From assembly GCA_900545755.1 (NCBI GenBank), contig URAG01000003.1:1-58021 (forward strand): 58,021 nucleotides of DNA, given 5' to 3'. The notes below the pieces were generated by a model that saw only the letters and a list, made by a program, of their open reading frames with translations, had not been told where the DNA came from and searched no databases. Below, in pieces: positions 1-58,021 of the stretch (position 1 is its first letter; each line of letters opens with the position of its first letter). Origin of the DNA: an uncultured Cloacibacillus sp. Lineage in GTDB: Bacteria > Synergistota > Synergistia > Synergistales > Synergistaceae. The position numbers were made by a program, and so were the translations under genes.

Positions 1-475
1 AGACGGGCGGGTTGTTTATCATCGTGCGGATGAGCGCGACGCGCTGCGCCATGCCGCCCGAGAGCTGGTGCGGGTACGACGTGCGGAACTCTTCGAGTCC
101 CGCCATCTTGATGAGTTTATCGACCTTTTCATCCATGCCTTCGGTGTTGTGCATCATGCGGAGGCTGAACGAAACGTTATCCTCCACGGTGAGCCACGGG
201 AAGAGCGTCGGCTTCTGGAAGACCATGCCGCGCTCCGGCGACGGTTCCGTTATCGGCCTGCCGTCGAGCGTTATCGTCCCCGTCGTCGGGGCAATCAGCC
301 CCGCTATGAGGCGCAGTATCGTCGATTTGCCGCAGCCGGACGCGCCGACTATGCTGATGAATTCGCCGGTGCGCACCTCGAGGCTGACGTCTTCCAGCGC
401 GTTCGTAACGTCGGCCGCGTCTGTGCGCGCGAAGCTTTTCGAGACGTGTTCGAGCTTTAAGATGTTTTCACTCAT
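1..475 (-). CDS. ABC importer ATP-binding subunit, nitrate/sulfonate/taurine type (3' end cut by window)
   Basis: ATPase subunit of an SsuB/TauB/NrtD-type importer that couples cytoplasmic ATP hydrolysis to uptake of a small organic anion or similar solute. Translating the complement from the ATG at 473-475 gives 158 codons: an N-terminal MSENILKLEHVSKSF, Walker A (GASGCGKST), the Q-loop region RGMVFQKPTLFPW and the signature LSGGMAQR, running off the window before Walker B. The start codon overlaps the stop of the upstream permease gene by four bases (ATGA), so the two are translationally coupled. The family is clear, the substrate is not; no solute-binding protein of this operon is visible inside the window. 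Confidence 0.9.
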   Translation of the reverse strand, partial: MSENILKLEHVSKSFARTDAADVTNALEDVSLEVRTGEFISIVGASGCGKSTILRLIAGLIAPTTGTITLDGRPITEPSPERGMVFQKPTLFPWLTVEDNVSFSLRMMHNTEGMDEKVDKLIKMAGLEEFRTSYPHQLSGGMAQRVALIRTMINNPPV

Positions 476-1515
476 TCGTGGACGGCTCCTTCCTGCCAGC
501 GCAGAACCCTTCTCTTGACGAAGGAGAGCAGCGCGTTGACTACGACGAATATCACGCATATCAGGACGATGGCGGCGTCCATCTTGCCGTACTGCGCCCA
601 GCTCTTCTGCCACGTTATGTACCAGCCGAGGCCGGACTCGACGCCTATCATCTCGGCGACGAGCAGCGCCGTGCAGGCGGAGCTCATGCCCTGCGTCAGC
701 CCCTGGAAGATGTTCGGCATGACGAAGGGTATCGCTATGCGGAAGACGAGCTGCGAACCCTTCGCGCCGAGCGTGCGCGCCGCCTCGAAGAACGATTTGT
801 CGATGTTGTTGATGCCCGTCTGCGTCGCTATCGTGACGGAGAACCACACGCCGAGGGCTATGATGAAGACGCTGCCCTTGAAGAGCGTCGAGGCGAGCAC
901 CATGACGACCGGCAGCCACGTCGTCGAAGGGATGGCTCCGAGCAGCTTCATGAAGGGCGCTATCCAGTAGTTGACGCGCCTGTTGTAGCCGCAGGCGACG
1001 CCCGTCACAAGGCCGAGCCCCGCGCCCGTGAAGTAGCCCGTGAAGAGCAGTATCAGCGAGTTGACGGTGCATTCCGCCATGTAGGCCCGGTCGGAGATGA
1101 AGGCCCAGAGCACCTGGTCTACCCACGGAAAGTATGGGAGCACGAGGAGCCCCGTCTTGAGCGTCATCCAGTCGTAGGCGAGGAACATCAGAAAAATGAA
1201 GGAATAGAACGGCGCTTTGTAGCGCAGCGTGTAAAAGACCTTCTTGTTGACGAAAGACACGAGGAATACCGCGAAGACCGCCGCCATCAGCGCGCAGATG
1301 AAATATGCGTAGACGTCCGTGCTCTCGTTGCCTTCGAGGTTCGGGATCATGTAATATTCCGCGAGGGCCAGCGCCCCAGCGATGACCGGCGAGAAGCAGA
1401 CGAGCCTGTCCACAAATATCTGGAACGGCGTCTTCGGCGCGCTCTCAAGTTCGAGCAGCTCGTCTTTCGTCATGTGCCGGCTCGGAATGATCGGTTTTGC
1501 TTTTGGTTCGCTCAT
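472..1515 (-). CDS. ABC importer permease, nitrate/sulfonate/taurine type
   Basis: Inner-membrane permease of the same importer, 347 residues. The C-terminal two thirds are a BPD_transp_1 domain with the EAA loop (EAARTLGAKGSQLVFRIAIP), which contacts the ATPase. SsuC/TauC proteins are usually about 250-280 residues. The extra length is an N-terminal extension with several additional hydrophobic segments (about residues 35-55, 70-90 and 100-125). The gene is first in the visible operon but sits about 400 bases downstream of its likely promoter, behind a long leader. Substrate unknown. Confidence 0.88.
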   Translation of the reverse strand: MSEPKAKPIIPSRHMTKDELLELESAPKTPFQIFVDRLVCFSPVIAGALALAEYYMIPNLEGNESTDVYAYFICALMAAVFAVFLVSFVNKKVFYTLRYKAPFYSFIFLMFLAYDWMTLKTGLLVLPYFPWVDQVLWAFISDRAYMAECTVNSLILLFTGYFTGAGLGLVTGVACGYNRRVNYWIAPFMKLLGAIPSTTWLPVVMVLASTLFKGSVFIIALGVWFSVTIATQTGINNIDKSFFEAARTLGAKGSQLVFRIAIPFVMPNIFQGLTQGMSSACTALLVAEMIGVESGLGWYITWQKSWAQYGKMDAAIVLICVIFVVVNALLSFVKRRVLRWQEGAVHE

Positions 1516-1810
1516 TTTCTGCCCGCATTCTCCTTTGCCGTAAAATTTTCGCAGCAGGCGCGCGCCGCGGCGCGCCTCGCGCGTTTATATATATGACGCG
1601 GATTTACTCCGCCGCGCCGTATGAAGGGCCGCGCGCGCAAACTTCCCGCCGCCGCGACAAATTCAAAACGGCGCAGGAGGCGCAGGCGCCTTTCCGCGGC
1701 GCGCACAAATGCGGCCGCGCGGCGACGCGGGCGAAGCATGACTATCCTTCAGGTACTGTCTGATTTATCTATGCGAGCCTCTCGGCCCTTCCGAAGAGGA
1801 GGCGGCGGGC

Positions 1811-1928
1811 GGAGACTCTGATGCGGGAGCCCATGCCACAGGCTTTACGGCGCTACGTCACATTGATGTCTCCTCCTTCCGCGTTTTTAAACTTGTGAGA
1901 GAAAGCGCAAGCTTTCTACGGTATTATA
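1811..1928 (-). promoter_or_regulatory. Promoter and structured leader of the 472-1515 ABC operon, with a strong SD and an ATG-TGA mini-ORF
   Basis: On the complement there is a TATAAT -10 at 1928-1923, a 7-bp hairpin (AGAAAGC/GCTTTCT, 1917-1900) near the expected transcript start, and a very strong Shine-Dalgarno (AAGGAGGA, 1878-1871) followed at 1863-1858 by ATG TGA, a start codon directly followed by a stop. The same stretch sits in a stem formed by GGAGAC (1873-1868) and GTCTCC (1816-1811). The rest of 1516-2061 is very G+C rich and holds no convincing gene. I match no known riboswitch consensus here. The leader role is inference. Confidence 0.45.
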
Positions 1929-2061
1929 ATAAACTGACCACACGATGAAATCAACCCGAGGTGAGCACACTTCATGCCGGCGAATAAACGATACGCCGCT
2001 GGGCGCGTCCGGCGAAAACTTTTCCGCGGCTGGACAAAATTAAAGAGTAAAAGGGGAAGTC

Positions 2062-2094
2062 AAAAAAATCAGGCGGCGCGTGAATGCGCCGCCT
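2062..2094 (-). terminator. Rho-independent terminator after idnO
   Basis: Nine-base-pair stem (AGGCGGCGC, 2071-2079, with GCGCCGCCT, 2086-2094) and a six-base loop. On the minus strand it is followed by a run of seven T. It ends the aldolase-transporter-idnO operon. Confidence 0.9.
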
Positions 2095-2116
2095 GTCTGC
2101 CGTCGTATCGCCAAAG

Positions 2117-2914
2117 TTACGGCTGTTTGCCGATGTAGGCTAAAATGCCGCCGTCGACGTAAAGGATGTGCCCGTTGACAAAATTCGAGGCGTCGGAGGC
2201 GAGGAATACCGCGGGGCCTTTGAGGTCTTCCGGCGTGCCCCAGCGACCCGCAGGGGTTTTTGAGACAATGAAGCTGTCGAACGGGTGACGGCTGCCGGCT
2301 GCCTGACGTTCGCGCAGCGGCGCAGTCTGCGGCGTCGCGATATAACCGGGGCCGATGCCGTTGCACTGGATGTTCGCCGCGCCGTATTCAGAGCAGATGT
2401 TTCGCGTCAGCATTTTGAGCCCGCCCTTCGCTGCGGCGTAGGCCGAGACCGTTTCCCGCCCCAGCTCGCTCATCATCGAGCATATATTTATTATCTTGCC
2501 GTGCCCTTTCTTTATCATCCCCGGTATTACGGCCTTCGCGCAGACAAAGGGTCCAACTAGGTCAATGTCTACTACCTGACGGAAGTCTTCGGCGCTCATC
2601 TCCGTCATTGGGATACGTTTGATTATTCCGGCGTTGTTGACGAGTATGTCTATCGTGCCGAGGTCGTTTCCAATCTGCGCGACGAGCCCGTTCACCGCGG
2701 CTTCGTCCGTAACGTCCGCAATGTATCCGCGCGCCTCTATGCCTTTGGCGCGGTAGGCCTCCATGGCCGCGTCGAGGTTGCCGCGTCCGCGGCAGTTGAA
2801 GGCTATGCGCGCGCCCGCCTCGGCGAGCGCCTCCGCAATAGCGAAGCCTATGCCATACGCGCCGCCCGTGACGAGCGCCGTCCGTCCTTCGAGAGAAAAC
2901 ATGTCGTTCCGCAT
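2117..2914 (-). CDS. idnO: Gluconate 5-dehydrogenase (short-chain dehydrogenase/reductase)
   Basis: Cytoplasmic NAD(P)-dependent interconversion of D-gluconate and 5-keto-D-gluconate. The 265-residue SDR has the cofactor motif TGGAYGIG (16-23), NNAG (93-96) and the catalytic set S146, Y159, K163. Long identical blocks, including ICSMMSELGRETVSAYAAAK and the C-terminal ILYVDGGILAYIGKQP, match from memory the streptococcal gluconate 5-dehydrogenase, so the call is more specific than SDR alone. The start has an AAGGAG Shine-Dalgarno eight bases upstream. It is the last gene of an operon with a KDPG-type aldolase and a tripartite transporter, consistent with hexonate use. A related 2-keto or deoxy acid is an alternative substrate. 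Confidence 0.88.
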   Translation of the reverse strand: MRNDMFSLEGRTALVTGGAYGIGFAIAEALAEAGARIAFNCRGRGNLDAAMEAYRAKGIEARGYIADVTDEAAVNGLVAQIGNDLGTIDILVNNAGIIKRIPMTEMSAEDFRQVVDIDLVGPFVCAKAVIPGMIKKGHGKIINICSMMSELGRETVSAYAAAKGGLKMLTRNICSEYGAANIQCNGIGPGYIATPQTAPLRERQAAGSRHPFDSFIVSKTPAGRWGTPEDLKGPAVFLASDASNFVNGHILYVDGGILAYIGKQP

Positions 2915-2946
2915 TGTTCGCGCTCCTTTCGCTTTTTATACGTAAA

Positions 2947-2973
2947 GCGCCGCTCTCCGGAGGGAGGCGGCGC
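2947..2973 (-). promoter_or_regulatory. Intercistronic hairpin between tctA and idnO
   Basis: Seven-base-pair GC stem (GCGCCGC/GCGGCGC) followed on the minus strand by only a short TTTA run. Probably a weak attenuator or RNA-stability element that lowers idnO relative to the transporter genes. Confidence 0.5.
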
Positions 2974-2994
2974 GGTGCGTGGTCGTCCGTATAT

Positions 2995-4485
2995 TTACTT
3001 CGCGCTTCTGCCCTTGCTCATGAGCGCTTTTTTGATGTGTCCGCCGAAGAGGCTTATCACTATGAGCGCTATGAAGAACCAGCAGATCACAGAGTTGAAG
3101 AAGACGCTCGGGTCTCCGCCGGATTTCAGCAGCGCGGTGCGGAAGTTCTTTTCCGCCATAGGGCCGAGGATGAGCCCGAGTATTGCGGGGCTCGTCGGGA
3201 CCTTGACCTTGCCGAGGAAATATCCGACGATTCCTGCGACTAGCATGACCCAGACGTCGAAGAGGCTGTTCTTCATTGCAAAGGAGCCGATTATGCAGAG
3301 CACGAATATAACGGGCGTCAGTATCCCTTTTGGGACGCTGAGCACTTTCGTGAAGAGCCTGATGCCCGCGAAGCCGAATATGCACATCAGCGTGTTCGCG
3401 ACGAACATTCCGAGGAAGATCGAGTAGACAAGCGCCTCGTTGGTCTCGAAGAGCATCGGTCCCGGCGCGAGCCCCTGTATCGTCAGCGCCCCTATCATGA
3501 TCGCAGTGACCGCGTCGCCAGGGACGCCGAGCGTGAGCATCGGTATCATGGCTCCGCCCGTGACGCCGTTGTTTCCGCCCTCAGGGCCGGAGACCGCCTC
3601 TATAGAGCCTTTGCCGAACTTCTCCGGCTCTTTGGCGATACTGCGCGCGGTGTTGTAGCCGACGAACGAGCCGATGTCGGCTCCCGCCCCAGGTATGATT
3701 CCGATGAACGTGCCGATGAGCCCAGTTACAGGCGCGATGCGGAAGATTTTCTTCAAGTCTTCCTTTTTCGGAAGGATATTCGTGACCTTTACGTCGATTT
3801 CATCCTTCGTAAAGATGGACTCAATGTTTTCAAATGCCTGGCTCATCGCGAAGAGCCCTATCATTATCGGGATGTAGCTGATGCCGCCCATAAAGTTAAA
3901 ATTACCCTCGGGAGAGAAGCGGATGTAGCTCGTGACGCTGTCTATTCCTATCGTCGCGACCAGTATGCCGAGGCAGCCGCAGATGAGTCCCTTCTCAATA
4001 TCTTCGCCGGAGATGTTGCCTATTATGCAAAGGCCGAATACGGCGAGCAGGAAGAACTCCGCAGAGCTGAACTGGAGCGCGAGCTTCGCAAGCTGCGGGC
4101 TGATGAGCCAGAGGCAAAGCACGGAGACGATGCCGCCGATGTAGCTTGCGAGCGTAGCCGCACCGAGCGCGCGCCCGGCTTCGCCTTTCTTCGCCATAGC
4201 ATAGCCGTCTATCGCCGTAGCGGCGGAGGCAGGAGTACCCGGCGTGTGCAGCAGGACGGCAGATATAGATCCGCCGTAGATTGCGCCGCAGTAGATGCCT
4301 ATCAGCATCAGGATGCCCTGCGCGGCGTCCATGCCGAATGTCATCGGAAGCAGCAGAGCGACTCCCATCGTAGCGGTCAGTCCCGGCAGCGCGCCGATGC
4401 ATATTCCGCAGAGCACGCCCGCCGCCATGTAGAGGAACACTATCGGAGTCAGACAGGTACTGAAGATTTCAGCAAGCAGATCCAT
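2995..4485 (-). CDS. tctA: Tripartite tricarboxylate transporter, large membrane subunit TctA
   Basis: Main translocating subunit of a TTT-family secondary importer, 496 residues with about 11-12 membrane segments throughout. Family-typical stretches are visible: GALPGLTATMGVALLLP near the N-terminus, GGSISAVLLHTPGTPASAATA at about 70-90 and IIPGAGADIGSFVGYNTAR in the middle. It moves an organic anion delivered by the periplasmic protein TctC, driven by an ion gradient. The gene lies 16 bases downstream of tctB. The family name comes from citrate, but the flanking aldolase and gluconate dehydrogenase genes make a sugar acid the more likely substrate here (inference). Confidence 0.95.
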   Translation of the reverse strand: MDLLAEIFSTCLTPIVFLYMAAGVLCGICIGALPGLTATMGVALLLPMTFGMDAAQGILMLIGIYCGAIYGGSISAVLLHTPGTPASAATAIDGYAMAKKGEAGRALGAATLASYIGGIVSVLCLWLISPQLAKLALQFSSAEFFLLAVFGLCIIGNISGEDIEKGLICGCLGILVATIGIDSVTSYIRFSPEGNFNFMGGISYIPIMIGLFAMSQAFENIESIFTKDEIDVKVTNILPKKEDLKKIFRIAPVTGLIGTFIGIIPGAGADIGSFVGYNTARSIAKEPEKFGKGSIEAVSGPEGGNNGVTGGAMIPMLTLGVPGDAVTAIMIGALTIQGLAPGPMLFETNEALVYSIFLGMFVANTLMCIFGFAGIRLFTKVLSVPKGILTPVIFVLCIIGSFAMKNSLFDVWVMLVAGIVGYFLGKVKVPTSPAILGLILGPMAEKNFRTALLKSGGDPSVFFNSVICWFFIALIVISLFGGHIKKALMSKGRSAK

Positions 4486-4501
4486 GATTCAAAGCCCCCT
4501 G

Positions 4502-4969
4502 TCACATCTTGATGAGCCCGAACGAACCGACCGGAACGTTCAGCACGAATTGGAATACGCCGAAGACGACGGCCGTCACCGCCGCCGCTATAACGAACGA
4601 TACGACGTAGCCTTTCTTTGAAAACCATCTGATGAAGATAAATTCAAGGAGCGTCGTGGCGATGATAAAGCCCAGAAGTTCCAGAAGAAAAACATATACT
4701 ACGAGTATCGCCATTGAGATGTAGGCACGTTTCGGTCCTGGGCCGAAAAGGTCTATCGGCGTGTTCTTCTCTGGCGACAGCTTCCACGTGCGGTAGAGCA
4801 GTATGGCCGCGCAGACGAGCATCACGATGGAGATAGCCGTCGGCCACAGACCGGGGCCGGGGACGCCGGTGCCGTAGCTCTCGGCGGTCGGGTAGGTGGA
4901 GGAGACGGCTATAACGCCTATACCCAACAATATACACAAAGCAGCCAAGACTAGGTTGCCTTTTTTCAT
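4502..4969 (-). CDS. tctB: Tripartite tricarboxylate transporter, small membrane subunit TctB
   Basis: 155-residue membrane protein with four predicted helices (about 5-25, 40-60, 84-105 and 120-145), the size and layout of TctB. It is the small partner of TctA. It lies between tctC and tctA, in the order usual for the family. A gap of 126 bases with two hairpins separates it from tctC, whereas tctB and tctA are nearly contiguous, so the binding protein is probably made in excess over the membrane subunits. Confidence 0.92.
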   Translation of the reverse strand: MKKGNLVLAALCILLGIGVIAVSSTYPTAESYGTGVPGPGLWPTAISIVMLVCAAILLYRTWKLSPEKNTPIDLFGPGPKRAYISMAILVVYVFLLELLGFIIATTLLEFIFIRWFSKKGYVVSFVIAAAVTAVVFGVFQFVLNVPVGSFGLIKM

Positions 4970-4993
4970 AGGTTATTCCCCCTGTATTCAGCG

Positions 4994-5054
4994 TTAAAAC
5001 GCGGTTTCAGCCGCGTCGTGAAAAGCGCCGAAGAGCGGACTGTGTTAGCCGCTC
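4994..5054 (-). promoter_or_regulatory. Hairpins between tctC and tctB
   Basis: Two stem-loops. The first in transcription order is GAGCGG/CCGCTC (5033-5038 with 5049-5054). The second is ACGCGG/CCGCGT (4999-5004 with 5011-5016), followed on the minus strand by TTTT. They look like a partial terminator or 3'-stabilising structure behind the solute-binding-protein cistron. Confidence 0.6.
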
Positions 5055-5095
5055 TCCTGCGCTGCGTACTTATCTTTGACAGAGATTGGAGACTC

Positions 5096-6067
5096 TTATT
5101 TCACCTTGAGGCCGAGTGAATCGACGAGCTCCTTGTAAAGCGCGAGCTGGTCGGCTATTGTCTTCTCGAACGTCTTGCCGTCCTGGATTTCAATGACGTT
5201 GTTGGTGTTCGCCATGAATTCCTTGAACTGGTCGGAGGCAGCCGCTTCGGAGAAGATACGGTACAGTTCGTTCACGACTTCGTCTGGCGTAGCCGCGGGG
5301 ACGCCGAGGCCGCGCCACGTACCGAGAACGGCGTTGTACCCGCATTCCTTGAAGGTTGGGACGTCGGGCTGGGCCGCGAGGCGCTCGTTCGACATTACGG
5401 CGAGGACTTTGAGCTTGCCGGAACGCACGAAAGAGTCGACTTCAGCATAGGAGACGGCTACCGCGTCGATGTGCCCGCCGAGAAGGTCCGTTATAGCGCC
5501 GTTCGCTCCGTCATAGCCGACGTGCTTGAACTTGGAGCCGGTTTCCTTCGCGAGTCCGGCCGCCGCGAGATGCCAGATGGCTCCGATTCCGGAGTTGCCG
5601 ACCTGCACTTCATTCTGCTTTGAATACTCGATAAAGTCCTGGATGTTCTTGAAGCGCTCGTCGTCGGCTTTCACCGTTATCGCGGAAGCCGCTGAATTGA
5701 TCATGATGATCGGCTTGAACATGGTGTAGGTAAGCCCAGCGTTGTTGCCCATAGCCTCAAGCGTGGCAAGCTCGACAGTGATCATCGTGATGATCGAGCC
5801 GTCCTTGGGGGCGTTCGCTCCGTAGAGCATACCGATGGCTCCGCCAGCGCCGGAGCGGTTTTCAACAGTGATGTTCTTGAATGAGCCCTTCGCCGCGTCC
5901 GCGAGTCCGCGCATTACCGCGTCCGTGCCGCCGCCCGCGTCGTAGGGGACTACGCACGTGACGCTCATCTTGGAGAAGTCGGGCGCCGCGGCGGCCGCCT
6001 CTCTCTGCGCCGCGCCCATGACGACGAGCGCGATTACCGCTGCAAGTACCAAGAGTTTCTTTGACAT
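5096..6067 (-). CDS. tctC: Tripartite tricarboxylate transporter, periplasmic binding protein TctC
   Basis: Periplasmic ligand-binding subunit of the TTT importer. From the ATG at 6067 it is 323 residues, with a signal peptide (MSKKLLVLAAVIALVVMGAA, cleavage in the following Ala-rich stretch) and the family pattern VPYDAGGGTDAVMRGLA, ENRSGAGGAIG and VGNSGIGAIWHLAA. A longer reading frame starts at 6154, but only the 6067 start has a Shine-Dalgarno (AGAGGT, seven bases away) followed directly by a signal peptide. It is the second gene of the operon, after the aldolase. Confidence 0.93.
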   Translation of the reverse strand: MSKKLLVLAAVIALVVMGAAQREAAAAAPDFSKMSVTCVVPYDAGGGTDAVMRGLADAAKGSFKNITVENRSGAGGAIGMLYGANAPKDGSIITMITVELATLEAMGNNAGLTYTMFKPIIMINSAASAITVKADDERFKNIQDFIEYSKQNEVQVGNSGIGAIWHLAAAGLAKETGSKFKHVGYDGANGAITDLLGGHIDAVAVSYAEVDSFVRSGKLKVLAVMSNERLAAQPDVPTFKECGYNAVLGTWRGLGVPAATPDEVVNELYRIFSEAAASDQFKEFMANTNNVIEIQDGKTFEKTIADQLALYKELVDSLGLKVK

Positions 6068-6193
6068 ACCGCTGTACCTCTTTCTTGAAAAATTCCGGAG
6101 CGGCGTCCGCGCCGCTTTCCCGGTGGTATCTTTGACGCCCTCCCGGGCGGTCAAGCCTTTTTGTGAGTTCCGCGCTGTGTCGTAAGCGCGCTG

Positions 6194-6853
6194 TTATTTT
6201 TTGAACGCCGCGGCTGCGGAGACGAGAGAGCGCGCCGCCGCCGTGATTTTGCCGAATTCGCCCGCTTCTATCCACGCGCGGTTCGCGAGGTTGCCGCCGA
6301 CGCCCGCGCCCACAGCTCCCGCCGCGAGGAAATCGCAGATGTTCTTCTCATTTATGCCGCCGACGGCCATAAGCTTGATGTGGTTCAGCGGGGCGCGCAC
6401 GGCCTTTAGATAGCCCGGCCCCATGTCCGCGGCTGGGAAGAGCTTAACAAAATCCGCCCCCGCGCGGTGCGCCGTCATGATCTCGCTCGGCGTCAGCGCG
6501 CCGGGCATCGAGACGAGGCCGAGCTCGCGAGTACGCTTTATGACTTCCGTATTGGTGTCTGGCGAAATGATGTAAAGGCCGCCGGCGTCGCGCGTCATAT
6601 CTACGAGCTCGGGCTCCGTGACGGTTCCTGCACCTACCAGCATCCTGCCCTCGAACGTACGCGCAATGTCGCCGATCGCCTTCGCGGTCGCGCTCCAGCT
6701 TTCAGGACGGCTCTGGTCGTAGGTGACCTCCATGAGCCTGATGCCTCCGTCGTACAAAGCCTTCGCCACGTTCATGCACTGTTCGCTGCCTACCCCACGG
6801 ACGATTGCGATTATCTTCTCACGCGACACACGCTCAATAACCTCTTCCCGCAT
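6194..6853 (-). CDS. eda: KDPG/KHG-family 2-keto-3-deoxy sugar-acid aldolase
   Basis: Class I aldolase cleaving 2-keto-3-deoxy-6-phosphogluconate or a close relative to pyruvate and an aldehyde. The 219 residues form one TIM barrel with AIVRG (R19), MEVTYDQ (general-base Glu42), GAGTV (75-79), ISPDTN, PGALTPSE (117-124) and the Schiff-base lysine K137 in FVKLFPA. Start supported by GGAGG seven bases upstream. It is the first gene of the operon with tctCBA and idnO. No sugar-acid kinase is encoded in the operon, so the phosphorylation step would have to come from elsewhere, or the aldolase acts on an unphosphorylated substrate. Confidence 0.9.
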   Translation of the reverse strand: MREEVIERVSREKIIAIVRGVGSEQCMNVAKALYDGGIRLMEVTYDQSRPESWSATAKAIGDIARTFEGRMLVGAGTVTEPELVDMTRDAGGLYIISPDTNTEVIKRTRELGLVSMPGALTPSEIMTAHRAGADFVKLFPAADMGPGYLKAVRAPLNHIKLMAVGGINEKNICDFLAAGAVGAGVGGNLANRAWIEAGEFGKITAAARSLVSAAAAFKK

Positions 6854-7357
6854 AGCGGAGCCTCCAGTTTCTATGGAATAAAAAATTTTTGCGTATATAG
6901 CCGCGCTACAAGAAGCAGGAGCGCGCGGTAATTTGTTAAAAACAACAAGCAGCGGAGAAAAAGCTACTGTTGTCTTTATTTTAGCACAACGCAGAATATT
7001 TCACCACGCAGATTGTGCTTGAGATTCCGTCCGCTGATTGTCCCATCATGACGGATTTAGTCTGTTGAAATAAAACGTAATTTCCGCATGTTTTGTCCGC
7101 CGCCCTAAGCTCCGGCTTGGCGCGTTTACCGCGTTTACTGAAAAATTATCATTTTTTTGAATTGACCGCGGCGCGAGAAAATCAAAGCGCCCTTGCTGCG
7201 GCGGTTTGCGTTTTTGCGCCGGTTTTGTGTTTTTTGTATACTTTTGCAGCGTGCGGCGGAGAAAATGCGCTATATCGACAATATTGCAAATTGAAAATCT
7301 ATAATGTAATATGCACTCTGGCCTTTTGGCCCAGATTTTTTCGGCGGCGGTGATGTA
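6854..7357 (+). other. Divergent intergenic region between eda and the 7358 gene
   Basis: 504 bases without a gene I can support. It must hold the promoter of the minus-strand aldolase operon; a weak TAAAAT-like -10 lies at about 6974-6979 on the complement. For the plus strand there is a good TATAAT at about 7301, with no clear -35 at standard spacing. The region is A+T rich compared with its neighbours. Confidence 0.4.
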
Positions 7358-7969
7358 ATGGCTGATTTCTCATATCTTGCCGAAGCGTCGGACATCTGGA
7401 GCGAATGGCGCTTCACGCCGTGGAGCAGCGGCTCCGCTTCTGGACTTTACCGGCGCGTCTCAATGGTGAAGTCCGGCCTCATGGGCGAGGTCGCGCGCTA
7501 TTACGCCGACGACTATCTCGTCTGGCGCTACGACGCCGATGAGGACGCGGAGAGGCTGCGCAAGGGCGCAAAATCCGAAAGCGATCTGCTCGTCCAGCGC
7601 TTCGTCTTCCTTAGTGAAGCCGGGAGATATTATATGAAGAAAAGCTCCATTATGTTCGGCCTGCGTGGCTTCGTGGAGCTGCATTTCCTCCCGATATTCG
7701 GCGAAGTCCCGAAGGCCGTCGAGGACGTGGGCTATTTGGTACACAGCCATGCGGAAGCTCGGCAGGGAGGCGCCAGTCCGCGTCGGATAAAGGCGCAGCA
7801 GGCGGTAAGATTAAAATTGTCCGGGCAGCACCGGCTTTTTTATAAAAATTTATGGAGGTGGAACATTTATGTTCTTCATGATGTTCGCAGTATCAATCAT
7901 ATGCTTGGTACTCGGCTACATTTTTTACGGACGTTTTATGGCGAAGGTCTACAACCTCGACAACCATAA
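7358..7969 (+). CDS. Hypothetical protein upstream of cstA; 3' end doubtful
   Basis: I do not recognise this protein. Codon third positions are G+C rich and look genuinely coding for about the first 125 codons: soluble, rich in aromatic and charged residues, no signal peptide or membrane helix. After that the frame decays and runs 101 bases into cstA, over its ribosome-binding site. In another frame the DNA from about 7732 continues with plausible codons to a TAA at 7788-7790. A one-base frameshift near 7730, or a sequencing error, would give a protein of about 143 residues ending before cstA. A weak hairpin followed by T6 lies at about 7821-7842. Confidence 0.5.
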   Translation: MADFSYLAEASDIWSEWRFTPWSSGSASGLYRRVSMVKSGLMGEVARYYADDYLVWRYDADEDAERLRKGAKSESDLLVQRFVFLSEAGRYYMKKSSIMFGLRGFVELHFLPIFGEVPKAVEDVGYLVHSHAEARQGGASPRRIKAQQAVRLKLSGQHRLFYKNLWRWNIYVLHDVRSINHMLGTRLHFLRTFYGEGLQPRQP

Positions 7970-9518
7970 CGTCACGCCCGCTGAGCGTCTCAACGACGGT
8001 ATGGACTACTGTCCGACACACCCCGCGGTCGTGCTGGGCCATCATTTCTCGTCGATTGCCGGCGCGGGCCCGATCGTCGGCCCTATAACGGCGGCTTCGA
8101 TGTTCGGATGGCTCCCGACTATAATATGGTGCATATTCGGCTCTATATTCCTCGGCGGCCCGCACGACTTCGGCGCCGTCATGGCCTCAATGCGCCACGA
8201 CGGAAAGTCGATCGGCGAGGTCATCGATCACTGGATAGGACACAAGGCGAAGAAACTCTTCCTTATATTTACGATACTCTCGCTCTTCCTCGTCGTGGCG
8301 GTCTTCACCGTGCTCACTACGGCGACCTTCGTGCTTGACCCGGTCGTCGCATTTGTCAGCTGCATGTATATCCTGCTAGCCGTCATCTCCGGCCTGCTTA
8401 TTTACAGGTTCAACATGAACCTCAAGCTGGTGACGCTGGTAATGCTCGCAATCATCGCGCTCTGCTCAGTCAAAGGCGGCGATTGGCCCTTCGTCGCGGC
8501 CCTTTTCACGCACGACGCCAATACGTGGAACATAGTGCTGGCCGTCTACATCTTCGCGGCCTCCGTTCTTCCCGTGTGGCTGCTGCTGCAGCCGCGCGAC
8601 TATCTTGCATCGTACTTCCTGTATTTCGCGGTGATAATCGGCGCGATCGGCATGATCTTCGGCGGCTCTATGGACAGCGGCGCGGTCCCGACTATAGCGA
8701 AGGATATGCACTGGTTCGGTCTGTCGAAGACCGATATGTGGCCGATGCTTTTCGTCATCGTCGCCTGCGGCGCTATATCCGGCTTCCATTCGCTCGTCGG
8801 TTCCGGCACAACGTCGAAACAGCTTTCACATGAAGCGGACGCACTTCCCGTCGGCTATGCAGCGATGCTTCTCGAAGGCCTCGTCGCAGTCATAGCGCTC
8901 GGCACGATGATGGTAGCGGGCGGTATCCAGAAGGGCGGCCCGGTCGGTACGTTCGCAGCGGGCTTCGGCCAGTTCTGCACGCTGATAGGCATTGATCCAG
9001 TGCTCGGCACACGCCTCGGAGCCATCGCCGTCAACGGCTTCCTGCTCACCTCGCTCGACACCGCGACGCGCCTCGCCCGCTATCAGATACAGGAGCTCTC
9101 CAACTACAAGGTGAACAAGTTCTTCGCGACTGTTATAGCGGTTGCGGTGGCGCTCGTCCTCGTCTACGTAAAGGCCAAGGGGCCCGATGGGAATCCGATA
9201 CCGGCGTGGCAAGTCATTTGGCCCGTATTCGGCGCGTCGAACCAGCTCGTCGCCGCACTCGCGATACTCGGAATAGCGATGTGGATAATCCGCGGCCTCA
9301 AGAAAAAGGCGACCTTCCTGCTCATCCCATTCTGGTTCATGCTCGTCACCAGCATGGCCGGAATCGTCATAGAGATAAAGGCGACAATGACGAGCGGACA
9401 CCCGAACTACATCCTCGCCGTCATTAGCGCGCTGCTCCTCATCCTCGCGCTCCTCATGACGAAAGAGGGGCTTGCGGCGCTCAACCGCGAGAAACGCGGA
9501 GAGTTCATCGAACAGTAA
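7869..9518 (+). CDS. cstA: CstA-family carbon-starvation / pyruvate-peptide transporter
   Basis: Inner-membrane transporter of the CstA family, whose characterised members import pyruvate or peptides. 549 residues with about 14-16 membrane segments. Family hallmarks are visible: RLNDGMDYCPTHPAVVLGHH (about 41-60), AGAGPIVGPI, FGSIFLGGPHDFGA and GFHSLVGSGTTSKQL. The start has GGAGG nine bases upstream. It is shorter than the roughly 700-residue E. coli proteins but normal for anaerobes. A strong terminator follows directly. The preceding 7358 gene is probably co-transcribed. Confidence 0.95.
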   Translation: MFFMMFAVSIICLVLGYIFYGRFMAKVYNLDNHNVTPAERLNDGMDYCPTHPAVVLGHHFSSIAGAGPIVGPITAASMFGWLPTIIWCIFGSIFLGGPHDFGAVMASMRHDGKSIGEVIDHWIGHKAKKLFLIFTILSLFLVVAVFTVLTTATFVLDPVVAFVSCMYILLAVISGLLIYRFNMNLKLVTLVMLAIIALCSVKGGDWPFVAALFTHDANTWNIVLAVYIFAASVLPVWLLLQPRDYLASYFLYFAVIIGAIGMIFGGSMDSGAVPTIAKDMHWFGLSKTDMWPMLFVIVACGAISGFHSLVGSGTTSKQLSHEADALPVGYAAMLLEGLVAVIALGTMMVAGGIQKGGPVGTFAAGFGQFCTLIGIDPVLGTRLGAIAVNGFLLTSLDTATRLARYQIQELSNYKVNKFFATVIAVAVALVLVYVKAKGPDGNPIPAWQVIWPVFGASNQLVAALAILGIAMWIIRGLKKKATFLLIPFWFMLVTSMAGIVIEIKATMTSGHPNYILAVISALLLILALLMTKEGLAALNREKRGEFIEQ

Positions 9519-9550
9519 CGAAACGCGCGAAAGCGCAAAAATATGCGAAC

Positions 9551-9578
9551 AAAAGGGCCGCGTCCGCGGCCCTTTTTT
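9551..9578 (+). terminator. Rho-independent terminator after cstA
   Basis: Near-perfect stem AAAAGGGCCGCG/CGCGGCCCTTTT with a minimal loop, ending in six T. Confidence 0.93.
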
Positions 9579-9671
9579 AATGCACGCGCGGCGTTTGCGG
9601 AGTATTATTGTACAAACATGCGGCGCATAATTCTCACGCCGTAATTTGCCGGTTTGACGGAGGGGTTAAGC

Positions 9672-10085
9672 ATGTGGGCCGTTTACGCTTTATGTTCCGC
9701 GTTTTTTGCGGCTTTAACTTCGATACTTGCGAAGGTCGGGATTGAGGGCGTCAATTCTAATCTTGCTACTGCGGTGCGCACGGCGGTCGTGCTCGTCATG
9801 GCCTGGCTCGTCGTATTCGCGACGGGGAGTGAGGGCGGACTGTGGAGCATAGGGAGAAAAAGCTGGGTATTCCTCGTCCTTTCTGGCCTTGCGACCGGCG
9901 CGTCGTGGCTCTTCTACTTCAAAGCGCTCCAGATTGGCGAAGCGTCGAAAGTCATACCTGTGGACAAATTCAGCGTCGTCCTAGGCATAGTCATGGCCTT
10001 CGTCCTTCTCCACGAGGCCGTTACGGCAAAGACCCTCATCGGCGGCGCACTGATAGCTATAGGGACGTTCGTGCTGATTCTATAG
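9672..10085 (+). CDS. Small EamA (DMT) family membrane transporter
   Basis: 137-residue membrane protein with five hydrophobic segments forming a single EamA repeat (MWAVYALCSAFFAALTSILA at the start, LHEAVTAKTLIGGALIAIGT near the end). Single-repeat members usually dimerise; substrate unknown. The ATG at 9672 is chosen because it has a GGAGGGG Shine-Dalgarno six bases upstream; a TTG at 9654 would overlap that site. The gene stands alone, between the cstA terminator and the arsR promoter. A hairpin (GTGCCGT/ACGGCAC) without a T run follows at about 10107-10138. Confidence 0.82.
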   Translation: MWAVYALCSAFFAALTSILAKVGIEGVNSNLATAVRTAVVLVMAWLVVFATGSEGGLWSIGRKSWVFLVLSGLATGASWLFYFKALQIGEASKVIPVDKFSVVLGIVMAFVLLHEAVTAKTLIGGALIAIGTFVLIL

Positions 10086-10156
10086 ACGTGAAGTTCAGAT
10101 AAATCCGTGCCGTTGTCCCTGCAAACGGATACGGCACCTAATGCACCTATAACATA

Positions 10157-10185
10157 TTGACTTTTATCTATATGACGATTATAAT
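10157..10185 (+). promoter_or_regulatory. Sigma-70-type promoter of the arsR operon
   Basis: TTGACT at 10157-10162, a 17-base spacer and a perfect TATAAT at 10180-10185. The -10 directly abuts the palindromic operator. Confidence 0.88.
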
Positions 10186-10213
10186 CCTCGCATAGATAAT
10201 CATCTATGCGAGG
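10186..10213 (+). promoter_or_regulatory. Palindromic ArsR-type operator overlapping transcript start and ribosome-binding site
   Basis: Perfect 12-bp arms (CCTCGCATAGAT, 10186-10197, and ATCTATGCGAGG, 10202-10213) with a four-base centre. This is the shape of an ArsR/SmtB operator. The right arm contains the GAGG used as Shine-Dalgarno for the GTG start at 10221, so the same repeat could also form an RNA hairpin that hides the ribosome-binding site. Confidence 0.85.
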
Positions 10214-10220
10214 TGATTCT

Positions 10221-10517
10221 GTGAATACTATAGACGTGGCGCTCATTTGTCGCGCTTTGGGAGACAGCAACAGGCTTCAGATAATACAGATGTTGGCAGA
10301 GGGTGAGAAATGCGCCTGCAAGTTGCTCGAGCGTTTTGAGATAACGCAGCCGACTCTTTCGCACCACATGAAAATATTGTGCGAATGCGGCCTCGTAGAA
10401 GCGCGTAAAGAGGGCAAATGGCAGCATTATTCCCTTAATCTCGAAACGTTTCTTGCGTTCAAGCAGTACATCGTCGCCATTATCCGCGACGGAGCGGAAG
10501 GGAGCGTTTCCCGTTGA
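10221..10517 (+). CDS. ArsR/SmtB-family metal(loid)-responsive repressor
   Basis: 98-residue winged-helix repressor. The recognition helix region reads ITQPTLSHHMKIL. Cysteines sit in the classic alpha-3 position as CxC (C31, C33 in EKCACKLL) and again as CEC (C54, C56), consistent with a thiol-binding ligand such as arsenite, an organoarsenical or a soft metal. The GTG at 10221 is preferred because AGGTG precedes it at good spacing; an in-frame ATG at 10206 lies inside the operator. It probably represses its own operon, which continues with a permease (TTGA overlap) and a thioredoxin-like protein. Confidence 0.9.
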   Translation: MNTIDVALICRALGDSNRLQIIQMLAEGEKCACKLLERFEITQPTLSHHMKILCECGLVEARKEGKWQHYSLNLETFLAFKQYIVAIIRDGAEGSVSR

Positions 10518-11515
10518 TTTGGGATTTTGTGCAGAATCAGCTGCTAGGCATGAAATGGCTGAATTCGCTCGTCTCCGCCGTGCTGGCATCCGCAGGCGTC
10601 GACGTTTCGTCGCGTTGGGGCGGGAGCCTGAATTTCTTCATCTACGACGTGATAAAGATTACGGTGCTGCTGTGCGCGCTGATTTTTATCATTTCGTATA
10701 TTCAGAGCTATTTCCCGCCTGAGCGCAGCCGCAGGATAATGGGGCGCTTTCATGGCGTCTGGGCGAACTGCGCGGCCGCGTTGCTCGGCACGGTCACTCC
10801 CTTCTGCTCCTGCTCGTCCATCCCGCTCTTTATCGGATTCACCAGCGCGGGGCTGCCGCTAGGCGTAACCTTCTCTTTCTTGATTTCGTCGCCGATGGTG
10901 GATTTAGGGAGCCTCGTAATATTGACCGGGATATTCGGGCTTAAAGTCGCGGCCGCATATGTGGTGCTTGGCCTGATTATCGCCATCGCCGGGGGAACGC
11001 TTATCGAGCGGATGCGCATGGAATCATACGTCGAAGATTTCATACGCGGCATAAAAGCGGCGGAGGGAGGCGCAGCCGAGCCCTCGAGACGTGAGAGGCT
11101 GCTTTACGCCCGCGGGCAGACGGTGTTCACCTTGAAGAAGGTTTTCCCATACGTCGTAATAGGCGTGGGCATAGGCGCGTTTATCCACAACTGGCTTCCG
11201 CAGAATTGGATTGAAAGCGTGCTCGGCGGCGGCAATCCTTTCGGCGTCGTGCTGGCGGTGCTTGTCGGTATCCCGATGTACGGAGACATTTTCGGCACTA
11301 TCCCGGTCGCAGAAGCGCTGTTGTATAAGGGCGCGCGCCTCGGCACTGTGCTGAGCTTCATGATGGCGGTGACGACGCTTTCTCTGCCATCTCTCGTTAT
11401 GCTGCGAAAAGCGATAAAACCGCGCCTGTTGTGGACTTTCGTCGCCGTGTGCACGGTGGGCATAATCGCAGTCGGTTATATATTCAACGCGGCGCAGCCG
11501 TTATTTATCAGATAA
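10514..11515 (+). CDS. ArsP/YraQ-type (DUF318) permease
   Basis: 333-residue inner-membrane protein with about 8 helices and the family signature TPFCSCSSIPLF (about 95-106), whose cysteines are thought to take part in substrate handling. Relatives include ArsP, which exports trivalent methylarsenicals, and a metal-efflux branch; I cannot tell which applies. The TTG start overlaps the arsR stop (TTGA). A cytoplasmic loop of about 50 charged residues splits two four-helix halves. The context of a Cys-containing ArsR and a CxxC redox protein supports efflux or detoxification of a thiol-reactive species. Confidence 0.85.
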   Translation: MIWDFVQNQLLGMKWLNSLVSAVLASAGVDVSSRWGGSLNFFIYDVIKITVLLCALIFIISYIQSYFPPERSRRIMGRFHGVWANCAAALLGTVTPFCSCSSIPLFIGFTSAGLPLGVTFSFLISSPMVDLGSLVILTGIFGLKVAAAYVVLGLIIAIAGGTLIERMRMESYVEDFIRGIKAAEGGAAEPSRRERLLYARGQTVFTLKKVFPYVVIGVGIGAFIHNWLPQNWIESVLGGGNPFGVVLAVLVGIPMYGDIFGTIPVAEALLYKGARLGTVLSFMMAVTTLSLPSLVMLRKAIKPRLLWTFVAVCTVGIIAVGYIFNAAQPLFIR

Positions 11516-11535
11516 AAGAAAGGAAATGATGATCA

Positions 11536-11835
11536 ATGGGATTGTTCAGCGGGAAAAAAGAAAATACAGCATCTAACGCAGGAGATTCCGGCGCAGCGGT
11601 GAAGGTGCTTGGCACCGGTTGCGCGAGATGCAGGGAGCTTGACGCATCTGTAAGGTCCGTAATCGAGGAGCTTGGGCTGCCTCTCTCCGTCGAACATATA
11701 ACAGATTTTCCCAGCATAGCGGCCTACGGCGTAATGTCGATGCCGGCGCTCGTCGTAAACGGCAAGGTCGTCGTATGCGGGCGCGTGCCGGACAGGAACG
11801 AGCTGAAAAAACTGCTCTCCTGCGTTGCAAAATAG
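11536..11835 (+). CDS. Thioredoxin-like small redox protein (thioredoxin_3 family)
   Basis: 99-residue cytoplasmic protein of the TM0996/MTH895 glutaredoxin-like family. After a polar 20-residue leader comes a short thioredoxin fold with CARC (C29, C32) at the head of helix 1 and the cis-proline loop SMPALVV. Such proteins often travel with ArsP/YraQ permeases. It lies 20 bases after the permease gene and ends the operon. Likely role: reduction or delivery of the permease substrate, by inference from this association. Confidence 0.88.
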   Translation: MGLFSGKKENTASNAGDSGAAVKVLGTGCARCRELDASVRSVIEELGLPLSVEHITDFPSIAAYGVMSMPALVVNGKVVVCGRVPDRNELKKLLSCVAK

Positions 11836-11852
11836 CGTCTTCAATATCAGAC

Positions 11853-11904
11853 CGGCGGAGCGCCCCTCGTCGCATTTTTTGCAGGCTGGGGCGCTCCGCC
11901 GTTT
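11853..11904 (+). terminator. Terminator-like hairpin after the arsR operon
   Basis: Fourteen-base-pair perfect stem (CGGCGGAGCGCCCC, 11853-11866, with 11888-11901), a 21-base loop and only a short TTT tail. It may also serve convergent transcription. Confidence 0.75.
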
Positions 11905-12240
11905 GGGTACTTTGCGTATAAATTTACTTGTCACTTTTTACTCTATACGTATTCGTAAATATTTATACTAGCGGCTGTTTCCCATTAACCGCCTATACCC
12001 CATAGATACGTTGTAATACGCTCTTCACGATACCACGCCATACTAGAGTAGACTATTAACTTATTCACCAACATATTCTTCCGGCACACGAGGTGAATCT
12101 ACCTATCTTATATACTTTCATAGCCTCGGCCTATATGCGCACTGCAAACATAATCATAGCTTTTATATAAAGTTAAAGGGGTATATATATCCCGGCAAAC
12201 AGCCATAAAGAGTTGACGTTTACAGCTATTTTTTACACAT
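11905..12240. other. A+T-rich gene-free stretch between convergent operons
   Basis: About 336 bases, far richer in A+T than the surrounding genes, with frequent TATA-like words. I see no open frame with coding character, no RNA gene and no mobile-element ends. Confidence 0.5.
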
Positions 12241-12280
12241 AAAAAATAAGAGGCCCTAAGAGATTCCTCCTAGGCCTCTT
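12241..12280 (-). terminator. Rho-independent terminator after the TRAP operon
   Basis: Stem AAGAGGCC/GGCCTCTT (12248-12255 with 12273-12280). On the minus strand the stem is followed by ATTTTTT. Confidence 0.88.
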
Positions 12281-12298
12281 TATATATGCTAGGACTGA

Positions 12299-13597
12299 CT
12301 ACATCAATCCCATAAGCTTAGGCAGGAAGAGCGTAAGCTGCGGGAAAATCGATAGGATAATTAGCCCGACCAGCATAGCCAACAGCATAGGCATGACAGG
12401 AGGAGTCAATTCTTCTATGCTTATATCGCTGATTTTACAACCAACGTACAAACTGACTGCGACAGGAGGCGTGACGCACCCAATCGCGACCATTATCGCC
12501 AGCATTACGCCGAACCAAATCGGATCCCATCCAAAGTTCGCCATTATCGGCATAATGAGCGGCAGGAACACGTACATCAGCGAAATCGCATCCAGCAGCA
12601 TGCCGCCGAGGAAGAGGATAAAATAAATCATCAGAAGCGTAACATATTCGTTGCTGGAAATACCGAGCAGCAGCGCAGAGGTCTTCTCAACGAGACCGAC
12701 GCTGTCGCTGACCCACGAATAGAGGCCTGCACAGGCGGTTATAAACATGACTGTCGCCGATCCTATAAGCGTATCGACCAGTATCTCATATATCACCTTA
12801 ATCGAGAGTGAGCGGTAGACTACCGCACCTACAAACAGACCGTAGAAACAGGCCACGGCCGCCGCTTCCGTAGGAGTGAATATTCCACCATATATACCGC
12901 CGAGAATTATGACCGGCACCATCAGCGCAAAGAACGCGTCTTTAAACGCACGGAACAAATCGCCTTTTTCTCTTACGATTGTGTCGCCGTGGTAGCCGTG
13001 TTTTCTGGAACTGAGGTAGACGGAAATTATAAGACAAAACGCAATTAAAAATCCCGGCAGGAATCCTGCTGCGAATATCGCGCCTATCGATACGCCCGTG
13101 ATAACCCCGTACATTATGAAGGCGATGCTCGGCGGGATGATCGACGACAGGCCGGATGCCACAGATACGACTGCCGTAGCGAAAGGTTTATTGTAGCCGG
13201 ACTCCACCATTCCAGGAATCAGTATTACGCCCAGCGCCGCTACAGTAGCCGCAGGAGACCCGCTGACGGCCCCCCAGAAGGCCGAGACGATAACCGTCGC
13301 AATTGCAAGACCGCCGGTCAGATGGCCGAAGCCGAGACGAATCAGGTTGATTATCCTTGTAGCGATTCCTGCTCTGCTCATTATGTTACCCGCCAGTATA
13401 AAGAACGGAATCGCAAGCAGAGGGAACTTCGCTATATTTGCAAAAAAGTTATAGCTGGTCATCGGCAGGCCGAGATCGCACTTCCACGCGACCACTAGCG
13501 ACGCCGTTCCGATTGCAATCGCGATAGGAACCTTGGTTATCAACAGCGCTAAAAAAATTATTACAGTCCAAAACGCCGGATCATAAAAAATATCCAT
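12299..13597 (-). CDS. dctM: TRAP transporter large membrane subunit DctM
   Basis: 432-residue translocating subunit of a TRAP transporter, 12 or so membrane segments, using a sodium or proton gradient. DctM landmarks are visible: IPFFILAGNIMSRAGI (about 60-76), SAFWGAVSGSPAATVAALG (about 105-123), and near the C-terminus GCVTPPVAVSLYVGCKIS. Last gene of the six-gene sugar-acid module, 14 bases after dctQ. The binding protein dctP is in the same operon, so the system is complete. Confidence 0.95.
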   Translation of the reverse strand: MDIFYDPAFWTVIIFLALLITKVPIAIAIGTASLVVAWKCDLGLPMTSYNFFANIAKFPLLAIPFFILAGNIMSRAGIATRIINLIRLGFGHLTGGLAIATVIVSAFWGAVSGSPAATVAALGVILIPGMVESGYNKPFATAVVSVASGLSSIIPPSIAFIMYGVITGVSIGAIFAAGFLPGFLIAFCLIISVYLSSRKHGYHGDTIVREKGDLFRAFKDAFFALMVPVIILGGIYGGIFTPTEAAAVACFYGLFVGAVVYRSLSIKVIYEILVDTLIGSATVMFITACAGLYSWVSDSVGLVEKTSALLLGISSNEYVTLLMIYFILFLGGMLLDAISLMYVFLPLIMPIMANFGWDPIWFGVMLAIMVAIGCVTPPVAVSLYVGCKISDISIEELTPPVMPMLLAMLVGLIILSIFPQLTLFLPKLMGLM

Positions 13598-13611
13598 AAG
13601 CTTGCACCCTT

Positions 13612-14079
13612 CTAATAGTTGTCAGTCTTTAAATCTGAATATAAGCGAACCAGGATTCGCACCATAGTCAATATTGAAATCAAAGGCATCGAGACTGTGA
13701 AGTACCACACGGGAAGCCCTGTCGCCTCAGTTGTAACCCCCATCAGCATCTCGTCGCAGACCTCAAGGTATCCGTAGTACATTAATGCCACAAAGAACAG
13801 CATGCTCACCAGCATGATAAAAATATACAGATATTTTCTGACGGATTTTGGAAAACGCTCGTACAATAGTGAGACGCACATATTACTGCCATGTTTAAAC
13901 GCGCTTGAAACGCCAAGAAGTGTAGCCCATACGAACATATACAGCGTAAGCTCTTCTGTGAACGCTATTGAGAAATGGAAAAAATATCTCGTTATAACGT
14001 TGATAAAACTTATCGTAGCCATAAGAGCAAGAAAGATTGCCCCTAAAAGTTCTTCTATATGGTCAAGCCAGTATTTCAT
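13612..14079 (-). CDS. dctQ: TRAP transporter small membrane subunit DctQ
   Basis: 155 residues from the ATG at 14079, which has GGAGGGA seven bases upstream; an upstream in-frame start at 14118 lacks such a site. Four hydrophobic segments (about 10-32, 46-64, 85-107 and 125-145) with the DctQ pattern FTEELTLYMFVWATLLGVS in the second. It partners DctM. It follows dctP after a gap that contains an 11-bp inverted repeat. Confidence 0.93.
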   Translation of the reverse strand: MKYWLDHIEELLGAIFLALMATISFINVITRYFFHFSIAFTEELTLYMFVWATLLGVSSAFKHGSNMCVSLLYERFPKSVRKYLYIFIMLVSMLFFVALMYYGYLEVCDEMLMGVTTEATGLPVWYFTVSMPLISILTMVRILVRLYSDLKTDNY

Positions 14080-14094
14080 AGTAATCCCTCCAGT

Positions 14095-14134
14095 TGAATA
14101 CAGCCAGCGTAGCTGCATGCGCCGGCTGTATTCA
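14095..14134 (-). promoter_or_regulatory. Inverted repeat between dctP and dctQ
   Basis: Perfect 11-bp arms (TGAATACAGCC, 14095-14105, and GGCTGTATTCA, 14124-14134). No T run, so more likely a 3'-end stabiliser or attenuator for the abundant dctP message than a full terminator. Confidence 0.65.
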
Positions 14135-14145
14135 TCATATGTTGC

Positions 14146-15237
14146 TTATCTGACGGAAGCCATGTCCTCTTGGGCAAGCTTAATCAGATCTTCGCCTATT
14201 ATCTTAGTCCACTTATCGTAGACGCTGTTTACCTTTTCTCTGAAGGGCTTTATATCGTCGGCGGAAAGAATATTCAGCTGCGTTCCGTGCTCTGTCAAAT
14301 ACGCTCTCGGGTCGATGGCGCCTTCGGAGTTATCCGCGGGCATGAGACCTTTCTCGGTCAGCCATTTTTCAGCCGTGCCGTCGTCAAGGTTGAGGCGGCT
14401 AAGGCATCTATTGTACATGCCGGCCTCTTCAGCACATTCAGCTATAATTTTCTGAATGTCTGCGGGGAAAGAATTCCAGATTTTCTTGTTCACCGTATAT
14501 ACGATAGGATCTATCCAGTAGCTCCATTCTGTAACATACTTCTGGAATTCATAGACTTTGTACGAAATGATGTATGAATATGGATTTTCATGCCCGTCAA
14601 CTACATTCTGCTGCAAAGAGGTCACCGTCTCGTTCCAGTTAATGTTGACGGGGTTTGCTCCGAGTGCTTTGAACACATCAAGCAGGATTGGGCTGCCGAC
14701 TACACGTATCTTCAAGTTCTGAAGGTCTTCCGGTGTTTTGATCGGGCGGACGTTGTTGGTAAGCTCACGAGCCCCCTGTTCGCCCCATCCAATTACCTCG
14801 ATGCCCATCTTACTGAGACGCGCTTTAAGCTCAGCCCCAGCTTTGCCGTTTTCTATCGCGTCAAGCGCCTTGTATTTGTTGGGCTCGGAAGAGACGAACC
14901 ACGGCAGAAGGAACAAGTTGCCGGCGGGGAACTGCGGAGCCCAATTCATGAAGGTCGATATTGAAAAGTCGCCCACTCCGTTCCTCATAAGCATAAATTC
15001 ATTGGATGCCTTACCGGCAAAAAGCGAGCCGTTCCAGTAAACTTTGATGTTTACCTTTCCGCCGGTCTTTTTCTTTACCTGTTCAGCAAAGTAAGCAACC
15101 GCCTTGCCTGGAGGCGTTATCTCAGAGACATTCGTGCTCATCTTGTATTCCGCCTTAAACTGCTCCGCTGCAAAGGCAGAGCCGGCGACTCCCAGCAGCG
15201 CCGCCACCATTGTTGCACAGACTAACTTCTTAAACAT
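14146..15237 (-). CDS. dctP: TRAP transporter periplasmic binding protein DctP
   Basis: 363-residue secreted receptor of the TRAP importer. A signal peptide (MFKKLVCATMVAALLGVAG, then SAFAAEQF) precedes a DctP domain with KKKTGGKVNIKVYWNGSL and LKIRVVGSPILLDVFKALGA, the region carrying the conserved arginine that usually binds a ligand carboxylate. Start supported by AGGAGG. Located between the D-2-hydroxyacid dehydrogenase and dctQ, so the ligand is probably a sugar acid or related carboxylate. Confidence 0.94.
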   Translation of the reverse strand: MFKKLVCATMVAALLGVAGSAFAAEQFKAEYKMSTNVSEITPPGKAVAYFAEQVKKKTGGKVNIKVYWNGSLFAGKASNEFMLMRNGVGDFSISTFMNWAPQFPAGNLFLLPWFVSSEPNKYKALDAIENGKAGAELKARLSKMGIEVIGWGEQGARELTNNVRPIKTPEDLQNLKIRVVGSPILLDVFKALGANPVNINWNETVTSLQQNVVDGHENPYSYIISYKVYEFQKYVTEWSYWIDPIVYTVNKKIWNSFPADIQKIIAECAEEAGMYNRCLSRLNLDDGTAEKWLTEKGLMPADNSEGAIDPRAYLTEHGTQLNILSADDIKPFREKVNSVYDKWTKIIGEDLIKLAQEDMASVR

Positions 15238-15280
15238 ATTCCCTACCTCCTGATTGTTTTATAAGCAGCGCCAGCAAAAT

Positions 15281-16252
15281 TTATTTACAGGCGACTACGT
15301 TCTTTAACGGTTTCCCTTCGATAAGGTTGTCGATATTGTGCGCTATCACGCCGTACCTGCGCCACGTGAGCTCTTTAGTCCAAGCGCACGAGTGCGGCGT
15401 GCATATCACATTAGGCATTGATTCGAATGGATAGTCCGCTGGAGCCACTTTGTCATCCGATGTCTTTGGATAGCGCCACCATACGTCAAGCACTGCCCCG
15501 GCAATCTTTCCGGCAGAGAGCGCCTCGTACAGGTCTTTTTCAGCCACGATAGGCCCGCGCGACACATTGACCAATACAGCATCCTTTTTCATTGCGTCGA
15601 ATACGTCGCGATTAATCATTGACTTCGTCTCGTCTGTCAACGGACACGTAACGACAAGAAAATCCGCCTTTCCCAATACTGTATCAATCTCTTCATTTTT
15701 CAATAATATATCTGCCAATCCCTCTTTATCTGCCGCGTATTTGTCAACCGCCGCGATGTGCATACCGAACGCCCTCGCCCTTCTGGCAATTTCACGGCCT
15801 ATACCGCCGAACCCCACAAGCACAAGATGCTTGCCGAACAGTTCTCCATGCGGCACACGCGACAGATATTCACCGCTCCACTTCTCGAACGAGAAGTTCT
15901 TTCTCATTGCCGAGAGACGGATTTCCCATTCTAGCATGGCGAGCATCACATATTCCGCTATCGGAATTTGATGTTCGTAAACGTTACATACAATGGCGTC
16001 CGGCGGCACGGCAGACATATCTATCCCGTCAAGGCCTGCGCCCGGCACATGCAGAAGCCTAAATTTTAAATTATGCGGCTGCGGGCGGCTGAATTTCAAC
16101 GTTACGACGACATCGTCTTCCGAAATTATGCCGTCGTATTCTGAAGAAAAAGCTGCCTCCGAGGGAAGCGCAACAACTTCAAGCCGGTGTTCGGATTGGG
16201 CTGTCAACTCGTCCTTGTGTTTTGCCGCTTCTCCTATCATGACGACTTTCAT
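15281..16252 (-). CDS. D-isomer-specific 2-hydroxyacid dehydrogenase
   Basis: NAD(P)-dependent cytoplasmic reductase/dehydrogenase for a 2-keto or 2-hydroxy acid, 323 residues from the ATG at 16252 (an in-frame TTG lies six bases upstream). The Rossmann motif GFGGIG is near residue 145, followed by the catalytic arginine in NVSRGP and the histidine in CTPHSCAW, with an unusual DVWWRYP between them. Members reduce glyoxylate, hydroxypyruvate or keto sugar acids; specificity cannot be read here. Third gene of the operon, after the enolase-superfamily and alcohol dehydrogenase genes. Confidence 0.88.
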   Translation of the reverse strand: MKVVMIGEAAKHKDELTAQSEHRLEVVALPSEAAFSSEYDGIISEDDVVVTLKFSRPQPHNLKFRLLHVPGAGLDGIDMSAVPPDAIVCNVYEHQIPIAEYVMLAMLEWEIRLSAMRKNFSFEKWSGEYLSRVPHGELFGKHLVLVGFGGIGREIARRARAFGMHIAAVDKYAADKEGLADILLKNEEIDTVLGKADFLVVTCPLTDETKSMINRDVFDAMKKDAVLVNVSRGPIVAEKDLYEALSAGKIAGAVLDVWWRYPKTSDDKVAPADYPFESMPNVICTPHSCAWTKELTWRRYGVIAHNIDNLIEGKPLKNVVACK

Positions 16253-16289
16253 ACTCAAAGTACCTTCTTAAACCTTTGCAAGCGGGAGG

Positions 16290-17366
16290 TTACGGACGTT
16301 CCCCAGACCACATCTGCTCAACGATGGCTGTAACCGCTTCTTTCGTCACTGGAGCCGGATTATAGCCGTTGTCTGTGTCCACGGTAATGTTTACAAGTGT
16401 GGCGAGGTTATCTTTTATAAAACCCATTTCCTGGAGACTCGCTGGAAGCCCCATCTTCGCGCGCAAATCGTATATCGCCCCGCCAAGCTCCGTCACGTCG
16501 ACGCCTAAGGATGCAGCGACCGGCCTCAGCGCTTCGGGCGCGAATTTTGCGTTGTATGCCGCGACATACGGCAGCACAGCCGAGTGGGCAAGCCCGTGTT
16601 CCACATGGAAAGTTCCGCCAAGCACATGGGCAAGCCCGTGCTGGAGCGCGAAGCCGCCGGTAAGGGCTATGCCGGAGAGATACGCTCCGTAAAGCATCTT
16701 CGCCCTTGCGTCTATGTCGTCCGGCTTTTTAACGACTTCAGGAGCCCCGGCCGCAACCCATTTTGCACCTTCCGCTGCAGCGATAGCTACGACTGGATTG
16801 ACCGTAGGGACATAAACTGCATCAACGCAATGAGCAAGCGCGTTCATAGCAGAGGCGGCGCTGACCTTCGTCGGGAGGCTAAGAGTCAGTTCAGGATCGT
16901 ATATCAGCGTGGAGGCGAGCATACTGAGGCTTTGGTGCATTCTCTTGACGCCGTTAATGGTCATGCCGCAGAATCCGGTGACTTCAGAGCCGGAATATGT
17001 CGTGGCGATATCAATAATTGGAAGTTTCACTTCATAGGCTATCCCTTTCGCAAGGCCGACGGAGGCTCCGCCGCCGACTGCGACGAGGCAGTCAGCACCA
17101 AGCTGGCGCGTTCTTTCTCTTCCCATTTCCGCGAGCTCGATAGGAACTTGCGAAACAGCTTCCGGCAGAATACCGATGCAGTTTTCTCCGATGATCTCCG
17201 CCGCTTTTTCCGCCATTTTCTTTCTGCCAGGCGTGCAGACGACCAATGCTCTTTTTGCGCCGAACCTCTTTACTTCTTCCCCTACTCGCGACAACGTTCC
17301 GTTGCCAAAAATTACCCTCGGGGGAATGGCGTTGAAGACGCCGCCCGGACATTCAAAATGTATCAT
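16290..17366 (-). CDS. Iron-type alcohol dehydrogenase, maleylacetate-reductase-like
   Basis: 358 residues from the ATG at 17366; an in-frame GTG at 17378 coincides with the Shine-Dalgarno itself. Features: VIFGNGTL near the N-terminus, glycine-rich AVGGGASVGLAKGIA for NAD binding, TYSGSEVTG, then SAMNALAHCVDA, HGLAHVLGG and HVEHGLAH. In classical Fe-ADHs an aspartate stands where this protein has Asn (MNALAH), a replacement typical of maleylacetate reductases. In this operon it may act on a keto or semialdehyde intermediate of sugar-acid breakdown instead of chlorocatechol breakdown (inference). Confidence 0.83.
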   Translation of the reverse strand: MIHFECPGGVFNAIPPRVIFGNGTLSRVGEEVKRFGAKRALVVCTPGRKKMAEKAAEIIGENCIGILPEAVSQVPIELAEMGRERTRQLGADCLVAVGGGASVGLAKGIAYEVKLPIIDIATTYSGSEVTGFCGMTINGVKRMHQSLSMLASTLIYDPELTLSLPTKVSAASAMNALAHCVDAVYVPTVNPVVAIAAAEGAKWVAAGAPEVVKKPDDIDARAKMLYGAYLSGIALTGGFALQHGLAHVLGGTFHVEHGLAHSAVLPYVAAYNAKFAPEALRPVAASLGVDVTELGGAIYDLRAKMGLPASLQEMGFIKDNLATLVNITVDTDNGYNPAPVTKEAVTAIVEQMWSGERP

Positions 17367-17391
17367 AGCATTTAACACCTCTGTAAGATTA

Positions 17392-18597
17392 TTACCAATT
17401 TGTTATAGTGCCATCATCCAAAACGGCTGACGCAGAATGCAGCACTTCGTCTTTATACGGATGCTTCGCAGCCTCTTTTTCGTTGACTTCAACGCCAAGG
17501 CCGGGCTCTGTCGGAATCTCCCAGAATGCACCTTTCCTGCGTATCGGAGAAGAAATTACGACATCTTCATACCAAGGAACCGCCTTACTCATCTCTTCTT
17601 GTATCACAAAGTTTGGTACAGAAATGTCATAATGCAGGGCGACGGCTCCGGCTATCGGACCGTTAGGATTATGTGGGGCGATGCCTATCATGTGGGCAGC
17701 AGCAAGCGCCGCAATCCTCTTGCCTTCGAGGATTCCGCCAGTGTGACTGAGGTCGGGCTGCGCTATATGGAGTGCTTTTTCTGCAAACACAGGAATAAAT
17801 GAATCAAAGCCGACCAGTCTCTCGCCGCCAGCAATGGCACAGCCGGCATGTTCAGTGACGAACTTCAGCGATTCTGTATCGCCCGGCTGCACCGGCTCCT
17901 CACAGAACATCGGGCTGTAAGGAACAAGCTCTTTGATATAATCAAGAGCACACGCCGTCGAGGCAGGACGCCCGTGAAAATCTATCATAATATCGATATC
18001 CGGCCCCACAGCCTCGCGCAAAGCCCCCATCAACCTGCCGACCTGACGTCTCTGTGCATTGCCAGCGACATAGCCGCTGTATGGTATAAATACAACCTTT
18101 AGGGCGTCGTACCCCATAGCGACTACGGCCTGCGCCTTCTCGACGAGACGGGCCGTCTCGAAAGTTTCATAAACTGAGCGCATATCGCCGAGCCCAAGAT
18201 GCGTATATACACGAACCTTATCTCTGACCTTGCCGCCTAAGAGACGCCAGACAGGCACTGAATAATATTTTCCGCAGATATCCCACAGCGCCTGTTCGAT
18301 TCCGCTTATCGCAGTAGCTCCAATAATGCCGAGCTTGTAGTAGCTCTGCTTCTTCATGCATTCGAGGCAGAATTCAATATCTCTCGGGTCTTTGCCTATA
18401 ACCATCCTCGACGTGTCGCGGATGGCGTTGACCGCCGCGTTGGTTTTCCAGTTGAGGCTGGCCTCGCCCCATCCGTACAGCCCGTCATCGCTGGTATAGA
18501 CTTTGACAAAAATCCAGTTACGCATCTCTGCATTAACTACAATAGTTTCAACTCGTGTAATTTTTAACGAGTCGCTATCTGCTAAGTTCGATGTCAT
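17392..18597 (-). CDS. Enolase-superfamily sugar-acid dehydratase (galactonate-dehydratase-like)
   Basis: 401-residue mandelate racemase/muconate lactonising enzyme relative. The capping domain runs to about residue 125, then a TIM barrel with metal ligands D206 (MIDFHGR, which also supplies H208), a glutamate in FCEEPV (233-234) and E259 (GGER), and the catalytic His309 (IAPHNPNGPI). The DFHGR, QPDLSHTGGI and PGLGVE blocks are those of D-galactonate dehydratase DgoD, so dehydration of a sugar acid to a 2-keto-3-deoxy acid is likely. The exact sugar is unknown. First gene of the six-gene TRAP operon, divergent from a LysR regulator. Confidence 0.87.
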   Translation of the reverse strand: MTSNLADSDSLKITRVETIVVNAEMRNWIFVKVYTSDDGLYGWGEASLNWKTNAAVNAIRDTSRMVIGKDPRDIEFCLECMKKQSYYKLGIIGATAISGIEQALWDICGKYYSVPVWRLLGGKVRDKVRVYTHLGLGDMRSVYETFETARLVEKAQAVVAMGYDALKVVFIPYSGYVAGNAQRRQVGRLMGALREAVGPDIDIMIDFHGRPASTACALDYIKELVPYSPMFCEEPVQPGDTESLKFVTEHAGCAIAGGERLVGFDSFIPVFAEKALHIAQPDLSHTGGILEGKRIAALAAAHMIGIAPHNPNGPIAGAVALHYDISVPNFVIQEEMSKAVPWYEDVVISSPIRRKGAFWEIPTEPGLGVEVNEKEAAKHPYKDEVLHSASAVLDDGTITNW

Positions 18598-18743
18598 ATA
18601 CCTTCCACTCCTTTTACATGAGGCATAATAGCTTCCAAATTTGTTGTTTGCGCGATAAGGATAAATTTAACGAATGATTCTGTCCAATTATTATTTTAAA
18701 TTGTATAATAAAAATAAGTTATCATAGGGTGAGGTTTGAGACC
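18598..18743. promoter_or_regulatory. Divergent promoter region between the dehydratase operon and lysR
   Basis: 146 A+T-rich bases. A TATAAT at about 18702 serves lysR. On the other strand TTGGAC (about 18687-18682) with TTATCC 17 bases on could serve the operon. An interrupted inverted repeat ATAA-N10-TTAT near 18706-18723 is a weak candidate LysR box. Confidence 0.45.
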
Positions 18744-19634
18744 ATGAACACCAGACAACTGGAAAGCTTCATCGTTTTAGCTGAAGAGCTTAATTTCAGG
18801 AGAGCGGCGGAAAGAACGATGCTTACGCAGCCGGCCCTCAGCCAGCAGCTGCGCCAGATGGAACAGGAGCTGCAAGTAACGCTCTTTGCGCGTACAAACA
18901 GACAAGTCAGATTAACGCCGGCAGGAGAAGCGTTTCTTGCAAGCGCGCTGGCGCTTACAAAACAAATGAAAGAAACATGCGACGTAGTGCGCCAAATCGC
19001 AAAAGGCGTCAGCGGCAACATCGTGATAGGCGCAACCACACCGGCAATATATATCTTACTGCCGGACATAGTTAGGGAAATGAAAAAAGCAATCCCCAAC
19101 GTCAATATAACATTGCACGAAATGGACACGGCAGTACAGGAAGAAGAGTTAAAGAAGAATCACATTGACATTGGAATAGGCCATTCCCCCTTCCAGGACA
19201 AGACGCTGGGCAGTTACGACATTGCAAAGATTCCCTTCGATGTCGTCATGGCACAAGAAAACCCACTGACAGAAAAAGTATCACTGTCGATGCGAGACTT
19301 AAAGAGCGAAACGTTCATACTTTTTCCGAGGCGAATGGCTCCATCTCAGTACGATAATATATTATCTTTGTGTTTACAAAATGGCTTCAGTCCGCGTAAT
19401 ATCATAGAGGTAGGTCCAGCGCAGGCGATTATCGCTTTCGCCGCGACAGGGCAGGGCATCGGATTTATAGCTTCAAAACAGCAGCAGTTCCGGCATCCTC
19501 ACGTCATATACCGTTCTCTTGAGGGAGAAAGGCCATATTTTACGCTTGGAGCAATTTACCGAGTTGAAGACAAGAACCCAGTTATAGAGACGTTTAAGAC
19601 TGTTGCGCAGAAAATCGGAACTTCCGCGCAATAA
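18744..19634 (+). CDS. LysR-family transcriptional regulator
   Basis: 296 residues from the ATG at 18744 (GTGAGG upstream). The N-terminal helix-turn-helix is canonical: MNTRQLESFIVLAEELNFRR, then TQPALSQQLRQME (about 26-38). A periplasmic-binding-like effector domain starts near residue 90. Transcribed divergently from the dehydratase-TRAP operon and therefore its probable activator, sensing a pathway intermediate. Compared with neighbours the gene is richer in A, which is common for regulators. Confidence 0.92.
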   Translation: MNTRQLESFIVLAEELNFRRAAERTMLTQPALSQQLRQMEQELQVTLFARTNRQVRLTPAGEAFLASALALTKQMKETCDVVRQIAKGVSGNIVIGATTPAIYILLPDIVREMKKAIPNVNITLHEMDTAVQEEELKKNHIDIGIGHSPFQDKTLGSYDIAKIPFDVVMAQENPLTEKVSLSMRDLKSETFILFPRRMAPSQYDNILSLCLQNGFSPRNIIEVGPAQAIIAFAATGQGIGFIASKQQQFRHPHVIYRSLEGERPYFTLGAIYRVEDKNPVIETFKTVAQKIGTSAQ

Positions 19635-19898
19635 CATTCCAAATCCTCTTAGGAAAAGGCTCCAGCGTTTGCCCGCAAGGATCGAATTTTGAGTTCTTCC
19701 GCTTGCTTTTAGTATGTAGGTCGTTTATTACAAGCATATAGTGTAATTTGCCTCCATATATGTGCGCTGTATGAGCACGGAGGATTTTACCGTCCGCGTG
19801 CCTGACTGGAAGGGCGAACGTTTTTCCGGCGGGTTTAAGGTGTTCTCCAATGTCATAATTTTATTTAGTCAATGTAAATCAAATATATATAGCTCTTT

Positions 19899-20336
19899 TT
19901 AAGCGCTTTTTGTGATCTTCCTCACGCCTTTTTTGACGAACCACGCCTCGGTGCGATCGGCTATGTCCCCCTGAAGGACGATTTTCCCATCTTCTATCGT
20001 TGAGCCGCAGCCGAGGCCTTTGCGCAGCTCTTTCGCGAGCGCCGCTCTATCGCCGCTGTAGTCCTGCGGAAGTATGACTAGCGTGACGGTTTTGCCTCCG
20101 CGTCCCGCGCGTTGGTGCTGGAGCGCGACCTTGGAGATTTTATGCTGTGCGGCGGCCTCGGCCTTCGCGCCTGGCGTTGACGGCGGTTCGGCTTGCTTGT
20201 CCTTGTTTTCAGTCGCGCGCTCCTTCTGCGTGGTGCCGAGCAGCGCGCCGATCGAAAGGCCAAACGGCTGTCCTTGCGCGAACGTGAAGCCCTCGCCTCC
20301 CTCAAGTTTTTTATTCTTCCTGTTTTTGCTCTGCAT
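19899..20336 (-). CDS. SUI1/YciH-domain translation factor-like protein
   Basis: 145 residues from the ATG at 20336, which has AGAGGA upstream; an earlier in-frame ATG at 20360 has none. The first 75 residues are basic and low-complexity, probably disordered. The SUI1 domain follows (KTVTLVILPQDYSGD, LAKELRKGLGCGSTIEDGKI, ILQGD-like VLQGDIADR). Bacterial YciH relatives influence translation initiation; the role here is not established. Not in an operon. The preceding 264 bases (19635-19898) hold nothing I recognise. Confidence 0.85.
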   Translation of the reverse strand: MQSKNRKNKKLEGGEGFTFAQGQPFGLSIGALLGTTQKERATENKDKQAEPPSTPGAKAEAAAQHKISKVALQHQRAGRGGKTVTLVILPQDYSGDRAALAKELRKGLGCGSTIEDGKIVLQGDIADRTEAWFVKKGVRKITKSA

Positions 20337-20566
20337 GTTCTTTTTCCTCTCTTCGCGCATATTGCGCTATTTTTATAAAAATACGTTCATACAAACAATG
20401 TAAATATTATAATTAACTTACGAGGAAAGAGGCGTTTTACGAAGTTCGTCCCGAACGAGGCGCTCGCACGCGCCCAGCTCTTTCTGGAAAAACTTGACGA
20501 TGCCTGGCCGCGCAGGAGTGAGTCCGTGAGCGGCTTGTCAGGACAATGTATAAGGAGAGGTTGCCA

Positions 20567-21322
20567 ATGGATTTTGCCGGAATCTTCGACAAAAATTTCT
20601 TTTCGTTCGCCAGGATGCTCGGCGGAGCGCCGGGGGGCGGCCTGCTGCCGCTCAGCGGCGCGTCGTTCGCCGCGGCGAGCGGACAACCGCACGCGGGCGA
20701 GAACTACGCGCTGCTCGCGCGGGGCGCGGAGGCCGGGGACGTTGAGAGGGCCGCGAGCTTTTTCGCAGGGCGCGGCGCGCAGTTCGTGACGCCGTGGCTG
20801 CCGCAGACGCCGCAGGCCGTCGCGCGCGCTCTTGAGGAACGAGGCATAGAGCGGCGCAAGATATACACTTCGATGTATCTTCCCGTCGAGGCCGAGCGCG
20901 GGCAAGGCTCGCCGGAGACCGTAGCAGTAACGGCGGAGGAGTCCGCACGATGGGGCGAAGCCGCGTGGTACGCTTTCGGCGGCGAGGCTGGAGAAGCCGC
21001 GAAAGCCTACGTGCCGTTCGGCGAATATCTAGCGAGGCACCCGAAAAACCGCGCCTTCGCAATCGAAGAGCAAGGCCGCTTCGTCTCGACGGCGCTCATT
21101 CACGAGACCGGTGAAGCCTACGGTCTCTACTACTTCGCGACGGTACCGGAGCGCCGCAGGCATGGGCTCGCCGCGAAGCTGATGGACGGCGTCACCGCCG
21201 CGCTGCCGGAGAAGAAGCCGCTCGTCCTGCTAGCGACCGAGGCAGGGCTGCCGTTCTACATCAACTACGGGTTCAAGATAATCGACAAGGTGCCGGTGTA
21301 CTCGGCCAGCGATGACATTTAA
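20567..21322 (+). CDS. GNAT-family N-acetyltransferase
   Basis: 251 residues from the ATG at 20567 (AAGGAGAGG upstream). The N-terminal half is poorly conserved and Ala/Gly rich. The C-terminal half is a GNAT fold with ATVPERRRHGLAAKLMDGV, matching motif A for acetyl-CoA binding (RxxGxA), and a beta-bulge end FYINYGFKI. Substrate unknown. Single gene with its own terminator. Upstream, 20445-20520 contains a short coding-like stretch in another frame (TKFVPNEALARAQLFLEKL), possibly a relic. Confidence 0.82.
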   Translation: MDFAGIFDKNFFSFARMLGGAPGGGLLPLSGASFAAASGQPHAGENYALLARGAEAGDVERAASFFAGRGAQFVTPWLPQTPQAVARALEERGIERRKIYTSMYLPVEAERGQGSPETVAVTAEESARWGEAAWYAFGGEAGEAAKAYVPFGEYLARHPKNRAFAIEEQGRFVSTALIHETGEAYGLYYFATVPERRRHGLAAKLMDGVTAALPEKKPLVLLATEAGLPFYINYGFKIIDKVPVYSASDDI

Positions 21323-21382
21323 CGGTACGGCGGCCGCCGGGCTGCGGCGGTAAACGCCGAAGGGAAAATAAAAACTATAGCG

Positions 21383-21419
21383 ACGCGGCGCGGAACGATA
21401 ATGTTCCCGCCGCGTTTTT
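21383..21419 (+). terminator. Terminator after the GNAT gene
   Basis: Imperfect stem from ACGCGGCG and CGGAAC (21383-21396) with GTTCCCGCCGCGT (21403-21415), followed by five T. Confidence 0.85.
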
Positions 21420-21712
21420 GCGCGTCCGGCAATCATGTAGAAGCACGATTTTTCAGCGCCTCGTAAGGTTTATAGCCGGTCAGCTTTATGACACCCATGG
21501 CGCATTGCCGGTACAGGCGGCGCTTTGCTGCGGCGCGGAATTCAGCGGTTATAAATTTCTATACCCTGCGGCTCGCAACGGCGCCGGATGCAGCGTCGGA
21601 GCGCGGGGAGCGGGCGTTTGGCTGGCTTTACGGCGGAGTCTTGGCTTTCGTACGTATGCGGCGGGGTGGCGTCGGATTTACAGCACGGTTCATTATGTTG
21701 CTATATTTTTTG
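21420..21712. other. Gene-free region upstream of the arn promoter
   Basis: About 290 bases; open frames here are short and have no coding character on either strand. I see no RNA gene. Confidence 0.4.
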
Positions 21713-21791
21713 TTTTAATAAAATTTTAATAAATAACACGATTACATTGCATTTACGCTCTAATGTTTTTTTAATGTTCGCACATTAACCT
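21713..21791 (+). promoter_or_regulatory. arn operon promoter with two tandem OmpR-family response-regulator boxes
   Basis: Box 1: TTTTAAT-AAAA-TTTTAAT at 21713-21730. Box 2: TCTAAT-N5-TTTAAT at 21759-21775, followed after exactly 10 bases by TAACCT (21786-21791), a fair -10. Half-sites repeat every 11 bp, one helical turn, as for OmpR-family regulators. The same words with the same 10-base spacing to a -10 precede both pepSY genes near the two-component system at 30611-32641, and resemble the TTAA-containing half-sites of PmrA/BasR. Binding is inferred. Confidence 0.65.
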
Positions 21792-21844
21792 TTTTAGTAC
21801 GGTGCGGGCGCGCCGGACAAACGAAAAGGTAGGGCGAATAAAGT

Positions 21845-23536
21845 ATGCTGGCTTTCGACAAATTCTCCTCAGATTCTTTGCGCGGCGCGAGGTTCTTCGT
21901 TATCGCGGCGGCGGCGGCAGTTTTGCTCTATCTCGTTCCACTCGGCGCTTACCCGCTGATGGAACCCGACGAGGGGCGCTATGCGGAAATCCCGCGCGAG
22001 ATGGTCGAGTCCGGCGATTTTGTGACGCCGCGGCTGAATTACGTGAAGTACTTCGAGAAGCCGCCCCTGCTCTACTGGGCGAACACGGCGAATTTTGCGA
22101 TTTTCGGGCAAAACGAGTTTGCGGCAAGGCTTTTCCCGGCGCTTTGCGCGCTCGCAGGCGCCGCGACAACGGCGGTTTTTGGAGCGTCGCTTTACGGGCG
22201 GCGCGCGGGCTTCATCGCGGGGGCTGTGACGGCAACTTCGCTGCTCTATTTCGCGATCGGGACGATAAATATTACGGATATGCCGCTGACTTTCTTCCTG
22301 ACTCTTGCCTTCGCGTCGTTCTACACGGCGCGGACGAGCGGAAGGAAGCGCTGGTATCTGCTTTTTTATCTGGCTTCGGCTCTCGCCGTGCTGACGAAGG
22401 GACTCGTCGGGGTCTTGCTGCCCGGGCTTGTGATTTTCGTCTACATTTTGGCAACGCGCGAGTGGCGGCTGTTCATTGAGCCGATCTACCTGCCGGGGTT
22501 GATTTTGTTCTTCGCGGCAGCCGTGCCGTGGTTCTGGCTTGTCTGCCGCGAGAACCGAGATTTCTTCCATTTCTTTTTTATTCAGGAACACTTTCTGCGT
22601 TACACAACGAAGATGCACGGCCGCTACGAGCCATTCTGGTTCTTCCTGCCGCTGCTTCCGGCGGGACTCGCGCCGTGGACCGCCTTCCTCCCGGCCCTGC
22701 TCTCGCGGCGGAGCGTTATTCGCGCGCCGCGCTGCGATTCCGAACGGCGCGCGAATATCTATCTGCTGCTTTGGGCGGGGCTTATTCTGCTTTTTTTCTC
22801 GATGTCTGATTCTAAGCTGATTCCCTACATCGTGCCGTGCCTACCGCCGCTCGCCGTCCTCATCGGCGCGGATATCGACCGTATGATTTCCGACAAACGG
22901 TGGCACGGCGGCGCGCTCGCGTGGCTCACAGGCGAGGCTGTGCTGCTCGGCGGAGCGCTGGCCGCCGCGGCGGCTCTCGGCGGCGAGTATGCGAACACGG
23001 CGCAGACGCTTCACGTCGTCGTAAAGGCCGTGCCGGCGCTCGCGGCGATGCCGCTGCTCGCGTGGTTTTTCACTTCGCGCGGACGACGGGACTTCGACGG
23101 GGCGGCAAAGGCGCTGGTCATCTGCGCGCTGCTCTTTACGTGGGGCTTGCAGGGGCTGTACTCGATTATCGCGCCGACGCGCACTCTGAAAAACGTCGCT
23201 GAGCTCGTGAACGCGGAGCGGCGCGGCGGCGAGACGATAGCCGTCTACGACGAGGTGGCGCACGGGCTTTCGTTTTACTCCAAGACGCGCGTGATGACGG
23301 TGGATGAGCTCGGCGAGCTTGCGTACGGCGCCAAGCAGCCCGAAGGCGAGGGCTGGTTCCCCGACAAGAGCCGGTTCTTAAGAATGTGGGACTCCGGCGC
23401 GCGCGACATTATTTTGGCGGTCGAGAAGGGCAGACGTTACGATGCGCTCTTCGAAGGGCGCGAGACAAACGCATCGAAAACTATCGACGCTGGAAAATAC
23501 ATCATCCTTGTAAAAAGGAAGGACGTGGGCAAATGA
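21845..23536 (+). CDS. arnT: Undecaprenyl-phosphate-L-Ara4N: lipid A aminoarabinosyltransferase ArnT
   Basis: 563-residue inner-membrane GT-C glycosyltransferase (E. coli ArnT is 550) that moves L-Ara4N from undecaprenyl phosphate onto lipid A on the periplasmic face, lowering negative charge. About 12-13 membrane helices. The first periplasmic loop has the catalytic acidic motif PLMEPDEGRYAEIPREM (about 37-53), then FEKPPLLYW, TINITDMPLTF and LTKGLVG. It opens a tight operon; its stop overlaps arnB (ATGA). The full arn set following it makes the assignment specific instead of a generic PMT-family call. Confidence 0.92.
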   Translation: MLAFDKFSSDSLRGARFFVIAAAAAVLLYLVPLGAYPLMEPDEGRYAEIPREMVESGDFVTPRLNYVKYFEKPPLLYWANTANFAIFGQNEFAARLFPALCALAGAATTAVFGASLYGRRAGFIAGAVTATSLLYFAIGTINITDMPLTFFLTLAFASFYTARTSGRKRWYLLFYLASALAVLTKGLVGVLLPGLVIFVYILATREWRLFIEPIYLPGLILFFAAAVPWFWLVCRENRDFFHFFFIQEHFLRYTTKMHGRYEPFWFFLPLLPAGLAPWTAFLPALLSRRSVIRAPRCDSERRANIYLLLWAGLILLFFSMSDSKLIPYIVPCLPPLAVLIGADIDRMISDKRWHGGALAWLTGEAVLLGGALAAAAALGGEYANTAQTLHVVVKAVPALAAMPLLAWFFTSRGRRDFDGAAKALVICALLFTWGLQGLYSIIAPTRTLKNVAELVNAERRGGETIAVYDEVAHGLSFYSKTRVMTVDELGELAYGAKQPEGEGWFPDKSRFLRMWDSGARDIILAVEKGRRYDALFEGRETNASKTIDAGKYIILVKRKDVGK

Positions 23537-24693
23537 GAGAGACTTTCCTTCCGTTCGCGAAACCTAGCATAGGCGAGGACGCGATCGCGGACGTAGCGGA
23601 CTCAATACGCAGCGGCTGGCTCGCGATGGGGCCGAAGACGCTGCACTTCGAAGATGACTTCGCGGGATATATCGGAACGCCACACGCGCTTTCGGTAAAT
23701 TCCGCGACGGCGGGGCTGCACTGCGCGCTGACGGCGCTCGGCGTCGGTCCCGGCGACGAGGTGATAACGACGCCGATGACATTCGCCTCTACAGTCAACG
23801 CGATACTCTTCACGGGAGCGAAGCCGGTATTCGCCGACATTGACAGAAACACGCTCGACATAGTTCCGGAAAACATCGAGAACGCCGTGACGAAGGCGAC
23901 GAAGGCTGTCGTTCCCGTGCATTTCGCGGGACTGCCCTGCGATATGGACGCAATAGAAAATATAGCCCGCCGCCACGATTTGGCGATAGTCGAGGACGCT
24001 GCGCACGCGCTCGGCGCTTCGTACCGCGGGCGAAAAATCGGCGCCTCGCAGGAAAAACGCCGTCTCGCCGTCTTCAGCTTCCACCCGACGAAAAACATCA
24101 CTACAGGCGAAGGCGGCATGATATGCACGGCAGACGACGAACTTGCCGATAAAATTTCAGCTCTGCGCCAAAACGGAATGTCGAAGGGCGCGTGGAACCG
24201 CTACGGCGAAAAGGGCGGCGCGAGCTACGACATACTAATGCCCGGACTGAAATACACGATGACCGACATTCAGGCCGCGATAGGCATATCGCAGCTCAAG
24301 CAGCTAGACGGTTTCAACCGCCGCCGCGCCGAGATCGTCGAGTACTACATGAGCGAGCTCGCCGGCGTTCGCGGGATAATCCTGCCGCGCCGCGCTCCGT
24401 GGAATTACGGGCACTCGTGGCACATCTTCACGCCGCTCGTCGACGTAGTCGCGCTCGGCTTCACCCGCAACGAGTTCATGGCGCGCATGAAGGAACGGAA
24501 AATAGGCACGGCGCTGCATTATCAGGCTCTGCACCTCTTTCGCTGCTACGAGCGGCTGACGGAGACGAAGCACGGCGAGATGCCCGAGGCCGAGTACGTT
24601 TCAGAGAGAATCGTCTCTCTGCCGCTCTTCCCAGCGATGTCCGACAATGACGCGCGCGACGTGGTCGAGGCCGTCAAGGAGGTATGCGCGTGA
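23533..24693 (+). CDS. arnB: UDP-4-amino-4-deoxy-L-arabinose aminotransferase ArnB
   Basis: PLP enzyme of the DegT/DnrJ/EryC1 fold that aminates UDP-4-keto-pentose to UDP-L-Ara4N. 386 residues from the ATG at 23533, which overlaps the arnT stop; the frame is open further upstream but inside arnT. PLP-binding lysine is K187 (FSFHPTKNITTGEGG), one residue from the position in Salmonella ArnB, and D155 in VEDAAHALGA contacts the cofactor. The N-terminal FLPFAKPSIGEDAI is also typical. Confidence 0.94.
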   Translation: MRETFLPFAKPSIGEDAIADVADSIRSGWLAMGPKTLHFEDDFAGYIGTPHALSVNSATAGLHCALTALGVGPGDEVITTPMTFASTVNAILFTGAKPVFADIDRNTLDIVPENIENAVTKATKAVVPVHFAGLPCDMDAIENIARRHDLAIVEDAAHALGASYRGRKIGASQEKRRLAVFSFHPTKNITTGEGGMICTADDELADKISALRQNGMSKGAWNRYGEKGGASYDILMPGLKYTMTDIQAAIGISQLKQLDGFNRRRAEIVEYYMSELAGVRGIILPRRAPWNYGHSWHIFTPLVDVVALGFTRNEFMARMKERKIGTALHYQALHLFRCYERLTETKHGEMPEAEYVSERIVSLPLFPAMSDNDARDVVEAVKEVCA

Positions 24694-25649
24694 CGCGGAC
24701 GGCGAACCCCGAAATTTCGATAGTCATACCCGTCTACAACGAAGAGGAATCTCTCGAAGCTCTTTTCGCGGAGCTCTGGCCCGTCGTTTCGGGGCTGGGG
24801 CGCACTTTCGAGGTTATCTTCGTCGACGACGGCAGCCGCGACGGGTCTCTTGCGATGCTCAAAAAATTCTGCGCGGGACACGAAGGGGCGCTGACGATAG
24901 AACTTTGCACGAACTTCGGCCAGCACATGGCGATAATGGCCGGCTTCGAACACGCGCGCGGGCGTAAGATAATCACGCTCGACGCCGACCTTCAGAACCC
25001 TCCGTCAGAAATCCCGAAAATCATCGCCGCGCTCGACGAGGGCCATGACGTAGTTGGAACCTACCGCGTCGGGCGTCGCGACCCGTTGTTCCGCAAAGCC
25101 GCATCGCGCTGCGTAAACAAGATAACGAACCGCATCGCAAAGCTGCACATCAGCGATTACGGCTGCATGCTGCGCGGCTATGACAGAAGCATAGTCGAGA
25201 TAATTAACGAAAGCCGCGAGAGTACGACCTTCATTCCTGCGCTCGCGCAGAAATTCGCGCACAATCCGGCAGAGCTGCCCGTCGCGCACCGCGAGCGCGA
25301 ACACGGCCGGTCGAAGTACGGCTTCTTCCAGCTCGTGCGCCTCAACTTCGACCTAATGACGAACTTCTCTCTCGTGCCGCTCCAGCTGGTCACGATGTCG
25401 GGGATGTTCTTTTCGTGCGCCGCCGTCATCCTGCTCGTCTATATGTTCGTGCGCCGCCTGTTCATCGGCATAGACGACTGGCAGATGTTTATCGAGCAGG
25501 CCTTCGAGGCATCTGAGTTTATGCTCGCGAGCCTCACGCTCTTCTCGCTCGGCATCATCGGCGAATACATAGGGCGCATATACCGCGAGGTGAGCCGCCG
25601 CCCGCGCTACTCCGTGCGCGGAATTTACGGTGCGGAGGATAAAAAATGA
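24690..25649 (+). CDS. arnC: Undecaprenyl-phosphate 4-deoxy-4-formamido-L-arabinose transferase ArnC
   Basis: Transfers the formylated amino sugar from UDP to undecaprenyl phosphate at the inner membrane. 319 residues from the GTG at 24690, chosen because GGAGG lies seven bases upstream and GTGA overlaps the arnB stop; an ATG at 24684 has the Shine-Dalgarno only one base away. GT-A domain: ISIVIPVYNEEESLEAL, FVDDGSRDGS, TLDADLQNPP (DxD), then REREHGRSKYG. Two membrane helices follow (about 240-262 and 278-298). Confidence 0.94.
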   Translation: MTRTANPEISIVIPVYNEEESLEALFAELWPVVSGLGRTFEVIFVDDGSRDGSLAMLKKFCAGHEGALTIELCTNFGQHMAIMAGFEHARGRKIITLDADLQNPPSEIPKIIAALDEGHDVVGTYRVGRRDPLFRKAASRCVNKITNRIAKLHISDYGCMLRGYDRSIVEIINESRESTTFIPALAQKFAHNPAELPVAHREREHGRSKYGFFQLVRLNFDLMTNFSLVPLQLVTMSGMFFSCAAVILLVYMFVRRLFIGIDDWQMFIEQAFEASEFMLASLTLFSLGIIGEYIGRIYREVSRRPRYSVRGIYGAEDKK

Positions 25650-26521
25650 GTCGCCCGAAAATCGCCGTTTTCGCCTACAGCGAGGTCGGCGCGGCATGCC
25701 TTGAAGAACTTGTCAGAAACGGCGCGAATGTCATAAAAGTCTACACGCACGACGACGACCCGGACGAGACTATATGGTTCCGCTCCGTGCACGAAATCGC
25801 AGAGCGCGCCGGGATTCCGGCAAGCGCGCCGGAAAAATTCGGCAAGGCCGAAATCGCGGAATTTCAGGCGCTCGGCGCTGAGCTGCTGTTTTCGTTCTAC
25901 TACAGAAAACTCATACCGGCCGCCGTGATTTCCCTGCCGCGCCTTGGGGCGTACAACATGCACGGCGCTCTGCTGCCGCGCTACCGCGGGCGCGCCTGCG
26001 TCAACTGGGCCGTGCTGAACGGCGAAAGCGAGACGGGCGCGACTCTGCACGCGATGACGGACGAGCCGGACAAAGGCGGCATAGTCGCGCAGGAGGCCGT
26101 GCCGATACTCTTTGCGGACACGGCGCTCGACGTTTCGCTCAAAGTCGCGGAGGCTGCGAGGAGCGTGCTTGCGCGCTCTCTCCCCGCGCTCGAAGCAGGG
26201 ACGGCGGCGCTCACTCCGCAGGACGAGCGGCTTGCGACATATTACGGGCGCAGGCGGCCAGAGGACGGCCGCATAAATTGGAGCAAAAGCGCCGTCGAAA
26301 TATACAACCTCGTGCGCGCCGTAACGCGCCCCTTTCCCGGCGCTTTCACGGAAATCAGCGGACGCCGCTACTACATCTGGAGTGCAGAGCCCGCTGGGGG
26401 GCGCGCCGCGCCGGGCAGGATAGTCTGCCGCGAGCCGTTGACGGTAGGCACTGGCTACGGGCTTCTCAAAATAATCGAAATTGAGCCGGCGCTTCCGCCG
26501 GAAGGAGAATTTTTCAAATGA
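25646..26521 (+). CDS. arnA: UDP-L-Ara4N formyltransferase (separate ArnA N-terminal domain)
   Basis: Formylates UDP-L-Ara4N using N10-formyltetrahydrofolate. 291 residues corresponding to the N-terminal half of enterobacterial ArnA (about 660). The catalytic triad is present: N104 and H106 (YNMHGALLPRYRG) and D142 (EPDKGG), each two beyond E. coli ArnA N102, H104 and D140. In Enterobacteria the domain is fused to the decarboxylase; here it stops and overlaps the next gene (ATGA at 26518-26521). The same operon supplies every partner enzyme. Confidence 0.92.
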   Translation: MSRPKIAVFAYSEVGAACLEELVRNGANVIKVYTHDDDPDETIWFRSVHEIAERAGIPASAPEKFGKAEIAEFQALGAELLFSFYYRKLIPAAVISLPRLGAYNMHGALLPRYRGRACVNWAVLNGESETGATLHAMTDEPDKGGIVAQEAVPILFADTALDVSLKVAEAARSVLARSLPALEAGTAALTPQDERLATYYGRRRPEDGRINWSKSAVEIYNLVRAVTRPFPGAFTEISGRRYYIWSAEPAGGRAAPGRIVCREPLTVGTGYGLLKIIEIEPALPPEGEFFK

Positions 26522-27537
26522 GGATATTCGTAACAGGAATAAACGGATTCATCGGCAGGCATCTGCTCTCGGCGATGCTCGCCGAAACGGACTGGGAGAT
26601 AAGCGGCCTCGACATAGCCTCTGAGAGCGTCGAACCCTACGAAAGAAACAGGCGCTTCGCATTCCGCAAAGGCGACATATTCCAAGACGACAAGTTCATC
26701 GAATCCGAGGTCGTCAAGGCCGACGCAGTGCTTCCGCTCGCCGGTATTGCGAAGCCGGCCTATTACATAAAAAAGCCGCTCTGGACATTCGAGCTGGACT
26801 TCGAGCAGAATCTGAAAATCGTGCGCCTCTGCGCAAAGCACGGCAAGCGAGTCATCTTTCCTTCTACCTCCGAAGTTTACGGAATGAGCGGCGGCGAGCT
26901 GAAGGAGGACGAAAGCCCGCTGACCGTCGGCCCGGTATCTAAGACGCGCTGGATTTACAGCTGCTCCAAGCAGATGATGGACCGCATGATATTCGCCTAC
27001 GGACAGGAACAAGGTATGCCCTTCTCTATATTCCGCCCTTTCAACTGGGTCGGCCCGGGGCTCGACACATTCGCCGACGCCGCGGAACGCCGAGCGCGCC
27101 TAGTGACGCAGATGATCTACGACATGACGCGCCGCCGCGAGATAACTTTGGTAAACGGCGGAAGCCAACGCCGCTGCTTCACGTGGATAGGCGACGGCGT
27201 GGAAGGGCTGCTCGCCGTCATACGCAGCGAAAAGGGGCGCGCGGACGGCGAAATATTCAACATCGGCAACCCCGCCAACAACTACTCCGTGCGCGAGACG
27301 GCTGAGCTGCTGATCGACGAAGCGAAGAATTTCCCGCAATTCCGCGCGGCGGCGGAAGCGGCGCGGCTCGTCTCCGTCCCAGGCGAGGAATATTACGGCG
27401 CGAACTACGACGACATGCCGTACCGCGCCCCCTCTGTCGAAAAGATGGAGCGCCGGTTAGGTTGGAAACCAAAGACAGATATGCGCGGGCTGCTGCGCCG
27501 CACGCTCTCCTATTTCGCAGAGAAAGAGACGGCGTGA
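26518..27537 (+). CDS. arnA: UDP-glucuronate decarboxylase (separate ArnA C-terminal domain)
   Basis: NAD-dependent oxidative decarboxylase converting UDP-glucuronate to UDP-4-keto-pentose, 339 residues, extended SDR fold equal to the C-terminal half of ArnA. TGINGFIGRH (6-15) binds NAD; T117, S118 and E119 (FPSTSEVYG) with Y147 and K151 (WIYSCSK) match the ArnA active site. NGGSQRRCFTWI carries the substrate-site arginine region. ATG overlaps the formyltransferase stop. With ugd at the operon end it makes the precursor branch complete from UDP-glucose. Confidence 0.93.
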   Translation: MRIFVTGINGFIGRHLLSAMLAETDWEISGLDIASESVEPYERNRRFAFRKGDIFQDDKFIESEVVKADAVLPLAGIAKPAYYIKKPLWTFELDFEQNLKIVRLCAKHGKRVIFPSTSEVYGMSGGELKEDESPLTVGPVSKTRWIYSCSKQMMDRMIFAYGQEQGMPFSIFRPFNWVGPGLDTFADAAERRARLVTQMIYDMTRRREITLVNGGSQRRCFTWIGDGVEGLLAVIRSEKGRADGEIFNIGNPANNYSVRETAELLIDEAKNFPQFRAAAEAARLVSVPGEEYYGANYDDMPYRAPSVEKMERRLGWKPKTDMRGLLRRTLSYFAEKETA

Positions 27538-27538
27538 A

Positions 27539-28417
27539 ATGACGAAGCTCGCGATAAAGCTCGACGTGGACACGCTGCGCGGCTACATACGCGGCGTCCC
27601 GCCGCTGCTCGACCTCTTCAAAAAGCGCGGGCTGCGCGCAAGCATATTTTTCTCCTTCGGCCCGGACAACTCCGGACGCGCGATACGCCGCGTCTTACGC
27701 CCGGGTTTCATCTCGAAGATGCTGCGCACGAAAGCCCCGTCGACTTACGGCCTGCGCACGCTGATGTACGGCACACTGCTGCCCGCGCCGCTCATAGTCC
27801 CCGCGGCGCCTGGCATCGTCACGCGCGCCGCAGGCGAAGGCCACGACGTGGGCGTACACGCATGGGACCACGTCTACGTTCAGGACGAACTCGCAAAAAT
27901 CTCGAAAGAGGAATATTTATCGCTCTACGGGCGCGCGCGCGAACTTTTCGTAAAGCTCTGCGGGCGCGAGCCGCGCTCGATAGCGGCCCCAGGCTGGCAG
28001 GTTACTCGCGCCGTGCTGGAAGCCGAGGAAGAGCTGGGGCTTTCTTACGCGAGCGACGTGCGCGGATATGCCCCCTTCACGCCCGTATTCGACGAAAAAC
28101 GCTACACCGTACCGCAGATACCGACGACGCTGCCGACTATGGACGAAGTGCTCGGCCTGCCCGGGATAGACGACGAGACTCTGCCGAAACGCTGGATAGA
28201 AGCGATGAACGGTGAATGGAACGTGCTCACGATACACGCCGAAATGGAAGGAATTTCCAAAATTTCAGTATTTAAAAATTTCCTAGACATCGCAGAGGCG
28301 ATAGGCACGGAGTTCATGACCCTCGCAGAATACGCTGAAAAAGCGCCCACGCCCGACAAAGTGCTCGCCGAGGGCAAAATCCGCGGACGCGCCGGAACGC
28401 TCGCCGTCGAGCTGTAG
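27539..28417 (+). CDS. arnD: 4-deoxy-4-formamido-L-arabinose-phosphoundecaprenol deformylase ArnD
   Basis: Polysaccharide-deacetylase-fold enzyme that removes the formyl group from the lipid-linked sugar, making the pathway irreversible. 292 residues. Metal and catalytic motifs: IKLDVDTLRG (D9, D11), DVGVHAWDH (about 102-110) and IAAPGWQ. The ATG at 27539 follows the previous stop by one base. Membrane-associated on the cytoplasmic side by family knowledge; no signal peptide. Confidence 0.92.
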   Translation: MTKLAIKLDVDTLRGYIRGVPPLLDLFKKRGLRASIFFSFGPDNSGRAIRRVLRPGFISKMLRTKAPSTYGLRTLMYGTLLPAPLIVPAAPGIVTRAAGEGHDVGVHAWDHVYVQDELAKISKEEYLSLYGRARELFVKLCGREPRSIAAPGWQVTRAVLEAEEELGLSYASDVRGYAPFTPVFDEKRYTVPQIPTTLPTMDEVLGLPGIDDETLPKRWIEAMNGEWNVLTIHAEMEGISKISVFKNFLDIAEAIGTEFMTLAEYAEKAPTPDKVLAEGKIRGRAGTLAVEL

Positions 28418-28436
28418 CGAAGGAGGCGCGCTCAAA

Positions 28437-28808
28437 ATGACAGACAAAACCACGATCCTGCTGATAATCGCCTCCGCAGTCGCCAACGCGCTTGCGAGCA
28501 CAGTAATGAAGCACGCTTACGGCGGTGACGGCTACATCCTCTCGGGCGGAATCCTCCACGCCGTCATGCGAATCGCGCTTGACCCGTGGACGCTCGCCGG
28601 GCTCACGCTCTTCGGCGTCTCCTTCTTCTTCATGGCTGGGGCGCTATCGCGCGCAGATCTGACCTTCGCCTACCCCATGATGTCCGCTATAGTCTACCTT
28701 CTGCTCGCCGTAATAAGCTGCGCGATGTTCAACGAAAGACTTACGCCCGCGAGAATAAGCGCGATGCTTCTGATACTCGCGGGGATTTCGATACTATCCA
28801 GAAACTGA
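28437..28808 (+). CDS. arnE: ArnE/ArnF-type aminoarabinose-lipid flippase subunit
   Basis: 123-residue, four-helix SMR/EamA-like membrane protein with FFFMAGALSRADLTFAYPMM and EAxxx-like NERLTPARISAMLLILAG. In E. coli ArnE and ArnF together flip undecaprenyl-phosphate-L-Ara4N to the periplasm. Here one gene sits in the operon, so it may act as a homodimer or pair with another small transporter elsewhere. SD GGAGG is ten bases from the ATG. Whether it is closer to ArnE or ArnF I cannot say. Confidence 0.8.
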   Translation: MTDKTTILLIIASAVANALASTVMKHAYGGDGYILSGGILHAVMRIALDPWTLAGLTLFGVSFFFMAGALSRADLTFAYPMMSAIVYLLLAVISCAMFNERLTPARISAMLLILAGISILSRN

Positions 28809-28818
28809 GGTAGAAACA

Positions 28819-30144
28819 ATGAAAATATGCGTCGTCGGCACGGGCTACGTCGGCCTCGTCACCGGAACCTGCTTCGCAGAAAAAGGGCACGAAGTCCGCT
28901 GCATGGACATAGACGCCGGACGCGTCGAAAAACTCAAAAACGGGGAATGCCCGATATACGAGCCGGGGCTGGGTGAAATGCTGCGCCGCAATCTTAATTG
29001 CGGACGGCTCTCCTTCACGACAGAAATGGAAGCGGCGCTCAAAGACGCGGCGCTTTGCTTCATAGCCGTAGGCACGCCGCCGGCCGGCGACGGAAGCGCC
29101 GACCTCGCACAGGTGCTCGCCGCGGCAGACGACGTAGCCAAACACATAGGCGCGGGATGCAGCGTCGTCGTAAAATCCACGGTTCCCGTCGGCACTGGCA
29201 CGCTGCTCTATAAACGCATAAAAAACCACATGAGCGAACGCGGCCTCGACGCGCGAGAGGTAGAAATCATATCAAACCCCGAGTTCCTCAAAGAGGGCAT
29301 GGCGATACACGACTGCCTCCACCCCGACCGCGTCGTCGTGGGCGCTCAGTCCGAAGCGGCGAAGGCGCTTATGCGCGAACTCTACCGCGACTTCGCGCCA
29401 GAGGAGAAAATTTTCATAATGGACCCGGCGTCGGCGGAAATCACGAAATACGCAGCAAACGCCATGCTCGCGGCGCGCATCAGCTTCATGAACGAAATAG
29501 CGCAGCTCTGCGACAAAGTCGGCGCCGACGTGCTCTCCGTCAAAGCAGGCATGGCATCCGACAGCCGCATAGGCTCCGCCTTCCTCAACGCCGGATGCGG
29601 CTACGGCGGCTCCTGCTTCCCGAAAGACGTGCGCGCGCTCTGCTGCATAGGCGAAAGCCAGGGGCTCGACATGACGCTGGCCTCAGCGGTCGCGAAAGTC
29701 AACCGTAAACAGAAAGAACAGCTCCATATGATGATGCGCCGCCGGTTCGGCGCGGAGACTGAAGGCGTCACGGCGGCCGTCATGGGGCTCGCCTTCAAGC
29801 CCGGCACCGACGACCTGCGCGAAGCCCCATCGCTCACGCTCATACGCGGCCTCATAAATGAAGGCGCCCGCGTCCGTGCATACGACCCGATCGCCGCGGA
29901 ACGCGCCCGCGCGCTGCTCCCCGCCTCCGTCAAATTCGCTCCCGACGCGCACAAGTTACTGGAGGGGGCGGACTGCGCCGTAATCGTCACCGAATGGCCG
30001 GAGTTCCGCGTCTTCGACTGGGAGGCCGCGCGCTCGTCGATGCGCCGCAAAATCGTCTTCGACGGCAGAAACATCTGCGACCCGGAAAAAATGAAAGCCC
30101 TCGGCTTCGAATACTACTGCATAGGAAGAAACATGATCCCCTAG
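28819..30144 (+). CDS. ugd: UDP-glucose 6-dehydrogenase
   Basis: Oxidises UDP-glucose to UDP-glucuronate, the entry step of L-Ara4N synthesis, using two NAD. 441 residues: Rossmann motif VVGTGYVGLVTG (5-16), VGTPP, STVPVGTG, substrate-site NPEFLKEG and the catalytic cysteine C266 in GYGGSCFPKD. The C-terminal UDP-binding domain includes GLAFKPGTDDLREAPS. Last gene of the arn operon, ten bases after arnE, followed by a strong terminator. Having ugd in the operon makes the locus self-sufficient. Confidence 0.96.
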   Translation: MKICVVGTGYVGLVTGTCFAEKGHEVRCMDIDAGRVEKLKNGECPIYEPGLGEMLRRNLNCGRLSFTTEMEAALKDAALCFIAVGTPPAGDGSADLAQVLAAADDVAKHIGAGCSVVVKSTVPVGTGTLLYKRIKNHMSERGLDAREVEIISNPEFLKEGMAIHDCLHPDRVVVGAQSEAAKALMRELYRDFAPEEKIFIMDPASAEITKYAANAMLAARISFMNEIAQLCDKVGADVLSVKAGMASDSRIGSAFLNAGCGYGGSCFPKDVRALCCIGESQGLDMTLASAVAKVNRKQKEQLHMMMRRRFGAETEGVTAAVMGLAFKPGTDDLREAPSLTLIRGLINEGARVRAYDPIAAERARALLPASVKFAPDAHKLLEGADCAVIVTEWPEFRVFDWEAARSSMRRKIVFDGRNICDPEKMKALGFEYYCIGRNMIP

Positions 30145-30173
30145 CGGAGGCAAAGAAGCCGAGGCCCCACGAA

Positions 30174-30222
30174 CCGCCCGCCGCGACGCGAAGCCCACAC
30201 GCCAAGCGGCGGGCGGCTTTTT
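30174..30222 (+). terminator. Terminator of the arn operon
   Basis: Perfect 11-bp stem (CCGCCCGCCGC, 30174-30184, with GCGGCGGGCGG, 30206-30216), then CTTTTT. Confidence 0.92.
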
Positions 30223-30610
30223 GCGAAATCGAAGGCGGTACAGCCGGAAGGCTCAGTAGCCCCGCACATCAGCCCACCGCCGCGAAATTCCGCGAGCGCG
30301 GCGAGACCGTCCGGCGCTGCGCCGGTTTTGCGGAAGCCCGCTGTTTTCCCGCCTTCCGCAACCGCGGCAGGCTGGCGCGCGCCGCGGAGCCTCCGAAAAC
30401 GCCGCCGCGGTAAGCCGCGAGCGATTCATGGCGCTCGCAAAGGCCGCCGTTTCGCCGGCGGTGATTTCGCGCGTTTTATTACGGCGGCCCCCTTGCTTCT
30501 GCACGTCCGGCCGCGGCCGGTTCCCGACGGTACGGCGGTTTATATCCGAATACGATACGGGCGGTTCTTTCGCGCCGTTTGGGGCGGCGCGGTTTTTTGT
30601 CCGCCCGGCT
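30223..30610. other. Very G+C-rich gene-free region with a second plus-strand terminator
   Basis: No frame here looks coding. A stem CGCGCCG/CGGCGCG (30571-30577 with 30585-30591) followed by six T at 30593-30598 is a good plus-strand terminator, although no gene or recognised RNA precedes it within 350 bases. It lies just beyond the stop of the convergent histidine-kinase gene. Confidence 0.5.
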
Positions 30611-31966
30611 TTAATTCCGCGCGCCGCCGTCCGGCAGCGTCAGAGTGAAGACGCTGCCTTTGCCGGGGAAACTTTCCGCAGTGACGCGCGCGTTGTGCAG
30701 GTCTGCGATTTGTTTGACCAGCGAGAGGCCGAGGCCCAGGCCGCCGCTTGAGCGCGACTTGTCGGCACGGTAGAAGCGCTGCCAGATTTTAGGCAGTTCT
30801 TCGGGCGTTATGCCGGGGCCGTTGTCGCCGACTGCCAGTTTTATGTTTTTGCCTTCACGGCACAGCGTCACGCGGACTTTACCGCCGCCGTATTTGAATG
30901 CATTTTCGATGAAGTTTTCGATAAGGCGCGACATGAGCGCTACGTCTATCTCGGCGTATATCTCTTTCTCTATTTCCTGCGTCAGTTCCACGTCCGGGCG
31001 CAGCGCGGACATTTCGCGGCACACGACGGCGGCGAGTTCGCTCAGGTCGGCGCGCTCGAATTGCGCCTTGACCGTGCCCTGCTCAAGGCGCGTGATGTTG
31101 AGAAGCTGGCTGATGAGCCGCGATATTTTTTGCGCCTGGCGGTTTATCGCCGATATTCCGTTTCTGTAGTCTTTTTCTGTCACCCCATCTTTTTCAAGCG
31201 CTGCGCACTGCGCGAGGATGACGGCGGTCGGCGTGCGCATCTCGTGAGAGGCGTCCGAGGCGAACTGCTTTTCAGCCTCGAAGGAACTTTCGAGGCGCGC
31301 GAGCATCCTGTCGAAGGCCGCCGCTATTTTGTGTATTTCGTCGTCTTTCGGCGGCAGGCCGATGCGCGCGGAGAGGTCGCGACCTTCGTTTATAGCGTCG
31401 GCCGCGGCTATCATGCGGTCTATTGGGCGGAAGGCGCGGCGCACTATGAAGTAGCCGCCGGAGGCGCTGATGACAACGAGAAACGGGAGCATGAAGAAAG
31501 CGAATTGCGTCATTTCTTCGAGCAGCCCTTTGCCGCCGTCGGCAAGCTTTATGCCGCGTACCCAGAGCCGCCCATGGTCCGCGGTCCTGTCGTAAATATA
31601 GAAGTGACGCTCTCCGTATGCGACGATGTGCGGCGGGCCTTCGGCGAGCGGCAGATATTCGGGGAAGTCGTCGGGCAGCGCGCCGGATATTATCGTGCCG
31701 TCGCGCGTGTAGACGAGGCTGTATGTACCGAGGGAATACGGTTCGAACTCTTCGTCCATTTCAAAGACCAGCTCTCCGTCGTCGTCGTCATATTCAACGA
31801 ACTCTGAGTTTCTGTTGACGGCGCGCGCGAGGCTTTCCATCGCCGACGTTTCAAAGAGCGAGCCGCCGAGCGTTATGACTACTGCGAACGCGCCTGCCGT
31901 GACTATGAGCATGAGCACTGTGAACCACGCGGTGACGCGCGCTTTGACGGAGAGGAGGAGCGACAT
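30611..31966 (-). CDS. Two-component sensor histidine kinase
   Basis: 451-residue membrane kinase. Helix 1 at about 12-34, an extracytoplasmic sensor of about 115 residues, helix 2 at about 153-175, HAMP to about 230, HisKA with H241 (ASDASHEMRTP), then N box (IENAFKYG), G1 (GDNGPGIT) and G2 (GGLGLGLSLV). The sensor has a strongly acidic patch at 55-76 (FVEYDDDDGELVFEMDEEFE), similar in idea to the acidic cation- and peptide-sensing surface of PhoQ. The ATG follows the response-regulator stop directly. Position next to the arn operon and shared promoter motifs suggest envelope-charge sensing (inference). Confidence 0.93.
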   Translation of the reverse strand: MSLLLSVKARVTAWFTVLMLIVTAGAFAVVITLGGSLFETSAMESLARAVNRNSEFVEYDDDDGELVFEMDEEFEPYSLGTYSLVYTRDGTIISGALPDDFPEYLPLAEGPPHIVAYGERHFYIYDRTADHGRLWVRGIKLADGGKGLLEEMTQFAFFMLPFLVVISASGGYFIVRRAFRPIDRMIAAADAINEGRDLSARIGLPPKDDEIHKIAAAFDRMLARLESSFEAEKQFASDASHEMRTPTAVILAQCAALEKDGVTEKDYRNGISAINRQAQKISRLISQLLNITRLEQGTVKAQFERADLSELAAVVCREMSALRPDVELTQEIEKEIYAEIDVALMSRLIENFIENAFKYGGGKVRVTLCREGKNIKLAVGDNGPGITPEELPKIWQRFYRADKSRSSGGLGLGLSLVKQIADLHNARVTAESFPGKGSVFTLTLPDGGARN

Positions 31967-32641
31967 TTATTCCGGTTCCTTTATCATCCAGCCCGCGCCG
32001 CGGACCGTGCGGATGAGTTTCTGATCAAAGCCGTCGTCTATCTTGCGGCGGAGGTAGCTTATATATACGTCGACGACGTTGGAGCCGCCTTCGTAGCCGT
32101 AGTTCCATGCGTTGTTCTCTATTTTGTCGCGCGAAAGCGTCGCACCTTTGTTCCGCATTAGGTATTCAAGTATTGCAAATTCTTTCGCAGAGAGCTTTAT
32201 TTCATGCCCGCCGCGCTCGGCCTTGTGTGCGGCGGTGTCGAGCGTCAGATCAGCGACGGTCAGCACCGTGCTCTTCACCTGCGAATATTTGCGCGTGATG
32301 GCGCGCAGCCGCGCCAACAGCTCCGGGAAGGCGAAGGGCTTGACGAGATAGTCGTCCGCCCCGTCGTCGAGCCCCGCGACTCGGTCGTCTATCCCGTCGA
32401 GCGCGGTCAGGAAAAGCACGGGTGTCGAAAGTCCGCGCTCACGCATTTCGCGCACGACTTCGCGTCCGCTTTTGACGGGCATCAGTATGTCGAGCACGGC
32501 GGCGTCGTATTCGGCGCAGTCTATGAAGTCGAGCGCCTCGCCGCCATCGTAACAGCGGTCTACGCTATAGCCGGCCTCTTCGAGCGCTTCCGCTATGAGC
32601 CTGTTCAGGTCTTTTTCGTCTTCTGCGACAAGTATCCTCAT
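31967..32641 (-). CDS. OmpR-family response regulator
   Basis: 224 residues: receiver domain with acidic pocket (AEDEKD) and phospho-acceptor D51 (AVLDILMP), conserved lysine in VKPFAF, then an OmpR winged helix from about 127 (LSAKEFAILEYLMRNKG, VVDVYISYLRRKID). Partner of the kinase whose ATG touches its stop. Tandem 11-bp-spaced half-sites upstream of both pepSY genes and arnT are the likely targets. No such site lies directly upstream of this gene; it is probably read from the pepSY promoter at 33308-33340. Confidence 0.94.
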   Translation of the reverse strand: MRILVAEDEKDLNRLIAEALEEAGYSVDRCYDGGEALDFIDCAEYDAAVLDILMPVKSGREVVREMRERGLSTPVLFLTALDGIDDRVAGLDDGADDYLVKPFAFPELLARLRAITRKYSQVKSTVLTVADLTLDTAAHKAERGGHEIKLSAKEFAILEYLMRNKGATLSRDKIENNAWNYGYEGGSNVVDVYISYLRRKIDDGFDQKLIRTVRGAGWMIKEPE

Positions 32642-32727
32642 TTGTACGCCCCTTCCAAAAACACAAGGCAGGGAGGCCGCTTTGCGGGCGATCCCAACGT
32701 TTTTATTTCGCCGGCGAAGTTTCGCTG

Positions 32728-33252
32728 CTAGTACTCTATTTCCCAGGATAGAATTTCGCCGCTCTGGGCGTCTATCTCGAATTTGTAATCCGTTTTGTCG
32801 CAGAATATTTTAACTTCGTACTGCGAAGCGCCTCTCTTGGCGTCGCGGTCAAGCTTGAGCTTCTTCACGTCGCTCTGCTTCGCGCCGGGGACTCGTGCGA
32901 GCGCTATATCTACGATTTTCTGCCCGCCGATGTCAGGCTGCCGTCCGCCATAGAGTGCGGCGTTGAGCCCCATGTCCTGCGAACAGCTCATTATGCCGCC
33001 CGTTTGCGCGTCTATTTCGTATTTGAATTCCTCGTTGCCGGCGTAGAAACGCAGCTTGTATTCGCCGCCGCGCCCCTCTTCGCCGTCGTATTTAATCGTC
33101 TTGAACTGCGCCTGTTCCGGCGTAAGCCCCGCATGGTTGAGCGCCGTCTGCTTCGCCTGTTCTTCCGTCACCTTCGGCGCCGCGTACGCAGGCATCGCCG
33201 TTATTCCGAATACCACGGCGAGGGCCGCCGTTATCGCTATAAACCTTCTCAT
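32728..33252 (-). CDS. Secreted PepSY-domain protein 1
   Basis: 174 residues with a signal peptide (MRRFIAITAALAVVFGITAM, cleaved after AYA) and two PepSY repeats (about 27-90 and 107-174), each with ALxHAG or LARVPGAK followed by YKLRFYAGNEEFKYEIDA or a similar strand and the end motif DAQSGEIL. PepSY proteins are thought to bind or inhibit periplasmic enzymes or to modulate sensors. It is 86 bases upstream of the response regulator without a terminator between, so the three genes probably form one transcript. Similar to the next protein at 33429, a tandem duplication. Confidence 0.9.
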   Translation of the reverse strand: MRRFIAITAALAVVFGITAMPAYAAPKVTEEQAKQTALNHAGLTPEQAQFKTIKYDGEEGRGGEYKLRFYAGNEEFKYEIDAQTGGIMSCSQDMGLNAALYGGRQPDIGGQKIVDIALARVPGAKQSDVKKLKLDRDAKRGASQYEVKIFCDKTDYKFEIDAQSGEILSWEIEY

Positions 33253-33307
33253 TGCCTTGCCTCCTTGCCTTCCACGGTCCCCTTCTAAGGAAATCGTTAC
33301 GGTAACA

Positions 33308-33340
33308 AGAATAGCCCTCTACTATTAGAATATCATTAAG
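33308..33340 (-). promoter_or_regulatory. Promoter and response-regulator box of pepSY1
   Basis: On the minus strand CTTAAT (33340-33335), N5, TCTAAT (33329-33324), 10 bases, then -10 TATTCT (33313-33308). The arrangement is identical to that upstream of pepSY2. Confidence 0.68.
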
Positions 33341-33383
33341 GCATCGAAGAATGGATAAATTTTTCGGAAAATTTGTGCGCGGC

Positions 33384-33410
33384 ATAAAAAAGGCCGGCTG
33401 CACGCCGGCC
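33384..33410 (-). terminator. Terminator after pepSY2
   Basis: Stem GGCCGGC/GCCGGCC (33392-33398 with 33404-33410), followed on the minus strand by a T run. It isolates pepSY2 from pepSY1. Confidence 0.92.
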
Positions 33411-33428
33411 CGCTGACGTTCGATGCGT

Positions 33429-33959
33429 TTAGTCTATTTCCCAGCCCACTACCTCGCCGGTCACTGCGTTGATCTCGAACTCGTATTCGCGGAAGTTGTA
33501 AAAGATCTCTCCCTCGTAGAGCTGCATCCCGTCGTCGTAATCCAGCTTAAGCTTGCGCACGTGCTCCGGTTTCGCTCCCGGCACTCTCGCCAAGGCTATT
33601 TCCATCGCCTTCTGCTCGCCTATCAGACCGGGCTGCGCGGCCTGGCCCTGCTGTCCGCCGTTACTGAACGGGGCCGCCGCGTGGGTCTCGCGCGAGAACT
33701 TGCGCACAGTGCCGTCCGCCGCGTCTATCTCGTAGTCGTACTCGACGTTTCCGACGAAGAACTCGAGCTCATAATCCGAACGGCCGAATTCCCTGTCGAG
33801 CTTCATCTTTGTGAAGTTCGCCTGCTGGGCGGAGACGCCAGCATGCTTGAGCGCTATATCCTTCGCCTGAGCTTCGGTGATTTGCGCCGCGTATGCCGCC
33901 ATCGCCGTGATTCCGAAAATTACCGTAAGCGCCGCCATTATTCCTACAAACTTCTTCAT
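33429..33959 (-). CDS. Secreted PepSY-domain protein 2
   Basis: 176 residues, signal peptide (MKKFVGIMAALTVIFGITAM, then AAYAAQ), two PepSY repeats (about 25-85 and 105-176) with DIALKHAGVSAQQANF, YELEFFVGNVEYDYEIDA and LARVPGAKPEHVRKLKLD. Paralogue of the 32728 protein with the same layout. Its own promoter carries the same regulatory box and it has its own terminator, so it is a single-gene unit of the presumed regulon. Confidence 0.9.
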   Translation of the reverse strand: MKKFVGIMAALTVIFGITAMAAYAAQITEAQAKDIALKHAGVSAQQANFTKMKLDREFGRSDYELEFFVGNVEYDYEIDAADGTVRKFSRETHAAAPFSNGGQQGQAAQPGLIGEQKAMEIALARVPGAKPEHVRKLKLDYDDGMQLYEGEIFYNFREYEFEINAVTGEVVGWEID

Positions 33960-34012
33960 TCCGTTTCCTCCTCGTTTTCTCTCGATTTCTTCTCTGAAAT
34001 CTTTCTGAGATA

Positions 34013-34045
34013 AGTATAGCTCTGAAATATTAGAAAATCATTAAA
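34013..34045 (-). promoter_or_regulatory. Promoter and response-regulator box of pepSY2
   Basis: On the minus strand TTTAAT (34045-34040), N5, TCTAAT (34034-34029), 10 bases, -10 TATACT (34018-34013). Confidence 0.68.
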
Positions 34046-34127
34046 AATTGTGTGCGTTCGAGGAAAAATTTTAATAATCGCAAAACGCGCGCCGCGGAGA
34101 AATTTTCCGCGGCGCGCGCAATTTCGG

Positions 34128-34889
34128 CTAGAGCAGGCTTTCGAGGAATTTTTCGCCCTCTTCCTCGCCGGAGGGAATTTCGTCGCGCGTCATGGTTTTT
34201 ACGATTTCTCCATCGCTCATGACGAAGAAGCGCGCGGCTAGGCGGAGCGCCTGCGGAAGGCTGTGGGAGACCATTATTATAGGAACCGTCTCGCGCAGCT
34301 CCTCAAGCAGGGTTTCGATGGTGTCCGCCGAACGGCGGTCGAGCGAGGCCGTCGGCTCGTCGAGGAGCAGGATGTCCGGCTCAAGCGCCAATGTGCGCGC
34401 GAGGCACATCCTCTGCTGCTGTCCGCCCGAGAAGCCGGAGGCGGCGTCGTTGAGGCGGTCCTTGACTTCGTCCCAGAGGCCGGCGCGGCGCAGACTCTGC
34501 TCCATGCGTTCCTCGGCTTCGCGCTTTCCCATGCCGAGCGTCAGCTCGAGCGGCAGCGTGATGTTTTTGCGCAGCGAGAGCGGCAGCGGGTTCGGCACCT
34601 GAAAGACCATCCCGGCCCTGCGCCGCACCGCCGCGGGCTCGGGCGCGGAATCGCCGTAGATTTCCGTCATCTTTCCGTTTATCAGCAGCTTCACGCTTCC
34701 GCTTCCGTCGTAATCGTCGAAGCATTCGTTGAGCCTGTTGAGCGAGCGCAGCAGCGTCGATTTGCCGGAGCCGGAGCGCCCGAGCAGCACCGTGATGCCG
34801 CGGAGCGGGAAGTCCGCCGTTATTCCGTGCAGCACCTCCGCGCCGCCGAACGATACGCGCAGGTCTCTTATTTCAGCGCAGTTTTCCAA
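34128..34889 (-). CDS. pstB: Phosphate ABC importer ATP-binding protein PstB
   Basis: 253-residue ATPase of the high-affinity phosphate importer. Walker A GRSGSGKST (about 37-45) is followed by LLRSLNRLNE, a PstB hallmark; Q-loop MVFQVPNPLPLS, signature FSGGQQQRMCLAR, Walker B ILLLDEPTASLD and switch His in VSHS. Last gene of pstSCAB, six bases after pstA. No phoU or phoBR gene lies next to it. Confidence 0.92.
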   Translation of the reverse strand: MENCAEIRDLRVSFGGAEVLHGITADFPLRGITVLLGRSGSGKSTLLRSLNRLNECFDDYDGSGSVKLLINGKMTEIYGDSAPEPAAVRRRAGMVFQVPNPLPLSLRKNITLPLELTLGMGKREAEERMEQSLRRAGLWDEVKDRLNDAASGFSGGQQQRMCLARTLALEPDILLLDEPTASLDRRSADTIETLLEELRETVPIIMVSHSLPQALRLAARFFVMSDGEIVKTMTRDEIPSGEEEGEKFLESLL

Positions 34890-34895
34890 TTTTCG

Positions 34896-35774
34896 TCACC
34901 TTATACCCTTCCAGCGGCGTTCCATGCTTCTCTGGCAGAGCCACGCCGCGCCCATAAGCGCCGCGGAGAGCATGAGCAGCACGAGCGCCGCGCCGAAGCC
35001 GCGCAGCAGCTCGCTTTCGTCCATGTACTGCGCCGCCGTGTAATATATGAGAAAAGGCAGGGCTTCGAACTTCGCGCCGAGCCCTGCGGGCATTCCCGAG
35101 TTTACGACCACGCCCGTCAGCATTATGACCGCCGTGTCCTCCGCGGCGCGCCCCATCGCGAGCATGAGGCCGCCCAGGATTCCGCGCGCGGCGGCGGGGA
35201 CGAGCAGGCGGCGGAGTATCTGCCCCTCCGTGAGGCCGAGCGCCGCGCCGGTGAAATAGAGCGCGGGCGGCAGGCTCTCGACCGAGGAGCGCGTGCTGAC
35301 GACGAGCGAGGGCATGACGAGCAGCGCCATGCAGAAGGCGGCGAGGAAGATGCAGGTCGTCGCCTCTGGCGCGAAGGTGCGGCGCAGCGCGAGTATCAGG
35401 ACGAAGCCGAAGAGCCCCATGACTATCGACGGCACGCTCGCGAGCAGGTCGACGCCGAGCGAGAGCCGCTCCTTGACGCGTCCCTTCGCGAAGCGCGCGA
35501 GGTAGAGGCCGAAGCATATCCCCGGAAGCGCCGCCATCAGCGTCGTCAGCACGACGAGGCAGAGCGTCCCCGCGAGCGCGGGCCATATCCCGTCCCAGAC
35601 GGGGCGCAGGCCTAGAATCGCGTCGAGCGCCGGAGTGTCGCCGAAGAAGAGCTTCGGCCCGAGCACCGGCAGGCCGTGGCTTACGATGAAGAATATCAGC
35701 GCGCCGCAGCATCCCGCGACGTATGCGGCTCCCGCGTAGGCGAGCGCGCGGCAGAGAATCAGCTTCGCCCTCAT
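34896..35774 (-). CDS. pstA: Phosphate ABC importer permease PstA
   Basis: 292 residues from the ATG at 35774, which overlaps the pstC stop (TCATGA); longer frames upstream lie inside pstC. Six membrane helices and the BPD_transp_1 EAA-like loop AALGLTEGQILRRLLVPAA. A conserved permease segment GLFGFVLILALRR follows VDLLASVPSIVMGL, typical of PstA. Partner of PstC in the phosphate channel. Confidence 0.9.
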   Translation of the reverse strand: MRAKLILCRALAYAGAAYVAGCCGALIFFIVSHGLPVLGPKLFFGDTPALDAILGLRPVWDGIWPALAGTLCLVVLTTLMAALPGICFGLYLARFAKGRVKERLSLGVDLLASVPSIVMGLFGFVLILALRRTFAPEATTCIFLAAFCMALLVMPSLVVSTRSSVESLPPALYFTGAALGLTEGQILRRLLVPAAARGILGGLMLAMGRAAEDTAVIMLTGVVVNSGMPAGLGAKFEALPFLIYYTAAQYMDESELLRGFGAALVLLMLSAALMGAAWLCQRSMERRWKGIR

Positions 35775-36613
35775 GATTTTTTGTCCTTTCTTATAGCGCG
35801 GAAGACGAGGTTCGCACCCGCGGAGAGCGCGAGAAGCACGCCGCCCGCGGCGAACAGCGAATAGTATGCCGTGCCGCCGACGTCCGACGAAAGCACGAGG
35901 CCGATATGCGCCGTCAGCGTCCGTATCGCGTTCAGCGGCGAGGTCGGATACTGCACGGCGTTGCCCGCGAGCATCGTCGGAATCATCGTGTCGCCCGCCG
36001 CGCGTCCGAAGCCGAGCAGCGCCGCGCCCCAGAGCCATTCCTTACACGAGGGCAGCACGACGAAGACGAGGTGCTCCGCGCGCGAGAAGCCGAGCGACGC
36101 GGCTGTGAGGCCGCTTTCGCGCACGGCCTGCTCGACAGCGCCGTCCATGACGAGCACCATAGTCGGGGTTATCAATAAAGCCAGTATCAGCGTGGCGGTG
36201 AACCACGAAAGCCCCGAGCCGCCGAAGCCGTTGCGGACGATCGGGACGAGAAGAAATACCGAGGCGAAGCCGTAGACTACGGTCGGAATCGCCGTCATCA
36301 CGCGCAGCAGCGACAGAAGCAGCGCGCCGCCGCGCTTTCCGCCGAAGCCGTGGATGTAGCAGACGCAGCCGAACGATACGAGCCAGCCGAGCGCGAGCGA
36401 CGAGAGCGAGAGCGCCGCCGTCGCCGCCATGACGGGCAGGATGCCGAACTGCTTGCTCTCGGGATGCCAGACGGAGGTGAAGAGCCCGCGCCCGCCCATG
36501 AAGAAACCGTCGGCGGCGCAGACGATGATAAAGACGAAAACGCATGACAGCAGCGCCGTAACGTAGACGGCGGAGGCTTTCAGCAGAAACGGGGATCTGG
36601 AACGATTGTGCAT
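35771..36613 (-). CDS. pstC: Phosphate ABC importer permease PstC
   Basis: 280-residue permease with six helices, including FIIVCAADGFFMGG near the N-terminus, MTAIPTVVYGFASVFLLVP and the EAA-like loop AASLGFSRAEHLVFVVLPS. Together with PstA it forms the phosphate translocation path. It follows pstS after 55 bases containing a hairpin and overlaps pstA. Slightly shorter than most PstC proteins (about 300), mainly at the N-terminus. Confidence 0.9.
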   Translation of the reverse strand: MHNRSRSPFLLKASAVYVTALLSCVFVFIIVCAADGFFMGGRGLFTSVWHPESKQFGILPVMAATAALSLSSLALGWLVSFGCVCYIHGFGGKRGGALLLSLLRVMTAIPTVVYGFASVFLLVPIVRNGFGGSGLSWFTATLILALLITPTMVLVMDGAVEQAVRESGLTAASLGFSRAEHLVFVVLPSCKEWLWGAALLGFGRAAGDTMIPTMLAGNAVQYPTSPLNAIRTLTAHIGLVLSSDVGGTAYYSLFAAGGVLLALSAGANLVFRAIRKDKKS

Positions 36614-36636
36614 AGCATGCGGAAAGAAGAGGCGAA

Positions 36637-36654
36637 GCGCCGGGATTCCGGCGC
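36637..36654 (-). promoter_or_regulatory. Hairpin between pstS and pstC
   Basis: GCGCCGG (36637-36643), loop GATT, CCGGCGC (36648-36654). No long T run; likely limits read-through or protects the pstS message. Confidence 0.6.
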
Positions 36655-36668
36655 CCCGCCGGATTTCG

Positions 36669-37499
36669 TTACTTCTTCGGGATGGGGATATAGCCGCAGT
36701 CGGCGATAATCTCCGCGCCCTCGGGCGAGTAGATGTAGTCGATGAAGAGCGCCGTCAGCCCCTGCGGGTCGCCCTTCGTGTTCATAAATAGGTCGCGCAC
36801 GACCGTGTAGCTTCCGTTCGCGGCGTTCTCCTGCGTCGCGGTCATGCCCTCGAGCTTAGGAGCCTTCACGGATTCGTCGATGTGCCCGATGCCGACGTAG
36901 CCTATCGCGTTCGCATCCTTCGCAACGGCGGTCTTCATAGCGCCGTTCGAGTTCACGACGTTGGCCGAAGCCGCGACTTCGCCGCCCTTGATGGCCTTGT
37001 CGGTGAAGACCTCGCGCGTACCACTGCCGTCCTCGCGGACGTAGAGGTTTATCTTCGCGTCGGCCCCGCCGACTTCCTTCCAGTTCGTAATTTTGCCGGC
37101 GTAGATATCCGCGATCTGCGCGAAGGTCAGCTCGTTGACCGCGTTTGACGGATGAACGACTACCGCGACGCCGTCAATGGCGAACGGGAAGGATTTAAGC
37201 CCGTACTTCTTGATCTCTTCGGCTTTCAGAGGACGTCCGGTGTTCCCTATCTCGACGAGTCCTTCGCCGACCTGCTTCACTCCGACGCCCGAGCCGCCGC
37301 CCGCGACAGTAATGCGTATGTCGGGGTTAGCGGTCATTATGCGCTTCGCAGCCTCCTGCATTACGGGGATGTGCGCGGTACCTCCAGCGATGTCAACCTT
37401 ACCCTTCTGGCCTTTGAAGGCGTCGAGCGGGGCCGCCGCGGCCGCAGAAACGGCGAAGAGGCAGATCAGCGCCGCAAGGGCGAACTTCTTCATTCTCAT
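36669..37499 (-). CDS. pstS: Periplasmic phosphate-binding protein PstS
   Basis: 276 residues from the ATG at 37499, ten bases after AAGGAG, giving a clean signal peptide (MRMKKFALAALICLFAVSAA). Phosphate-binding segments are recognisable: GGGSGVGVKQVGEGLVEIGN (about residue 60), VHPSNAVNELTF, and REDGSGTREVF. This is the shorter class of PstS found in many anaerobes. First gene of the pst operon. Confidence 0.93.
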   Translation of the reverse strand: MRMKKFALAALICLFAVSAAAAAPLDAFKGQKGKVDIAGGTAHIPVMQEAAKRIMTANPDIRITVAGGGSGVGVKQVGEGLVEIGNTGRPLKAEEIKKYGLKSFPFAIDGVAVVVHPSNAVNELTFAQIADIYAGKITNWKEVGGADAKINLYVREDGSGTREVFTDKAIKGGEVAASANVVNSNGAMKTAVAKDANAIGYVGIGHIDESVKAPKLEGMTATQENAANGSYTVVRDLFMNTKGDPQGLTALFIDYIYSPEGAEIIADCGYIPIPKK

Positions 37500-37540
37500 G
37501 ACAACAGCACTCCTTTGATATAGATATATTTTTTCGCGCG

Positions 37541-37569
37541 GCGATATGCCGCATTGCGACAAATGTAAA
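37541..37569 (-). promoter_or_regulatory. Candidate pstS promoter
   Basis: On the minus strand TTTACA (37569-37564), 17 bases, TATCGC (37546-37541). A 9-bp inverted repeat GCGCGCGAA/TTCGCGCGC (37572-37590) lies just upstream. The remaining DNA to 38097 shows no gene and no Pho box I can recognise. The MATE promoter must lie in it. Confidence 0.4.
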
Positions 37570-38097
37570 CAGCGCGCGAAATTCGCGCGCGCGGCGGAAA
37601 TATGTGGCATGGGAGAAGTTATCGGAGCGGAGTGCCGGCTAAATCAGACGAAAACGGCGCGAAAAGACGACGCCCGCGTCCGCATAATGCATCCCGTGCA
37701 TTTTGCCGCCGCATGATCACGTCATCAATTCCACCGTCCTTCGCGACTGTTGCATAAACTTTACAATGTATAAATATATCACATCCGCGCCGCGAAAGCT
37801 TGCGCCTCCGTCAGTTTCGCGCGGACAAAGCAGATTTTTTAGTCGCGCGGACAAAAGACGGCTCGCGCGGAATTCGACGGGAGACACAGCGCTCGGAGGA
37901 AAACGAAAATTCCGCTCTCCGCAAAATCGGCGCGCCAGGCCCAAAAACAAAAAACTGCGCCGCCGTAAGGACGCTGCCGCGCAGAGCCTTCGCCCCGGAT
38001 GCGGGACGGGAGAGGAACATACGACGGATTCTCCATCCGCCGCGCGCTTCTTGCGCCGGCCGCCCTCATGTTATAGGATTTACCAGGTGATTATGGA

Positions 38098-39453
38098 ATG
38101 GAAAGAAACCTCACGACAGGCGGCGTCTTCAGAAATATCGTATCATTCTCGCTGCCCTACCTTTTATCTTACTTTTTGCAGACGCTCTACGGAATGGCGG
38201 ACCTTTTCATCACGGGACAGTTCCGCGGGGTCGCGGACATCACCGCGGTCGCGATAGGCTCTCAGGTCATGCATATGCTGACGGTCATGATCGTAGGCCT
38301 CGCGATGGGCTCGACTGTCACGATCGGGCGCGCGGTCGGGGCGGGGGACCGAGGGCGCGCCGCCTGCGCTATAGGCAACACAATCACGCTCTTCATGGTC
38401 TTGTCGCTCGTGCTTACAGCGGCGTTGCTCGCCTGCTCGGATAAAATCGTCGCCGTCATGTCGACGCCTGCGGGCGCGGCGGCCGGCACGGAAGCCTACC
38501 TTAAAATCTGCTTCGCCGGCATACCGTTCATCACCGCCTACAACATCATCAGCTCGATATTCCGCGGCCTCGGCGACACGAAGAGCCCGATGTACTTCAT
38601 CGCCTCGGCCTGCGCCGTGAACATCGCGCTCGACTATATTCTCATCGGCGGACTCGGCATGGGGCCGGAGGGCGCGGCCCTCGCGACGACGCTCTCTCAG
38701 GCGTCGAGCGTCGCGCTCGCGCTATTCTTCATAATGCGGCACAAAAGCGGAATCTCCGTCTCTCGCGGCGACCTGCGCCCGAAGCGCTCCGTCATGGGAC
38801 AGATACTGAAAATCGGCGTCCCGATAACGCTCCAGGACGGCTTCATACAGATTTCCTTCATCATAATTACGATAATCGTCAACATGCGCGGCCTTGCAGA
38901 CGCCGCTGCCGTCGGCATCGTCGAAAAGATAATAAGCTTCCTATTCCTTGTGCCGTCGTCGATGCTCTCCGCCGTCGCCGCGCTCGGCGCGCAAAACCTC
39001 GGCGCGGGCAAACCGGAGCGCGCGCGGCTCACACTTCGCTACGCCGCTATGATAGCCGTCGCCTTCGGCGCCGCGGTCGCCGTGCTGATGCAGTTCACAG
39101 CGGAGCCCGCAGTCGCGCTCTTCACAGACCCGGCGAACCCCGGCTCCGCTGAGGTTGTGCGCCTCGGCGGGCAATACATGCGCGGCTACGTATGGGATTG
39201 CATTTTTGCAGGCGTACATTTCTGTTTCAGCGGATATTTCTGCGCCTGCGGACGCTCCGGCATCTCGTTCCTGCACAACGCCGTCTCGATAATCCTCGTG
39301 CGAGTCCCGGGCGTCTACCTGACCTCGAAGCTCTTCGCCGACACGCTATTCCCGATGGGTCTCGCCACGACGGCAGGCTCGCTGCTGTCCGTAGCGATAT
39401 GCGTCGCGGCCTACGCGATTATTACGAGAAACGAGGAGGGCGCACACGGGTAG
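38098..39453 (+). CDS. MATE-family multidrug/metabolite exporter
   Basis: 451-residue inner-membrane antiporter with 12 helices in two homologous halves. Typical stretches are SLPYLLSYFLQTLYGMADLF (about 18-37), GRAVGAGDRG, SSIFRGLGDTKSPM and, in the second half, AALGAQNLGAGKPERAR. Exports cationic compounds with sodium or proton entry; substrate unknown. The start has AGGTGA upstream. Single-gene unit between the divergent pst operon and the convergent ABC operon. Confidence 0.93.
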   Translation: MERNLTTGGVFRNIVSFSLPYLLSYFLQTLYGMADLFITGQFRGVADITAVAIGSQVMHMLTVMIVGLAMGSTVTIGRAVGAGDRGRAACAIGNTITLFMVLSLVLTAALLACSDKIVAVMSTPAGAAAGTEAYLKICFAGIPFITAYNIISSIFRGLGDTKSPMYFIASACAVNIALDYILIGGLGMGPEGAALATTLSQASSVALALFFIMRHKSGISVSRGDLRPKRSVMGQILKIGVPITLQDGFIQISFIIITIIVNMRGLADAAAVGIVEKIISFLFLVPSSMLSAVAALGAQNLGAGKPERARLTLRYAAMIAVAFGAAVAVLMQFTAEPAVALFTDPANPGSAEVVRLGGQYMRGYVWDCIFAGVHFCFSGYFCACGRSGISFLHNAVSIILVRVPGVYLTSKLFADTLFPMGLATTAGSLLSVAICVAAYAIITRNEEGAHG

Positions 39454-39484
39454 CGGCACGGGCGCGCGATTCAGCCCCGCGCAT

Positions 39485-39529
39485 AAAAAAGAGGCCTCCG
39501 TGCCGCGCTTTGCGGGACGGGAGCCTCTT
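39485..39529 (-). terminator. Terminator after the DUF4418-FtsX-ATPase operon
   Basis: Long imperfect stem whose outer arms are AAGAGGC and GCCTCTT. On the minus strand it ends in TTTTTT. It may also help end the convergent MATE transcript. Confidence 0.85.
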
Positions 39530-39560
39530 GAGTTTCAGGCGGGAGGCCGCGGCTTACGGC

Positions 39561-40241
39561 TTAATTTCCCTGTACCAGCCTGCCGTGCTCCATTCGGAGC
39601 ACCGTGTCTCCGTATGAGGCGGCGTTCGGATCGTGGGTGCTGATCAGCACCGTAACGCCATTGTCGCGCGCCTTTTGCAGATATTCGAGTATTATCTTCG
39701 AGTTTTTCACGTCGAGGTCGCTCGTCGGTTCGTCTGCGATTATGAGCTTCGGGTTTCTGACGAAGGCGCGCGCTATCGCGACGCGCTTGCGCTCGCCGCC
39801 GGATAGCGAGGCGGGGCGCTCGTCCTCCATGCCGCCGAGGCCGAACTCTTCAAGCAGCGCGGAGGCGCGTCCGTAGGCCTCGCCGCACTCCTGCGCCGAA
39901 GCGCCGCCGAGGAAGCATGGCATACAGATGTTTTCCGCGATGGTGAAGTTGTTGAGCAGGTCGCAGCCCTGCATAACGTAGCCTATCTCCGGCCCACGCA
40001 TCGCAGCGAAACCGTCGGCGTCGAGCGCCGTCAGCTCCTTGTCCATGAAGGTCACGGTGCCTGAGTCGGGGCGGCACATGCCGGAGAGCAGGTGGAACAG
40101 CGTGCTTTTACCGCAGCCGGACTGACCCATGAGTACGGTGAAGGATTTCGCCTCAAGCGAGAGCGACACGCCGTCGACCGCCGCGAAGGTCTCGCCCCTG
40201 CGCTGGTATTTCTTTACGAGATTCGACGCTTGTAAAATCAT
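39561..40241 (-). CDS. MacB/LolD-type ABC transporter ATP-binding protein
   Basis: 226 residues from the ATG at 40241 (AGGAG upstream, ATGA overlap with the permease gene). Walker A GQSGCGKST (about 39-47), FHLLSGM, Q-loop GYVMQGCDLLNNFTIAEN, signature LSGGERKR, Walker B LIIADEPTSDLD and switch His in STHDPNAAS. Pairs with the FtsX-like permease. Such complexes act by mechanotransmission across the envelope, not as classic importers. Confidence 0.9.
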   Translation of the reverse strand: MILQASNLVKKYQRRGETFAAVDGVSLSLEAKSFTVLMGQSGCGKSTLFHLLSGMCRPDSGTVTFMDKELTALDADGFAAMRGPEIGYVMQGCDLLNNFTIAENICMPCFLGGASAQECGEAYGRASALLEEFGLGGMEDERPASLSGGERKRVAIARAFVRNPKLIIADEPTSDLDVKNSKIILEYLQKARDNGVTVLISTHDPNAASYGDTVLRMEHGRLVQGN

Positions 40242-41473
40242 GCTTCTTTCTCCTGTATCAGACGGATAGGTTCGCCGCGGCAGACCGCGAGGATAGCGCA
40301 GAAGGAGGCCGCGAGCCCCGCAGCGACGGAGATAAGCAGGCACTTCGCTCCGGTCGCGGCGTAGAAGCCGGCGGCGCTGATGAAGGCCGGGATGCCAGTG
40401 GCTATCTGTATCTGCTCTTTGAAGGCGAGCATCACGCCGCCCGCCGCCGCTATGCCGAGGAAGCCTCCGATGAGCCCTATCGCGAGCCCTTCGGCGAGAA
40501 TCACGCGGACGATGAAGCTCTTCGACGCGCCGAGCGTGAGCATGACGCCGAATTCAGGCCTGCGCTGGATTATCGTGACTGTGAAGATGCAGACGACGGC
40601 GAGCGCCGCGGTCAGCAGCAGCAGGACGTTGAGCACAAGGCTGAAAGCCGAGAAGCTCTCGACGGCGTCGGCGGCCTTGCTGACCATGCTGTTCGCCGTG
40701 TAGGCCCAGAGCGGGCTGTTCTCTATCGTATAATTTATCTTTCGCGCGACGGACATCGGGCTCACGCCGTCGGCGACGCGGATCATTATCGAGGATATGA
40801 CTGTCTCGGGGTCCATGTCGCCGAGGCGGTTTTCGCGCGCAATGTCGGTGCGCAGTATGTCGCGCGCCGTGCTGAAGTCTATGAAGGTGCAGTTATCGTA
40901 GCTCGTGTCCGTCCTTTCGAGCTTGCCGACGACCTTCTGCTCCCTGCCGAAGAATATCAGCGTGCTGCCGGGCTTCGCGTAGACGCCTCCGCCTACGACC
41001 ACCTCGCCCATGCCGACGCCGCGCTCGGAAAGTCCGTCTACCGAGCTTTTGAGCCACGGCTGGATGATGAAGTCCGTCTTGGAATCGTAGGCGATTATCT
41101 GGAGCGGGACGGAGCAGCACGAAGCGTCGAGCGTCGCGATGAAGAGCTGCGGCGACGCTTTCTCGACTCCCTCTATCTGCGCGACGCGGTCGAGCCACGA
41201 ACCGTCGAAATAGAAGCTGCAATGCTCGCCCGAGAAGAGCGACGACGAATACTCGGCGGCGAACTGCTTAGGCACGACGATGACGTCCGCGCCGAGGCGG
41301 TTGACCGTCTGCTCCACGCCGCGTTCGAGGCTCGCGAGCAGTATCGAACTCGCAAAGATCGAGGCCGCGAGGATGAAGCATAGCAGCTCCATCACCGCGG
41401 TGCGCATCCCCTGCCCGCTCAGGTTCGCCATCGCGATGGAGAACGGCCCGAGCTTTTTTCTTTTGTTTGACAT
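40238..41473 (-). CDS. MacB/FtsX-family ABC permease
   Basis: 411 residues: one N-terminal helix (about 25-46), a large extracytoplasmic domain (about 47-280) and three C-terminal helices (about 281-310, 330-355 and 375-400), the MacB/FtsX plan. EFGVMLTLGASKSFIVRVIL is the conserved FtsX segment after helix 2. The extracytoplasmic part includes a Cys pair (DASCCSVPLQ). Lies between the ATPase and a DUF4418 membrane protein, an arrangement seen in several anaerobes. Confidence 0.88.
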   Translation of the reverse strand: MSNKRKKLGPFSIAMANLSGQGMRTAVMELLCFILAASIFASSILLASLERGVEQTVNRLGADVIVVPKQFAAEYSSSLFSGEHCSFYFDGSWLDRVAQIEGVEKASPQLFIATLDASCCSVPLQIIAYDSKTDFIIQPWLKSSVDGLSERGVGMGEVVVGGGVYAKPGSTLIFFGREQKVVGKLERTDTSYDNCTFIDFSTARDILRTDIARENRLGDMDPETVISSIMIRVADGVSPMSVARKINYTIENSPLWAYTANSMVSKAADAVESFSAFSLVLNVLLLLTAALAVVCIFTVTIIQRRPEFGVMLTLGASKSFIVRVILAEGLAIGLIGGFLGIAAAGGVMLAFKEQIQIATGIPAFISAAGFYAATGAKCLLISVAAGLAASFCAILAVCRGEPIRLIQEKEA

Positions 41474-41483
41474 TCCGCCGCCT

Positions 41484-41906
41484 CTAGCGCGATTTCAGGC
41501 CGAAAACGAGCGACGCAGCCCCCGCCGCCGCGGCCAGCCCGCCGCAGAGCTTCGCCCACGCCGCGGTGTCGTGGCATGCCATCACCTTCGCGCATATTCC
41601 TATGCCGAGGCCCGAGTTCGACACCACGACTATTGCGAAAATCCCGGCGACGACGGCTATCGCGCCGCCGTAGGCGAGATTCTTCGTCAGCAGCATCATA
41701 ACGCCGTTGACGACGAGCAGCGCGCCGAGCAGTACGAGCGCCTGCCCGCTGTAAAAGCATTTCATGTGGACCTCAGCGCCGGTCGCCAGCTTCAGCATCC
41801 CAGTGCAGACGCCGGCCCAGCCGTAAACCGCGCCGATTAGCAGCGCGCCAGCCGCGACGACCGCCGCCGAGAGCAACACGCCAAGTTTCCCAAAATCCGA
41901 TTTCAT
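41484..41906 (-). CDS. DUF4418 family membrane protein
   Basis: 140 residues, four membrane helices (about 6-28, 54-75, 79-97 and 118-136). Cys, His and Met residues cluster at the helix ends: C34, HMKC (47-50), C105, CH (111-112) and C121. Function unknown for the family. The pattern could bind a metal or heme, or form disulfides. First gene of the trio with the FtsX-like permease and ATPase, ten bases before the former. Confidence 0.8.
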   Translation of the reverse strand: MKSDFGKLGVLLSAAVVAAGALLIGAVYGWAGVCTGMLKLATGAEVHMKCFYSGQALVLLGALLVVNGVMMLLTKNLAYGGAIAVVAGIFAIVVVSNSGLGIGICAKVMACHDTAAWAKLCGGLAAAAGAASLVFGLKSR

Positions 41907-42379
41907 AACGTAATTTCCTCCCTGGTTCTAAATTTATACAAAAATCCACGGGCGTCCCAGCGCACCGCTTTGTCCCATAGTACGCCGGTTAGCACGCGCT
42001 TCGCAATGAACGTGCGGGACATCGTCATTGTCTGCGGCGATAAAAAAAATCCGCCGGCGTTTCGCCGCAGTTTTATCCGTGCGCACATGAAAACGGTTCT
42101 AACTTGAGGCCTAACGCACAATTTTTTATCTCAAACGACGAACGCGGGCACTAGCGCATCGTGAATAAGGCGCGGCATGGCTTTCGCAATATGCGCGCGC
42201 TGAACCGTTTTATAATTTTTTGTTCTGCGGCACATAAACTTGTGCGGATTACGCATGACCGCAGCGCGCGCCGCAAACCGCGTTTTCCGCACCCGGACGC
42301 CGGATGTAGGCGAGGCGGCGCGGCGGTTAAATAAATTTAGTCGCAGGCACAAAATAACGCCCCGGAGCGCCTCTGGCGC
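41907..42379. other. Gene-free region between the DUF4418 operon and the double-cubane operon
   Basis: About 470 bases containing the divergent minus-strand promoter. A+T-rich words lie next to the DUF4418 start. Open frames here are Arg-rich and without coding character. Confidence 0.4.
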
Positions 42380-42525
42380 GTGACATTTTTTTGATTTGTG
42401 TTATACAATTCAATTGAGAGAATGTTATTCCGTTCTCATACCAAGAACCGGGAGAGGAGGCGAATCCATAATGACGTGACGCTGCGGACTCTGCGCGATG
42501 CGCGTGGCGCACGATTGCATGGATT
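42380..42525 (+). promoter_or_regulatory. Promoter and structured leader of the double-cubane/ABC operon
   Basis: GTGACA (42380-42385), 16 bases, TATACA (42402-42407). Downstream is a hairpin GAGAA/TTCTC (42418-42437), a strong Shine-Dalgarno AGGAGG (42455-42460) and a mini-ORF ATG ACG TGA (42471-42479). The mini-ORF lies inside a stem AATCCAT (42463-42469) / ATGGATT (42519-42525). This is the same order of parts as in the leader at 1811-1928. The first main gene starts about 150 bases further on. No known riboswitch consensus recognised. Confidence 0.45.
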
Positions 42526-42678
42526 TGCCCAATCACTGTTCCGGCACGACCCTTTTCTAAAATCCTGCAATCATTCCTTCATTCCATAGAGTTTCGGACC
42601 GGTCTCGCCGCGCGCCGCGACGTGCGCAGCGCTGTGTCTGCAAGCTTATATATTCCTCATAAAGGGAGCTGTTGTTTT

Positions 42679-43779
42679 ATGAAAAAGTTATTCGCACTTG
42701 TTCTGGCAGTTCTTGCGGCGGCCTTCGCCGCGCCGGTCTTCGCGGAGGACGTTCCAGTCATCCGCGCTAGCTACACGATGACGACGCATCAGCAGGCCTT
42801 CATGGTCGCTATGGCGGAGGGCGAAAAGCTCAAGGATAACGGAGTGTGGCTGAAGCCAGTCGTCCCGAAGGAGAAGTTCGACCTTTACGACAACGGCAAG
42901 AAGGTCGCCCGTCTCGAAGTCATCGTGACGAAGAGCGGCTCCGAGGCTACGACGCTCTTCGCGCAGGGACACCTCGACCTCACGACGAACTCCTTCCCCG
43001 CGATGCTCTCCGGCATCGACAGCGGCGCGAAGATCAAAGTCATCTCCCCGCTCCAGTCCGACGCCATCGCGATGGTTTCGCGCACGGACATCGACGTCAA
43101 GGGATGGGAAGCCTTCGAGAAGTACGTCAAGGATTCCAAGCGCCCCGTGACCGTCGGCTACCACTCGCCGACGAGCGCGCCGAAGATAGTCTTCGAGGCC
43201 GCCATGGCGCAGTCGAACCTCCGCGTGACGGGCGACGCCAACGCGACGAAGGAGCAGGCCGACATCGTAATGATGGACCTTAAAGGCATCCCGAACGTCA
43301 TCCCGGCACTCATAGCGAAGCAGGTCGAGTTCGCCGTTATTCCGGCCCCGACGCCTGAGGTCATCGAAGCGAAGGGGCAAGGCCACGTCGTCCTCCAGAT
43401 GAAGGAACTCGAGCCGAAGGGCGCTTGGGAAGACTTCCCATGCTGCTGCATAGCCGCGAGCGACAAGGCGATAGCCGAACAGCCCGAAGCGCTGCGCGCC
43501 TTCGTGAGGCTGATGGACCTGACGAGCCAGTGGTGCCTCGCCAATAAGGAAGCGGCCGCGCAGGCCACCGGCGACTGGCTCGGGATAGAGCCCACCGTCA
43601 TATCGAAGGCGGTCATGGGCCTTTCCACGACCGTCACTCCTACGTGGATGAAGAACGCCGCGCTTTATCCCGACATCCTCAACGAGCTCGGACAGCTCAC
43701 CGGCTCGCTGAAAGGTAAAAAGCTCGCCGACGTTCAGGACCTCGTATTCGATTTCCGTTTTACGGAAGTGGAGAAATAG
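42679..43779 (+). CDS. ABC importer solute-binding protein, NMT1/SsuA/TauA-like
   Basis: 366 residues from the ATG at 42679, with a signal peptide (MKKLFALVLAVLAAAFAAPV, then FAED). A periplasmic-binding fold of the nitrate/sulfonate class: GEKLKDNGVWLKPV, GHLDLTTNSFPAMLSGIDSG, VGYHSPTSAPKIVFEAAM and FAVIPAPTPEVIE. An unusual triple Cys occurs in DFPCCCIAASD. It starts a five-gene operon that ends with a double-cubane reductase pair, so its ligand is probably that enzyme's substrate or a precursor (inference). Confidence 0.88.
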   Translation: MKKLFALVLAVLAAAFAAPVFAEDVPVIRASYTMTTHQQAFMVAMAEGEKLKDNGVWLKPVVPKEKFDLYDNGKKVARLEVIVTKSGSEATTLFAQGHLDLTTNSFPAMLSGIDSGAKIKVISPLQSDAIAMVSRTDIDVKGWEAFEKYVKDSKRPVTVGYHSPTSAPKIVFEAAMAQSNLRVTGDANATKEQADIVMMDLKGIPNVIPALIAKQVEFAVIPAPTPEVIEAKGQGHVVLQMKELEPKGAWEDFPCCCIAASDKAIAEQPEALRAFVRLMDLTSQWCLANKEAAAQATGDWLGIEPTVISKAVMGLSTTVTPTWMKNAALYPDILNELGQLTGSLKGKKLADVQDLVFDFRFTEVEK

Positions 43780-43787
43780 CCATATCC

Positions 43788-43818
43788 CCGCCGCGCGGAA
43801 GCACCGCGCGGCGGTTTT
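43788..43818 (+). promoter_or_regulatory. Terminator-like hairpin between the binding-protein and permease genes
   Basis: Perfect 11-bp stem CCGCCGCGCGG/CCGCGCGGCGG, five-base loop, then TTTT. Partial termination here would raise binding protein over membrane components. Confidence 0.75.
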
Positions 43819-43830
43819 ACGGAGGGAACG

Positions 43831-44667
43831 ATGAAATTTCTTATTGACAGGATTTTGCTGCCGTGCGCCGCGCCTCTGCTCGTGCTGGTAATATGGGAGG
43901 TTATCGCGATAGAGCTCAAGAACGACGTCGTGCTCCCGACCGTCGGGCAGGTCTGGGTTCTCTTCCTTCACCCGAACGAGGACCTGCTGCGCCTCGGCTC
44001 GCTGCTACAAAACCTCGGCATGAGCTCCATCCGCGTCTTCTGCGGGTACATGGCCGGGCTTGTGCTCGCTCTGCCGCTCGGCATACTTATGGGACATTAC
44101 AGGAAGGTCAACCGCTTTATGACTCCGCTTGTGGAGATTCTGCGCCCGATGCCGCCGCTCGCTTGGATTCCACTGATCCTCGCCTGGTTCGGCGTCGCTA
44201 GCTTCGCGACGATGCTCGGCATCGAAGAGGGCGAATGGTACGTCTTTTTCAACAATATCAAATTCTCGATGCTAATCATCATTTTCATCGGGGCCTTCTT
44301 CCCGATATTGCTCAATACAGTCTACGGCGTTTCGAGCGTGCGCTCGACTCTCATAGATTCGGCGCGCGTCCTCGGCGCGTCGGAGCGCGATATTTTTATG
44401 AAAATCCTGCTTCCCGCGGCGGCCCCGTCGATAGTTACGGGCATGAGGCTCGGCCTCGGCGTCGCGTGGATGTGCCTCGTCGCGGCGGAAATGATGCCGG
44501 GAAGCATCTCCGGTATAGGCTACGTCATAACGCACGCCTACACCGTCGCACGCACCGATATAGTTATAGCGGGCATGGTCAGCATAGGCGCGGTGGGCCT
44601 CGCGCTCGACGCGGCCTTCCGGTATTTCGAGGCGAAGTGCTTCGCCTGGCAGAGGTTGTCGAGATGA
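43831..44667 (+). CDS. ABC importer permease, SsuC/TauC-like
   Basis: 278 residues, six helices, BPD_transp_1 domain with an EAA loop (DSARVLGASERDIFMKILLP, about residues 170-189). GGAGGGA precedes the ATG. Compared with typical SsuC it has an insertion near 120-150 (IEEGEWYVFFNNIKFSM). The stop overlaps the ATPase start (ATGA). It forms the membrane path for the ligand delivered by the 42679 protein. Confidence 0.9.
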   Translation: MKFLIDRILLPCAAPLLVLVIWEVIAIELKNDVVLPTVGQVWVLFLHPNEDLLRLGSLLQNLGMSSIRVFCGYMAGLVLALPLGILMGHYRKVNRFMTPLVEILRPMPPLAWIPLILAWFGVASFATMLGIEEGEWYVFFNNIKFSMLIIIFIGAFFPILLNTVYGVSSVRSTLIDSARVLGASERDIFMKILLPAAAPSIVTGMRLGLGVAWMCLVAAEMMPGSISGIGYVITHAYTVARTDIVIAGMVSIGAVGLALDAAFRYFEAKCFAWQRLSR

Positions 44668-45443
44668 CGGCGCTTATCGAAACCAGCAATCTGCGCAAGG
44701 AATTCGTCCTCGACGGCGGCGGCCGCCTCGAAGCGATAGCCGGCGCGTCGATCGCGATAAACGACAAGGAGTTCGTCTGCCTGCTCGGCCCCTCCGGCTG
44801 CGGCAAGTCCACGTGGCTGCGCATAGTCGCTGGGCTCGAAAGCGCGAGCTCAGGCGATGTACTATATAAGGGCGCGCCGGTCACGGGCCCGGGCAAGGAG
44901 CGCGGCATGGTATTCCAGGAATACTCTCTGCTGCCGTGGCGCACCGTCGCTGACAACGTCTCTCTCGGCCCAGAATTCGCGGGCATGGATGCAAAAAAGC
45001 GCCGCGAAATAGCGATGGACTACCTCGCGCGCGTCGGCCTTGAAAAGTTCGCCGAGGCGAAGCCGCACGAGCTTTCGGGCGGAATGCGCCAGCGCGCCGC
45101 GATAGCCCGGGCGCTCGCGAACAACCCCGAAGTGCTGCTGATGGACGAGCCCTTCGGCGCGCTCGACGCGCACACGCGCGTCCTGCTCCAGCGCGAGCTG
45201 CTGAAAATCTGGGAGCAGGACAGGAAGACCGTCGTCTTCGTCACGCACAGCGTCGACGAAGCGCTTTACCTCGCGGACAGGATAGTCGTCATGACGGCGC
45301 ATCCGGGCCGCGTCCTTGAAGAAATAGACGTCCCGTTCGAGCGTCCGCGCAGCCGCGCGACGAAGGGCTACGGCGAGATGGCCGAGCGGATACTCGAACT
45401 TCTGGAACAGAATGAAAAAAATAGAGGAGGAGCGGAACTATGA
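44664..45443 (+). CDS. ABC importer ATP-binding protein, SsuB/TauB-like
   Basis: 259 residues from the ATG at 44664 (longer open frame upstream lies inside the permease). Walker A GPSGCGKST (about 41-49), Q-loop GMVFQEYSLLPWRTV, signature LSGGMRQR, Walker B VLLMDEPFGALD and switch His in VTHSVDEAL. Completes the importer. Its stop overlaps the start of the double-cubane protein by ATGA, so importer and enzyme are translationally coupled. Confidence 0.92.
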   Translation: MTALIETSNLRKEFVLDGGGRLEAIAGASIAINDKEFVCLLGPSGCGKSTWLRIVAGLESASSGDVLYKGAPVTGPGKERGMVFQEYSLLPWRTVADNVSLGPEFAGMDAKKRREIAMDYLARVGLEKFAEAKPHELSGGMRQRAAIARALANNPEVLLMDEPFGALDAHTRVLLQRELLKIWEQDRKTVVFVTHSVDEALYLADRIVVMTAHPGRVLEEIDVPFERPRSRATKGYGEMAERILELLEQNEKNRGGAEL

Positions 45444-46600
45444 ACAACGCCGCTAAAGTAGATGCAATTCTTGACGAAATAAGGGAGATCGTACACAACG
45501 GCCCTGTCCGCGTAAAAGAAATAAGCGAAGCTGGAGTGCCAGTCGTCGGCACATACTGCACCTTCACGCCGTGGGAGCTGGTGCGCGCCGCGGGCGGCAT
45601 ATCCGTCTCGCTTTGCAGCACGAGCGACAAGCCGATAGCCGCGGCGGAAAAACACCTGCCGCGCAACCTATGCCCGCTTATCAAGTCGAGCTACGGCTTC
45701 GCGCTGACGGACACCTGCCCGTACTTCCATTTCTGCGACATCGTAATAGGCGAGACGACCTGCGACGGCAAGAAAAAGATGTACGAACTGCTCAACGAGC
45801 TGCGTCCGACGCACGTCATGCAGCTGCCGCAGGACCCGAAGCACGAGATGAGCCGCACGCTCTGGAAGCACGAGATACTCAGGCTCAAAAAAGTCCTCGA
45901 AGAACGCTTCGGCGTCGAGATAACGGACGAGAAGATAAGAGAGGCTATCACGCTGCGCAACAAAATAAACGAAGCGGCGCTGCGCTTCTACGACACGGCG
46001 GCGCTGCCCGTCCCGATGGTCAGCGGCAAGGAGATAATGCTGATCTCCGACTTCATCAAACTCAACTTCGAATACGAGAAGACCGCCGACAAGCTCAACG
46101 AGCTCGCCGACGCGATACTCGAAGCCTACGCCGCGGGACAGTGCCGCAAAGACATAGCCGCGCACCGCATATTCATAACAGGCTGCCCGATGGGCAAATC
46201 GCTCGAAAAGGTCGTCGACGCCATAGAATCGCCGGAAAGCGGCTCCGTCGTCGTCGGCTTCGAAAACTGCGGCAACCTCAAATCCATGCACTACAAGGTG
46301 CGCGAGGACATAGACCCGATCGACGCGCTCACCGAGAAATATCTTTCGATACCCTGCTCCGTAATGTCGCCCAACGGCGAGCGCCTAGGGCTGCTGCGCG
46401 AATACGTCAAGAAATACCACGCAGACGCGGTCGTAGACGTCATACTCCAGGCATGCCACACCTACAACGTCGAAACCTACTCCGTAAAGCAGTTCCTCGC
46501 CGACGAGGGCGTGCCATACATGTCCGTAGAAACGGACTATTCGCAGGGCGACGTGGGACAGCTCTCCACGCGCTTCGGAGCCTTCGCGGAGATGCTCTAA
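45440..46600 (+). CDS. yjiM: Double-cubane cluster protein (YjiM/DCCP type, 2-hydroxyacyl-CoA dehydratase superfamily)
   Basis: 386 residues, close in length and motifs to E. coli YjiM (about 383) and the characterised double-cubane [8Fe-9S] protein family. Shared blocks include VGTYCTF (C40), SLCSTSD (C59), PRNLCPLIKSSYGF (C78), CPYF (C93), GETTCDGKKKMYE (C108), ITGCP (C249), ENC (C277), ILQACHTY (C339) and ETDYSxxDVGQLSTR. The best studied member reduces small molecules such as acetylene, azide and hydrazine in an ATP-dependent way; the natural substrate is unknown. A CoA-ester dehydratase would normally need a second, different subunit, which is absent here. Following gene: its activator. 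Confidence 0.9.
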   Translation: MNNAAKVDAILDEIREIVHNGPVRVKEISEAGVPVVGTYCTFTPWELVRAAGGISVSLCSTSDKPIAAAEKHLPRNLCPLIKSSYGFALTDTCPYFHFCDIVIGETTCDGKKKMYELLNELRPTHVMQLPQDPKHEMSRTLWKHEILRLKKVLEERFGVEITDEKIREAITLRNKINEAALRFYDTAALPVPMVSGKEIMLISDFIKLNFEYEKTADKLNELADAILEAYAAGQCRKDIAAHRIFITGCPMGKSLEKVVDAIESPESGSVVVGFENCGNLKSMHYKVREDIDPIDALTEKYLSIPCSVMSPNGERLGLLREYVKKYHADAVVDVILQACHTYNVETYSVKQFLADEGVPYMSVETDYSQGDVGQLSTRFGAFAEML

Positions 46601-47358
46601 TGGCCAACATCGGAGTGGACATCGGCTCAACGGCGACGAAGTGCGTCCTCTGGGACGGCTCGCGCTTCGTCTATTACATCACGCCTACGGGCTGGGCTCC
46701 CGCCGAAAGCGCTGAAAAAGCCGTGCGAATGGTCTGCCGCCGCGGGCACATAATGAAGCGCGAAGACGTACACATCACGGTCACGGGCTACGGGCGCAAT
46801 ATATTTGAGGCCGACCGCCGCGTCACAGAGATAACCTGCCACGCCGCGGGAGCCCACCGCCTCGCGCCCGAGGCGACAACAGTGCTCGACATCGGCGGGC
46901 AAGACTCGAAGGTAATAAAAATCGACGAAAACGGCAAGGTCCTCGACTTTCTGATGAACGACAAGTGCGCCGCCGGCACTGGCCGCTTCCTCCAGAACAT
47001 GGCGGTCCACCTCGGCTGCAAGCTGGCTGACTTCTGCAATATCCCCGATGGCACGGAGCTACAGCCGATCAACAACATGTGCACAGTCTTCGCCGAGTCG
47101 GAGGTCATCGGCCTGCTCGCCAAAGGCGCGGACAAATACTCGATCTGCCTCGGACTGCTAGACTCCGTCGCGCAGCGGGCGGCAAACCTGCTCTCCCGCG
47201 TCTCCGACGGCGGCGACATCTGCTTCACCGGCGGCTGCGCGCAGAACGGCCTGCTCGCCGGCCTGATAGAACAAAAAACAGGCCGCCGCGTGATAACACC
47301 CGAAAAAGCCCAGTTCGCCGGCGCTCTCGGCGCCGCGGTGATAGAGGCGGGGAAGTAG
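46600..47358 (+). CDS. yjiL: ATP-dependent activator/reductase of the double-cubane protein (YjiL/HgdC type)
   Basis: 252 residues of the ASKHA fold (BcrAD/BadFG family). GVDIGSTATKCVL (5-17) is the phosphate loop, VLDIGGQDSK (95-104) the second one, and two cysteines, C123 in NDKCAAGTGRF and C161 in NNMCTVFAESE, are placed to hold one [4Fe-4S] cluster at the homodimer interface. It injects a low-potential electron into the partner protein with ATP hydrolysis. ATG overlaps the previous stop (TAATG). Size and motifs match E. coli YjiL. Confidence 0.93.
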   Translation: MANIGVDIGSTATKCVLWDGSRFVYYITPTGWAPAESAEKAVRMVCRRGHIMKREDVHITVTGYGRNIFEADRRVTEITCHAAGAHRLAPEATTVLDIGGQDSKVIKIDENGKVLDFLMNDKCAAGTGRFLQNMAVHLGCKLADFCNIPDGTELQPINNMCTVFAESEVIGLLAKGADKYSICLGLLDSVAQRAANLLSRVSDGGDICFTGGCAQNGLLAGLIEQKTGRRVITPEKAQFAGALGAAVIEAGK

Positions 47359-47534
47359 CGAGAGCAGAGCAATCTTCGCGCGAATCCGTCCACGATTCTG
47401 TGCAACCATCCTCAAGCCTCAGAATCGTCATAAACTTCCGGGCATTTCAGCCCGTCCTATTGACACCATAGCCGCCCCTAACCGGATGTCAGCGACATAC
47501 GGCTCAGGGGCTTGTTGTGTATTGCACATTTTGC
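47359..47534. other. Spacer after the double-cubane operon
   Basis: Holds an inverted repeat GATTCTG/CAGAATC (about 47394-47430) without a T run, a weak candidate 3' end of the operon. Nothing else recognised. Confidence 0.4.
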
Positions 47535-47866
47535 CTATTCCGGTATTCGCCATTCAAAACATATGGGGGAGTTGTGCGTGTATCTTGTACCACGGTCGAT
47601 GCGACGGTCTGTCCATTTTTTCGTTGTGCCTATCGTTACAAGATGTAGCATTGCGAATAGACTATCGCCTGTAGGAAATACGGACTTCGCTTCAGCTGCT
47701 TTCCTCATTTGCCTGTTGAACCCGTCTACCGCGGTAGTCGCGTAGAGAAGTTTTATTAACATCCTGCGGATAAAGGCAGACCTATCGCGGCGGAGCCTGG
47801 GCCCATGACATTTGCGTACATCACGATGATCTCCTCTTCGATATCCTGGACAGCGCCGACAACTAT
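47535..47866 (-). pseudogene. Remnant of an IS256-family (mutator-type) transposase
   Basis: On the minus strand, YATTAVDGFNRQMRK, SVFPTGDSL and TIGTTKKWTDRR match the C-terminal end of IS256-type transposases (IYTTNAIEGFNRQ, SVFPTDDSL, KKWTGR). Immediately upstream, DIEEEIIVMYANVMG (about 47776-47866, in another frame) matches a much more N-terminal stretch. So about 200 codons in between are lost and the frame is broken. No intact ends found. Confidence 0.82.
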
Positions 47867-47905
47867 CTTATGCCGTTTGAGACAAAAAAGAAAGCAGGGC
47901 CTCCC

Positions 47906-48535
47906 ATGGCAGAAGACTGCCACAGGCACGACATAAGCGACGAGTTTTGGGTATTACTGGAACCAGCCTCCACCCGTCAGAAATGGGACGCCGGGCGGCA
48001 ACGCGCGCTACGACAATTCCCTTATCAACGCTGTGTTTTGTGGATTCTGCATACCGGCGCGCCGTGGCGTGATCTGCCACCGGATTACGGCAGCAGGAAC
48101 AACTTCAACAAGCGTTTTCGCCGGTGGCATGACATGGCCGTTTGGGGGAAATTGCTTGAGGCTCTGATAAATTCTCCTGATTACGAATTACTCATGATAG
48201 ACGCAAGCCATATAAAAGGACATCCCCACGCAAGCGGGGCGGCAGGCGGCAACTTAGGATATGGAGCGCGTAAAGGGTAGCTCAACAGCAAGGTGCATCT
48301 TGCCATGGATATGTATTGTATGTGTCGATCAGATTATTTTATTTGTCACAGCTGGTACCATTGCTGATGGTGCGCAGGCTTGCATGCAGGTCAATATAGA
48401 AGAGACGGACGCTGAATAGAATTTTTGCTTACAAACACATGCTATGGCAGTCTTAACTCCTCCGCGCAGAAACAGTAGAAAACCAGCGCGACTGCGATAG
48501 GAATGCATATTGAGGCATTTTGTAGAAAACACCTC
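47906..48535 (+). pseudogene. Remnant of an IS5-family transposase
   Basis: The first frame (from the ATG at 47906 to a stop at 48280) matches the N-terminal part of IS5/IS427-type transposases: DISDEFWVLLEP, VLWILHTGAPWRDLP, FNKRFRRWHD, YELLMIDASHIKGHPHA. Beyond the stop, homology continues piecewise: LNSKVHLAMDM, then in another frame VTAGTIADGAQA, then LTPPRRNSRKPARLR and ILRHFVENT up to about 48535. At least two frameshifts and deletions make it non-functional. It abuts the IS256 remnant. Confidence 0.8.
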
Positions 48536-48548
48536 CTCCGTACTCTGT

Positions 48549-49280
48549 TCAGCCTTTTATCCTGAATGCAAACGGTATCCTTACGCGAATTACGCCCGTG
48601 CTATTGAACTTCCAGCCCTTGACGGCGCACAGCGCCGAGTCGTCTAATCGCGCGTGACCGCTTGAGCGTTCGAGTCCCGCTGAGGTTACTGATCCGTTTT
48701 CCACGCGGGCTATAACCACGGCTGTTCCCTCTTCGCGACGCTTGCGGGAGAAAAGCGGATATTCCGGAGTAACTTTCTTCAACACTTCGAGACCGCCCAC
48801 GTCAACTATGCTGTAACCGTAACCGCCGCCGATGCCTTCGCCTTTGCCCCCGGCGCCCTTCACAGCGCATAATGAAGCAGCGGCTTCTTCCAAGCCGTTT
48901 TCCACCGTTGTTGTTTCTTTTGGAGCCTCTGCCTTCACAGGTTCATTGACAGGCTTTGGCGTTTCTTTAGGCTTATCCATGCGAGTGGCTTTTACCGGCT
49001 TCTTCGTATCCTGCGTTTGCGGCTTCGCTTGGCTCTTCTTCGGCTGCGTCGCGGACTGCGCCGTCGTTTTTTGTTTTAGCCCGCCGCCGTTTCCTGCACT
49101 TCCGCCGTCCGTCCCGCGCTGGCCAGGAAGCGTGACCAGGCGCACGGACATGGCCGGCTCTTTCTCTATTACACGCTGCACACGCTGCGGGATAAGCGAT
49201 ATTGCAGCGACTATCGCTATGTGTACGCAGATGCTTAGCACTATGGCCGAACGCCAACGTGAGCGGACCTCTTTAGTCAT
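48549..49280 (-). CDS. tonB: TonB family energy transducer
   Basis: 243 residues: short cytoplasmic N-terminus, one helix (about 12-32), a Lys/Pro/Thr-rich periplasmic spacer (about 70-125) and a C-terminal TonB domain (about 165-243) with VTPEYPLFSRKRREEGTAVV and a Ser-Gly-His segment SSGHARLDDSAL. It carries proton-motive energy from ExbB-ExbD to outer-membrane receptors. Start overlaps the exbD stop (ATGA). Last gene of the corrinoid operon, so it is probably dedicated to the barrel at 56447. Confidence 0.92.
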   Translation of the reverse strand: MTKEVRSRWRSAIVLSICVHIAIVAAISLIPQRVQRVIEKEPAMSVRLVTLPGQRGTDGGSAGNGGGLKQKTTAQSATQPKKSQAKPQTQDTKKPVKATRMDKPKETPKPVNEPVKAEAPKETTTVENGLEEAAASLCAVKGAGGKGEGIGGGYGYSIVDVGGLEVLKKVTPEYPLFSRKRREEGTAVVIARVENGSVTSAGLERSSGHARLDDSALCAVKGWKFNSTGVIRVRIPFAFRIKG

Positions 49281-49666
49281 TCGGCATTTCCCCCTGCGAG
49301 CAGAAGACCCGCGGACGTTACTCCCTCGCCGCGCAACAGCGAGAGGACTGAGGCGACTGTACCATATGGAACACCTTCGTCGCCGGCGATCAGTATTTCG
49401 CGCCCTTTGTTCGCTTCCGCGGCGTAGACGAGCTCGCTCCTGCTCATTTCGCGTCCATTCCAGAAAAGTCTGCCATCAGCCATTACTGTCAGTACCACCG
49501 CGTCGTGCGCATCGAAAGAACTTCCTTCACCCCGCGGAAGCTTTACGTCCAGCTCGCCTTGTACGAACGAGGCCATGAGGACAAAAAATATTATTAGCAT
49601 GAAGAGAACGTCAATAAGCGGAGTGATATCTATCTCCGCCGCGCCTCTAGTTTTTCGCTGGCGCAT
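49277..49666 (-). CDS. exbD: Biopolymer transport protein ExbD
   Basis: 129 residues from the ATG at 49666 (an in-frame TTG at 49699 is possible). MRQRKTRGAAEIDITPLIDV precedes one helix (LFMLIIFFVLMASF) carrying the conserved membrane aspartate of the ExbD/TolR motif, then a periplasmic domain (VVLTVMADGRLFWNG). It overlaps the exbB end by 20 bases and tonB by four. Confidence 0.93.
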   Translation of the reverse strand: MRQRKTRGAAEIDITPLIDVLFMLIIFFVLMASFVQGELDVKLPRGEGSSFDAHDAVVLTVMADGRLFWNGREMSRSELVYAAEANKGREILIAGDEGVPYGTVASVLSLLRGEGVTSAGLLLAGGNAE

Positions 49667-50264
49667 TTCCGCAGTACTTTCTATGAAGGCGAAGGACAAA
49701 ATCCGCGCCGCGTTCTAGCTTTTCTTCTTCGTTGTCGATGCGCGAGTTGAGAAGTCCGTTTACGAATATCGTCGGTATTGCCACCGTAAGACCGGCAACA
49801 GTAGTGTAGAGCGCTTTCCAGATCCCCCCCGTTACCATTTCCGCGCTTATCTGGCCTCCCATATGCAGCGAGCCAAACATTTCCACCATTCCAAGAACGG
49901 TGCCGAGAAGGCCAAGGAGCGGCGCGATTTTGCCTACCATTTCCATTACGAACAAATGTTTTTCCCAACGATATATTTCACGGCGGATTCGTTCTTCCGT
50001 AAGGGACTTCATTTCCTCTCCGTCCGCGTCCCACTGAGAGAGTGCATCGGCAAACAACCGTGCGAGCGAGCTTTCCGTCTCGGAGAAACAACGGCTGTAA
50101 TCTCCGGACGTAGCGGCATCCGCAAGTTCGCCTTCAAGCTTAGTCGGATTTCCTGAGGCCTTTCGGAAAAACATCAGCCTCTCTGCTGCAACAGCAAAAG
50201 CGGCCAGAGAAAAAGCCGCGATTAACCACATTATGCTGCCGCCCTCGTTCATATAATCAAGCAT
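49647..50264 (-). CDS. exbB: MotA/TolQ/ExbB proton channel protein
   Basis: 205 residues, three helices (about 10-30, 110-130 and 148-175) with IAPLLGLLGTVLGMVEMF and WKALYTTVAGLTVAIPTI, the proton-channel core of ExbB. Together with ExbD it drives TonB. The ATG overlaps the stop of the upstream TIM-barrel gene by eight bases, and the stop overlaps exbD. Confidence 0.94.
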   Translation of the reverse strand: MLDYMNEGGSIMWLIAAFSLAAFAVAAERLMFFRKASGNPTKLEGELADAATSGDYSRCFSETESSLARLFADALSQWDADGEEMKSLTEERIRREIYRWEKHLFVMEMVGKIAPLLGLLGTVLGMVEMFGSLHMGGQISAEMVTGGIWKALYTTVAGLTVAIPTIFVNGLLNSRIDNEEEKLERGADFVLRLHRKYCGNAPAKN

Positions 50265-51066
50265 TTATATCCCCCTTTGCCCTTTTCTGGGCGAATTTCT
50301 TTAAAAATTCTATTGAACGAGCGTAGTCGTCCTCGAATACTTCAAGAGTCATAACGCGCGTTTTCCCGTCAGACGCAAGTATCGCAAAAATCCTTTCGAG
50401 AAGCTTTTCATCGAAATATGTCATGTCCTTGTGGTCGGCACCTTCGGGAGTTACTCCGTGAATGTGTACAGCACGGGTATATTCAAGAAAAAGCTTAAGC
50501 TGTTCTTCAACCGGATGTCCGTAGCGTACAAGGTGGCCGATATCGGCACAGACGCATATTTTATGTTCCATGACTATCGGAAGAATGAGCTCGAAATTGT
50601 AGTCCAGAGTCTCGGCGCATATCCAGTTCCGTTCTCGTGCGGCGGAGGCTATGCGTTCGACCGACTTCGACGTCAGCTCGAGCCATTTTTCCATGTTGGC
50701 GCTCGGGCGGTCGCCGAACTGCTCGCCCCCCAGGTGCATCACCCATGCGTAAGGTTCTATATCGTCGAACAGCTCTAGTATGCGCAGGCATGAATCCTCA
50801 CACCGGACGCGCTCGTTCGGATCATCGGACAAACATACGTCGTCCGGGAAATGAACGACGCAGCTCATTCCAAGTTCACGTCGAAGTTCTGCAAGTTCTC
50901 TAACTTCTTCTTTCGTCGGAATGTTCGAGCCGTATTTGTTGTCGAAGAGGACGAACTGCATGTCGTCCACGTCGCGCGACAGCGCGCGCATATTTTTTGC
51001 GAATCCGCCAGGAATTACCCACGACGTGCCGCCGAGCCTAATGCCTTGGAATCTCAGCCTTGACAT
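50257..51066 (-). CDS. TIM-barrel protein of the xylose isomerase/AP endonuclease 2 fold; candidate cobamide-remodelling enzyme CbiR
   Basis: 269 residues, no signal peptide. Strand ends with metal-type residues are regularly spaced: VVHFPDD, VMHLGGEQFGD, CAETLDYNFE, CADIGH, VHIHGVTPEG and MTLEVFEDD, as in AP-endonuclase-2-like barrels. The general fold covers sugar-phosphate isomerases. However, CbiR, a cobamide-remodelling hydrolase known from Akkermansia, belongs to this superfamily, and the gene sits between btuC and exbB, inside a corrinoid-uptake operon with almost no gaps. CbiR is therefore my preferred, unproven assignment. Confidence 0.6.
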   Translation of the reverse strand: MSRLRFQGIRLGGTSWVIPGGFAKNMRALSRDVDDMQFVLFDNKYGSNIPTKEEVRELAELRRELGMSCVVHFPDDVCLSDDPNERVRCEDSCLRILELFDDIEPYAWVMHLGGEQFGDRPSANMEKWLELTSKSVERIASAARERNWICAETLDYNFELILPIVMEHKICVCADIGHLVRYGHPVEEQLKLFLEYTRAVHIHGVTPEGADHKDMTYFDEKLLERIFAILASDGKTRVMTLEVFEDDYARSIEFLKKFAQKRAKGDINA

Positions 51067-52044
51067 CTATTCTCCTCCTTTTATTACAAGCCAGACGAAG
51101 AATAGCGAGCCGAGAAGGGAGGTCAGTATCCCGACCGGGAGCTCGGTCGGAGACCAGAATGTGCGTGCCGCAGCATCGCAGAGCGTGAGAAAGAGTCCAC
51201 CGGCGAATGCACAGACCATGGAGAGTTCTCTGTGTTCCGCGTATCCGGAAAGCCTGCGGCAGATGTGAGGGCACATGAGGCCGACAAATCCTATCGGGCC
51301 ACAGATTGCTACATTCATGCCCACCGCAACAGACACGAATGCACAGAGAAAGCGCCGGAGAAACTTGACCGAGATGCCGCGACTTGCTGCAAGTTCTTCT
51401 CCGCATATGAGCAGGTCGAGCTGCGGTCCTGCCACCCATCCGGTAACCGCTATGAACAGGAAGCCGGGCAGTGAAGCCAGAGCAGACGCGAAGCCTACCG
51501 TTTCAAGGCCGCCCATAGCCCAGCGCATCATTCGGAATGAGTCCGTATAGCTGCCTGTGTACTGGATTATCATATTGAGGCTTGCAAAGAGAAAGTTCAG
51601 CGCAATCCCCGCAAGAAGCAGCGAAGGTGCAGAGAATCCGCTGCGCAAGCTGCCGGCCGCGTAGAGCACTATTATCGCGGCAAAGGAGCCGATAAAGGCC
51701 GCACAAGCGCTTCCGCTGATTATCCCCAGTAACGATGACGCTATGCCGAGGCGTATATATATCACGGCTCCAAGAGCGGCTCCGGAGGATACTCCAAGCA
51801 TGTCGGGCGATGCAAGCGAGTTGCTGAACAATGCCTGAAAGATGAGGCCGCAGACGGATAAGGTCGCACCCGTGAGCCACGCGAGGAGCGCACGGGGCAT
51901 TCTTATGTTCCACAGTATCTGCGAGGCAGGAGAGCCGTCGCGGATGAGCGCATCAAGGCCTATCTGCGACGCTCCGATGAACGGAGCACATAACAGCGAC
52001 AGAAGCGACATAAGTATGAGAGCGCGGCAAAAATTTCCCTTCAT
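51067..52044 (-). CDS. btuC: FecCD/BtuC-family ABC permease
   Basis: 325 residues, about ten helices. Family motifs: NIRMPRALLAWLTGATLSVC (about 48-67), LASPDMLGVSSGAALGA, IGFVGLMCPHICR and LPVGILTSLLGSLFFVWLV. Imports cobalamin/corrinoid or siderophore type ligands across the inner membrane; the neighbouring BtuF-like protein favours corrinoids. ATGA overlap with btuD and one base from the next gene. Confidence 0.9.
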   Translation of the reverse strand: MKGNFCRALILMSLLSLLCAPFIGASQIGLDALIRDGSPASQILWNIRMPRALLAWLTGATLSVCGLIFQALFSNSLASPDMLGVSSGAALGAVIYIRLGIASSLLGIISGSACAAFIGSFAAIIVLYAAGSLRSGFSAPSLLLAGIALNFLFASLNMIIQYTGSYTDSFRMMRWAMGGLETVGFASALASLPGFLFIAVTGWVAGPQLDLLICGEELAASRGISVKFLRRFLCAFVSVAVGMNVAICGPIGFVGLMCPHICRRLSGYAEHRELSMVCAFAGGLFLTLCDAAARTFWSPTELPVGILTSLLGSLFFVWLVIKGGE

Positions 52045-52838
52045 CCGACAAGTCCTTTCGGTACGACGTATGGGGTTTTAAGTCCGGCGCGGCTGAAATA
52101 TTCAAATTCTGTTCCGAATATTTCCCGCATCAAGTAGTCAGAGAAAAGCTCCTTTGGCTGCCCCTGCCATACAGTACACCCGCCTTTGACAGCGAGCAGT
52201 TCGTCCGCTCCGTGCATGGCAAGGTTTACGTCGTGGGTCACCATTACTATGGTTTTGCCTTCGTCCTTGTTGAGGTTTTCTATGAGCGACATCGTTTCAG
52301 CTTGGTGGGCGTAGTCAAGGTAGCTAGTCGGTTCGTCGAGAAAGAATATGTCCGTCTCCTGAGCTATCGCGGCGGCTATCATGGCGCGCTGTCGTTCGCC
52401 CCCGGAGAGGGAGGACAGCCGGCGTTCCGCGAGGTACTCCACCCCTGCGGTTTTGAGCGCCGACTGCACCGCTGCGAGTTCTTCGCCCGTTTCGCCACCT
52501 AACAACGAACGCAGCGCAAAGCGCGACATAGAGACGAACTGGCGCACCGTGTATGGAGTTTCGGCGCTAACGCTCTGAGGCACCCATGCGATGCGGCGCG
52601 CGACATCACGCTGTTTCATCGAAGACAGCCGCTCGCCGTTTATAAGCACGGTCCCACTCCAACCGCGAAGTATCCCTCCAGCGCATTTGAGCAACGTACT
52701 TTTGCCAGCTCCGTTGGGACCTATGACCGCAAGGAAGCGTCCTTTCCTTATTGAGAAGGAAGCTCCGCTCAGTATCTGTTCCCCTCCGATGTTCACGGAC
52801 AGTTCTTTCACTTCGACGGCTTTATCAGTGTTTACCAT
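52041..52838 (-). CDS. btuD: BtuD-type ABC ATPase for corrinoid (or siderophore) import
   Basis: 265 residues from the ATG at 52838, which overlaps the end of btuF by seven bases; a longer frame upstream lies within btuF. Walker A GPNGAGKST (about 38-46), WVPQSVSAETPYTV Q-loop, signature LSGGERQR, Walker B IFFLDEPTSYLD, VTHD switch. Typical FecE/BtuD ATPase with an IGGEQILSGASFSIRKG start. Confidence 0.92.
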   Translation of the reverse strand: MVNTDKAVEVKELSVNIGGEQILSGASFSIRKGRFLAVIGPNGAGKSTLLKCAGGILRGWSGTVLINGERLSSMKQRDVARRIAWVPQSVSAETPYTVRQFVSMSRFALRSLLGGETGEELAAVQSALKTAGVEYLAERRLSSLSGGERQRAMIAAAIAQETDIFFLDEPTSYLDYAHQAETMSLIENLNKDEGKTIVMVTHDVNLAMHGADELLAVKGGCTVWQGQPKELFSDYLMREIFGTEFEYFSRAGLKTPYVVPKGLVG

Positions 52839-53731
52839 TGTTCTTCCGGGTGTATCGCTGCTGCGAAGGCTTTGAGTATTTCGTGGATCCTCGGCCCAGG
52901 ACGGAGGAATACGGTACCACGTAGTATCGTTATATGGCCTTCGCTGACAGCCTCTATCTGTGGCACACTTTTCCACTGTTCCACAAGGCGCTCTTCGTAG
53001 AACACGAGTTCATTGTCTATATTACCAGGAGCGTGATAGTAGACGCTGTCGCCAACGAGGTCGATTATCACCTCTGGCGCGAGCGTAATCAGCCCTTCCG
53101 CGAATACGCGCGGGTAGGCCGCTTCTGCGTCTTTGAGTACGTTTTGCCCGCCCGCGAGCGTTATTAGCTCATCATAAAAGGTTTTGCCGCCGGCGGCGTA
53201 GAAAACTGATATCCTCGGTTCGCTGATTTCGCGTGAAACGCATAAAAGGACGCGCTTCTTCGGAAACCTCGAGGCTTTTTCGGCTATTTCTGCAACAGAC
53301 GCTTCAATTTCAGATATACACCGTTTCGCGAGCTCCTCTTTGAAGCACGCCCTACCGATTGTTAATATAGACTGATATATATCTTTAAGCCGTCCTTGCT
53401 TGGCTATCACATATGGCAAATTGAGGCGCGAGAGTTTTGAGGCCAGCTCTTTGTGAATATCCTGAAGGACAATCAAGTCTGCGTTTGTTGAAAGCAGATA
53501 TTCGAGGGAAATGTCTGTAAATCCGCCGATTTTAGGCTTTCTGCGAGCTTCAGGTGGGTAGTCGCAGAAATCAGTAATGCCGATGATGTTCGCTTCCTGG
53601 CCAAGCATATACAAAATCTCGGTTCCAACCGGACTCAGAGAGACGATTCTGCGAGGAGAAGCGGCAGCCGGCACAGTTGCACATACAAGGAACAACGATA
53701 AAAGGAAGAAAGTTCTGACTAATTTTCGCAA
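52832..53731 (-). CDS. btuF: Periplasmic corrinoid-binding protein BtuF
   Basis: 299 residues from a TTG at 53731 with GGAGG seven bases upstream; this start gives a proper signal peptide (MRKLVRTFFLLSLFLVCATV, then PAAASP). Fe-B12 periplasmic-binding fold: RRIVSLSPVGTEILYMLG, ITDFCDYPPEARRKPKIGGF (BtuF has a similar DYPP segment), then a long helix and VFYAAGGKTFYDELITLAGG. Corrinoid is likely, heme or siderophore possible. First gene after the terminator of the surface-protein gene. Confidence 0.87.
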   Translation of the reverse strand: MRKLVRTFFLLSLFLVCATVPAAASPRRIVSLSPVGTEILYMLGQEANIIGITDFCDYPPEARRKPKIGGFTDISLEYLLSTNADLIVLQDIHKELASKLSRLNLPYVIAKQGRLKDIYQSILTIGRACFKEELAKRCISEIEASVAEIAEKASRFPKKRVLLCVSREISEPRISVFYAAGGKTFYDELITLAGGQNVLKDAEAAYPRVFAEGLITLAPEVIIDLVGDSVYYHAPGNIDNELVFYEERLVEQWKSVPQIEAVSEGHITILRGTVFLRPGPRIHEILKAFAAAIHPEEQW

Positions 53732-53779
53732 ATATAGATCCTCCAAGAAAGTTGCTGTGGCGCGAGCTAGGAAATTCTT

Positions 53780-53821
53780 TTAAAAAGGCCGTCCGAGTGC
53801 ATATTCGCTTGCCGGACGGCC
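53780..53821 (-). terminator. Terminator between the Synerg-CTERM gene and btuF
   Basis: Stem GGCCGTCCG (53787-53795) / CGGACGGCC (53813-53821), followed on the minus strand by TTTTT. Only about 50 bases separate it from the btuF start, so the downstream operon either depends on read-through or has a promoter overlapping this element. Confidence 0.9.
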
Positions 53822-53848
53822 CACATTACGCCATTTACGGCTGTAAAT

Positions 53849-56332
53849 TTACTTCTTCATGCGTCTTGCCATAGGTATAAACACAATAGCTATTAGCGCA
53901 AGCGCACCAAAACCGCCGTTGCATCCACCGCCACCTCCATGCGAAGGAACTGGTTCTGGTGCCGGTTCAGGATCTGGGTCAACAACCGGCGGTTCGGGAT
54001 CTGGGTCAACGACCGGCGGCTTCTCATTGATCTGTATTTTGCCGCGAAGGGTTATCGCATTTTCAGTATCGTCGGCATCTATGCCGTTAATGCCGGTTAT
54101 ACTTACCGTGAAATATTTTTCTCCAGAACTTGATGAATTTACAGTGGCGGACAACCCGTCGATCGAAATGACTTGTACGTCTCCGTCGAAGCTCCACGCG
54201 CACTGCACTCCGTCCGTCGGGGAAAGCCGCGGATAGGCCGCGAGACGCACCGTGTAATCCTCGCCCACAGTCCCCGCTTTTCTCAGCGATTCAGAATCAA
54301 GCAGAACCGCAGATACTGGCGCTTCGGATTCCGACGATATGCTGATGGCATCGCGCGCGGTCCCTGGCATTGTGGGCTTTTCATCGCTGCCGTCACCCTT
54401 TAGGTAATAGCAGTTTTCAGCATTCGCGCCAATCATGCCTTGAGAAATGCCAGCTTTTGCTTTTTCCGCGAGCCCAACGCAGTTAAGGAATGTAGACTTA
54501 GTTGCTTGCGAAGCATAGCCGACGAAACCACCGGAATAGCTCCAACCTGTCTCAGCCGTGTAACTGCCGTACGAAACACAGTTGCTTATCACTCCGCCGT
54601 TGGCTACGCCAGATATGCCTCCAGCATAAGAACGTTTTGGGTTGACCGAACCTTCCGCTGTAACGTCGCCGGAAACGACGCAGTTGTCGTTAGTTCCTGT
54701 GTTCCACGTTACAAGTATAGAAGCCCCCTGCGCTTTGTTGCCTTTAACGACGCCCTCGGCGTACAGGTTGCGAATGCTTCCTTTCGGGGCTAAGTAGCCG
54801 AAAAGTGCCGGACATTCCGTCATCATGTCTGTTTCGCCAGAAACATTTGAAACTTTACTAACGTGAAGTCCGGTTATGCTATGCCCTCTGCCGTCAAAAT
54901 CTCCGGCAAAGCCGTAATTATTGGTGTTGGTCATGAATCTTCCTATAGGCAGCCACTCTCTGTTTAGCAGGTCGATGTCTGAATCAAGGACGAAATAGCT
55001 CCCTTCAAAAGTTGATTCGTTGTTCTTAAGAAGCTGGGCCAGCCCCGCAAGCTGTTCTGCAGTCGTTATTACATACGGGTCGGAAGAGGATCCGGAAACG
55101 GCATCTTCTCCATCATACCACGAAGTGTCGGCGAAATTGGCCCACGACGGTTCTTTTATAATGGTCGCAAACGCGCTTATAATTCCTCCGAGCGCATTTT
55201 GATCGTACTGCTTCCATACGCTGCCATCATAGCGCCATAGATCGTAACCGATGCCGCACCAAAGCGCTTCGTTCTCAGCGTCATAAAGCATAGCGGACGA
55301 CCAGCCGTTATCTCCCGTAAATTCTTTGATAACCTTGCCCAAGTCGCCGGAGGCCAGCGCGCTCTCTGTTGTTTCGTAAATACGTACGCTGTAGCCAGGC
55401 TTGTACTCATCCTCTGACGCCCATCTCGTAGCCTGAATGTAGACTTTATCACCAGCTATGACGACTGCCTTGAACATGTGCTTGAAGGTCGGATCTTTGC
55501 TGTTCACAGCCTGGGCTGTTACCGGCTGCGTTATCGTCATATCTTCAAGGTTTACTATCTCAATGCTTGATTCTGGATTCCATTTTGTATCGAACTGCTG
55601 TACGCCACCGAGCGTCGCAACGTAGAGCTTATTGCCGGACTGAGAGTAGGCTCCAGCCGCGCCTCCGTCTAGGTTCTTTCCCTTCATCTCCACTATTTGC
55701 ACACGGTTGAGCTCTTCATCAAATTTTATCAATTTGTTAGCAGTATATGCGCCCCCTGCCCACACGTTGCCCGAAGATATAGAGAAGATGGCGTACAGGT
55801 TGCCGTCGTATGCGACAAGCGCTTCGCCGTGCGTTTCTTTGCCGGCCTCTGTGTATTCGCAGCTCTTATCCTCCGTGTATCCATTGCTTGAGACGGACAT
55901 CCTGTTCACGGAATAGTTATCATAGGACACCCCATAGAGATAAGGACCGGAAGAGACAATCCTGCGGATATTGAGCAATGACGTCGTAACCTCAGTCGGC
56001 GCGTTCCACGCAGACTCGCCACCCCAGTTGGGAGCTGCGTCGGGGTTATATATGTTGATTACGTCGGACGCTCCTCCCATAGTGTACAGAGAGATCGCCA
56101 CACGCGATTCTCCGTTTGCATCCGTGAACTGATATATACCCTGCCCCTGGTTGCCCCCCATGTTGCTCACAAGCGGGTTGACCGGGGCACCGTCACCTTG
56201 TATTATCCCCAGCGCCGTGTTCGAGTAGCTCTGATCCTGTCTCGTATAGAGCAGATCAGCAGACGCAATAGAAGTTATACAGAACACCGAAAGCAATATG
56301 AATATAATCGCCGTGTAAATTCTGCGCTTCAT
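53849..56332 (-). CDS. Synerg-CTERM surface protein with propeller-like N-terminus and GLUG-type repeats
   Basis: 827 residues from the ATG at 56332. A signal peptide (MKRRIYTAIIFILLSVFCIT, then SIASADL) is followed by about 400 residues of short beta-rich repeats with Trp, Tyr, Gly and Asp (for example ALVAYDGNLYAIFS, NKLYVATLGGVQQFD, LWRYDGSVWKQYD), resembling a beta-propeller. Then come GLUG-like motifs (FDGRGHSITGL, YAGGISGVANGG, YSGGFVGYAS) at about 440-610, an Ig-like segment, a Pro/Asp linker (PPVVDPDPEP twice) and the tail GGGGGCNGGFGALALIAIVF plus basic end. That tail is the Synerg-CTERM sorting signal. Its position next to the corrinoid barrel suggests a surface capture role, like BtuG of Bacteroides (inference). 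Confidence 0.83.
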   Translation of the reverse strand: MKRRIYTAIIFILLSVFCITSIASADLLYTRQDQSYSNTALGIIQGDGAPVNPLVSNMGGNQGQGIYQFTDANGESRVAISLYTMGGASDVINIYNPDAAPNWGGESAWNAPTEVTTSLLNIRRIVSSGPYLYGVSYDNYSVNRMSVSSNGYTEDKSCEYTEAGKETHGEALVAYDGNLYAIFSISSGNVWAGGAYTANKLIKFDEELNRVQIVEMKGKNLDGGAAGAYSQSGNKLYVATLGGVQQFDTKWNPESSIEIVNLEDMTITQPVTAQAVNSKDPTFKHMFKAVVIAGDKVYIQATRWASEDEYKPGYSVRIYETTESALASGDLGKVIKEFTGDNGWSSAMLYDAENEALWCGIGYDLWRYDGSVWKQYDQNALGGIISAFATIIKEPSWANFADTSWYDGEDAVSGSSSDPYVITTAEQLAGLAQLLKNNESTFEGSYFVLDSDIDLLNREWLPIGRFMTNTNNYGFAGDFDGRGHSITGLHVSKVSNVSGETDMMTECPALFGYLAPKGSIRNLYAEGVVKGNKAQGASILVTWNTGTNDNCVVSGDVTAEGSVNPKRSYAGGISGVANGGVISNCVSYGSYTAETGWSYSGGFVGYASQATKSTFLNCVGLAEKAKAGISQGMIGANAENCYYLKGDGSDEKPTMPGTARDAISISSESEAPVSAVLLDSESLRKAGTVGEDYTVRLAAYPRLSPTDGVQCAWSFDGDVQVISIDGLSATVNSSSSGEKYFTVSITGINGIDADDTENAITLRGKIQINEKPPVVDPDPEPPVVDPDPEPAPEPVPSHGGGGGCNGGFGALALIAIVFIPMARRMKK

Positions 56333-56446
56333 TTTTTCATCAATCCTTTCATAATCCGCCATAATACCCAATGACTGCAAAACAATGGCCCGTAATGTTA
56401 AGTGATATGCCAGCTATCACCACCCTCAAACGCTGTGGTAAAACGC

Positions 56447-57970
56447 TTAAAACGTCCAGATAAGAGTCGCGTAGAATGTACGCCCCTGTATCGGATACCA
56501 CAGAGTCCGTTCAGGGCCGTTCCCTGTTGCAAAAAGCAGCACGTTAGGTCCTGCGTTGAAAAGATCGTCAATGCCAGCGACAAGTTTGAGTGAATCGTTT
56601 ATCTGATATTTGAAACCTATGCCAAATGCAGTAAAGTCGCCCCATCCGACTTCACCCTGCATATCATAGTAATTTTCGCCGATATAATGTAGTTCCGCGA
56701 ATATTGCGCCCCGATCTTCTTTCAATATTTTCCTGCTGACGCGTAAGAGAGCTTCCCATTTAGGGCGGTTCGGAAGCGGCTCGTCATACATATATCCAGG
56801 GGTTTTATTTTTAGCGTCCATATATGTGGCAGACAAATATGCATCCCATTTATCTCGTTTAGCGGTGGCTTCAAATTCAAGGCCGGAGACTTCGGCTTTA
56901 CCTATGTTCACATATTTAGCGTAGCGTGGGTTAGTCATTACATAGTCAATAAGATTATCTGATTTTCTGTAGAAATATGTTAGTTCCGCCGTAATTTCTA
57001 CGTCCGAAGCATTGCCTTTCCATGCAACCGAGGCATCATACTGCCGTCCATCTTCCCATTCCAGACTTTCGTTCGCAACTACAAATGCGCCATCGCCATA
57101 TAATTCATACATATTCGGCGCTCTGTTGTATGTTCCGCCACTCAGCTTAACGGCCCATCCGCCAGCAAATTGTTTCGTAAGTGCCGCACCCCATGAAAAT
57201 TCTGTATCCCCTGCGGCAGAGTTCCATCTAATAATTGGAGTAAGCCAAAAGTCTCCTCTATCATTCAGGTTAATCGTATCTTGAATTTGTCCGTTCCATG
57301 TATCGTTCGTGTGTTTCTCTTTTCCTCCAAGAGCAACCACATCACCTTTGGTATAAAGTTCTTCATTGTAATAATTCCAGAAAAATTCAAGCATATGGCG
57401 TTCACCGAGAGGTAGAGAGCCGTCAAAAGCCGCTCCGAAACGCAGCGTTTCGTATTTGTTATGCTGGTCACCCCAGCCGCCCAACATGTTGTCAGGGTCG
57501 TCATATTCCTTCGTCTGATAAAGGTATTCAAAGCGAATCCCATAATCTAAGTCGCCAATTTCATCCCTGCGTGAAACGATGGCGTTCCACTGGTCCATTA
57601 CCTGATGCGCCCCGCGACGGCTGTCGAGCTTGTCCGCACCGGGGGCGGAGTATGGCAGTTCACGGTCGTTTCGCTTCCAGCCGCCTTGTATCGTCCAGTT
57701 GTCGTCGCTCCATTTAACAAGAACGTCAGAGTTTTTGTAACCGTTGTTTTGTCTATATGTTTTGTAATCGTCATTAGGAGTATACGGCGTATTATTGTCG
57801 TTCCAGTAATCGAAATCACCATCTGTGCGGTCGTAATTTGCAGAGGCAAGAAGCGCGCCGCCGCCGAGCGGCATATTATATGTAAAGCCGCTGCGAAAGC
57901 GCCCGTACGAACCGATTCCTGCATTGAGTGAACCACCGGCCTTTTGAACAGCGCCCCATAACTTGGACAT
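56447..57970 (-). CDS. TonB-dependent receptor beta-barrel; plug domain not visible
   Basis: Outer-membrane barrel with alternating strands to the C-terminus and a final aromatic residue (FYATLIWTF), as required for BAM assembly. Receptor blocks: SLNAGIGSYGRFRSGF at the start, LSGGTYNRAPNMYELYGDGA, VNIGKAEVSGLEFEATAKR and PNRPKWEALLRVSRKI. From the ATG at 57970, with GGAGGG eight bases upstream, it would be 507 residues without signal peptide or plug. The frame stays open to the window end through a GTG at 57994, so the real gene may extend upstream. Directly before the strands the usual plug end (GVVNIITK-like) is missing. Context suggests a BtuB-like corrinoid receptor. Confidence 0.82.
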   Translation of the reverse strand: MSKLWGAVQKAGGSLNAGIGSYGRFRSGFTYNMPLGGGALLASANYDRTDGDFDYWNDNNTPYTPNDDYKTYRQNNGYKNSDVLVKWSDDNWTIQGGWKRNDRELPYSAPGADKLDSRRGAHQVMDQWNAIVSRRDEIGDLDYGIRFEYLYQTKEYDDPDNMLGGWGDQHNKYETLRFGAAFDGSLPLGERHMLEFFWNYYNEELYTKGDVVALGGKEKHTNDTWNGQIQDTINLNDRGDFWLTPIIRWNSAAGDTEFSWGAALTKQFAGGWAVKLSGGTYNRAPNMYELYGDGAFVVANESLEWEDGRQYDASVAWKGNASDVEITAELTYFYRKSDNLIDYVMTNPRYAKYVNIGKAEVSGLEFEATAKRDKWDAYLSATYMDAKNKTPGYMYDEPLPNRPKWEALLRVSRKILKEDRGAIFAELHYIGENYYDMQGEVGWGDFTAFGIGFKYQINDSLKLVAGIDDLFNAGPNVLLFATGNGPERTLWYPIQGRTFYATLIWTF

Positions 57971-58021
57971 AGTAAAAGCCCTCCAAGTTGACACTACACA
58001 GTCATGGTTCGAAATGGCTCC

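Follow-up and report, generated by a model that had tools for sequence, protein, structure and literature searches.

The DNA analysed here (the window: 58,021 nucleotides from an uncultured Cloacibacillus sp., an anaerobe) carries an operon of five genes that we tentatively interpret as an import-and-reduce module for a thiophilic, perhaps selenium-containing ligand, on which a double-cubane cluster protein (DCCP), an iron-sulphur reductase, would act. In such a module, the substrate-binding protein (SBP) would catch a thiophilic small molecule through a vicinal cysteine pair (Cys255-Cys256) and His37, and the permease and the ATPase would carry it inward. An ATP-driven activase would charge the DCCP, and the charged DCCP would reduce or reductively cleave the ligand; in organisms that use selenium, this step would supply SelD with selenide. 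We infer that the ligand is probably thiophilic, and lean slightly towards the DCCP acting on the imported ligand or its immediate product. A selenium species, inorganic or organic, would be the leading candidate for the ligand, and is put forward with some reserve.

All five genes lie on the + strand. The SBP gene (42679..43779; 366 aa) is followed by the genes for the ABC permease (43831..44667; 278 aa), the ABC ATPase (44664..45443; 259 aa), the DCCP (45440..46600; 386 aa) and the activase, or DCCP reductase (46600..47358; 252 aa). The last four are joined by stop-start overlaps: ATGA at 44664-44667 between permease and ATPase, ATGA at 45440-45443 between ATPase and DCCP, and TAATG at 46598-46602 between DCCP and activase. 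The preliminary description of this region as a complete importer with a DCCP and its activator in one operon was thus confirmed. The gap of 51 bases between the SBP and permease genes contains a GC-rich hairpin of 11 bp followed by TTTT (43788..43814, + strand; -28 kcal/mol, z -3.1), possibly an attenuator or partial terminator that would favour SBP expression. An Rfam scan of the window gave 0 matches at gathering scores. The number of promoter-like sites (3) hardly exceeded the mean for shuffled sequence (2.2), and no promoter is proposed.

The SBP matched NMT1_2 (PF13379) with 89.7 bits, for a gathering cut-off of 24.7, and its fold matches agree with this assignment. The permease was identified as BPD_transp_1 (94.7 bits) and the ATPase as ABC_tran (110.7 bits). 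The activase, which has a BadF/BcrA ATPase fold, matched BcrAD_BadFG (188.4 bits) and exceeded the cut-off of the acyl-CoA dehydratase activase model TIGR00241 (CoA_E_activ, NCBIfam; 233 bits, cut-off 125.4). The product of the 45440 gene is a member of the HGD-D family (368 bits) and scored 491.5 bits with the NCBIfam double_cubane model (NF040772), above its cut-off of 350. By sequence scores, it is closer to the solved DCCP chains 6eno/7yyl (235.9 bits) than to subunits of dehydratases or of benzoyl-CoA reductase (63.8 bits with 3o3m_B, 48.3 with 9g87_B and 47.4 with 8s02_B). Cysteines 59, 78, 93, 108, 277, 306 and 339 are kept in 95/95 of the DCCP rows compared, and Cys40 in all 94 ungapped rows. 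A 2-hydroxyacyl-CoA dehydratase of the HadBC type was also considered and rejected, since the HadC score was 89.8 bits for a cut-off of 700 and the operon holds one HGD-D gene, not two. Judged by its sequence, the 45440 protein is a true DCCP. The family scores therefore bear out its earlier assignment as a double-cubane protein, and speak against the counter-case named at that stage, a grouping with 2-hydroxyacyl-CoA dehydratases.

The SBP belongs to a subfamily defined by a histidine and a cysteine pair. His37 (codon 42787..42789, +) and Cys255-Cys256 (codons 43441..43446, +, in a PCC motif) are invariant in 44 aligned rows, and His162 is kept in 43 of them. His37, Cys255 and Cys256 are also invariant in an 11-row alignment that includes two SaoX proteins. 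A W..PCC motif was found in 101/106 database homologues, the remaining five being short (227-292 aa). This motif lines up with ACC/VCC in SaoX, with YCC in 3un6 and with PEK in NrtA, although sequence support for the match to NrtA is low (E 1.6e-4; 0.0036 for the best stretch). Passages from two papers report that the lysine of PEK, Lys269, binds nitrate (PMC8786288, PMC13204499). Placed by sequence alignment, Cys255-Cys256 and His37 would lie in the cleft where NrtA holds its anion.

Fold comparisons matched the SBP to SsuA, TauA, NrtA and CmpA, with 3un6, titled 'with Zinc bound', as the top Foldseek match (E 1.9e-16); the VIA-align and Foldseek lists contain many type II binding proteins, and membership of these lists does not indicate the ligand. 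Together with a weak match to the aliphatic sulfonate SBP model TIGR01728, this fold might suggest an ordinary importer for sulfonate, taurine or nitrate-like anions, sharing the operon with the DCCP by chance. Such an importer is very improbable: the TIGR01728 score of 49.8 bits is far under the cut-off of 163.5, Cys-Cys stands opposite the anion-binding lysine in every homologue other than the short ones, and the link to a DCCP is repeated in other genomes. The 'nitrate/sulfonate-type importer' of the preliminary description therefore holds for the fold, but not for the ligand class that its name implies, as the SBP falls into the separate His plus Cys-Cys subfamily. Alternatively, the SBP might bind a metal ion or chelate, such as zinc; the importer would then serve metal supply and the DCCP neighbourhood would reflect co-regulation. 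The zinc in the 3un6 title and the CC at the place of 3un6 aligned to Cys255-Cys256 (profile E 3.7e-4) are consistent with this proposal, and His37, His162, Cys255 and Cys256 could form a candidate metal site. However, the ligands named in the titles of the fold relatives are sulfonates, nitrate, bicarbonate, PQQ and thiamin-type molecules, and metal supply leaves the association with SelD and DCCP unexplained, so that we consider it improbable.

The association of this SBP subfamily with DCCPs is common, whereas the exact five-gene order is rare. A DCCP was found in 33/36 genomes containing the subfamily, compared with 163/547 genomes lacking it. In the two genome sets, the proportions were 17/19 and 16/17 for subfamily-positive genomes and 62/166 and 101/381 for negative ones (Fisher p = 1.3e-5 and 1.8e-8, in tests that ignore kinship). 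The SBP cassette and the DCCP share a gene cluster in 13 of the 36 positive genomes, and this linkage was seen in two phyla; several other cassette contigs stop inside or just past the cassette. Linked loci display several gene orders, and by the DCCP tree linkage arose or disappeared several times. Searching genomes for the five-gene order, a check put forward with the preliminary description, recovered it at 4/43 loci (outside the window, L112, L169 and L115). Since the combination also recurs in other orders elsewhere, a gene order unique to this genome was ruled out. In two genomes close by permease identity (G142 and G143), cassette and DCCP are both present, more than 1 Mb apart, and in three others (G039, G045 and G273) the cassette is present with no DCCP match.

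The importer and the DCCP might also have been co-inherited within a selenium/anaerobe gene pool, the DCCP not acting on the imported ligand. Indeed, DCCPs keep other company as well: L002 has a Pst-like importer beside its DCCP, L164 and L165 have a methyltransferase/corrinoid fusion, and the Enterobacteriaceae loci contain an activase and no relative of the window importer. However, within SelD-positive Synergistota the cassette predicts the DCCP (16/18 vs 55/105, p = 0.004), and the genes of the window operon overlap by their stop and start codons. Co-inheritance of this kind thus appears unlikely.

SelD is a marker of selenium use. It was detected in 35/36 subfamily-positive genomes (18/19 and 17/17 in the two sets); it is also common in the background, with 105/166 negative genomes in one set and 36/63 in a sample of the other. 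G148, which has the gene order of the window, showed no SelD above cut-off. In one genome (L200/L012), selD, selA, selB and tRNA-Sec are followed by the SBP, permease, ATPase and DCCP genes. SelB and YedE (L151), YedF with a cysteine-desulfurase-family protein (L157) and YedE (L165) were also found near the cassette. Selenium genes are local to 8/43 cassette loci (621 kb), 8/80 DCCP loci (1238 kb) and 1/19 further regions taken from these genomes (341 kb), counts that are biased towards cassette loci because the queries other than SelD were genes first met there. These cassette loci are a minority and are not counted as proof; in the window, the selenium-gene queries had no match within 32001-57000. 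The earlier proposal of an open-ended external nutrient or electron acceptor was not supported as worded, the context pointing instead to selenium and soft-element chemistry.

In passages from recent papers, the biological function of DCCPs is called unknown (2025; PMC11971306), and no dedicated or high-affinity selenium transporter is described as identified (2024 and 2022; PMC11097638, PMC9312934). It is conceivable, though rather doubtful, that the operon encodes the first dedicated high-affinity importer of a selenium compound, with a vicinal-dithiol pocket, and that it reveals the role of DCCPs in general: reductive selenide release, or C-Se/C-metalloid cleavage, from the compound taken up. 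DCCP function and selenium transport both become testable through a soluble SBP that has a recognisable Cys-Cys motif and is genetically linked to a DCCP and to the use of selenium.

The selenocysteine-assisted organometal (SAO) system comprises a SaoX/SaoB/SaoP/SaoA importer, SaoL, SaoE, SaoT and SaoC, and its function is predicted. The window operon resembles it in its NMT1-type SBP (SaoX) with His and Cys-Cys, and in its permease and ATPase, whose closest NCBIfam models are SaoP and SaoA. Moreover, a DCCP lies in or adjoins the SAO operon at 5/8 loci found via SaoX, as well as at two loci found via the DCCP (L035 and L063); in L063, SAO genes, DCCP and SBP cassette form one run. These features would suit an organometal(loid) ligand of the class proposed for SAO, such as alkylated mercury, arsenic or tellurium, which the module would import and the DCCP would cleave or reduce, in a reduced SAO-like system without MerB-like lyase and efflux pump. 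A metal or an organometal ligand would fit the SAO link and the zinc title of 3un6, too. However, the permease and the ATPase score under the respective cut-offs (152.1 bits vs 295 for SaoP; 246.5 vs 360 for SaoA), the cysteine of the SaoX CDP motif is replaced by Pro222 in the window SBP, and this protein had no match to the SaoX and SaoB models at E 0.001. In tblastn searches of 32001-57000 in the window, no match over threshold was obtained for SaoT, E, C, X, L or B (the SaoT, E, C and L queries being L063 proteins), and the window operon was therefore rejected as an SAO operon. As the near-universal presence of SelD in subfamily-positive genomes is a better fit to selenium, and the function of SAO is itself a prediction, an organometal ligand seems a less probable reading than a selenium species.

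Other known systems show further similarities and differences. Relative to NrtA, CmpA, SsuA and TauA, the window SBP has 12-15% identity and differs by the cysteine opposite the anion-binding Lys269 of NrtA. With 3un6, an S. aureus ABC ligand-binding component, it has the aligned CC in common, but identity is 12% and the alignment stretch around the histidine is not significant alone. Passages from Kountz and Balskus (PMC10418091), which do not describe the window importer, list the dicubane protein with the genes that are provisionally linked to selenium in many type 1 mlp gene clusters. Loci L164 and L165 resemble these clusters by joining an SBP-permease pair, a URO-D/B12 fusion protein and a DCCP, whereas no such methyltransferase match was detected at 32001-57000 in the window. 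Among titles, abstract starts and passages of the open-licence literature, no description of this importer-DCCP operon was found. Finally, the solved DCCP (6eno, 7yyl), known together with its reductase from Carboxydothermus hydrogenoformans (organism according to PMC7306483), belongs to the same family as the window DCCP, which likewise has an adjoining activase gene and the eight cysteines conserved across the DCCPs compared. The window DCCP differs from the solved protein in sharing its operon with a dedicated ABC importer.

The five genes at 42679-47358 (+ strand) belong, in order, to the Pfam families NMT1_2, BPD_transp_1, ABC_tran, HGD-D and BcrAD_BadFG, and encode a substrate-binding protein (SBP), permease, ATPase, double-cubane cluster protein (DCCP) and activase. 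Stop and start codons overlap between permease and ATPase (ATGA, 44664-44667), ATPase and DCCP (ATGA, 45440-45443), and DCCP and activase (TAATG, 46598-46602). The 51-base SBP-permease spacer contains an 11-bp GC hairpin with TTTT. The SBP shares 90% identity, across 94% of its length, with a protein named for Cloacibacillus sp. An23, so that the window probably derives from a Cloacibacillus-like Synergistota bacterium. The preliminary description had taken the 45440 protein for a double-cubane protein and not a dehydratase subunit, and family scores bear this out: it reached 491.5 bits with NCBIfam double_cubane (cut-off 350) against 89.8 bits with HadC (cut-off 700). Among solved relatives, DCCP 6eno/7yyl scored 235.9 bits and a HadC-type subunit 63.8. 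The activase scored 233 bits (NCBIfam cut-off 125.4). The SBP stayed below the cut-off of the sulfonate model (49.8 vs 163.5 bits). The nearest models for the permease and ATPase were SaoP (152 vs 295 bits) and SaoA (246 vs 360 bits), both sub-cut-off; these belong to the predicted selenocysteine-assisted organometal (SAO) system.

G+C varies from 47 to 64% in 2-kb steps along the 58-kb window. An IS4/5-type transposase fragment (DUF4096, 47870-48280) lies immediately 3' of the operon. It is followed at 48549-57994 by a metallophore or corrinoid uptake set (TonB, FecCD, Peripla_BP_2 and a TonB-dependent receptor barrel, with ExbD/ExbB-like ORFs recognised by eye). Genes for a DUF4418 protein, an FtsX-like permease and an ABC ATPase are consecutive on the minus strand at 39561-41906, and Pst-like genes (34128-37610) lie on the strand opposite to the operon, about 5 kb away. 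Elsewhere, a Pst-type importer (L002:2613-7951), whose PstS is 72% identical to that of the window, is followed 63 bases on by a DCCP-activase pair, and a similar PstS-PstC pair (L119:106-1682) adjoins an SBP-permease-ATPase cassette.

The gene order is not unique to the source genome, as the window's five-gene order was also present in L112, L115 and L169. The cassette is followed by DCCP in L007, L012 and L151, and preceded by DCCP-activase in L116, L154 and L156 (partial). In L157, DCCP-activase precedes SBP-permease with the ATPase gene further on, and L162 has a divergent arrangement. In L164 and L165, a methyltransferase/B12 fusion gene stands between SBP-permease and DCCP; a domain scan, performed on L164 only, identified a URO-D (MtaA-like) methyltransferase fused to a B12-binding corrinoid domain in L164:5515-7149, the counterpart being L165:10957-12441. 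When neighbours were clustered in 43 cassette loci (window, L007, L012, L063, L110-L129, L151-L169), DCCP was the commonest non-transporter family (15 loci) and the activase cluster came second (6). Other neighbours were a cluster resembling MetQ, the binding protein of methionine ABC importers (L127, L155, L163, scanned in L127 only), a DUF1847 protein (L127, L152, L166, scanned in L152 only) and, after the cassette in L117 (5097-7035), a PocR-domain (ligand-sensing) sensor kinase plus response regulator. L114 (G124) and L167 (G589) each have two subfamily SBP genes, which either precede a single transporter as a tandem pair or stand on both sides of it.

Of 185 Synergistota genomes, 19 encode a member of the SBP subfamily (alignment A1, E <= 1e-40), as do 17 of 398 from a second phylum, that of the Marinisporobacter MAG G008. 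DCCP and cassette share one gene cluster in at least 13 of these 36 genomes (G135, G148, G051, G134, G007, G008, G418, G303, G267 with a partial gene, G453, G292, G580, G322), or 11/34 without G007 and G008, originally found via DCCP. This is a lower bound because several other contigs stop within or just past the cassette (e.g. L114, L124, L125, L128, L160). From the DCCP side, the cassette adjoins the gene in 3 of the best 80 DCCP loci (L007, L012, L063). On a tree of 95 DCCPs, obtained by a quick search and with long branches, the linkage, present in 15 rows from 14 loci (L165 counted twice, L156 left out), needs 9 changes (shuffled mean 14.1), at least 7 of them forced by well-supported branches. 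Thus, the link was repeatedly gained or lost. Counting against coupling, the close relatives G142 and G143 (permease identity 84-85%) carry cassette and DCCP more than 1 Mb apart.

The two genes also co-occur across genomes. With kinship and genome completeness left out of account, DCCP (E <= 1e-85) was present in 17/19 subfamily-positive vs 62/166 negative Synergistota (Fisher 1.3e-5) and in 16/17 vs 101/381 genomes of the second phylum (Fisher 1.8e-8); subfamily-positive G039, G045 and G273 gave no match at this threshold. The selenium-use marker SelD, kinship again ignored, exceeded its cut-off in 18/19 subfamily-positive vs 105/166 negative Synergistota (p = 0.004) and was found in 17/17 vs 36/63 sampled negatives of the second phylum (p = 0.0004). 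The sole subfamily-positive genome without SelD over cut-off, G148, carries the window's gene order. Among SelD-positive Synergistota, DCCP occurred in 16/18 genomes with the subfamily vs 55/105 without (p = 0.004). DCCP and SelD also go together, SelD being present in 71/79 DCCP-positive vs 52/106 DCCP-negative genomes (p = 2.4e-9). Both tests ignore kinship.

In some loci, selenium genes lie near the cassette. In L200/L012, selD comes first, then an amino-acid carrier gene in opposite orientation, selA and selB; a two-component pair, one unscanned ORF and tRNA-Sec, in that order, separate these from SBP-permease-ATPase-DCCP. Other loci contain SelB and YedE (L151), YedE (L165), YedF and a cysteine-desulfurase-family protein below the SclA cut-off (L157), YedF (L113), a partial gene of that same family (L007) or GrdB-type genes (L118, L162). 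This amounts to 8/43 cassette loci (621 kb), compared with 8/80 DCCP loci (1238 kb) and 1/19 regions elsewhere in these genomes (341 kb), a count biased towards cassette loci since all queries except SelD came from them. The same queries matched nothing in window 32001-57000. In Slackia, STRING associates the selenium genes YedE, YedF, LysR-like and DUF3343 with 2-hydroxyglutaryl-CoA dehydratase subunits and an activase (PMC5322559).

The predicted SBP structure (pLDDT 92.9) matched the folds of 3un6, SsuA, TauA, NrtA and CmpA. His37, Pro254, Cys255 and Cys256 are invariant in 44/44 aligned rows, window included, and His162 is present in 43; W, 2-4 residues, PCC occurs in 101/106 database homologues, the other five being 227-292 aa long. 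PCC aligns with NrtA 'PEK' (profile alignment; chain E 1.6e-4, stretch 0.0036), the lysine being Lys269 if 29 is added to the chain index, an offset derived from the alignment that fits Gly240 and Lys269 together. PMC13204499 describes both residues as nitrate ligands; K269 is likewise named in PMC8786288, together with H196. In 3un6, whose title reads 'with Zinc bound', the corresponding position is occupied by CC (chain E 3.7e-4; stretch 0.089). Opposite His37 it also carries a His, but that stretch alone is non-significant. A dithiol replacing the anion-binding lysine is as expected of an SBP holding a thiophilic ligand, and the ligand is probably of this kind. Selenium use and DCCP as genomic companions suggest a selenium species reduced inside, a tentative identification. 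Organometal(loid)s or metals may instead be the ligands, given the SAO link and the 3un6 title. DCCP reduces acetylene, hydrazine and azide, with unclear physiological relevance (PMC11971306).

Every single part of the operon belongs to a known kind; in the accessible part of the open-licence literature, we found no description of importer-DCCP coupling, the dithiol subfamily or a DCCP-SAO neighbourhood. In L063, SaoT-E-C-X-L-B-P-A is followed by DCCP and then the cassette, the short SaoP ORF scoring 285.7, slightly below the cut-off of 295. SaoX was found in 8/398 genomes, all with DCCP vs 109/390 others (p = 5e-5, kinship ignored); one, G372, gave no SelD match. DCCP lies in or adjoins the SAO operon in 5 of the 8 SaoX loci (L192-L196), two others being short contigs (L198, L199); L197 has no DCCP within 16 kb. 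With L035 and L063, two further such loci found via DCCP, this frequent neighbourhood may bear on SAO function. The His and Cys-Cys of the window SBP recur in SaoX from two SAO operons. The cysteine of the SaoX CDP motif, read by eye, aligns with window Pro222, hence with NrtA Gly240, and presumably corresponds to Sec in the 'UxP' motif that PMC13188914 lists.
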